Shown: one piece after another, positions 1-23,960 of the stretch | Numbering within the stretch: the first letter of the stretch is position 1 | Layout of the letters: each line of letters starts with the position of its first letter | IMG/VR virus record: IMGVR_UViG_3300038301_000484 | Span: 1 to 23,960 of that record | DNA length: 23,960 nt | Direction: 5' to 3' (one strand) | From: a virus | The notes under the pieces: model-generated | What the model saw: only the letters and a program-made list of their open reading frames with translations | Told to the model about the DNA's origin: nothing | Databases searched by the model: none | Position numbers and translations under genes: made by a program

Positions 1-126
1 TGGGTGACCTTGACTGTTTCTAGCGTGTTCATTCTGTTTTTCCTTTGTTGGTATTTGTCGTATGAAGTGAAGTATTCACTCCATTCAATACGTTTGCATG
101 TCACGCCACACGCGTCAAGTTTATAA
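1..126 (+). CDS. Possible C-terminal fragment of a membrane protein (partial at left edge)
   Basis: The first reading frame is open from base 1 to a TAA at 124-126 and would give the last 41 residues of a protein. Residues 3 to 20 form a hydrophobic run (VSSVFILFFLCWYL in its centre) that could span a membrane, followed by a polar tail with several His and Ser. No start codon is visible because the frame runs off the window. Codon evidence is too short to be firm. It may be chance, since the next 900 bases are non-coding. Confidence 0.25.
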   Translation, partial: WVTLTVSSVFILFFLCWYLSYEVKYSLHSIRLHVTPHASSL

Positions 127-315
127 GTGAAACAAAGTGCTTTTTATTCTTCTTATTCTCACAAGCCATAACGGCAAAACTGGCGCCGTCTTTGCATAGC
201 ACTGATAGCAGTGCGGTACCGGCACGTTTAGTGCATGGGTGAAAGTTGGCACCTCACTTGCACAGGTGAACCCCAGCGAATTGTGCCTAGTCTAAATAGG
301 CCAGGAGTGATATTA

Positions 316-468
316 CAAATATCTGTTCAAGATATGAGAAGTCATTCAGATAATTGATGGTTCAAATTTTAGGTCAATATCTTGAAAGTCATTCATGAAT
401 TTGATCAATCAAATTTCTGATCAAGATCTCCAAAGTCGTTACAAATTTCTGAACAAGTCAAAGTTGGC
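316..468 (+). repeat. Four iteron-like direct repeats of about 33 bp
   Basis: Copies begin at 316, 363, 410 and 442. The shared core is CAAAT(T/A)TCTG-TCAAGAT followed by AAGTCATTCA. The first three are spaced exactly 47 bp apart, with 14-bp AT-rich spacers that themselves resemble each other (both contain TTGAT). The fourth follows after 32 bp and is shortened in the middle. Even spacing at 47 bp (about 4.5 helical turns) suggests protein binding sites, for example an origin, partition or packaging site. Confidence 0.65.
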
Positions 469-533
469 ATGGAGGTTGCAAGGCCCACATGTAGGCACCC
501 ACATGTAGGCAAGGGACGGTACCGGCGCTATTC

Positions 534-573
534 TTCAATCAAGCAGAAGGTGCGGGTTTGCGGTGGTGCGTTG
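534..573 (+). repeat. Degenerate copy of the 40-bp TTTGCGGTGA element
   Basis: It aligns without gaps to the better copies: TTCAA at the left end, TTTGCGGTGG starting at the same internal position (24). The AAACG block is altered to ATCA and the right end is not conserved. No gene start lies immediately downstream. Confidence 0.35.
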
Positions 574-610
574 CCGGTGTTGCCGGTGTTGCCGGTGTTG
601 ATTGCCGGTG
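571..610 (+). repeat. Tandem TTGCCGGTG repeat
   Basis: Three head-to-tail TTGCCGGTG units occupy 571-597 and a fourth lies at 602-610 after four extra bases. The unit contains GCCGGT, the reverse complement of the ACCGGC part of the neighbouring GGTACCGGC family, so the two repeats may be related. Confidence 0.7.
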
Positions 611-840
611 TTGATAATGCACCACACCAAAGAGAGCGGTACCGACTGTACTGTTGAGCAATACAATAGCGGTGGATAGTAAAGCAGAGCCGGTCAATAA
701 TAATAAGAACGGTACCGGCATGAAGAAGAAGACGCCGGGTCCGGCTTAGTGTAGCGGTGTACTGATGACAGCGGTACCGGCATGGAGGAGCGGTGCGTGT
801 GGAGCGGTACCGGCCTGTGCATACGGAACCGGCGCTTTAA

Positions 841-880
841 AGTAAACGAACCAAAGCCGCCAGTTTGCGGTGAGCCATGA
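841..880 (+). repeat. 40-bp AAACG-N15-TTTGCGGTGA element, copy 1
   Basis: It has TAAACG at positions 3-8 and TTTGCGGTGAGC at positions 24-35, the same spacing as the copies at 4063, 9336, 9386 and 9426. Unlike those at 4063 and 9426, it is not followed by a gene on the same strand. Confidence 0.6.
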
Positions 881-1063
881 AGTTGCCGGTGATGCCAACC
901 GTATTGTACTGGTTATCCATACAATAAAAATCCATTATACTGAAAAGAATGACCCGACCCCCATTTTCAAATAAACAATTCCATGCTATTTATAATTATA
1001 TTAACTTCGTAGAGTAAATATCTACATCGGTTAACATCCAAATAACATAACGGTACCGGCTAG

Positions 1064-1495
1064 TTATTCAGACTCAGCTTCCTTCAACGCATCAACCCAT
1101 GACACGGTCTGGATGGGACCACCATCTGCACCGCTTACCTCCATGGATGACTTCTTCCCCCAATGTTGTGGGAATGACCGTTCTAGGAACCATGCTGCTG
1201 CCCGCCAGTCAGAAGTAGCTTGTCGAGAGACCGTTACTACGTTCCGAGCTTCTACCTCTGTCCTTGCTTTCCTTACTTGAAGATAAAAGTTTAAGAACTT
1301 CCGCTCGCTTTTTGGTACACGCTTACCAGTCTCTTTCCTATCTTGCGCCTCTTCCCCGCGCGACATCCATGCGTGTATGGTAGATACTGAAACCCCAGCA
1401 TACTCGGCAGCGGTTTGCAGGAAGTTTCCTGCGGCAACAGCCTTGCAAACTTTGTCCGTTATTTCGTCGTTAAGTTTGGATTTTCTTCCGGTCAT
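1064..1495 (-). CDS. Terminase small-subunit-like DNA-binding protein
   Basis: The product is 143 residues. The N-terminal third has a helix-turn-helix (about residues 10-45: a KVCKAVAAGNFLQTAAEYAGVS-like helix followed by STIHAWMSRG). The rest is helical and ends in FLERSFPQHWGKK, a pattern common in phage small terminase subunits of the HTH type. Such proteins recognise the packaging site and recruit the large terminase. I chose the ATG at 1495 because AAAGGA lies about 9 bases upstream; a longer frame to 1570 has no such site. The large subunit is not in the window. The repeat-rich non-coding DNA just downstream could be its target. A transposase-type HTH protein is the main alternative. 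Confidence 0.7.
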   Translation of the reverse strand: MTGRKSKLNDEITDKVCKAVAAGNFLQTAAEYAGVSVSTIHAWMSRGEEAQDRKETGKRVPKSERKFLNFYLQVRKARTEVEARNVVTVSRQATSDWRAAAWFLERSFPQHWGKKSSMEVSGADGGPIQTVSWVDALKEAESE

Positions 1496-1541
1496 TTTAG
1501 GCCATCCTTTACATCTTCTTATTGCCCGCTGCGTCATTGAT

Positions 1542-1570
1542 ATGGTATTGCCTTTACACACAATTTGCAA
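1542..1570 (-). promoter_or_regulatory. Possible sigma70 promoter for the small-terminase-like gene
   Basis: On the minus strand TTGCAA (1570-1565) is followed after 17 bases by TACCAT (1547-1542), about 45 bases upstream of the chosen start. The -10 is weak, so this is tentative. Confidence 0.25.
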
Positions 1571-1587
1571 ACACGTAATGAGGCGGT

Positions 1588-1743
1588 ATGTTTAAAACCA
1601 TGTTCAACAATGTTTCGGTAGTGTCCCTAGCCTGTTTTGGTCTCTCTGCCGTGCCGGTGTTTTTGTTTGGTTTGTACCATTTCTTACACCAAATGCGGTT
1701 GTTTCTAGTCTTTATGGTCCGCTTTGGTGTGCGTTTTGGGTAG
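1588..1743 (+). CDS. Possible small two-helix membrane peptide (51 aa)
   Basis: The ATG at 1588 follows TGAGG with a four-base gap and opens a 51-residue frame ending TAG at 1741-1743. The peptide is strongly hydrophobic: a first segment near residues 8-30 (VSVVSLACFGLSAVPVFLFG) and a second at about 36-47 (RLFLVFMVRFG). Hydrophobic character and an RBS support it, but the frame is short and a minus-strand open frame (1554-1763) covers the same bases. No function can be assigned; phage holins and membrane toxins are often this size. Confidence 0.3.
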   Translation: MFKTMFNNVSVVSLACFGLSAVPVFLFGLYHFLHQMRLFLVFMVRFGVRFG

Positions 1744-2275
1744 GATTCTTTCCTGGTTCTCACTTGGAATCGCTATTAGGATTCTACTCTTTTAAGGTCC
1801 CTAGTCTAAAACGCCTTTAATGTCAAGCATATAGGTAACTACCTGTTTTCACTTACCTTTTAATGGTGCGTGGCATCCCATTGTGGTTTACAACTCAATC
1901 TGCTAACCTATTGGAACCTATTGGTAATCCTGGTGAATTCAGGACCCAATAGGCTGACGACCGGCCTCCCCTGTATCGCGTGGCTAGTCTGCTTGGCCAT
2001 TGCGCCAAGTAACCCTTTGAGGTGTCTGCTAGTGTTTCCTAGGCTAAAGGCTAGGTGGGCGGACCAGAGTACAGTCTGGCGCGTGGCGATTGAAAAGCCC
2101 AAACCCACCAATGGAGACACCCCGGCTGTAATACTGGGGCATGGCAATATTGGTTCTTTGACATTCTAAGGTGTAGAGACCGCTATGGTTGTTGTGCGTG
2201 TAGCAATTCACGTTGTTATGCACAAATTATCCATATCACTAGGTTGAGAACCCTAGGGCGGGCGTAACTTCTTTA
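1744..2275. other. Non-coding region with many local stem-loops
   Basis: No credible gene is seen; open frames at 1870-2169 (plus) and 1908-2147 (minus) lack RBSs and mutually overlap. The sequence is dense in stem-loops: CCTATTGG/CCAATAGG enclosing TCCTG/CAGGA (1917-1953), CTTGGC/GCCAAG (near 1990-2007), CCTAG/CTAGG, CCAGA/TCTGG inside GGTGGG/CCCACC, CCCCGG/CTGGGG, and CTAGG/CCTAG near 2240-2260. Together with folds at 2295-2422 and the terminator at 2496-2515 it could be a long structured RNA read on the plus strand. A perfect -35-like TTGACA lies at 2158, but its nearest -10-like TATGGT is 20 bases away. Confidence 0.4.
1907..1953. repeat. Nested inverted repeat with a duplicated arm
   Basis: CCTATTGG occurs twice (1907-1914 and 1917-1924) and its complement CCAATAGG once (1946-1953). 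Inside the second copy TCCTG (1928-1932) pairs with CAGGA (1940-1944) around a 7-base loop. The result is a 13-bp interrupted stem with a spare left arm that could exchange with the first. Confidence 0.6.
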
Positions 2276-2473
2276 TTACATGCAGCGTATAGCAATAGCA
2301 GATAGCAGCATAAGCGGTCGCGCCTGGCGAGAGTCAACAGTCTTGGGAAGCCCAGGACTACGGCGGCCGGGTGCCTTGAAATGCCCCATGACCTTAACGA
2401 CCGCCAGCATATCGTCTGCTATGTACCTGAATTCATAGACACGATAGAGCAGAAAAATAACGGAGTTATACAT
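2276..2473 (-). CDS. Small protein of unknown function (65 aa)
   Basis: The ATG at 2473 is preceded on the minus strand by AAAAAGGAGAAGAAGAAAAC, almost the same ribosome binding region as the plus-strand operon genes (AAACAAGGAGAAGAAA). That is the main support for a real gene. The N-terminus is hydrophobic (MYNSVIFLLYRVYEF), the middle basic (HFKAPGRRSPGLPK), with no known motif. It would be transcribed divergently from the 2579 gene across the hairpin at 2496-2509. The caveat is that the same bases form long nested RNA stems on the plus strand, so the region may be RNA rather than protein coding. Confidence 0.4.
   Translation of the reverse strand: MYNSVIFLLYRVYEFRYIADDMLAVVKVMGHFKAPGRRSPGLPKTVDSRQARPLMLLSAIAIRCM
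2295..2422 (+). ncRNA. Candidate folded RNA domain
   Basis: Three helices nest in order: ATAGCAGA 2295-2302 with TCTGCTAT 2415-2422 (8 bp), GCGGTCG 2314-2320 with CGACCGC 2398-2404 (7 bp), and hairpin GTCTTGGG 2340-2347 with CCCAGGAC 2351-2358 (8 bp including one G-U). TATCGT (2410-2415) can alternatively pair with ACGATA further 3'. A terminator at 2496-2515 would end a plus-strand transcript. It overlaps a possible minus-strand gene, so coding constraint is an alternative explanation. Confidence 0.35.
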
Positions 2474-2495
2474 GTTTTCTTCTTCTCCTTTTTAG

Positions 2496-2515
2496 CCCCC
2501 TAACGGGGGTTTTTT
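2496..2515 (+). terminator. Intrinsic terminator
   Basis: CCCCC (2496-2500), loop TAAC, GGGGG (2505-2509), then six T (2510-2515). It sits upstream of the 2579 gene, with only 63 bases between it and that start. Transcription into the left operon must therefore start in that gap, be regulated here by read-through, or come from an unrecognised promoter. CCCCC could pair with GGGG at 2516-2519 instead, which would break the terminator. Confidence 0.75.
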
Positions 2516-2556
2516 GGGGATAAAGGTCTTTGCTGGTTCGATTCCAGCGGTCCCCT
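2516..2556 (+). other. tRNA T-arm/acceptor-like hairpin (tRNA remnant, att site or tRNA mimic)
   Basis: GCTGG (2532-2536), loop TTCGATT (2537-2543) and CCAGC (2544-2548) form a canonical tRNA T-arm, followed directly by GGTCCCC (2549-2555) like a 3' acceptor strand. GGGGAT at 2516-2521 can pair with GTCCCC, closing a minihelix in which the D and anticodon arms are replaced by about ten bases. No full cloverleaf fits upstream because the terminator occupies that place, and there is no CCA. It may be a tRNA 3' end captured as a phage attachment core, a deleted tRNA gene, or a regulatory mimic in the leader of the 2579 gene. Confidence 0.55.
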
Positions 2557-2578
2557 ACTAAAACAAGGAGAAAAGAAC

Positions 2579-3160
2579 ATGACGGACGTAAAAGAACTAC
2601 TATCACCAGCCGGGTACCTGAGAGCCGCTATGCAAGTGGAATCAACCCCGCTTGAAAAGAAGCATCTCGAAATCCAAATAGGATTCAAGGACGGTGGTAG
2701 AATCGAGTTTAATCATCCCTATGTGCGTGATATCAAAGACGTTGTAGATTATGACCGGCAGGCAAAGTTTAATTTTGAGGCTGACTATACTGAGAAAGAC
2801 AGTATGCAGCGGTCATATGATAGATGCCTTTGGGATCTGGGCAACGCTATACTGCGGGCGACAAGTTATACCTGTCGCATCGAGGTATTCGATGACCTAA
2901 TGGCGTACTCGGGCGAAAGAGACTGGGAGCGGTTAGAGGATACTTTAGCCGCAGGTGTAGAGCCGGACCAAGTGTCTCGCATCTGGTATGTAGAATGGTC
3001 ACACAAGCGGTCAGACGGCAAAGTCTGGCAGTCTGATGGCCAATGGGATGATGATACGGGCAACGTATTTTACACCAAATTGGATGCTTTCAAATGGCTT
3101 GCCCTAAAGGCATTTAGCGGTCAAATCTGGGATGATAAATACAAATTGTCATTAAAATAA
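2579..3160 (+). CDS. Hypothetical protein, first gene of the left operon (193 aa)
   Basis: The start ATG follows AACAAGGAGAAAAGAAC, a strong binding site. The product is acidic and mixed alpha/beta in look, with many aromatic residues in the last third (WYVEWSHKRSDGKVWQSD, then FKWLALKAF). I see no catalytic motif, signal peptide or membrane segment, and recognise no family. It begins MTD, as do the next two genes, whose leaders and first codons are alike. That hints that leader and start were duplicated together. A terminator and the tRNA-like hairpin lie just upstream, so its expression may be the control point of the operon. Confidence 0.8.
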   Translation: MTDVKELLSPAGYLRAAMQVESTPLEKKHLEIQIGFKDGGRIEFNHPYVRDIKDVVDYDRQAKFNFEADYTEKDSMQRSYDRCLWDLGNAILRATSYTCRIEVFDDLMAYSGERDWERLEDTLAAGVEPDQVSRIWYVEWSHKRSDGKVWQSDGQWDDDTGNVFYTKLDAFKWLALKAFSGQIWDDKYKLSLK

Positions 3161-3166
3161 AATACT

Positions 3167-3226
3167 TAGAACACCATACTTTGGCCCCGGCTAGAGTATG
3201 GAATTCTACGTATATTTTGTGCGTAG
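3167..3226 (+). promoter_or_regulatory. Structured leader element, copy A
   Basis: TAGAA (3167-3171) pairs with TTCTA (3204-3208) and closes a long stem starting CCATACT (3174-3180)/AGTATGG (3195-3201) and continuing with wobble pairs to a GC-rich tip. CTACGTAT (3206-3213) pairs with GTGCGTAG (3219-3226), sharing CTA with the outer helix, so the two pairings compete. AAACAGGAGAAG and the start codon at 3245 follow within 20 bases. Confidence 0.7.
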
Positions 3227-3244
3227 TAAAACAGGAGAAGAGAC

Positions 3245-3637
3245 ATGACCGACAATAATATTGAGTTAATGGGCCAAGATTATCTAAACACCCTAGATCG
3301 GGTGATTGAGAAAATGGAGGACCCTGAGATTAACCGCTGGTGGTCTGGTAAGCGCAAGCTGAACGGTAAGACAGTGGAGGTTATCGAGCCACCACAGGGA
3401 CCAAAAGAGTCCGCAAGGTATGAGCGGGGAAATTCGGATGAAGGCATCCCAATGTCTACATTGCAAGCGCTTAAGTATGCGGAGCTATGTAGAAGGTACG
3501 GTGAGAAACCAGCCAGGGTAAAGATCGTACCACGGTGTGAAGCCAAGGCTCTTGCCAAATGGTTTGGGCCTCCAAAGCGGGGTAATCCTGGTCAGCAATA
3601 CCATAACATAACAACGGATGGTGAAAGCCAAACATAA
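3245..3637 (+). CDS. Hypothetical protein (130 aa)
   Basis: It starts at ATG 3245 after AAACAGGAGAAGAGAC. The protein has an acidic N-terminus (MTDNNIELMGQDYLNTLDRVIEKMEDPEI), a basic middle (RWWSGKRKLNGK) and a C-terminal stretch with ARVKIVPRCEAKALAKWFGPPKRGNP. It contains no recognisable motif or membrane segment. It lies between two structured leader elements. The shared MTD start with its neighbours points to duplicated 5' regions, although the bodies of the proteins are not alike. Confidence 0.75.
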   Translation: MTDNNIELMGQDYLNTLDRVIEKMEDPEINRWWSGKRKLNGKTVEVIEPPQGPKESARYERGNSDEGIPMSTLQALKYAELCRRYGEKPARVKIVPRCEAKALAKWFGPPKRGNPGQQYHNITTDGESQT

Positions 3638-3644
3638 TTGTACC

Positions 3645-3706
3645 TAGAACACCATGCCCTAGCGGATCGTTAGGGTATGGGATTCTGTGTGCAACGGAGC
3701 ATACAG
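3645..3706 (+). promoter_or_regulatory. Structured leader element, copy B
   Basis: TAGAA (3645-3649) faces TTCTG (3683-3687), pairing four bases. The main stem CCATGCCCTA/TAGGGTATGG is 10 bp with one G-U and a 9-base loop. The second hairpin CTGTGTGC (3685-3692), loop AACGGA, GCATACAG (3699-3706) has 8 bp. The same AACGGA loop on a different 8-bp stem is found at 4382-4403, so pairing is conserved while sequence is not. Confidence 0.75.
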
Positions 3707-3724
3707 TAAAACAGGAGAAGAAAC

Positions 3725-3991
3725 ATGACCGACAAGTCTGTACAAGTTATCGCATCATATAAGACACGCGGGTCAAAGTATAAGATCAAAGTGATCAAAT
3801 GCCTTGACGGTTCCTACGCAGTAAGAACCTACATGCGGGGAAGGTTGCAAAGCTCATCAAATGGGCATGATTATGAGTCCGCGTTTGGATACGCGGAGAA
3901 TATGATCAACTGTGACCGGATCATTCATAACCGCACGTTCTATAGTGAATGCCCGTCAGTCCACGACGGTGATATGTACACCGCGTACTAA
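3725..3991 (+). CDS. Hypothetical protein (88 aa)
   Basis: ATG 3725 follows AAACAGGAGAAGAAAC. The small basic protein looks like a compact beta-rich fold (VQVIASYKTRGSKYKIKVIK, then GSYAVRTYMRGRLQ) with a more acidic C-terminus. I recognise no motif or family. An apparent terminator follows the gene at 4037-4062, so this may end the first transcription segment of the left operon. Confidence 0.75.
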   Translation: MTDKSVQVIASYKTRGSKYKIKVIKCLDGSYAVRTYMRGRLQSSSNGHDYESAFGYAENMINCDRIIHNRTFYSECPSVHDGDMYTAY

Positions 3992-4036
3992 AGCCGGGCA
4001 GAAATAAAGACCGGCTAAATAAAGACCGCAACTGTG

Positions 4037-4062
4037 ACCGGCCCATGCGTGGGCTGGTTTTC
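4037..4062 (+). terminator. Probable intrinsic terminator
   Basis: ACCGGCCCA (4037-4045), loop TGCG, TGGGCTGGT (4050-4058; one G-U pair), then a TTTTCTT tail. The T tract is short. Just upstream lie two AAATAAAGACCG direct repeats and an AGCCGG/CCGGCT hairpin, and the 40-bp element follows at once, so this spot looks like a boundary between transcription units. Confidence 0.55.
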
Positions 4063-4102
4063 TTCAAACGTCAACTCACCTCTGTTTTGCGGTGAGCTTT
4101 GA
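4063..4102 (+). repeat. 40-bp AAACG-N15-TTTGCGGTGA element, copy 2
   Basis: TTCAAACG at positions 1-8 and TTTGCGGTGAGCTTTGA at 24-40. The start codon of the next gene lies 17 bases downstream. Here CTCACC and GGTGAG can also pair, and TCAAA with TTTGA, but these pairings are not kept in all copies. Bound DNA or a promoter is therefore more likely than an RNA fold. Confidence 0.65.
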
Positions 4103-4118
4103 CTTTTATGGGAGCAAT

Positions 4119-4334
4119 ATGAGCTACGGACAGATAAAAACACTGGCAGATTATAGAACCGTCATTGGAAACAGTGGCGTCTATGAATGGGAATGGCAGG
4201 GAAATGCAAACCTAGACGGTTTCATATCCTATGCCTACAACTATTCACACAACTTGGATACCGATGAGGGCTTTAACGAGTCCGTATCTGACTATCTAGT
4301 CCATGTTGGAGAGAACCCGAAAGATTACTTTTAA
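4119..4334 (+). CDS. Hypothetical protein (71 aa)
   Basis: I place the start at ATG 4119 after GGGAG with a four-base gap. A GTG at 4092 would extend the frame by nine residues, but it lies inside the conserved 40-bp element, so its codons probably reflect that site. The protein is acidic and rich in Tyr and Asn (YEWEWQGNANLDGF, YAYNYSHNLDTDEGF) and ends HVGENPKDYF. It resembles small single-domain phage proteins of unknown role, and no motif is recognised. It is the only gene in the first half of the left operon with this kind of leader rather than the two-hairpin leader. Confidence 0.65.
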   Translation: MSYGQIKTLADYRTVIGNSGVYEWEWQGNANLDGFISYAYNYSHNLDTDEGFNESVSDYLVHVGENPKDYF

Positions 4335-4344
4335 GAGTTATGCC

Positions 4345-4403
4345 TAGATCCCGGCACTCAAGTTCGCTTGAGTGTCGCAGTCTACGCACAACGGAGTGTG
4401 TAG
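4345..4403 (+). promoter_or_regulatory. Structured leader element, copy C
   Basis: TAGA (4345-4348) pairs with TCTA (4381-4384). The main stem CGGCACTCAAG (4352-4362)/CTTGAGTGTCG (4367-4377) is 11 bp with a TTCG loop. The second hairpin CTACGCAC (4382-4389), loop AACGGA, GTGTGTAG (4396-4403) has 8 bp and overlaps the outer helix by CTA. AAACAAGGAGAAGAAA and ATG 4424 follow. Confidence 0.75.
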
Positions 4404-4423
4404 TAAACAAGGAGAAGAAAATC

Positions 4424-5698
4424 ATGACAAACACTCAACCGAACCAGAACCTACCTAAAGGCCGAATCGGAACAGTCCTAATGTGGGGACGATCAAGGCA
4501 ATCAGTCTCGATTGAACCGGCTCTCAGTAAGCGAGAGTTTGATATCCACATGGGTCCCGAGTATGCCAAAAAGGTAAAAGAACCAGTTAAGGCACTTACC
4601 GCCTTTCGTCGCACAATGAACGCGGCAAAGACGGGGGTCCCCACAGGTTTTTTCTGGCGCAAACTAGACGAAGACGGGAGCTTTCTGAAGTTTTGCTATG
4701 CCCTTGAAACCAAGGACATTAAAACCGATTACTTCAGAGCTGACGGTACCTTAATCCTGACCTTTGATAAAAAGACAGGAATCTGGTCCGCTAGTGACGA
4801 GTCGCACTTTCAGACAACCCGAATCAGGGGAATCTATAAGAGCAAGTACACGTTCCTGACCTCGAAAGACTATGCGGATATCATAAAGTCCCTAATCGGA
4901 GAAACGAAAGGATTTTCGATTAACAATGCCTGCTATTTTATTCCGGCAGGTGAGGATGAATGGGTTCCGAGCCTGAGAATGGCATTGGAACATACTGGTA
5001 TCCCGGTTACATGGATGCCTATTGCGTCTGATACAGACCAAGTAGAGCAATACCAGCAACCGGCTAAACAGTCTTTGCTCGATGAAATCGAAATCCTCCG
5101 AGAGGAGGCTGAAGAATTCAAGACCAAAGATCCGCTGGATGTCACACGCGAACCGACGTTTGAGAGAAGAATCGAAAAGGCAATCAAGCTTAAAGATAAA
5201 GCCCGATTGTTTGAAGATCTTCTCAAGACAAAGTTGGACGATGTGGTGTCCGCGTCTGATGAGCTTCAAGCTGAGTTTGAAAAGCTAAAGGGCAACCCGG
5301 CGCTAGACAAACAAGAGCTAAAGCTTGCCCGCGCTAAACGTGACGCTAAAAACGCACTAAAGCGGGTCGAGGCTCTAAAGAAAAAGAGAAAGGTCATCAT
5401 TGATACCCCCGAGGGTCGAGCATTTAACATACTGCAAGACCTATCAGATATGAATGATGCCAACCGATCCTTTTCGCGATGCCAGGAAATACTTGAGGAC
5501 CCGAACTGTGTCCTTGATGATCTTTCTGAATTAGAGGAAAAGAAATTGTCCGAAAGTGTAACGAGGCTAATGCTCGCCTCTGAAGCGCTTTCAAAGATTA
5601 CCGACAAGTCAGGCAAGAAAGAAAAGCGGGACGCAACAAGCGCATTCAAAAAGGCGCAAGTTGGAGTCTACCGTGGATCGATGAAGCTGATGAGTTAG
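4424..5698 (+). CDS. Coiled-coil protein of the MoxR/VWA gene set (424 aa)
   Basis: The first half (about residues 1-215) looks like a folded alpha/beta domain (LTAFRRTMNAAKTGVPTGFFW, then GFSINNACYFIPAGEDEWVP). The second half (about 225-415) is highly charged and helical (LLDEIEILREEAEEFK, LARAKRDAKNALKRVEALKK) and should form coiled coils. The start at ATG 4424 has AAACAAGGAGAAGAAA; an upstream ATG at 4340 lies inside the structured leader and is rejected. I recognise no named family. It is followed by a RavA-like ATPase and a ViaA-like VWA protein with the same type of leader, so it may be their substrate, adaptor or scaffold. Confidence 0.8.
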   Translation: MTNTQPNQNLPKGRIGTVLMWGRSRQSVSIEPALSKREFDIHMGPEYAKKVKEPVKALTAFRRTMNAAKTGVPTGFFWRKLDEDGSFLKFCYALETKDIKTDYFRADGTLILTFDKKTGIWSASDESHFQTTRIRGIYKSKYTFLTSKDYADIIKSLIGETKGFSINNACYFIPAGEDEWVPSLRMALEHTGIPVTWMPIASDTDQVEQYQQPAKQSLLDEIEILREEAEEFKTKDPLDVTREPTFERRIEKAIKLKDKARLFEDLLKTKLDDVVSASDELQAEFEKLKGNPALDKQELKLARAKRDAKNALKRVEALKKKRKVIIDTPEGRAFNILQDLSDMNDANRSFSRCQEILEDPNCVLDDLSELEEKKLSESVTRLMLASEALSKITDKSGKKEKRDATSAFKKAQVGVYRGSMKLMS

Positions 5699-5702
5699 TT
5701 CT

Positions 5703-5784
5703 ACATAGAAATACCATGCCTTACCGAAAGGTTGGGCATGGCCTTCTATGTGGCACGTCGCCCATGGAAAACGACCGAGAGGTC
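5703..5784 (+). promoter_or_regulatory. Structured leader element, copy D (variant second hairpin)
   Basis: ACATAGAA (5703-5710) pairs with TTCTATGT (5744-5751), 8 bp. Inside, CCATGCC (5714-5720) pairs with GGCATGG (5735-5741) and the tip is ACC-GAAA-GGT, a GNRA tetraloop. The second hairpin is GACC-GAGA-GGTC (5773-5784), again a GNRA loop. AAAACAAGGAGAAG and ATG 5805 follow. Confidence 0.75.
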
Positions 5785-5804
5785 AAAACAAGGAGAAGAA
5801 AAAC

Positions 5805-7016
5805 ATGTCAAATCTAAAAGTGGTCCGAAACGACAAGAAAATCAAAGAGCTGGATTCCGCTGTGGAAAAAGTAAAAGCATTTGAGGACGGTTTGAATCAA
5901 ATCGTACTCGAACGCAAAGACGAAGTATCCACGTCGGTGACAGCACTCATAGCAGGATTGAATGTGCTATTCCTAGGCCCTCCGGGGACTGCCAAGTCTT
6001 ACTTGGTTAAGGCAATATCGCAAGCATTGCGGTTTTCATATTTTGAAATCGTAATGAATCCTACTACCGAGCCTAATGAATTGCTTGGCGGCTACGACTT
6101 AACGGAACTTGCAAAGGGAAAATATTCCCGAATGCAGGAAGGAATGATCACCGAAGCAGAGTTGGTATTTTTGGATGAAGTATTCAAAAGCAACTCCGCT
6201 TGTCTTAACCTCTTGCTTCCGATCTTAAACGAGAGGAAGTACAAGGTTGGGAATAAGATGACCGATCTTCCAGTTGTATCTATCTTTGGTGCCTCCAATG
6301 AGCTTCCGGCTAAGGACGAGGGACTCGGAGCTATGTACGACAGATGGCAGGTGAAGCATTGGGTAACACCAATGGACCGAGCTGATAATGTCAAGAAGGT
6401 AATGTGGGGTAAAACCCCGTCACCTGAAGATGTCTTCACTGGGAAGCAGCCCGCCTTGAGCATGGAAGATATTCAAGCCATTCGATCCGCTGCTGAGTTG
6501 GTTACGATCAGCACAGAAGTGGAGAGTATTACCGTTAAGATCAGAGATAGACTCTTTAAGGAAACCCATACGCTTTTGTCCGACAGGAAAATGGTGCAAT
6601 GGGCGAAGTACCTTAAAGCGGATGCCGCCAAGAAGGGAAAGACTTCTGTCTCCCCCGAAGAGCTTTTCAGCTCGGCTTGTCTACTTTGGGATGACCCATC
6701 TTACCTATCAACCGTCAAAGAGGTTGTTGGTGAGATTGCCTGCCCGTGGGTTCTTGAGATCGAACGGGTACAAAAGATCATTTCCAATCAAGAAATTGAA
6801 TTAGAGAAAATGATCGACGACGACGGTACGTCAAGTTCGACTCATACCGAGCGTCAGGCTTATATCAATACGATTGCCGTAAATCTATCCATGGAATTGG
6901 ATAGGATTGAGGACATCCGAAACAAATATAAGGGAAGATCGTCCGACCTTCTTGATGACCTTGAAACAAGAATCAAGGAAATCAAGGATGAGGCACTGTC
7001 CGCCATTCTGAAGTAG
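5805..7016 (+). CDS. MoxR-family AAA+ ATPase, RavA-like
   Basis: The 403-residue product carries Walker A GPPGTAKS (58-65), Walker B VFLDE (121-125) followed by the MoxR-typical NLLLPILNERK (135-145), sensor 1 ASN (163-165) and an arginine-finger candidate in YDR (178-180). EVFKS after Walker B and ASNELP match the RavA subgroup of MoxR, which works with VWA proteins as a chaperone-like remodelling pair. The C-terminal 100 residues are helical and charged. It is shorter than E. coli RavA (about 500 residues), and I see no LARA-like region. It lies directly before the VWA gene, as ravA precedes viaA. Its target is unknown. Confidence 0.9.
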   Translation: MSNLKVVRNDKKIKELDSAVEKVKAFEDGLNQIVLERKDEVSTSVTALIAGLNVLFLGPPGTAKSYLVKAISQALRFSYFEIVMNPTTEPNELLGGYDLTELAKGKYSRMQEGMITEAELVFLDEVFKSNSACLNLLLPILNERKYKVGNKMTDLPVVSIFGASNELPAKDEGLGAMYDRWQVKHWVTPMDRADNVKKVMWGKTPSPEDVFTGKQPALSMEDIQAIRSAAELVTISTEVESITVKIRDRLFKETHTLLSDRKMVQWAKYLKADAAKKGKTSVSPEELFSSACLLWDDPSYLSTVKEVVGEIACPWVLEIERVQKIISNQEIELEKMIDDDGTSSSTHTERQAYINTIAVNLSMELDRIEDIRNKYKGRSSDLLDDLETRIKEIKDEALSAILK

Positions 7017-7026
7017 GAATACTGCG

Positions 7027-7105
7027 CAGAACCACTACACCTCACCGTCATGGTGGGGTGTAGCATTCTGGGTAGCATTATGCACCAGAGAACGACCTAA
7101 CGGTC
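7027..7105 (+). promoter_or_regulatory. Structured leader element, copy E (variant second hairpin)
   Basis: CAGAA (7027-7031) pairs with TTCTG (7066-7070). The main stem CTACACC (7035-7041)/GGTGTAG (7057-7063) continues through a T-G pair into CACC (7043-7046)/GGTG (7052-7055), loop GTCAT. A second hairpin GACC-TAAC-GGTC (7094-7105) matches copy D in stem sequence but not loop. The binding site AAGGAGAAG and ATG 7126 follow. Confidence 0.75.
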
Positions 7106-7125
7106 CTAAAACAAGGAGAAGAAAC

Positions 7126-8520
7126 ATGTACGAATTACCGCCAATATCAAATATCTGGTTTGATAGATCAAACCTAAAAGATGTGTCGGATCTTTACTCA
7201 GATAGGATTTCTGAGTGGAAAGATTTTGTACCGCAACTTTTTGGCAAGCTGTTGTTTAACTCTCAAGTCACAGAGAAGCCGGTTGAAGAACAAAGCGAAT
7301 GGGTTAGAAACGCATTCAAAATGTTAGAAAGCAACCCGGACTGGAGGAGCATTGCAAGTGCATCCAGCCATCATCCCGATCTTGCCGTAGAAAATACAGG
7401 CAAGCTATCTCGGATTGTGGCCTCTTCAATGGGGCTTAAAAACCTAGAGCCTAGAAATAGTGAGAAGCCGGAGGAGATAGATAAGCTTATAAAGAAACTT
7501 AAGTCCGAAGGAAAGGACGTTAAGGATCTAAAGAAAAAGCTTAGATCTGCCCGCGCTAAAAGATCAAAGGCTATCATGGAAGCAGAGTCAAACAATCGGT
7601 TGGCTAAGAAGATGGGCATTCTGGCTGAATCGTCCTCGGACAAAAAAGAAGCCATAGCGACACTGCGATCTTTTGGTTTGGTCGGTGACAAAAACAACCT
7701 AAAAGAATCGATTCCTAAAGACCTCATAGAATTGCTATGCGGGAACAAGGAGTTGATGAACCTCATAAAGAGTCTCGGTGGACTGAGAGAAGCCAGGGCA
7801 AAAAATGAGTTAATGTCACCATCAAAGCGGGGTGTATCTATCCATGGAGTAAAGAGCGGAGATAAAGTAGAAGATCTACTTTCCTCTGAACTTGTGAAGC
7901 TAACGGACCCATTGCTAAGTTTAGACTTGCTTGACCGTTTGCAGAACAAAAAGGCTCTGGTTTGGAATAAGAAGGGAAAGTCTCCGAAAGAAAATGGAGA
8001 CATCATTATGATGGTCGATAAGAGCGGATCAATGGGTTGCCCTGTTGATTACTCGGACGAATCCCTAACCATAAACCATTGGGCAAGCTCGGTTGCAGCA
8101 GCAACTGTCTTGAAAGCTGTGAAAAGCAACCGATGTGTCGAGGTCATATTCTTTAATGGTCAGACAGAAACAGTCAGAGTTAACGGGACTCAAGACTTGG
8201 AAGCATTTTTCAATGCTTTATCTTCTGATCCAACCGGAGGAACCAACATGGGTTACGCCATGGAGGAAGCCAAAAAGGCAATGCCGGAACTTAAAAAGCC
8301 GCAAGCCCTAATGGTTTCAGACATGCAGATACCGCCTGGCTTTGAGGTCGAACCGAAGCTGGATTGCCGCCTTGAACTTGTCTTAGTTTCCGATGTGCAG
8401 CATGACAAGGAGCGAATCAAGGAGCAAATCGGAGCAAATGACGTCATGGTTATTGATCCCACCACAATCGGGACAGACCATCGCCATTCGCTTGCCAGCA
8501 ATATAGTTGAGCGGGTTTAG
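7126..8520 (+). CDS. VWA-domain protein, ViaA-like, partner of the MoxR ATPase
   Basis: The product has 464 residues. The N-terminal 290 are helical and very charged (for example a KKLKSEGKDVKDLKKKL-type stretch at about 123-139). The C-terminal VWA domain starts near 291 with all MIDAS parts: DKSGS (298-302), T373 in GGTN and D399 in SDMQ. The long helical N-terminus with a C-terminal VWA matches E. coli ViaA. MIDAS-containing VWA proteins bind metal and work with a MoxR ATPase to remodel protein complexes. The start ATG 7126 has AAACAAGGAGAAGAAAC. What this pair acts on in the phage cycle is not shown by the sequence. Confidence 0.88.
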   Translation: MYELPPISNIWFDRSNLKDVSDLYSDRISEWKDFVPQLFGKLLFNSQVTEKPVEEQSEWVRNAFKMLESNPDWRSIASASSHHPDLAVENTGKLSRIVASSMGLKNLEPRNSEKPEEIDKLIKKLKSEGKDVKDLKKKLRSARAKRSKAIMEAESNNRLAKKMGILAESSSDKKEAIATLRSFGLVGDKNNLKESIPKDLIELLCGNKELMNLIKSLGGLREARAKNELMSPSKRGVSIHGVKSGDKVEDLLSSELVKLTDPLLSLDLLDRLQNKKALVWNKKGKSPKENGDIIMMVDKSGSMGCPVDYSDESLTINHWASSVAAATVLKAVKSNRCVEVIFFNGQTETVRVNGTQDLEAFFNALSSDPTGGTNMGYAMEEAKKAMPELKKPQALMVSDMQIPPGFEVEPKLDCRLELVLVSDVQHDKERIKEQIGANDVMVIDPTTIGTDHRHSLASNIVERV

Positions 8521-8528
8521 GTTTTACT

Positions 8529-8587
8529 TAGACCATGCCACTGCATCCTAACGGGTACAGTGGCAGAATCTACGTAATACCGCGTAG
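8529..8587 (+). promoter_or_regulatory. Structured leader element, copy F
   Basis: TAGA (8529-8532) pairs with TCTA (8569-8572). The main stem TGCCACTG/CAGTGGCA (8536-8543, 8558-8565) carries an inner CC-TAAC-GG tip. The second hairpin CTACGT (8570-8575), loop AATACC, GCGTAG (8582-8587) overlaps the outer helix by CTA, as in copies A and C. Confidence 0.7.
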
Positions 8588-8606
8588 AAAAAACAAGGAG
8601 AAGAAA

Positions 8607-8831
8607 ATGTTTATGATTGCCTACGGAGAATGTATTGCTTGCAAAAGAGACATTCATTTTAACCCGGTTCATGTTCCATCCATTTACGTGGAGGGAATCC
8701 GTGAGCCGCTCTGTGTCAATTGCTTCGACCTATGGAACGAAGTACACCGAGTATCAAAAGACCTGGAGCCAGTCAGCCTTCACCCCCGAGCATATGTGGG
8801 TGAACCAGAACAACTAGACACCGAGTGCTAA
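8607..8831 (+). CDS. Small zinc-ribbon-like protein (74 aa)
   Basis: Start ATG 8607 follows AAACAAGGAGAAGAAA. Two CxxC pairs, CIAC (near residue 10) and CVNC (near 45), are spaced as in a treble-clef or zinc-ribbon site. FNPVHVPSIYVEG lies between them and DLWNEVHR after them, so the protein probably binds one zinc ion. Such small phage proteins may bind nucleic acid or host proteins, but nothing more specific is visible. It is the last gene with the two-hairpin leader; the next follows after 19 bases with a plain binding site. Confidence 0.75.
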   Translation: MFMIAYGECIACKRDIHFNPVHVPSIYVEGIREPLCVNCFDLWNEVHRVSKDLEPVSLHPRAYVGEPEQLDTEC

Positions 8832-8850
8832 ACCAAAGCAGGAGACAAAC

Positions 8851-9198
8851 ATGGAAAACAAGAAAGAAAACACCGTAACATTTAGAAGCCAGCTAATATC
8901 TCACGACTGGAGCTATCAACGATCCGACGACCACAGATACTGGTCCCGAGGAGAAAGACAAAGAAACGAGATAAACGCTACGTACTACCGTCTTAAATGT
9001 CCATTCTCCCTGGGGGATCTAGTGAAGTGGCGGTTTAAGATGATAGTTGAAGACTTCACAGAAGTTGAGCCGGACTGCTGGTTCCGACTGCCTAAGAAGT
9101 ACAAGCACATGGCACCAGAAAGACGGGATGGACTCATAGAGAGATCCCGGTTCGATGAGATAGAGCGGTGGATGGAAGAGAATGATACCGCCGAATAA
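8851..9198 (+). CDS. Hypothetical protein (115 aa)
   Basis: ATG 8851 follows AAGCAGGAGACAAAC. The protein is rich in Arg, Trp and acidic residues (HDWSYQRSDDHRYWSRGERQR, split by charge; later KWRFKMIVEDFTEVEPDCWFRLPKK). It ends in a helical acidic tail, RFDEIERWMEENDTAE. No motif or family is recognised. It appears to close this part of the operon, because a hairpin-rich non-coding stretch of nearly 300 bases with three 40-bp elements follows. Confidence 0.75.
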   Translation: MENKKENTVTFRSQLISHDWSYQRSDDHRYWSRGERQRNEINATYYRLKCPFSLGDLVKWRFKMIVEDFTEVEPDCWFRLPKKYKHMAPERRDGLIERSRFDEIERWMEENDTAE

Positions 9199-9335
9199 AA
9201 AGTAAGAAGAGAACCGCAATAACTATACGTGACCGGCAGTGTTAGCACCGGCATTGGCCAACCGAGCTTGGCTCGCGGTTCCGAGAAAAATAAGCACCGG
9301 AAAACTGTGCCGGTGAATCTCGCGAAAAGAAATTC
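9199..9335. other. Hairpin-rich spacer with ACCGGC motifs
   Basis: ACCGGCA occurs twice as a direct repeat (near 9232 and 9247). AACCGAGC (9260-9267) can fold against GCTC-GCGGTT (9271-9280). CACCGG (9295-9300) pairs with CCGGTG (9310-9315) around nine bases. None has a T tract, so these are not clear terminators. The ACCGGC motif also marks the non-coding regions near the other copies of the 40-bp element. Confidence 0.5.
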
Positions 9336-9375
9336 TTCAAACGTATCGGTGCATCGGATTTGCGGTGAGCTTTGA
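9336..9375 (+). repeat. 40-bp AAACG-N15-TTTGCGGTGA element, copy 3
   Basis: TTCAAACG and TTTGCGGTGAGCTTTGA are identical to the copy at 4063, while the 15-base middle differs. It starts 50 bp before the next copy. Confidence 0.65.
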
Positions 9376-9385
9376 CAAATAAATT

Positions 9386-9425
9386 TTCAAACGCAAAGAG
9401 GTGCTAGATTTGCGGTGACATTTGA
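9386..9425 (+). repeat. 40-bp AAACG-N15-TTTGCGGTGA element, copy 4
   Basis: TTCAAACG, then TTTGCGGTGACATTTGA. The two bases after GGTGA change from GC to CA as in the next copy. It abuts copy 5 with no gap. Confidence 0.65.
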
Positions 9426-9465
9426 GGTAAACGTAAAAGGGTGCCTCTTTTGCGGTGACATTTGG
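9426..9465 (+). repeat. 40-bp AAACG-N15-TTTGCGGTGA element, copy 5
   Basis: TAAACG at 3-8 and TTTGCGGTGACATTTGG at 24-40, directly following copy 4. The start codon of the next gene lies 28 bases downstream. All copies keep 15 bases between the two conserved blocks. Confidence 0.65.
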
Positions 9466-9493
9466 CATTTCAAAAACAAAGATGGAGGATGAG

Positions 9494-10084
9494 ATGAGAA
9501 GAGAAGAAAAAGAAGGATGGGCGTATTGTCGAGACACAGACATCGCGGTCGTCGTAGGGGTTGAATCGGTAGTTGCAGATTACATGAAAGACTTCGTATG
9601 CCCGAATGCCTGGGAGGACGAAGCAAGTGAAGAGGGTTCAATATCCCTGAAGGACTTAAACACAGATGAGCTAATGCAGGATGTCTGGGAGTCTCCAACC
9701 GCAGACGAAAAGCTAAAGGTGTTAACCATTGCGTTCAGAATGACAGACAAGAATGTCCTCCAGTGGGGGAAGAACTCTGTCTACAGGCCAAGAGAGAATG
9801 TCGTTGAGGTTGTATATTCTGACGCTGTAAGGATAGTTGAGCTAATAGATAACGAACTGCATGAGATCTATTCCTCTAGGTTCAGTATGAGGCATGGAGA
9901 CATATCGCCAGACGAAAGAAAGTGTGAGCTTCTAACGCTAAGAAAGTCGATAGTTGACAAAATCGATATGTCACGGTTAAATATAAACGCATACTCAAGA
10001 GATCTGATGGCGTATTCGACGCGCAAGGAGGGGGTAAATGATACCGAAGCCGGGAAACATGCAAATGTACATGGAGAACCATAG
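9494..10084 (+). CDS. Hypothetical protein (196 aa)
   Basis: GGAGG at 9484-9488 lies five bases before the ATG at 9494, which I prefer over in-frame ATGs further upstream (9482 and earlier, overlapping the 40-bp element). The protein is acidic and mostly helical (SLKDLNTDELMQDVWESPTADEKLK; VRIVELIDNELHEIYSS). It looks soluble, and I recognise no motif. Its 3' end overlaps the next gene by 47 bases in another frame, so the two are probably translationally coupled. It is the first gene after the triple 40-bp element, so it could be driven by it. Confidence 0.75.
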   Translation: MRREEKEGWAYCRDTDIAVVVGVESVVADYMKDFVCPNAWEDEASEEGSISLKDLNTDELMQDVWESPTADEKLKVLTIAFRMTDKNVLQWGKNSVYRPRENVVEVVYSDAVRIVELIDNELHEIYSSRFSMRHGDISPDERKCELLTLRKSIVDKIDMSRLNINAYSRDLMAYSTRKEGVNDTEAGKHANVHGEP

Positions 10085-10280
10085 AAAGGTTCAGGAAATT
10101 TTCAATGCAAGAAAGAGAACGCGGGATGCGATGTTTCTTGAAGGGGTTGGGGCAGACCGTATTGCTGTCTTTGATCAACAAACAATGGTCATTCTCGCAG
10201 AGGCGAAAGCGAGATACCCTAGTCCGTTTTTTGGGCAACAAAAGAAAAAACCTGGAGGAAACAGTGGAATACTCAAGTGA
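10038..10280 (+). CDS. Hypothetical protein (80 aa)
   Basis: The start at ATG 10038 has a near-perfect AAGGAGG six or more bases upstream, inside the end of the previous gene. The protein is basic and helical at the N-terminus (MIPKPGNMQMYMENHRKVQEIF), with a Lys/Gly-rich tail (GQQKKKPGGNSG). No family is recognised. Both of its ends overlap neighbours, which is typical of compact phage operons, and the strong binding site supports it despite the overlap. Confidence 0.65.
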   Translation: MIPKPGNMQMYMENHRKVQEIFNARKRTRDAMFLEGVGADRIAVFDQQTMVILAEAKARYPSPFFGQQKKKPGGNSGILK

Positions 10281-10578
10281 AGAATCAGAAGAGAATAGAC
10301 CTGAAGAGGCAGCGCCAGAGCCTACTGGAGACACCCTGGTGTCCTGTGTTAACTCTTTTGCTGGCGAGGACTTTAAGCACGTTGGTCAGCTTGCCGTAAA
10401 AATATCGTTTCGCGCAGCAGCAAATGAAATCAAGGCAGACAGTGGCGTTTGTGTATCCCTTGTGCCTTCAGGTGAGAGGTGGCAGGTTAAAATAGATGAT
10501 GACCTGTCCGTGGAGTTTTCCAAGTATCTCGATGCCGCAAGGGCATTTATTGACGGATATGCTAAACATAGAGGCTAG
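10264..10578 (+). CDS. Hypothetical protein (104 aa)
   Basis: I place the start at GTG 10264, five bases after GGAGGA. An ATG at 10105 in the same frame would overlap the whole previous gene and gives a low-complexity basic start. The N-terminus is very acidic (EYSSEESEENRPEEAAPEP), followed by a possible small folded domain (VSLVPSGERWQVKIDDDLSVEFSKY, split). No known motif is seen. The gene ends just inside the next one. Confidence 0.65.
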   Translation: MEYSSEESEENRPEEAAPEPTGDTLVSCVNSFAGEDFKHVGQLAVKISFRAAANEIKADSGVCVSLVPSGERWQVKIDDDLSVEFSKYLDAARAFIDGYAKHRG

Positions 10579-10603
10579 GGGGGAGAGGCACAGGCAATCT
10601 GAA

Positions 10604-10804
10604 ATGTGTGAATTTTGTCTCGACTATGGTTGGTATTACGTTCAAACAGAAAGAAGAAGGCTTGTTCGTGATTCTTTCGGCAAGAATAAAATGAAGCACA
10701 TAAGGGAAGAGATCCGAACCCCCTGCATTTGCAGAAAAGGTGGAGAATGGGTCAAGGCAAAGCATCTTGGCTACAATGAGATAGCCGACATGGAAGACGA
10801 TTGA
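10604..10804 (+). CDS. Small zinc-ribbon-like protein (66 aa)
   Basis: CEFC at residues 2-5 and CIC near residue 46 (TPCICRKGG) can form a CxxC...CxC zinc site. This is a frequent pattern in small phage proteins next to replication genes. Aromatic residues (DYGWYYV) follow the first pair. The start is uncertain: ATG 10604 begins right at the zinc motif but its purine-rich GGGGGGAGAGG lies about 15 bases away. ATG 10559 in the same frame would add 15 residues. It is the last gene of the left operon before the small-RNA-like unit. Confidence 0.65.
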   Translation: MCEFCLDYGWYYVQTERRRLVRDSFGKNKMKHIREEIRTPCICRKGGEWVKAKHLGYNEIADMEDD

Positions 10805-10825
10805 TAAAATAAATCGCCTCCACTG

Positions 10826-10854
10826 TTGACTCATGCCAGCACGTATTGTAGACT
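10826..10854 (+). promoter_or_regulatory. Sigma70-like promoter
   Basis: TTGACT (10826-10831), 17 bases, TAGACT (10849-10854). The last ten spacer bases, GCACGTATTG, recur at 13151-13160 in the divergent promoter region. A perfect inverted repeat GTTAC-TAGC-GTAAC (10861-10874) lies where transcription would begin and could be an operator. Confidence 0.5.
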
Positions 10855-10860
10855 GTACAT

Positions 10861-10946
10861 GTTACTAGCGTAACAAGGCCGTTTTTGTCGGCGGCCCTTC
10901 TCGTCTTGTTTTAGTCCCCACCCCTCACAGGGTGGGGATTTTTTTT
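10861..10946 (+). ncRNA. Candidate small RNA of about 85 nt
   Basis: A promoter at 10826-10854 and a strong terminator at 10916-10946 bracket a short stretch with no gene. It would fold as GTTAC/GTAAC (loop TAGC), GGCCG/CGGCC in 10877-10897, a single-stranded T-rich linker and the terminator hairpin. Its 3' end meets the 3' end of the minus-strand operon, so little antisense overlap is expected. Read-out needs RNA data. Confidence 0.4.
10916..10946 (+). terminator. Strong intrinsic terminator
   Basis: CCCCACCC (10916-10923), loop CTCACA, GGGTGGGG (10930-10937), A, then eight T (10939-10946). It ends plus-strand transcription before the convergent minus-strand operon. There is no T tract on the other strand, so it is not a good terminator for that operon. 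Confidence 0.85.
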
Positions 10947-11184
10947 ACCTCTCTGGACATTCGTCGTAGTGAGGTATCCCATCAGACGTGTATGGCGACA
11001 TCTTATTTTTCTCAGACGGCACCCACCAGATGGACCTGGAGCAGAATCGGCATTCGTCTTTCTCTGCTCCTATGTGTTCATAGAGTGAGGATATCTTCGC
11101 CCTGTAAAAGACTGCTGCCCTCTTCTTTGTTATATTTACAACTTCCCTTATCTGCTCTTTTTCTCTGTCTTCTTTCTTAGTCAC
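10945..11184 (-). CDS. Small zinc-binding-like protein (79 aa)
   Basis: The start is a GTG at 11184 with GGAGG five bases upstream, inside the end of the helicase-loader gene (8-base overlap). The N-terminal half is a charged helix (KKEDREKEQIREVVNITKKR). The C-terminal half carries CRFC, then HYDEC, a CxxC...HxxxC set that could bind zinc. It is the last gene of the minus-strand replication operon. The family is not recognised. Confidence 0.7.
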   Translation of the reverse strand: MTKKEDREKEQIREVVNITKKRAAVFYRAKISSLYEHIGAEKDECRFCSRSIWWVPSEKNKMSPYTSDGIPHYDECPER

Positions 11185-11956
11185 GGTTGCCTCCCTTGGC
11201 CCTTAGAGACCTTCCTTTGCATTCAGCCCAGCCACTTCCACCACTGTCTTTGTGGTGAAGCATTCTATCCAGCATATCGTTCCCATAGGATTCAAAGAAC
11301 TGCTGCTTGTTGGACCTTGTTGTCAGAATCGTACCTCTGCCTTGATCATGTCGCTCAGTTGCTATCATCGAAATAACCCTTATCGGGTTGTTCATGTCAC
11401 CAGCCTTTGTCAGGCTTGCAATTTCGTCAAACACCACCACGCCTGGACAATGAACGAGATCCTTTATTGCGTAGTCCTCGCCCTCCACCTTCCACGGGGC
11501 AATCATCGACCATTCAGATCTGGATAAAAACCTTCCCCTTGTCACCCATGCGGCCCAGCAAGAAGAAACTGTCTTGCCTAAACCGTTGTGTCCTGATAGA
11601 CAAAGGAGGCCATGCTTTGGCGCAATCACGTACCTGGAGACAATCTTTGCTGAGTCAAGGTTGTCTCCTTTTTTTGTCAATGCTGGCTCCTGATTGTTCC
11701 ACTGCAAGCCCAGTATCTCTGCCGTAACCTTTGGAACGCCAACCCTCGCCACCTCTCTTTCATACTTGTCCTTTACACCCATCTCCTCGTCCCTGTACTG
11801 AGCATCCACAAAAACCTGCTCCTGCCTCATCTCCTCACAGCATGATGGACACATGCACCCATCTGTGCCGATAATGAAGTCAAATGCAAATGGAACCACA
11901 CCTTCGCATCTGACACACTCAGCATCTTTTATGAGATTATTAAACTCAATTCCCAT
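11177..11956 (-). CDS. DnaC/IstB-like helicase loader ATPase
   Basis: The 259-residue product has an N-terminal zinc-ribbon-like part (CVRC at 14-17, CMCPSCC at 34-40). An AAA+ domain follows with Walker A GHNGLGKT (122-129), Walker B VVVFDE (173-178), sensor 1 TTRSN (212-216) and an arginine in DRM (230-232). This is the pattern of DnaC-type loaders, which place the replicative DnaB helicase at an origin. No helicase gene is in the window, so it may load the host enzyme, as lambda P does. ATG 11956 is chosen because GGAGG lies seven bases before it; the ATG nearer to the site would be too close. It follows the initiator gene that contains a probable origin. Confidence 0.85.
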   Translation of the reverse strand: MGIEFNNLIKDAECVRCEGVVPFAFDFIIGTDGCMCPSCCEEMRQEQVFVDAQYRDEEMGVKDKYEREVARVGVPKVTAEILGLQWNNQEPALTKKGDNLDSAKIVSRYVIAPKHGLLCLSGHNGLGKTVSSCWAAWVTRGRFLSRSEWSMIAPWKVEGEDYAIKDLVHCPGVVVFDEIASLTKAGDMNNPIRVISMIATERHDQGRGTILTTRSNKQQFFESYGNDMLDRMLHHKDSGGSGWAECKGRSLRAKGGNRD

Positions 11957-12143
11957 GGTCATTCCTCCATCTGTCCCAGCACTCATCAAACTTATCTAGG
12001 AAATATGTATTCCCTGTCCTCTCGGCGGACCTAACCAGTATCTCCCTGTACTCGTGCGTTGCGCCATGAAGGTCCTCGTTCGCAAAAACCCCATACTTCT
12101 TAAAATCATTTCTTAGCTCTTTCCCACTCTTCCTTCGTGTCAT
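11946..12143 (-). CDS. Hypothetical protein between initiator and loader (65 aa)
   Basis: It overlaps the end of the initiator gene by 38 bases and the start of the helicase loader by 11. GGACGAGGGAT precedes its ATG. The protein is basic at the start (MTRRKSGKELRNDFKKYG) and ends acidic and aromatic (FLDKFDECWDRWRNDHGN). No motif is recognised. Its place between an O-like and a P-like gene suggests a role in replication initiation, but that is inference from position. Confidence 0.65.
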   Translation of the reverse strand: MTRRKSGKELRNDFKKYGVFANEDLHGATHEYREILVRSAERTGNTYFLDKFDECWDRWRNDHGN

Positions 12144-13128
12144 ATCCCTCGTCCTTCCATGGACCCCAGTCCATATTGTTGTTTTTCAGTAAAGACTGAT
12201 CATCTGCAAGTGACAGCCATTTGTCAACATCCCTAACAACATAACGCCATGCGTTATGCTCTTTCCTTTTTTTCCATGGGTCTTTTGCCATACCTTTCAC
12301 TGCCCGGCAGACCTCACTTGGCTTGCGCTTTTCTTTTACACATAAAGCTTTAACGGCCTTTAAAAGCTCCTGAGAGTGCGGGCTGACCTTGCTACCCCAT
12401 GTCTCCCTGTGAACCTGGGCAAAGGCTTCCTTGATGGAATCTGTAGCCAGAATCCTGGCAGGCGTTAAGTGGTCTGCCTCCCCAGCCTCAACCTGATCTT
12501 TCGTAAAAGGACCAAAAGAGTTATTGTTATTATAATTATAATTACTAATTAAACTAACCCCCTCTTTTTCTTTCTGGTCAGGGGACTCTGAGGATTCCCT
12601 ATTGTTTTCATGGGTTTCCAGTTGTAGATGTCTACATTCTGTATGTAGATGTCTACTGTTTCCCTGTAGATGTCTACCATCTCCACCCTGTAGATCTCTA
12701 CCTTTTGCCTGTAGATCTCTGCAAGGTGCCTTCTTCTTTTTCTTCCTCCACCTGGCCTGAGCCTGTGTCTTCTTTTTCCTTTCTGTGAGGGTCCTTCCGC
12801 TCCATTCGTCCCACCCTGGCACTCTGAGGTGACCATCATCCCACCTTAGAAAGCCAGAATCCACCAGAAGCCCTGGGATCGACTCCAGGCTTGTGGTACA
12901 CAGAGACTCGTCTGGGTCGGAGTAAACGCAACTGAGGGCATCAGAGAGTCCCTGACGCAGCATCGAAAGACCATCTTCGCCAAGATTCCCTGATGGATTA
13001 TTTCTTAAAATGTGCGACCAGGTAATCTGCAAGACCCCCATTGCCTTCAGTGGATCCATTCCGCTTACCTCTAAAAGCGTTAGAAACTTGTCGCTTTCTG
13101 TTAACGATGGGCTAATTACGATAAACAC
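12106..13128 (-). CDS. Replication initiator, DnaD/lambda-O-like, with internal origin
   Basis: I place the start at GTG 13128, six bases after GGGAGG, giving 340 residues; the longer frame to 13365 crosses the divergent promoters. Residues 1-120 resemble a winged-helix DNA-binding domain of phage replisome organisers (SLTESDKFLTLLEVSGMDP; GLLVDSGFLRWDDGHLRVPGW, split). Then comes a Lys/Arg linker (WRKKKKKAP). Residues about 136-169 are the repeat R-D/H-L-Q-x-x-x, encoded by palindromic iterons. Next is an Asn/Tyr-rich tract and a C-terminal helical domain (SIKEAFAQVHRETWG to DVDKWLSLADD). It should bind its own iterons and recruit the downstream loader, as lambda O does with P. Confidence 0.8.
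   Translation of the reverse strand: MFIVISPSLTESDKFLTLLEVSGMDPLKAMGVLQITWSHILRNNPSGNLGEDGLSMLRQGLSDALSCVYSDPDESLCTTSLESIPGLLVDSGFLRWDDGHLRVPGWDEWSGRTLTERKKKTQAQARWRKKKKKAPCRDLQAKGRDLQGGDGRHLQGNSRHLHTECRHLQLETHENNRESSESPDQKEKEGVSLISNYNYNNNNSFGPFTKDQVEAGEADHLTPARILATDSIKEAFAQVHRETWGSKVSPHSQELLKAVKALCVKEKRKPSEVCRAVKGMAKDPWKKRKEHNAWRYVVRDVDKWLSLADDQSLLKNNNMDWGPWKDEGYDTKEEWERAKK
12520..12557. other. AT-rich tract, candidate DNA-unwinding element
   Basis: An almost pure A/T stretch containing TTATTGTTATTATAATTA encodes the SNYNYNNNN part of the initiator. It lies about 65 bp beyond the last iteron in the direction of the gene, the same order as iterons and AT-rich region in the lambda origin. Confidence 0.65.
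12624..12722. repeat. Five palindromic iterons, candidate replication origin
   Basis: GTAGATGTCTAC (inverted repeat GTAGA-TG-TCTAC) starts at 12624, 12645 and 12666. GTAGATCTCTAC lies at 12690 and GTAGATCTCTGC at 12711. Spacings are 21, 21, 24 and 21 bp, about two helical turns and multiples of three because the repeats are in frame within the initiator gene. In lambda, four iterons lie inside gene O in the same way. Confidence 0.8.
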
Positions 13129-13148
13129 AAATATCCTCCCTTTTTTAC

Positions 13149-13177
13149 TTGCACGTATTGCGAGCCTACTATATGAT
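13149..13177 (+). promoter_or_regulatory. Promoter for the recombination operon
   Basis: TTGCAC (13149-13154), 17 bases, TATGAT (13172-13177; one mismatch to TATAAT). The start codon at 13208 is about 24 bases after the expected transcription start. It overlaps the oppositely directed promoter at 13168-13196 and includes GCACGTATTG (13151-13160), also found at 10839-10848. Confidence 0.55.
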
Positions 13178-13196
13178 CTCACCTGCCTCATGGCAA
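13168..13196 (-). promoter_or_regulatory. Promoter for the replication operon
   Basis: On the minus strand TTGCCA (13196-13191), 17 bases, TATAGT (13173-13168): five of six matches in each box. Its -10 overlaps that of the plus-strand promoter, so the two should compete for polymerase. The initiator GTG is about 33 bases downstream of the expected start. Confidence 0.6.
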
Positions 13197-13207
13197 GGAG
13201 AAAGATA

Positions 13208-14194
13208 ATGTTAACTAAAAAGCAGATAAGAGAGAGAACCACAGGCATTGCTGGCTCTGATGTAGCCAAGCTTGTGGGCGTAAGCCCCTTTGGGAACGAG
13301 TTTGATGTCTTCATGGCCAAGACCTCGCCTGAGCTTGAAGACAGCTTTAACGTGTCCCCTGCCATGAGATGGGGTCATAGAAAAGAGCCAATAATCGCAG
13401 ATGAATACGCCGAGGTTCACAATGTTGAGCTTGAGGAATGCGATACGCTGCGCCACAAACATCATGATATATGGCTCGGGACCCCAGACCGAAAGGTGTT
13501 CAAGAATGGCGACTTTGTAAGAGGTCTTGAGATTAAAACGGCTGGTCACTACAAGGCTAAAGAGTGGGGGAAAGAGGGAACAGATGGGATTCCTCTGTAT
13601 TACCTTTGCCAGGTTATGTGGTATATGCCCCTAATAGATGCGCGTGAGATGGACGTTGCAGTCCTTATTGGAAGCAGCGACTATAGGGAATACAGGGTAA
13701 GGCGCGACGACGACCTGCTTGACATGATGTGGGATAAGGCTGAGTTCTTCTGGAGACATAATGTGCAGAAAAAGAACCCTCCCCAGGTGGATGGCAGTGA
13801 TTCTTGCAGAAAATTCCTTCACGAAAAGTACAGCAGCCCGAGCGAGGATATGATCCAGGCAGATCAGCGAATGACAGACCTTGCCGGAACCCTTCACGAC
13901 ACAAGGGTAACCCTTGATGCCTTAACCGAGAAGAAGAAATTTCTTGAGAATGAAATAAGAAGCATCATTGGTGACTCCAGAGGCATTGAAGGGGAAAGAT
14001 TTAAGGCAACTTGGTCTCCTCAGTCTGGAAGAACATTTATCGACTGGAAGGGGGTCGCGGGAAAGATTGCCAACACGCTGAAGGGGCATGTTGGTCCAGA
14101 TGCAGTAGAAAAATTGGTGGACGAGACAGCAAGGTCCTACACCAAAAAATCAAACACTAGAACCTTCCGGTTTAACTGGAAGAAAGGGGAGTGA
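13208..14194 (+). CDS. YqaJ/lambda-exonuclease-like recombination nuclease
   Basis: The start ATG 13208 has AAGGAG seven bases upstream. The 328-residue protein shows the YqaJ viral recombinase pattern: GIAGSDVAKLVGVSPF (13-28), RWGHRKEP (54-61, with E60), GTPD (91-94, with D94), LEIKTA (107-112, the E-x-K part of the PD-(D/E)XK site) and YLCQVMWYM (132-140). These enzymes resect double-stranded ends 5' to 3' and hand the single strand to an annealing protein. The C-terminal 110 residues are helical. It heads the plus-strand operon and is followed after one base by a RecT-like gene, the usual partner. Confidence 0.88.
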   Translation: MLTKKQIRERTTGIAGSDVAKLVGVSPFGNEFDVFMAKTSPELEDSFNVSPAMRWGHRKEPIIADEYAEVHNVELEECDTLRHKHHDIWLGTPDRKVFKNGDFVRGLEIKTAGHYKAKEWGKEGTDGIPLYYLCQVMWYMPLIDAREMDVAVLIGSSDYREYRVRRDDDLLDMMWDKAEFFWRHNVQKKNPPQVDGSDSCRKFLHEKYSSPSEDMIQADQRMTDLAGTLHDTRVTLDALTEKKKFLENEIRSIIGDSRGIEGERFKATWSPQSGRTFIDWKGVAGKIANTLKGHVGPDAVEKLVDETARSYTKKSNTRTFRFNWKKGE

Positions 14195-14195
14195 G

Positions 14196-14948
14196 ATGAC
14201 AGAAAAAGCCATGATTAAAGTAGGGGCCGACGGCATTCAACTTTCGGACTTCAATTCCATGCAAAGGTTCTGCGCAGCCGCAGTGCAGAGCAGAATGTTT
14301 TCAGGAATTTCTGACGTGAGCCAAGCCATTATGAAGGTGGAATATGGGATGGAACTGGGCCTGAAACCTATAACGGCCATGCGAAATATTTATTACTTCA
14401 ATGGAACATTCTGCCTTTCCGCTGCGATAATAAATGCACTCATGAAAAGGTCTGGATACAGAATAAAAACCATTGAAAGATCAAAAAAGAGATGTGTTCT
14501 TGAGTTTTTTGACCCAGATAAAGAGTCCATGGGCGTTGCCGAATACACATGGGAAGATGCGACTGAGGCAAAGTTTACAGGGAAAGACAACTGGAGAAAG
14601 TTCCCCAAGAACATGCTTTACGCTCGGTGCCTAACCACTGGGGCAAACATGTATTGCGCTGAGGTTTTCCTTGGCGCAGTTTATACCCCAGAGGAAATCA
14701 TAGAAAGCCAGAATGGTTACAACAACCGAGAGATGCCAAACGTAGAAATCCTTGTTCCAGAGAGCGAACCAGAGGATAAAGATGTTGGCCCTGCCGCGGA
14801 GGACCTGTCTCCAGAGTACGAAGATCACATGTCTGAATCGATCCCATCCAGTTCCCCCCAAACGGCAGTTGAGATGCTTAAAGGGAAGATGGAAAAAGAT
14901 AAGCCAAAAAAGAGAAGACCCAGAAAGAAAAAGGAAGAGGCTGCATGA
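14196..14948 (+). CDS. RecT-like single-strand annealing protein
   Basis: GGGGAG precedes the ATG at 14196. The core (about residues 15-165) has the RecT/Bet-type pattern: YGMELGLKPITAMRNIYYFNG (split), FCLSAAIINALMKRSGY, then WRKFPKNMLYARCLTTGANM and VYTPEEI. These proteins anneal complementary strands in phage recombination and end repair. The C-terminus is a long acidic then Lys/Arg-rich tail (DKPKKRRPRKKKEE). It pairs with the exonuclease gene before it, and its end overlaps the next gene (ATGA). Confidence 0.8.
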   Translation: MTEKAMIKVGADGIQLSDFNSMQRFCAAAVQSRMFSGISDVSQAIMKVEYGMELGLKPITAMRNIYYFNGTFCLSAAIINALMKRSGYRIKTIERSKKRCVLEFFDPDKESMGVAEYTWEDATEAKFTGKDNWRKFPKNMLYARCLTTGANMYCAEVFLGAVYTPEEIIESQNGYNNREMPNVEILVPESEPEDKDVGPAAEDLSPEYEDHMSESIPSSSPQTAVEMLKGKMEKDKPKKRRPRKKKEEAA

Positions 14949-15247
14949 TGGACTCAGATAGTTTTGATTACTATAAAAACCTGCTGTCTGATGCCAAGAA
15001 TCTCTATGGAATGATGAAGACTATCTTTGACTTAGATGTTTTTGGTCTTGACCCGAATGATGACTTTGAGGACGCAGAATATCAGGCGAAGTGCCTGTGG
15101 GTTGCCCTGATGGTTATGTCTGGCGAGGTCGAGGGAAAAATGAGGTCCATTGAAGCGACAGACATGCCATTCCTTAAGGGTGTAGCCAGCTCCATATGTG
15201 ACGAAATCACAGCAGAAAAGAAGATAGATAGGTACGACATAAATTGA
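14945..15247 (+). CDS. Hypothetical protein (100 aa)
   Basis: It starts in an ATGA overlap with the annealing-protein gene and ends in a TTGA overlap with the RuvC-like gene, so it is embedded in the recombination operon. The protein is acidic and helical (DYYKNLLSDAKNLYGMMKTIFDLD, split; AKCLWVALMVMSGEVEGKM). No motif is recognised. Position suggests a small accessory of recombination or replication. Confidence 0.7.
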   Translation: MMDSDSFDYYKNLLSDAKNLYGMMKTIFDLDVFGLDPNDDFEDAEYQAKCLWVALMVMSGEVEGKMRSIEATDMPFLKGVASSICDEITAEKKIDRYDIN

Positions 15248-15702
15248 TAACCGTTGGAATAGATCCAGGCAACACCTCTGGGTGGTCAATATGGAGGGGA
15301 GATAAGCTTCGCCTGTCTGGGCAGGGAAAAATATCTGAGCTTGTCTATCTTGTGGAATGCAACTGCCGATGGATAGACGTTCTTGCCATAGAGTCAATGT
15401 ACCCAGGAAGAGGCCCCGCTGGGCCAAAGTCTCTCTACACCCTAGGAAAGAACACTGGAAAGATTATGGGACACCTGGAATATCTCATAAAAAGAAAAGA
15501 CCTTGTATGGGAGCCAACACCTCAAGAGTGGAGGGCAGTAATAGGGATAGCCATCAGAGACAGGAAGAAGGTCGCCGACGCAGCGGTAAGGTATGCAGAG
15601 GATCTGTCTGGAGAAAAGATGGAGGGTCCAAGAGGGGGAAAGCAGATCGATAGAGCAATGGCCGTATGTCTCGGCCATGCAGCAATAAAGAGGTTGTCAT
15701 GA
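15244..15702 (+). CDS. RuvC-like Holliday-junction resolvase
   Basis: The TTG start at 15244 overlaps the previous stop. The 152-residue protein has the RNase-H-fold signature of RuvC: GIDPGNTSGW (5-14, D7), VLAIESM (46-52, E50) and KQIDRAMAVCLGHA (133-146, D136). GPKSLYTLGKNTG in the middle also fits. It would cleave four-way junctions produced during recombination and replication before packaging. The alternative start codons leave the TTG as the only reasonable choice because the first catalytic Asp is at residue 7. Confidence 0.8.
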   Translation: MITVGIDPGNTSGWSIWRGDKLRLSGQGKISELVYLVECNCRWIDVLAIESMYPGRGPAGPKSLYTLGKNTGKIMGHLEYLIKRKDLVWEPTPQEWRAVIGIAIRDRKKVADAAVRYAEDLSGEKMEGPRGGKQIDRAMAVCLGHAAIKRLS

Positions 15703-15893
15703 GTTTACTTAAGTCCATCGGTATCGAAATAGACACAATCACAAGGGATGAATTTATAGCGTCAAGGGTGATGCTATGTTCCACATCCCTAATAACAGAG
15801 GTTGTTTTCCCGTCTGAAGTCATGATGATGGATGATGGTGATTCGGCCAACCAGGAAAGCCGCAAGGGGAACCTATGCCACAGAAAAGAATAG
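15699..15893 (+). CDS. Hypothetical protein (64 aa)
   Basis: The ATG at 15699 overlaps the stop of the RuvC-like gene (ATGA). The product has a hydrophobic beta-like centre (ASRVMLCSTSLITEVVFPSEVMMM, split) and a polar C-terminus. No known motif is seen. Its 3' end overlaps the next gene by 19 bases. Confidence 0.6.
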   Translation: MSLLKSIGIEIDTITRDEFIASRVMLCSTSLITEVVFPSEVMMMDDGDSANQESRKGNLCHRKE

Positions 15894-16243
15894 ACCACAG
15901 AGAAGTTCAGCTTAAATTTTACAACGATGGAGTGAATGGAGTTGAAGAACTCCTCAACGAGGGCGTAAGTGATTACGTCTTCAAGAAAGCCCTATCTCAA
16001 ATGAGAAAGAATGGGAACAACCGGAAAGCCGAAGAGTTCTCCTCTCTCCTTAGAAGGTATGGGATTCTGACAAACAGGCAAGGACCAAGAAAGCCAGTGC
16101 CTGGAGACATCAGGCGATACAGGACCCAGGACGTTAAAGGGGCTTTGTTTGTTAGGCTGCCAGTCCACACCCTAGGGGTGACAAACGGGGAAGAGGTTGA
16201 GGTAAAGTTTCTTGATAACGCATTGCAGGTGAGCGTTCCGTGA
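15875..16243 (+). CDS. Hypothetical protein, possible HTH plus AbrB-like fold (122 aa)
   Basis: AAGGGGAACCT precedes the ATG at 15875. Residues 10-65 are helical (VQLKFYNDGVNGVEELLNEG, VFKKALSQMRKNG) and could be a DNA-binding unit. The C-terminal 45 residues (VKGALFVRLPVHTLGVTNGEEVEVKFLDN, split) resemble the swapped-hairpin AbrB/SpoVT pattern of hydrophobic strand, LP, LG, G-E-x-V-x-V. This resemblance is weak and by eye. It could be a transcription regulator. Confidence 0.65.
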   Translation: MPQKRIDHREVQLKFYNDGVNGVEELLNEGVSDYVFKKALSQMRKNGNNRKAEEFSSLLRRYGILTNRQGPRKPVPGDIRRYRTQDVKGALFVRLPVHTLGVTNGEEVEVKFLDNALQVSVP

Positions 16244-16734
16244 AAATAAGACTAACTTGCGATCAGGTAAATTACGCAGAAAGTGTGGCTAAAAGCAGAA
16301 GGCAAAATCCCCACACCAAGACCAGGAAGTTTGCCAAGAACAGGAGCGACTGGGAGATAGACTTCCTTGGAGCGAAGGCCGAGGTTGCCGTGTCCCTTCC
16401 TCTTGGCTGCGACGTAGATAAAAGCGCAGAACCAAAGTCGTCCACAAATTACGACCTTGGTGTAGACTTTACCGTCAGCGGGATATCGATGCAGGTAAAG
16501 TCTACTGAGCATGAGACAGGAAGACTAATCTTTAAGGATTCATACGAATTCAATGCAGACGTTTACATCTTAACGCATGTGAGTGATGACATCGTAAACA
16601 TAAAGGGGTGGATAAGCAGAGAAAAACTAAAAGAAGAAAAAAAACTACACAAGGATGGCCCGCTTAAGGATACGTGGGTTCTCGAAAACAAGCATTTATC
16701 ATCTGCGTTCTCGCTAATATCGGCAGTTAAATAG
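16240..16734 (+). CDS. PD-(D/E)XK-like nuclease (164 aa)
   Basis: The GTG start overlaps the previous stop (GTGA). A conserved-looking core reads DFLGAKAEVAV (about 42-52), YDLGVDFTVSG (about 71-81) and MQVKST (about 84-89). This Asp and Q-x-K spacing is what Mrr-type members of the restriction-endonuclease fold show, with Gln in place of the usual Glu. ADVYILTHV then follows, as strands often do in this fold. It may be a DNA-processing enzyme of the recombination operon or act on host DNA. Assignment is by motif only. Confidence 0.6.
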   Translation: MKIRLTCDQVNYAESVAKSRRQNPHTKTRKFAKNRSDWEIDFLGAKAEVAVSLPLGCDVDKSAEPKSSTNYDLGVDFTVSGISMQVKSTEHETGRLIFKDSYEFNADVYILTHVSDDIVNIKGWISREKLKEEKKLHKDGPLKDTWVLENKHLSSAFSLISAVK

Positions 16735-16760
16735 AACGCAAATCAAGGGAGAGGTAAGTT

Positions 16761-17183
16761 ATGAATATGTTTCAATTCCTAGGGCGACTAGGGGCAGACC
16801 CAGAAATCACCTTTAACCAGCAGGGGTTGGCTTTCACCAAGGTGAGAATAGCTGTTGATAAGTATAAGAAGGGCAAAGGGGACGGAGAATGGGACAGGGA
16901 CACAGACTGGTTCAGCATAGACTTTGTTGGGGATAAGGCCGAGCGTCTTGCTGCAAAGTATAAAAAAGGTAGGCAGATACTTGTCACTGGAACAGTGCAT
17001 CCCTGGTCCCAGGAAAAGGATGGGGAAACCAAAAGAGGCTTCAACTTTACCGGAAAGATGTTCTGGTACATAGACGAAAAGAATCGATCATCCGGTGACG
17101 CTGGAGCTGACTCATACCAGCAGGATGCTGCACCCTCTGCCGCCCCAGTGAAAGCAATAATCGAAGATGAGATACCATTTTGA
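16761..17183 (+). CDS. ssb: Single-stranded DNA-binding protein
   Basis: GGGAGAGG precedes the ATG at 16761. The 140-residue protein has the SSB OB fold from the start (MNMFQFLGRLGADPEITF; FTKVRIAV; DWFSIDFVGDKAERLAAKYKKG, split; ILVTGTVHPW) and ends in the acidic DEIPF tip that binds partner proteins in bacterial SSBs. It would coat single strands in replication and in exonuclease/annealing recombination. The middle of the C-terminal linker is Ala/Ser/Gln-rich, as usual. Confidence 0.93.
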   Translation: MNMFQFLGRLGADPEITFNQQGLAFTKVRIAVDKYKKGKGDGEWDRDTDWFSIDFVGDKAERLAAKYKKGRQILVTGTVHPWSQEKDGETKRGFNFTGKMFWYIDEKNRSSGDAGADSYQQDAAPSAAPVKAIIEDEIPF

Positions 17184-17614
17184 ATTATTCAATAAAAATA
17201 AAATCACTGAGAGACAACGTGAGCATTCCATGCCGGAAGACAGGGGGGTCTTCTGGGATGGATCTTCACTCTGGGGTTGACCTTGCGATTCCGCCTGGAG
17301 AAACCAAGATCATTCCCCTTGGGTTCGCCATAGAGATTCCTCCATCCATGGAGGGGCAAATAAGGCCAAGGTCAAGTTTATCAAAGGATGGTATCCTTAT
17401 TCACTTTGGTACGATAGACTCTGACTACAGAGGGGAAGTTGGGGCTATCCTGTCCAATGTTTCTTCCTCCCTGTTTAGGGTCAAGAAGAATGATAGAGTG
17501 GCCCAGCTTGTCTTATGCGCAACGAAGTCGGAGTATTTAAGACTTCAGGTTGTGAGCGAGCTTTCAGACACCAAAAGGGGCGATGGCGGGTTTGGGTCAA
17601 CGGGAAAAAGATGA
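17180..17614 (+). CDS. dut: dUTP diphosphatase (dUTPase)
   Basis: The TTG at 17180 overlaps the ssb stop. All five trimeric-dUTPase motifs are present in 144 residues: SGMDLHS (25-31), RPRSSL (62-67), GTIDSDYRGE (77-86), RVAQLVL (106-112) and RGDGGFGSTG (133-142). The enzyme hydrolyses dUTP to dUMP, keeping uracil out of phage DNA and supplying a dTMP precursor. No thymidylate synthase is in the window. Confidence 0.93.
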   Translation: MNYSIKIKSLRDNVSIPCRKTGGSSGMDLHSGVDLAIPPGETKIIPLGFAIEIPPSMEGQIRPRSSLSKDGILIHFGTIDSDYRGEVGAILSNVSSSLFRVKKNDRVAQLVLCATKSEYLRLQVVSELSDTKRGDGGFGSTGKR

Positions 17615-17820
17615 ACCAAAATGAATTTCTTTCTATGTTTGAGGCCATAAAAAAGGCATGTGTTATGGCTATATACTCTGGCGACGTATCAAGGTCTCCA
17701 GAGTCCGAGAGGGATTCATGTGCATCAAAAATAAGGCTTCTCACGATAACTGAGGTAGTTAAGTCCCCGCAAAATGAAGACTCACGCGAGGTTTGGGATG
17801 GCCAAAAGATGGAAGAGTGA
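17611..17820 (+). CDS. Hypothetical protein (69 aa)
   Basis: The ATG at 17611 overlaps the dUTPase stop (ATGA), so I take it rather than frame extensions that run inside dut. The protein begins MNQNEFLSMFEAIKKACVMA, likely a helix, and is otherwise polar. No motif is recognised. Its 3' end overlaps the next gene by 23 bases. Confidence 0.6.
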   Translation: MNQNEFLSMFEAIKKACVMAIYSGDVSRSPESERDSCASKIRLLTITEVVKSPQNEDSREVWDGQKMEE

Positions 17821-18007
17821 TGGTGCTTTCTGTAGGTGGTTGATTGATTCTGGTTATGCGGGTTATACTAACTCTAAGATAGACCTTGTTGTGTCAGAGG
17901 GTCTTGCAATATACATGTGGGAATCGTACTTGGAGGGGGTTCGCCAAGGGGAGATAAAGGCGAAAGACTCAATAAAAGAAGGGACCTTTTATGTTGAGAA
18001 GAAATGA
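17798..18007 (+). CDS. Hypothetical protein (69 aa)
   Basis: I prefer ATG 17798, which has GAGG six bases upstream, over ATG 17774. The protein is helical with many aromatics (WLIDSGYAGYTNSKIDLVVS, then IYMWESYLEGVRQGEIKAKD). No motif is recognised. It overlaps the next gene by 17 bases. Confidence 0.6.
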   Translation: MAKRWKSDGAFCRWLIDSGYAGYTNSKIDLVVSEGLAIYMWESYLEGVRQGEIKAKDSIKEGTFYVEKK

Positions 18008-18173
18008 GGCAGACCTTCTTAATGATATCTCAGGAAAACTTGACAGCATTGAAGGCTCTCTTGATATCTTAATTGAGATACTTAAGGATTACACCGGGTA
18101 CACAAAATCCTCTGACAAGGACGCAGATCCTGAAGGTGTAACTAAAATCTCCTCTCAGACCTCATTGCTTTAA
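17991..18173 (+). CDS. Hypothetical small helical protein (60 aa)
   Basis: The ATG at 17991 lies inside the end of the previous gene, with only a weak GAAGGGA site. The product is one long amphipathic helix (DLLNDISGKLDSIEGSLDILIEILKD, split) with leucine/isoleucine repeats that suggest a coiled coil, then a polar tail. It is the last plus-strand gene and runs 32 bases into the convergent amidase gene. No terminator is visible between the two operons. Confidence 0.55.
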   Translation: MLRRNEADLLNDISGKLDSIEGSLDILIEILKDYTGYTKSSDKDADPEGVTKISSQTSLL

Positions 18174-18729
18174 CAGCGTTCTTGGCCCAAGAGGCAACCT
18201 CGTCCAAGGGGTAATTGGGGCCTGGACAGTTCTTTGCCTTCTTGTTTCGCATTGAAATTATCTCATCGTGTCCGTACACATTCTTTATTGACTCATTCTT
18301 AAACATTAAGTCACGGCAGAGATACTTCGCAGAAAGAATCTGGTGAGCCGTTGGATTCGACCTTCTGAAATCACCAAATGTACCCACGCCGATGGACGTT
18401 GAATTCACCCCTGCCGTATGCGATCCACGAGCATCGTATGGGAGATACTGAATCACCTCCCCATTTCTGGCTATAATGTAGTGATAGGGGACGTAGGCAG
18501 ACCTTTTAGCCCACTCTGGAACTCCATAAGACCTCCAATCCCTGATGGAACTAAGACGATCTTGAAGATTACCCACAGTGACTGTCGCAACCCCCTCTGG
18601 ATCCGTGGTGAAGAACTCTTCCACATCGTCAACAGAATCCCCTATCTTTATCCTGTGAAGAATAATACTAGACGTCCTCTTCCTTGATGGGCGAGACAGG
18701 GACTCTGGTACTCTGTTTTGGATCTCCAT
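18142..18729 (-). CDS. N-acetylmuramoyl-L-alanine amidase (endolysin)
   Basis: The Amidase_2/PGRP fold covers most of the protein: IILHRI near the start with the first zinc His, YHYIIARNGEVIQYLP, GSHTAGVNSTSIGVGTFG and YGHDEI, then KNCPGPNYPL, whose Lys and Cys match the catalytic region of T7 lysozyme. It cuts the bond between N-acetylmuramic acid and L-alanine in peptidoglycan and would lyse the host. No signal peptide or wall-binding domain is seen, so export needs a holin, perhaps one of the small membrane proteins encoded upstream. Start at ATG 18729 just after the previous stop; ATG 18789 would add 20 residues inside that gene. Confidence 0.85.
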   Translation of the reverse strand: MEIQNRVPESLSRPSRKRTSSIILHRIKIGDSVDDVEEFFTTDPEGVATVTVGNLQDRLSSIRDWRSYGVPEWAKRSAYVPYHYIIARNGEVIQYLPYDARGSHTAGVNSTSIGVGTFGDFRRSNPTAHQILSAKYLCRDLMFKNESIKNVYGHDEIISMRNKKAKNCPGPNYPLDEVASWAKNAVKAMRSERRF

Positions 18730-18740
18730 TTCCTGAGACT

Positions 18741-18965
18741 CTACTTTTTTCTGCCTGAGCGAAGAAGAGATCCTATGGCAGATGCCCATGGAATCTTCTC
18801 ACCAAACGAAATGAACGCGGCAGCAATGGCAGCCGTTGGCATCTCTACCTTGATGTCCGGGACAGAAAATGCCGAAAAAATCCTTATTCCCTTTAGCTCT
18901 ACCTCAAAGTTTCCGTCCATATCAGAATCCCCAATGCGACCAGAACTCCAGCTTACGATGTCCAT
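18741..18965 (-). CDS. Hypothetical protein of the lysis region (74 aa)
   Basis: AGGAGG lies five or six bases before the ATG at 18965. The N-terminal half is polar and acidic (DSDMDGNFEVELKGI). The second half has a moderately hydrophobic alanine-rich helix (MPTAAIAAAFISFG) and a basic end (LLRSGRKK). It lies between a membrane protein and the endolysin, so a role in lysis is possible. No family is recognised. Confidence 0.65.
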   Translation of the reverse strand: MDIVSWSSGRIGDSDMDGNFEVELKGIRIFSAFSVPDIKVEMPTAAIAAAFISFGEKIPWASAIGSLLRSGRKK

Positions 18966-18973
18966 AACCCCTC

Positions 18974-19282
18974 CTATTTTTTGGATGTTGTCTTTTTAGA
19001 TCTCGGAGCAGCCTTCTTGGGTGCCGATGCCAGGATCCTCTTTATTCTGGCTTCAGCTTTTCTCTTCATCTTTGGAGACAGAATCTTGCCTCTAAGCTCC
19101 TCGATCTGCTGTATGCCTTCCTCTAAGTCCTTTACGGCATGAGCTATATCCTCAGCAGCCTGAAGCGTTTTATCTAACTCAAATTTACCAGAATATACTC
19201 TCGCCAAAACAACCGGGACAACAGCCAGAACGATTGATGCGGCGAACTCTGCCAGCTCTAAAAATATCTTTAAGTATTCCAT
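18974..19282 (-). CDS. Small membrane protein, holin or spanin candidate (102 aa)
   Basis: GGAG lies five bases before the ATG at 19282. One strong membrane segment occupies about residues 9-28 (AEFAASIVLAVVPVVLARV). A helical charged stretch follows (LQAAEDIAHAVKDLEEG), and the C-terminus is very rich in Lys (PKKAAPRSKKTTSKK). One N-terminal membrane helix with a charged cytoplasmic tail next to an endolysin gene is typical of phage holins. The exact class cannot be told. Confidence 0.7.
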   Translation of the reverse strand: MEYLKIFLELAEFAASIVLAVVPVVLARVYSGKFELDKTLQAAEDIAHAVKDLEEGIQQIEELRGKILSPKMKRKAEARIKRILASAPKKAAPRSKKTTSKK

Positions 19283-19290
19283 GATTACTC

Positions 19291-19596
19291 CTAAAGGGAA
19301 CTGTTCCTGTTTGCTGACCTTATCAGCTCTTTAATGTCATCTATCTTCTCCTTGAGGTAGCCCTCGTACCTATCAAGGCGTTGATCCAGATACTCAACCT
19401 TCTCAAGCGATGCCTTCTTGTCCTTTATATCCTCAAGCTCTGTCTTTATTGAGGACTTAAGCTCTGAGATGCTCTCCTTAAGCTCCACATTTAAGGCGTG
19501 AAGGGTATCTACCTGCTGTCGAAGCTTGCCAAAGGCAATCCCAACCAAAACAAGAGTAGTGGCTATACTTCCAGCCAGGGTTATCCAAGGTGTCAT
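19291..19596 (-). CDS. Small membrane protein with coiled coil, lysis-associated (101 aa)
   Basis: Residues 4-22 form a membrane helix (WITLAGSIATTLVLVGIAF). Residues 25-95 are a continuous charged coiled coil (LNVELKESISELKSSIKTEL, split; LDQRLDRYEGYLKEKIDD). N-anchored coiled-coil proteins beside endolysins often serve as holin partners or inner-membrane spanins. GGAG lies eight bases before the ATG, within the last codons of the previous gene. Confidence 0.7.
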   Translation of the reverse strand: MTPWITLAGSIATTLVLVGIAFGKLRQQVDTLHALNVELKESISELKSSIKTELEDIKDKKASLEKVEYLDQRLDRYEGYLKEKIDDIKELIRSANRNSSL

Positions 19597-19601
19597 CTCT
19601 C

Positions 19602-20195
19602 CTACTCCACAACGTCTGCGCCAACAGAAAAATTCCCACTTAATCCTGTTGGGGTCTTTCGATCCCCCTGATATGCAGAGAAAACTATACCAGACTCCGC
19701 TATAAATCCAGTATATCCAACAGTAACAGTCTCTGCCGTAGCGTCAAAATCAGTTACAACAACAAGCATGTTATTTTGCGGGAATCCGCTAGTCAACTGT
19801 ATAGCCTGCCCCAGTTTTATTAGTGAAAAGTCAACACCATCACCAGATAATACCCCACTATCCTCAGATGCGGAGAAGGTTCCAGCAGAGGTGGCAAGAT
19901 CCCCCTTTCTGGTTACATCCAAATCCCAATAATATTGCCCAGGAGTGACGTTAATCGTATCTCCAACCAATAGTTTAATGAGCGATTCCCCGCTGGCTGG
20001 GACTGTTATCTGAAGCTGGTCTGGATAGTACGACTGCTTGAATATGATGGACCGGCTGTTGTCGTCATAGACGCTGCCCTTGACTGCAAAGCGCAACACA
20101 GCCTCGGTGATGTCAACCGGCGTGGTCCCATCACTTTCGTATATCGTAACGCTGAAGTTACGCGAGTCCCCTCGGACGATGCTAATGTCTGTCAT
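19602..20195 (-). CDS. BppU-like baseplate or tail-fibre structural protein (197 aa)
   Basis: I start it at ATG 20195, which overlaps the previous stop (TAATG), because AAGGG lies eight bases upstream; ATG 20216 would run further into that gene. The N-terminal part (ISIVRGDSRNFSVTIYESDG, TPVDITEAVLRFAVKG) follows the pattern of the N-terminal beta domain of phage baseplate upper proteins. The rest is beta-rich (GQYYWDLDVTRKGD, NNMLVVVTDFDATAETVTVG). It likely belongs to the host-adhesion apparatus. Confidence 0.65.
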   Translation of the reverse strand: MTDISIVRGDSRNFSVTIYESDGTTPVDITEAVLRFAVKGSVYDDNSRSIIFKQSYYPDQLQITVPASGESLIKLLVGDTINVTPGQYYWDLDVTRKGDLATSAGTFSASEDSGVLSGDGVDFSLIKLGQAIQLTSGFPQNNMLVVVTDFDATAETVTVGYTGFIAESGIVFSAYQGDRKTPTGLSGNFSVGADVVE

Positions 20196-20392
20196 TATCC
20201 TAACCCTTCCAGCCATGTCTTCATCAGGGCCATGTCGGTTTTAATCTCTGCCAGGTCTGCCTCGGTCAAGTCTGGTGTGTCACCAATCTCCAACGCTTGA
20301 ACTTGATCTATCCAGGCCAACATGCTGCCCCTCCCCTGGCCAGAATAAGGCAGATAGATCTTTGCGGTAGAAAAAGACTTTGCGTACTTCAT
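20195..20392 (-). CDS. Hypothetical tail-associated protein (65 aa)
   Basis: GGAG lies six bases before the ATG at 20392 and overlaps the end of the spike gene. The protein ends in an acidic helix (TPDLTEADLAEIKTDMALMKTW) after a short basic start (MKYAKSFSTAKIYLPYSG). It has no known motif. Such small proteins between fibre genes may be fibre chaperones or joints, which is only a guess. Confidence 0.65.
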   Translation of the reverse strand: MKYAKSFSTAKIYLPYSGQGRGSMLAWIDQVQALEIGDTPDLTEADLAEIKTDMALMKTWLEGLG

Positions 20393-20394
20393 TT

Positions 20395-21855
20395 CTAGCT
20401 CCTCACCACGGTCCCAAGACCGTCTGGAGATGTAAAGTCGTTCTGGGGTAGCGCGGCATATGTTGATGTCCCTGCGTTACCAACCTGCACGTCGGCAGCA
20501 GACGTTAGCGACCCGCTAACTGTTCCAAGCCCAGTTGCTGTAACCCGAGAGGCCAGATCCCATGCAGTGCCAGAGACAGATCCCGTTATCGAGCCAGTGC
20601 CAAAACCCTTGATGAACGAACTAGAACCCTCTTCGCAACGAAGAAAGCTGGTGTAGGTTCCCGCGACAGTCATGGCGGCAGTAATCTCCACTCTCGATTC
20701 TCCGTTGCCAAAATTCCATACCCTAATGCACTCCGTTGAGGCCGCCGTGTCGAAGTCGATAGGGTCTGCCGTCTTCATGTAGCCTGCGGGATTAACCGTA
20801 ACACGCTCGCTAACCTTCGAGCTGGTTAATAGCATCGTTCCACTGGCGGCAGTCGCTCTCGTTAGATTTCCACCAATAAACGAGTTGGGGCTGTCTTCAA
20901 GGTTTTGGTTGTTGACCTCCCCCGAGGCAAGAAATGCAGATGAGTTGTAAAAGTTGAACAGAAGTGCATTTGTCAATCCGTCCAGGTTGCAATCCCACAT
21001 CTCTACGCTTTCCCAGATTTCAAAACTTGCAGCCGCCACGTTCTCAAACTTTATTCCTGCAAACTTTATTGTTACGCCCCGCCCCGAGGCACCGATGATG
21101 CTCTGGCTCCCCTGTGTTTGAAAGACGGTGCTGATGGGATAAATCTCTATGTCGGCAAGACCAATATAGAAGTCAAACGCTGTAATAATATTTATCGTAG
21201 GACTGGACGGGCTGGCGACCGGTACGGACCCAAGACCAAACTCAAAGGCAAAAAACGGAGAACCGGCTGTGCTGTCAAGCATCCAGTGCGAGCCGTCGGT
21301 GATAGGATCGGTGAACCCATTACTTGTCACAGCATATTGGGCTGCCGTTCCCGGTATGAGGGTTGGCGTCGATGTCGTTGGGATCACCGCAGTTGGTGTT
21401 TGATTGATGTTGCCGCCAAACATTACGCCCAGTCCGGCCGGGCCAGCTTGCACACTCGTAAGCGCTGGCACGTCGTAGGGGCCATTGTCAAGAGCGTGAA
21501 AAACAACATCACCTTCCTGCCCGTCAACTAATCCATCAATACATCGTTGAGGGGTACGGAAAGGATTCCCGATGGTTCCATCGCCAGTTTCGTCATCCCC
21601 AGTCAGGGCGAAGTAGATATCGGACGCAGTGTTTTCGGTATAGGATACTGCATCCCATCCAGCGGCCGTTCTCTGGTATGTAACCCCGTTAGCCTGAACG
21701 TGAACCAGGCACCCGGTCTTGTCGAAGTCAGACCCATCAATAGCGTTTCGCTCTGCGATGTCGGCAACAACCCGATATCCGCCGCGAAGGGCAGTATCAT
21801 CAAGTGACGCGACGCCAACGGCAGCATTGATTAGTTCTCCTGCAAATGTGGGCAT
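20395..21855 (-). CDS. Probable tail-spike protein with beta-helix-like body (486 aa)
   Basis: GGAG lies eight bases before the ATG at 21855. After an N-terminal segment (GYRVVADIAERNAIDGSDFDK, split, and VHVQANGVTYQRTAAGWDAV, a form common at phage fibre bases), residues from about 80 on carry DIYFALTGDDETGDGTIGNPFRT-like sequence. This is the start of many pectate-lyase-type spike domains (the Gly/Asp-rich GDGTxxNPF). The remainder is Ser/Thr/Gly/Ala-rich beta sequence with Asn-rich turns, as in right-handed beta helices. It should bind, and perhaps cut, a host surface glycan. No catalytic residues can be named. Confidence 0.7.
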   Translation of the reverse strand: MPTFAGELINAAVGVASLDDTALRGGYRVVADIAERNAIDGSDFDKTGCLVHVQANGVTYQRTAAGWDAVSYTENTASDIYFALTGDDETGDGTIGNPFRTPQRCIDGLVDGQEGDVVFHALDNGPYDVPALTSVQAGPAGLGVMFGGNINQTPTAVIPTTSTPTLIPGTAAQYAVTSNGFTDPITDGSHWMLDSTAGSPFFAFEFGLGSVPVASPSSPTINIITAFDFYIGLADIEIYPISTVFQTQGSQSIIGASGRGVTIKFAGIKFENVAAASFEIWESVEMWDCNLDGLTNALLFNFYNSSAFLASGEVNNQNLEDSPNSFIGGNLTRATAASGTMLLTSSKVSERVTVNPAGYMKTADPIDFDTAASTECIRVWNFGNGESRVEITAAMTVAGTYTSFLRCEEGSSSFIKGFGTGSITGSVSGTAWDLASRVTATGLGTVSGSLTSAADVQVGNAGTSTYAALPQNDFTSPDGLGTVVRS

Positions 21856-21864
21856 TTCAATCTC

Positions 21865-22632
21865 CTACGGCGTAACAGTAAAGGCCAGCGGACCGGTAAT
21901 GGTTGTGTCAATAAGGTTGTCTGAACGTGCAACGCGATAGTTCTGGATATTCCCAAACGCATTGGTCACGGAAAGTCCCACCTGGACCTCGGTCATATCG
22001 CCAGGACCAAAAGAGCCAATCTCAAAGTTGGTGGGCAATAGTGGCCCGTAACCATCCGGGTACGCATGTACGATGTACTGGTTGACTGGGGCGGTGGTTC
22101 CCGAAAAGGCCGCGCTTGCCGATAACCCCTGCGTCAGCAGGGCTTCGATGTCTGCCTCAGTGTACGGCCCAGCATTGGCAGTGATACCCGTGAAAACCAA
22201 TGGCCGCCAGGTGAACACAATCTGCCCCGTATCTGGACTTCCAGCCTGACTTGCCGTCAGTGTGAATGTGACAGTTGCGTTGTTCACCGTCTTGGTGAAT
22301 GTGCCGTCAGAGCTGAATGATGTTGGCGTAACGGTTACATCTTTCGCCGGGGTTCCGTCGTCGTCAGTCAGAACAGCGCTGTCGGGTGTGCGGTTGTATG
22401 CCGCACTAAATGATGGTGTCGCAGAAGACTGCCCCACCTCAAAGCTCGAACCAGACAAGGAAGAGAACGATGTAATATCGAAGGCTGGAGCTGCGCAATC
22501 TTCAATAATGGTCCCAACAAGGTTTGGGTCAGCAGCTATCACGCCAGATATTTGCTCCTGCACACAAATCTCCACCGTGACCGTCGTCGGGTCAGCAACC
22601 ATTCCCCCCGTTATTATGCCACTTATACTCAT
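21865..22632 (-). CDS. Structural protein, fibre or adhesin-like beta protein (255 aa)
   Basis: The ATG at 22632 overlaps the previous stop (ATGA). The product is rich in Thr, Ser, Val and Pro with Ig-like strands (DVTVTPTSFSSDGTFTKTV, NNATVTFTLTASQAGSPDT, MTEVQVGLSVTNAFGN). The middle segment SAVLTDDDGTPAKDVT looks like a cadherin/Ig-type loop. It probably forms part of the tail fibre or a decoration protein. No family name is claimed. Confidence 0.6.
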   Translation of the reverse strand: MSISGIITGGMVADPTTVTVEICVQEQISGVIAADPNLVGTIIEDCAAPAFDITSFSSLSGSSFEVGQSSATPSFSAAYNRTPDSAVLTDDDGTPAKDVTVTPTSFSSDGTFTKTVNNATVTFTLTASQAGSPDTGQIVFTWRPLVFTGITANAGPYTEADIEALLTQGLSASAAFSGTTAPVNQYIVHAYPDGYGPLLPTNFEIGSFGPGDMTEVQVGLSVTNAFGNIQNYRVARSDNLIDTTITGPLAFTVTP

Positions 22633-23960
22633 ATCGTCCTCAGCAGTGTTTCCCATTTGGCCGCGTCTATCTGGACAGCCGACATGGTAACGGTTATGAG
22701 TTCGCCCTCTCCAACTCCTCCCGGCGTGGAAGCGTTGGCGGTGGCAGCATCTGGAAAGATGCGTCTACGCAAAGTCAAAGGTCTATTATTTGCGTCGTAG
22801 GTCAAAGCGTCATCCCTGACATTACCACCTGCGTTACCAAATGCGGCAGCAAGTGCTTGACCTGCTGTTCCTGTTGCGAGATGACCAGCAAGAGACTCGT
22901 CGAAAATGGCATCGACACCAGCAGGATCCAGGCTCATTGCATCCCCAGGTGTCGCCCTGGTTGATACAGCCACATCGAGGTTGGCTGTAACGACTGGCTC
23001 GATAGCTGCGGTATCCGCAAGAACATCTTGCAGTTCACCAGCGGCAGTTGCTGCGGTTGCCCCAGTAACGCCGAGTGCTTGGCGAATCTGTTCTTTTTCT
23101 CCTGCGGTCCAATCCGTATCTGAATCTGACTCCCAAAGACCAGCGCCATGGGTACCAGAAAGCTCAGTGTCGATGGCTGTGCGTTCTCCGGCTGTAAGCG
23201 TCATCGCATCACCTGGGTCTGCTGTTCCACGACTGGAAACAGTAGCGTCCAAGTTTGTGGCGACCACCGGCTGCATTGCACTCGTATCTGCCTCGATGTC
23301 ATCGAGATGCGTGTCCACAGACCCTGCTGCCGGAACACCTGCCGTTGGCGAAAGCTTCATCGCGTCACGCACTTGCTGCTGAGTTAGACCAGCGCCGCCG
23401 CCAGTCCATGCGCCTGCGCCGTGTGTCGCGGTAAGCTCTACATCGACCGCTGCGGTTGCTGCTGGCGTAAGCCCCATATTATCCCCGGCAACCGCAAAGC
23501 CAGTAGCCGTCTGATAAGACCCTGCCCCATGACTCGCTGTGACCAAAGCATCCACATCTGCGGCAGTGTGACTGCTTCGCGTAGATATTGCTGCATCGAT
23601 GTCCGCACCTGGAAAAGGTGTGGCATCAGACAAAATATCTGCCTGGGCCAATGTGGATCGCGAACTAACAGTTGCGTCAAGGTTTGAGATGCTTGCACCA
23701 GCAAACGGTGTTGCATCAGAAAGGATATCCGCCTGAACCAAAGTAGACCTAGAACTGATGGTCGCATCGACGTTCGTTGTGACAAGCGGTTCGATGGCTG
23801 CCGTATCAGCCAAGACATCTTGAAGTTCACCGGCTGCGGTGGCCAAGGTGGCACCCGTGATGCCCAACGCCTGCCTCATTTGGCTTCGCTCCGAGACTGT
23901 CCAGTCAACGCCTGCCCCACTGGATGCGTCATTCAGGGCCTCGCCAACACTGCCAACGCC
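22629..23960 (-). CDS. Repetitive tail-fibre protein (5' end beyond the window)
   Basis: The frame is open from the right edge (the last 27 codons in the window lack a start). It contains two 53-codon modules of almost the same sequence (DWT...RQALG(I/V)TGAT...ELQDVLADTAAIEP) and two adjacent 30-codon units (DATVSSRSTLAQADILSDATPF type), separated by HGAG-containing stretches. The C-terminus (AIFDESLAGHLATGTAGQAL, then RRRIFPDAATANASTPGGVG) is a form often seen near the tip of phage fibres. Ala/Thr/Ser-rich repeats with heptad-like spacing suggest a long trimeric shaft. Confidence 0.75.
   Translation of the reverse strand, partial: GVGSVGEALNDASSGAGVDWTVSERSQMRQALGITGATLATAAGELQDVLADTAAIEPLVTTNVDATISSRSTLVQADILSDATPFAGASISNLDATVSSRSTLAQADILSDATPFPGADIDAAISTRSSHTAADVDALVTASHGAGSYQTATGFAVAGDNMGLTPAATAAVDVELTATHGAGAWTGGGAGLTQQQVRDAMKLSPTAGVPAAGSVDTHLDDIEADTSAMQPVVATNLDATVSSRGTADPGDAMTLTAGERTAIDTELSGTHGAGLWESDSDTDWTAGEKEQIRQALGVTGATAATAAGELQDVLADTAAIEPVVTANLDVAVSTRATPGDAMSLDPAGVDAIFDESLAGHLATGTAGQALAAAFGNAGGNVRDDALTYDANNRPLTLRRRIFPDAATANASTPGGVGEGELITVTMSAVQIDAAKWETLLRTI
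22956..23906 (-). repeat. Internal repeats of the tail-fibre gene
   Basis: A 159-bp module occurs at 23748-23906 and 22956-23114, highly similar at protein level (RQALGxTGATxATAAGELQ is shared). Two 90-bp units abut at 23682-23771 and 23592-23681, both encoding DAT(I/V)SSRST and QADILSDATPF. Such repeats allow shaft length to change by recombination. Confidence 0.75.

Follow-up and report, generated by a model that had tools for sequence, protein, structure and literature searches.

The question raised by this locus is why six genes of one phage operon are each preceded by a folded element of common shape, whose stem sequences differ from copy to copy. The window, that is, the whole stretch of DNA analysed here, is a 23,960-base virus fragment from IMG/VR (IMGVR_UViG_3300038301_000484). 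It belongs to a tailed phage that encodes a small terminase, RecE/YqaJ exonuclease, RecT, Holliday junction resolvase and amidase (PHROGs), and no near relative of it was present in the phage collection searched. The operon (2579-9198) comprises ORF193, ORF130, ORF88, ORF71, the DUF6744 gene, a MoxR-type AAA ATPase, a VWA protein, ORF74 and ORF115.

The initial annotation had placed two-hairpin leaders before six of these genes, and all of them (E1-E6) are present essentially where claimed, over a total span of 3162-8588 (Table 1), preceding ORF130, ORF88, the DUF6744 gene, MoxR, VWA and ORF74, respectively. An element occurs at six of the eight junctions from 3161 to 8850; junctions 4119 and 8851, which neighbour element-bearing ones, carry none. 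The core of each element begins 0-5 nt past the upstream stop codon, and the ATG lies ~19-22 nt beyond the last hairpin, a near-constant distance with nearly constant AAAACARGGAGAAGAAAC in between. A common tail before the ATG had been proposed, which reads AAACAAGGAGAAGAAA in E3-E6 but AAACAGGAGAAGARA in E1 and E2. Exact matches between any two copies reach 9-17 nt at most, and these longest ones all fall in the ribosome site. An extra GACC/GGTC hairpin is confined to E4 and E5, being absent from the other four copies.

Table 1. Coordinates of the parts of the six intergenic elements in the window
Feature	Position	Strand	Remark
E1 core long hairpin (state I)	3162..3213	+	1 nt past ORF193 stop
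E1 alternative hairpin P2, CUACGUAUAUUUUGUGCGUAG	3206..3226	+	
E1 Shine-Dalgarno AAAACAGGAGAAGAGAC and ATG of ORF130	3228..3247	+	
E2 core long hairpin	3638..3694	+	immediately past ORF130 stop
E2 P2, CUGUGUGC-AACGGA-GCAUACAG	3685..3706	+	
E2 AAAACAGGAGAAGAAAC and ATG of ORF88	3708..3727	+	
E3 core long hairpin	4340..4389	+	UUCG tetraloop
E3 P2, CUACGCAC-AACGGA-GUGUGUAG	4382..4403	+	
E3 AAACAAGGAGAAGAAAATC and ATG of DUF6744 gene	4405..4426	+	
E4 core long hairpin	5700..5754	+	lower helix 10 bp, mismatch position paired
E4 P2, UUCUAUG(U)GGC-ACGUC-GCCCAUGGAA	5744..5769	+	
E4 third hairpin, GACC-GAGA-GGUC	5773..5784	+	ahead of Shine-Dalgarno
E4 AAAACAAGGAGAAGAAAAAC and ATG of MoxR-type AAA ATPase	5785..5807	+	
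E5 core long hairpin	7021..7076	+	
E5 P2, UUCUGGGUA-GCAUUA-UGC(A)CCAGAG	7066..7090	+	
E5 third hairpin, GACC-UAAC-GGUC	7094..7105	+	
E5 AAAACAAGGAGAAGAAAC and ATG of VWA-domain protein	7108..7128	+	
E6 core long hairpin	8522..8579	+	1 nt past VWA stop; orthologue L154:1159-1208
E6 P2, UCUACGU-AAUACC-GCGUAGA	8569..8588	+	CUACGUAAUACCGCGUAG same in L154
E6 AAAACAAGGAGAAGAAA and ATG of ORF74	8590..8609	+	

Two mutually exclusive helices on one strand

The core of every element is one long imperfect hairpin of ~20-24 pairs in gene sense. Its base is an outer helix (3-6 bp), separated by a 1x1 mismatch, which is paired in E4, from a second helix of 4-5 bp (UAGAA/UUCUA type). Above this, beyond a 2x2 to 3x3 internal loop, stands the apical stem of 11-13 bp, which has one mismatch inside it in E4 and E6 and is closed by a loop of 3-5 nt. 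The closing helix recognised in the initial annotation is present, but it is longer than described, being built of outer helix, 1x1 mismatch and inner helix; the stem pairs quoted there are correct. The fold z-scores of the cores range from -4.1 to -6.1, a stability equalled by no more than 1 in 200 shuffles. When the cores were aligned with MAFFT, 96.0% of the cells were paired and 13 of 21 pairs had double-sided changes. The covariation score of this alignment (0.632) was compared with that of shuffled alignments (0.304 +/- 0.042), none of 500 shuffles reached the observed values, and pairing fell to 26-41% when the register was slid. Covariation is measured among six paralogous copies of one genome, with shuffles and register slides as controls.

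The middle strand of the element, strand b (UUCUA.GUA), has two possible partners: strand a, just past the upstream stop, with which it closes the core, and strand c, before the Shine-Dalgarno, with which it forms the hairpin P2. In none of the six copies does it pair with a and c both in full. Both helices of the two-hairpin layout proposed initially were therefore found, but the closing helix and the second hairpin are mutually exclusive, as they have the strand UUCUA.GUA in common; the earlier description lacked this form of P2 in E4 (UUCUAUG(U)GGC/GCCCAUGGAA) and E5 (UUCUGG..CCAGAG). In each copy the native strand c gives a stronger P2 than its shuffled versions do (p 0.0015-0.017), and the alignment of P2, from which one bulged base each of E4 and E5 was taken out by hand, is 93.8% paired, with a covariation score reached by none of 500 shuffles. 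Blocking the first 12 or 15 nt past the stop in the folding, which mimics the footprint of a terminating ribosome, led to the formation of P2 in all six copies. The two states, I and II, lie 0.3-1.1 kcal/mol apart in E1-E4 and E6, and 3.1 kcal/mol apart in E5; some equality of energy is to be expected of two partners that fit one strand, so this balance alone is not proof of a switch. Neither fold sequesters the Shine-Dalgarno, and where partial pairing of it is predicted, the pairing bases belong to coding sequence or linker and not to the conserved helices.

The excess of G.U over A.C pairs on the sense strand (21 to 2, a count partly biased by the choice of the fold on that strand) indicates an RNA of the gene strand. 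The sense strand folds better than the antisense strand in all six copies of P2 and in five of the six cores. The exception is the core of E6, whose antisense folds better both in the window and in the related contig L154 described below. A paired A-G-A/U-C-U is invariant in all six copies. No unpaired motif is conserved across them, as the sequences of the apical, internal and P2 loops all vary.

Two familiar classes of leader RNA do not fit. Intrinsic terminators were dismissed because no U-tract follows the stems in any copy; in a loose sense-strand terminator scan only the stem of E2 passes, with the tail GATTCTGTGT. A riboswitch is argued against by the lack of a conserved unpaired ligand-binding core, loops and internal loops differing between copies.

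Occurrence of the element and its orthologue in a related phage

As the initial annotation had proposed, a covariance model (R1) was built from the six elements. In the window R1 finds exactly E1-E6, on the gene strand and at 54-64 bits, and the next independent site scores at most 11.4 bits. The earlier view that the elements belong to no named leader or riboswitch family agrees with the Rfam search (4227 models, permissive E-value limits), which gave no match at the six places and only weak, unrelated matches elsewhere; our literature searches did not find such an RNA family described. Among 83 unrelated viral contigs (752 kb, chosen by element DNA patterns) R1 had no matches at E <= 1, and three matches from the DNA-pattern search were discarded as false, lying inside a coding gene. 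MoxR and VWA, each scanned singly against viral contigs, revealed no relative, the MoxR alignment search led to 18 distant phages, all without the element, and neither the resolvase nor the whole stretch returned anything when searched against phages and genomes. The DUF6744 gene, MoxR ATPase and VWA protein form a module within the phage operon (4424-8520), and MoxR and VWA-like neighbours are also carried by distant phages.

One relative, the 9,153-base contig L154, was found by an exonuclease scan, and further alignment scans yielded none besides it. L154 is syntenic with the window from VWA to SSB, with protein identities of 53% for the exonuclease, 49% for VWA and 82% for the resolvase. 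As this contig starts inside VWA, the comparison covers E6 only and not E1-E5. R1 detects a single copy in L154 (53.4 bits), located directly after the VWA stop and representing the orthologue of E6. The E6 leader is 91.5% identical between the two phages, compared with 64.6% for VWA coding DNA and 62.2% for ORF115; strands a and b, P2 and the stem base are identical, and the apical tip is changed yet still pairs (UUCG). Copies that have diverged within one genome, set against an orthologue nearly frozen between genomes, make an unusual contrast, for which the two phages compared allow either an additional constraint on the sequence or recent exchange of this short segment.

The selection on RNA structure postulated initially is supported by compensatory change among the copies, by the preference for the sense strand and by an orthologue conserved beyond its flanking genes. 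ORF74 (8607-8831), a small protein with two CxxC pairs that adjoins E6, is missing in L154 (1209-1241), where the E6 orthologue consequently serves the ORF115 homologue. This presence and absence represents an insertion or deletion at the boundary of the element.

Other repeats and noncoding stretches of the window were also recorded. In the leader of the first operon gene (2516-2560) a perfect tRNA T-arm, GCTGGTTCGATTCCAGC, precedes an acceptor-like GGTCCCC able to pair with GGGGAT upstream. ARAGORN calls no tRNA there, and the tRNA-like 29-mer at 2532-2560 was absent as a host att site from the genome contigs searched; the leader is possibly a tRNA remnant or an att core. Upstream of it, ~0.9 kb (1571-2497) is devoid of convincing genes and is predicted to fold strongly as RNA (e.g., -31.9 kcal/mol at 2317); Rfam has no match within this stretch, which might be a large noncoding RNA. 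Noncoding DNA beside the small terminase gene (215-1058) carries seven dispersed GGTACCG motifs, mostly within CGGTACCGGC. A second intergenic repeat family, TCAAACG..TTTGCGGTGA.(C/A)TTTGA, occurs at 4064-4102, 9337-9375, 9387-9425 and 9427-9465 and also at 864 (5 matches versus 0.43 expected from shuffles), as well as in L154 (1705-1770). Four to five iteron-like palindromes, TGTAGATGTCTAC, lie inside the replication-initiator gene (12622-12705), at the same position as in L154 (4445-4549), and likely mark the replication origin.

Proposed transcript processing and competing explanations

The roles suggested initially were a shared translation control target, a protected 5' end made by processing, and a binding site for a phage protein. 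Of these, processing with a protected 5' end agrees best with the anatomy of the elements; the case for a shared protein or translation target loses strength, since no loop or internal-loop sequence is conserved and the Shine-Dalgarno is free in both folds. We favour, tentatively and short of calling it probable, the reading that the elements are intercistronic modules of mRNA processing and end protection resembling the RNase III sites of T7. The gene order suggests that the whole operon is transcribed into one RNA, in which the long imperfect hairpin (strands a and b and the apical stem) would offer a double-strand target to host RNase III or a like nuclease. A cut at the internal loop, on its 3' side, would release strand b from strand a. 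The upstream message would then end in a flush hairpin of 11-13 bp blocking 3' exonucleases, and strands b and c would refold to P2 at 2-4 nt from the new 5' end, where P2 may shield the downstream mRNA just before an open A/G-rich ribosome site. Strand a would be occupied by a ribosome that terminates at the adjacent stop upstream, and such a ribosome might postpone the choice between the two folds or shift it towards one of them. When a cut just 3' of the apical stem was simulated, the upstream product ended in a flush hairpin (~-16 to -21 kcal/mol) and the downstream product began with P2 after 2-4 unpaired nt, in all six copies.

A tetraloop on a 12 bp stem is enough for single-strand cutting by RNase III, an enzyme that has no strong sequence consensus and for which shape counts more than sequence; cutting at R1.1 of T7 has been linked to maturation and protection (PMC8708148). 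Five RNase III sites are found in the T7 early transcript (PMC4858673). The differing loop sequences of E1-E6 are more in line with an enzyme that reads shape than with a riboswitch or with a repressor that reads sequence. The T7 sites (R0.3, R0.5, R1, R1.1, R1.3, R3.8) are likewise irregular intergenic hairpins of a polycistronic transcript, with an apical stem of 9-13 bp and an internal loop, followed by a ribosome site and repeated along the operon. The same folding program, applied to T7 at what we take to be the positions of the R sites, gave apical stems of 9-12 bp between genes. Like a T7-type site, the elements lie between cistrons (at six junctions) and have a stem of at least ~12 bp with an internal loop (an apical stem of 11-13 bp plus lower helices, in all six). 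Unlike the T7 sites, their lower strand has a second partner with which it forms a 5' hairpin, and nearly all of the stem sequence varies. R1 had no match in T7 1-12000, so that the resemblance is one of analogy, not of homology in sequence or structure. Hairpins at the 5' end can stabilise bacterial mRNAs, and the 5' stem-loops of the ompA and papA type share with P2 the form of a short hairpin near the 5' end (here a proposed one), upstream of the ribosome site (PMC3997798), whereas P2, which shares a strand with the long hairpin, would not appear until that hairpin had been cut or melted. Several observations speak against processing: the identity of the E6 orthologue exceeds what a nuclease site read by shape only would need, barring a recent exchange of the segment; in both phages it is the antisense strand of the E6 core that folds better; and two junctions of the operon manage without an element.

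The main rival, which we regard as possible but doubtful, is a bistable regulatory switch, in which upstream termination or a phage factor would pick the long hairpin or P2 and so tune downstream expression without cleavage. In its favour, strand b pairs about equally with a or c, both helices are supported by covariation, and strand a is no more than 15 nt from the stop codon, where a terminating ribosome would be expected to cover it. In attenuators and riboswitches, too, two partners of nearly the same energy compete for one strand, but the elements differ from them in having no ligand core, terminator, sequestered Shine-Dalgarno or Rfam match. With the Shine-Dalgarno free in both folds and no U-tract, no output of such a switch is visible in the RNA.

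It is rather unlikely that an RNA-binding protein encoded by the phage co-regulates the six genes through a shared site, an operator of the RegA or coat-protein kind. The same element ahead of six genes, the invariant paired A-G-A/U-C-U and the strong conservation of the E6 leader between phages would agree with it, but the apical, internal and P2 loops hold no sequence common to all copies, and the small proteins of the operon have no match among known RNA-binding families. We also consider it unlikely that the elements are structural insulators or stability hairpins which, without specific cleavage, guard the 3' ends of decaying transcripts and isolate ribosome sites. Such a role would account for stable hairpins right after stop codons and for the spacing of the last hairpin from the ATG, but it leaves unexplained both the recurring mismatch and internal loop and the two partners of strand b in all six copies.

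An element acting at the DNA level, for instance a recombination site resembling integron attC or a linker at gene boundaries that serves the exchange of modules, is very improbable: the position after stop codons, the structure kept under varying sequence and the absence from L154 of ORF74, exactly beside E6, are compatible with it, but all six copies lie in gene sense, P2 folds better in that sense throughout, the G.U excess (with its partial bias from the choice of fold) points the same way, and the ends read from the sequence are of a TAC..GTA type, variable between copies, instead of the GTTRRRY / RYYYAAC of attC. Antitermination elements acting on RNA polymerase are hardly credible: put of HK022 is also a two-hairpin RNA in a phage transcript, but the elements differ from it in position and number, repeating before six genes and not near a promoter, and R1, a model of the element and not of put, has no match in HK022 26000-40000.

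Taking the processing reading further, E1-E6 may possibly represent an undescribed class of intergenic phage RNA, although we would call this wider proposal uncertain. In such RNAs one strand would serve two balanced, exclusive helices, and cutting or termination would turn a processing hairpin into a protective 5' hairpin; a diverged copy per gene would give individually capped messages without recombination between repeats. What is new in comparison with known intercistronic processing and stability hairpins is the refolding of a shared strand. Six diverged copies in one genome provide covariation without many relatives, so that a class absent from Rfam can be defined from a single operon. 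If the processing model is true, one cut per element would yield separate messages from a polycistronic phage RNA with both ends protected, and the element would be a usable genetic part for operon design.

Follow-up and report, generated by a model that had tools for sequence, protein, structure and literature searches.

Can a phage keep its origin of replication inside the coding sequence of its own initiator? The question is raised by an IMG/VR virus contig of 23,960 bases, analysed here as the whole record (the window), in which a replication initiator gene holds an array of palindromic iterons followed by an AT-rich tract. Such a plan has precedents. In lambda, inverted repeats midway through gene O serve as iterons, and unwinding, though not binding, requires the AT tract (PMC7466680, in the part of the article available). 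In SPP1, gp38 binds the oriL repeats within gene 38, which are accompanied by an AT-rich unwinding element and a loader; a second origin, oriR, lies about 13 kbp away and the phage encodes its own DnaB-like helicase (PMC6316719, likewise in the part available). The features of the window on which our argument is built are listed here, with the iterons numbered in the direction of the gene.

12106-13128, minus strand: replication initiator gene, with an N-terminal winged-helix-like domain, a predicted disordered linker carrying the putative origin, and a helical C-terminal domain
12711-12722, minus strand: iteron 1, GA centre, one arm mismatch
12690-12701, minus strand: iteron 2, GA centre
12666-12677, minus strand: iteron 3, CA centre
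12645-12656, minus strand: iteron 4, CA centre
12624-12635, minus strand: iteron 5, CA centre, closest to the AT tract, its flanks likewise conserved in the relative L005
12554-12623, minus strand: conserved DNA from the last iteron to the AT tract, with the same codon in L005 for 14/14 shared residues (170-191)
12514-12553, no strand assigned: AT-rich tract, putative DNA unwinding element, 90% AT, the least stable 40 bp
11177-11989, minus strand: DnaC-like AAA+ helicase loader, Walker A GHNGLGKT, matching PHROG phrog_50 'DnaC-like helicase loader' (5.6e-6)

The pattern GTAGA-NN-TCTAC is found at five sites about 400-500 nt into the initiator gene, four of them perfect and one with a single mismatch. 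On the plus strand they start at 12624, 12645, 12666 (GTAGATGTCTAC), 12690 (GTAGATCTCTAC) and 12711 (GTAGATCTCTGC, one arm mismatch). Five in-gene palindromes spaced by 21, 21, 24 and 21 bp, three with TG and two with TC centres, had been proposed in a sequence-only reading of this DNA, and the site positions bear this out. Exact copies of GTAGANNTCTAC number 4 in the 23,960-base record, and every one belongs to this array; the reversed pattern of GTAGANNTCTAC has 0 occurrences in the record, which also holds no second iteron set. When up to 2 mismatches are allowed, the record contains 17 matches against 7.2 +/- 2.7 in dinucleotide shuffles, and 0 of 100 shuffles reach 17.

Viral contigs were searched with the window proteins, their alignments and the L061 protein, which yielded two relatives carrying both genes; the case for conservation thus rests on three sequences. 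L005 (9,153 bp) has an initiator 67% and a loader 65% identical to those of the window. The second relative was first met through the DNA pattern search, as L011, and is a single 56,891-bp contig also handled as L061 and L086, with an initiator 31% and a loader 44% identical. The order from initiator to loader is common to the window and both relatives. L005 carries five perfect sites spaced by 21, 24, 21 and 21 bp in the gene direction, as in the window. L061 carries four GTAGACGTCTAC sites, of which two are read as CRRL and two, in another frame, as VDVY; the RHL/RDL peptide of the window iterons is not retained there. Because L061 reads one palindrome in two frames, it is the DNA and not the peptide that is conserved. 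The iterons were expected to persist while codons drift, and they do so in both relatives found; a peptide repeat kept after loss of the palindromes, which would speak against an origin, was sought in the same two relatives and the reverse was seen. Conservation gives no support to the suggestion of different affinities for the TG and TC groups: on the gene strand iteron 1 has a GA centre in the window and a CA centre in L005, and all four L061 sites have CG. The spacers vary within each of the three arrays.

A stricter null, in which synonymous codons were shuffled within the gene 2000 times with protein and codon usage preserved, left the sites far above chance. Exact sites numbered 4 in the window (shuffle mean 0.08, maximum 1), 5 in L005 (0.11, 2) and 4 in L061 (0.04, 2), counts that 0 of 2000 shuffles reached in each case. 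With one mismatch allowed, the observed counts were reached by 0, 1 and 0 of 2000 shuffles (window, L005, L061). In the window and L005 together, the iteron arginine codons are AGA in 10/10 cases, against 11/36 elsewhere in both genes, and the iteron leucine codons are CTA in 10/10, against 4/65. The linkers of the window and L005 use the same codon for 44 of 48 shared residues, and the remainder of the two genes does so for 103 of 168 (one-sided Fisher test, P 2e-5); the linker was taken as residues 135-210, bounds chosen to span the iterons to the AT tract, and Met and Trp were excluded. For the iterons alone the figures are 17/19 and 130/197 (P 0.026). Since the stretch between the last iteron and the AT tract keeps 14/14 codons, the constrained element exceeds the palindromes.

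An AT-rich tract after the iterons in the gene direction had likewise been noted, and it is found on the loader side. By nearest-neighbour energy, 12514-12553 is the weakest 40-bp stretch of the 23,960 bp, and the homologous tract also ranks first in L005 (9,153 bp) and in L061 (11,146 bp); as a control, the lambda AT tract ranks first in a 1,901-bp stretch. The AT count of the tract was reached by 19 (window), 41 (L005), 0 (L061) and 34 (lambda O) of 2000 synonymous shuffles each. In the window 70 bp separate the tract from the last iteron, against 73 bp in L005 and 103 bp in L061. GC skew, suggested as a check, proved uninformative: it follows gene direction, switching sign near 11,000 and 13,000-13,500 where the direction changes, and so does not locate an origin.

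The gene at 12106-13128 (minus strand) encodes a protein of about 340 residues. Its start codon is probably the GTG at 13126-13128, which is preceded by GGGAGG and at which the homology with L005 begins. The N-terminal half matches PHROG 9474, 'replication initiation protein', at 8.2e-8 (2e-10 for L005, 2.3e-8 for L011), and the PHROG matches of the window protein, 9474 and 2447, are both replication initiators; in a profile comparison with a set of six phage initiators (A5), hhalign gave 96.8% and an E of 2e-10. Neither PHROG nor the profile comparison matched anything past residue about 182, which leaves the C-terminal domain unmatched. Nothing scored above cut-off in Pfam or NCBIfam and no DnaD domain model was matched. 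Of the earlier description of a DnaD-like initiator, the initiator part therefore stands on PHROG 9474 and 2447 and the DnaD name finds no support in Pfam or NCBIfam. The AlphaFold2 model is modest to weak (pLDDT 66, pTM 0.38), with a winged-helix-like N-terminal part, residues 133-203 at pLDDT <50 and a helical C-terminal domain. Residues 133-203 are thus predicted to form a disordered linker; the iterons fall in the DNA that encodes it, as does almost the whole AT tract. Disorder would be expected of a protein stretch that has to accommodate an origin. Searches of the PDB by sequence and by fold gave no informative match; the best VIA-align hit (Z 6.7, in a range that the tool calls common) was an unrelated enzyme over 77 residues and was rejected. 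A viral fold library returned 3 matches to the model at E <= 0.001, including a replisome organizer (TM about 0.25) and a primosomal protein, with low TM-scores over the whole of a weak model.

The loader that the sequence-only reading placed downstream of the initiator is indeed there, as the next gene but one (11177-11989). The L005 homologue matches phrog_50 at 1.2e-9, phrog_3277 was also matched among loaders, and the score against Pfam AAA fell below cut-off. The L061 loader matches no phrog loader, yet shows the same motifs in a three-way alignment with those of the window and L005. Near the N-terminus, cysteines C25, C28, C45, C47 and C50 (window numbering) are invariant in all three loaders, which suggests a small zinc-binding domain before the AAA+ part. 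Between initiator and loader lies a 65-codon ORF (11946-12143, minus strand), conserved in L005 (5191-5388, plus strand). In both, its start falls within the last part of the initiator gene and is read in a different frame; it has no PHROG match at 0.01. In L061 the loader overlaps the initiator directly, in place of this ORF. RecE-like and RecT-like genes are found on the divergent side in the window and in L011. A MoxR-type AAA+ ATPase (5748-7016; bpMoxR, 2.2e-46) adjoins a VWA-domain protein (7126-8520; 3.5e-8), both on the plus strand, and L005 has a similar VWA-type ORF, by eye, at 7999-9081.

How close is this arrangement to known origins? The lambda ori in gene O, including that of Stx lambdoid phages, likewise has its several inverted-repeat iterons midway along the initiator gene (PMC7466680, in the part available). 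Its iteron starts are 20, 24 and 23 bp apart, against 21, 21, 24 and 21 bp in the window, and in both the AT tract lies downstream of the iterons and is followed by the loader gene (in lambda, P is next). The likeness is one of plan. Lambda O has no detectable homology to the window initiator (hhalign probability 0.3%, E 0.18), the iteron sequences are unrelated, and the 3 bp between last iteron and AT tract in lambda is a real difference from the 70 bp of the window. The window loader is AAA+ and DnaC-like; lambda P is not known to be a loader of that type. Lambda O, taken as a control, gives the same signals, its in-gene 9-mer repeats being reached by 1 of 2000 synonymous shuffles. The proposed O-ori-P plan with an unrelated iteron is supported, and it holds in the window and two relatives. 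SPP1 gp38, oriL and gp39 similarly combine repeats in the initiator gene, an AT-rich element and a loader, a likeness of layout; SPP1 differs in having oriR and its own DnaB-like helicase (PMC6316719, in the part available), whereas the window record is without a second iteron set.

Among annotated phages, tblastn at E 0.01 found no match for the window or L011 initiators, for the loader, or for two motif-bearing contigs discussed below (L064, L012). With the N-terminal half of the L005 protein and E up to 10, it returned 7 records, the best being Faecalibacterium phage FP_Lagaffe (E 0.2). The initiator of this phage (gp47) is an example of PHROG 9474, whose members have an N-terminal domain homologous to that of the window and leave the window C-terminal domain unmatched. 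Like the window, FP_Lagaffe has a repeat in its linker DNA, AGAGTAGACCAGA three times, with a different repeat sequence and no GTAGANNTCTAC even at one mismatch. This repeat (gene positions 431-470 of L074 2501-3367) shares GTAGAC with the L061 iteron, which may be chance.

The motif was also sought outside these phages. Searching IMG/VR with two strict patterns for site pairs (gaps 7-14 and 15-45) retrieved 12 distinct contigs. In three the motif lies inside initiator-like genes (L005, L011, and L064, which matches phrog_428 at 1e-5), in L006 the sites adjoin a phrog_270 initiator gene, and the L012 motif falls in an ORF that matches no family. For the other 7, the ORFs read gave no initiator link, with no enclosing ORF reported for L008, L065 and L066; a looser pattern gave six further contigs, none initiator-like by eye. 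In L006, three exact GTAGANNTCTAC, one pair of them 22 bp apart, occupy 1421-1524 around the start of the phrog_270 initiator ORF, and this cluster comes after a replisome-organizer ORF. In L064, a winged-helix initiator-like ORF contains three GTAGANNTCTAC at 13447-13536, read as VDFY/VEFY and followed by an AT-rich stretch. Its signal is weaker against synonymous shuffles, its 3 exact sites being reached by 3 of 2000 and its one-mismatch count by 334 of 2000, and in L012 no AT tract stands out, the AT count being reached by 749 of 2000. These contigs (L064, L006, possibly L012) were moreover chosen by the search motif itself, and a shared origin code among them is not established. We regard it as doubtful, though conceivable, that TGTAGANNTCTACA is a recurring origin address of several divergent phage initiators, placed within one gene in whichever frame is open (CRRL or VDVY); it is a possibility and no stronger a claim because L064 is weaker against shuffles, L012 shows no outstanding AT tract and most contigs lack an initiator link. 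If true, this would offer a natural example of an origin whose evolution is nearly uncoupled from the protein in which it is written.

Bacterial genomes also contain the same 12-mer pair pattern, in other contexts (44 stretches, short ones throughout), and the motif alone is thus not diagnostic. Bacterial contigs L015, L038, L039, L047 and L049 carry GTAGANNTCTAC arrays with a 21-bp period, apparently unrelated to phage initiators. In the collection of papers searched, none prints GTAGACGTCTAC, and for three other 12-mers and one 14-mer the matches were unrelated as judged from titles and the opening of abstracts.

In-gene repeats as such are common, being seen in most other phage initiators sampled. 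Our survey covered 13 initiator genes, lambda O included, with 10 records drawn from 40 of 128 listed. In 10 of the 13, in-gene 9-mer repeats were reached by 0 of 500 synonymous shuffles, mostly each with its own sequence; four of those 10 are simple purine or ACCCG-type tracts (L077-L080), and L075, L076 and L081 have no such repeats. GTAGA/TCTAC half-sites stand out in one of the 13 (L074, 5/500 shuffles).

Taken together, we think it very likely that the iterons and AT tract form a theta-type phage origin housed in the linker region of the gene for its own initiator. They are best read as an origin of the lambda O-ori-P or SPP1 gp38-oriL kind that uses an iteron of its own, and the initiator has no detectable homology to lambda O. 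By analogy with those systems, the initiator would use its N-terminal winged-helix domain to bind the five palindromic iterons, probably as a dimer. Because they are about two helical turns apart, the iterons would lie roughly on one face of the DNA, and the filled array may form a nucleoprotein complex by which the AT-rich tract, on the side of the loader gene, is melted. Placing a host DnaB-type helicase on the opened strands would then fall to the C-terminal domain together with the AAA+ loader, and replication would start here.

The palindromes could instead be an operator, serving a repressor or autoregulation by the initiator, and not an origin. The pair pattern in 44 short bacterial stretches fits this, as does the L006 pair lying in front of an O-like gene. 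We find it improbable: the sites lie some 400-500 nt into the coding sequence, each of three phages has four or five of them, the weakest DNA of the record or stretch comes after them in all three, and the DNA from the iterons up to the AT tract is constrained too. It is more improbable still that this is a protein repeat or a minisatellite, with selection acting on the linker peptide (R-H/D-L) or the array being a recent tandem duplication. The 21-bp step does equal seven codons, and there are the bacterial GTAGANNTCTAC arrays of 21-bp period. Against this, L061 reads the palindrome in two frames without conserving the peptide, spacers differ within each array, synonymous shuffles destroy the sites while the peptide stays intact, and the linker is predicted to be disordered. 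Hairpins controlling translation or stability of the initiator mRNA are just as hard to credit, for although palindromes can pair in RNA and the arrays fold at raw MFE values of -37 to -54 kcal/mol in the window, L005 and L061, two-base centres make poor single hairpins, the folded pairing differs between relatives, and the AT tract that always follows the array is left unexplained.

Read as an in-gene origin, the locus holds a modest surprise, because the plan has long been known from lambda and SPP1. Two points are worth keeping: the two-frame palindrome in L061, and the recurrence of the motif within or next to a few further initiator-like genes (L064, L006, possibly L012). One palindrome is retained although a single gene reads it in two frames and protein identity is down to 31%, a demonstration from sequence data that selection on DNA holds an in-gene origin. 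Origins in uncultured phages could also be sought by a simple screen that combines shuffle-resistant repeats with the weakest DNA of the genome.
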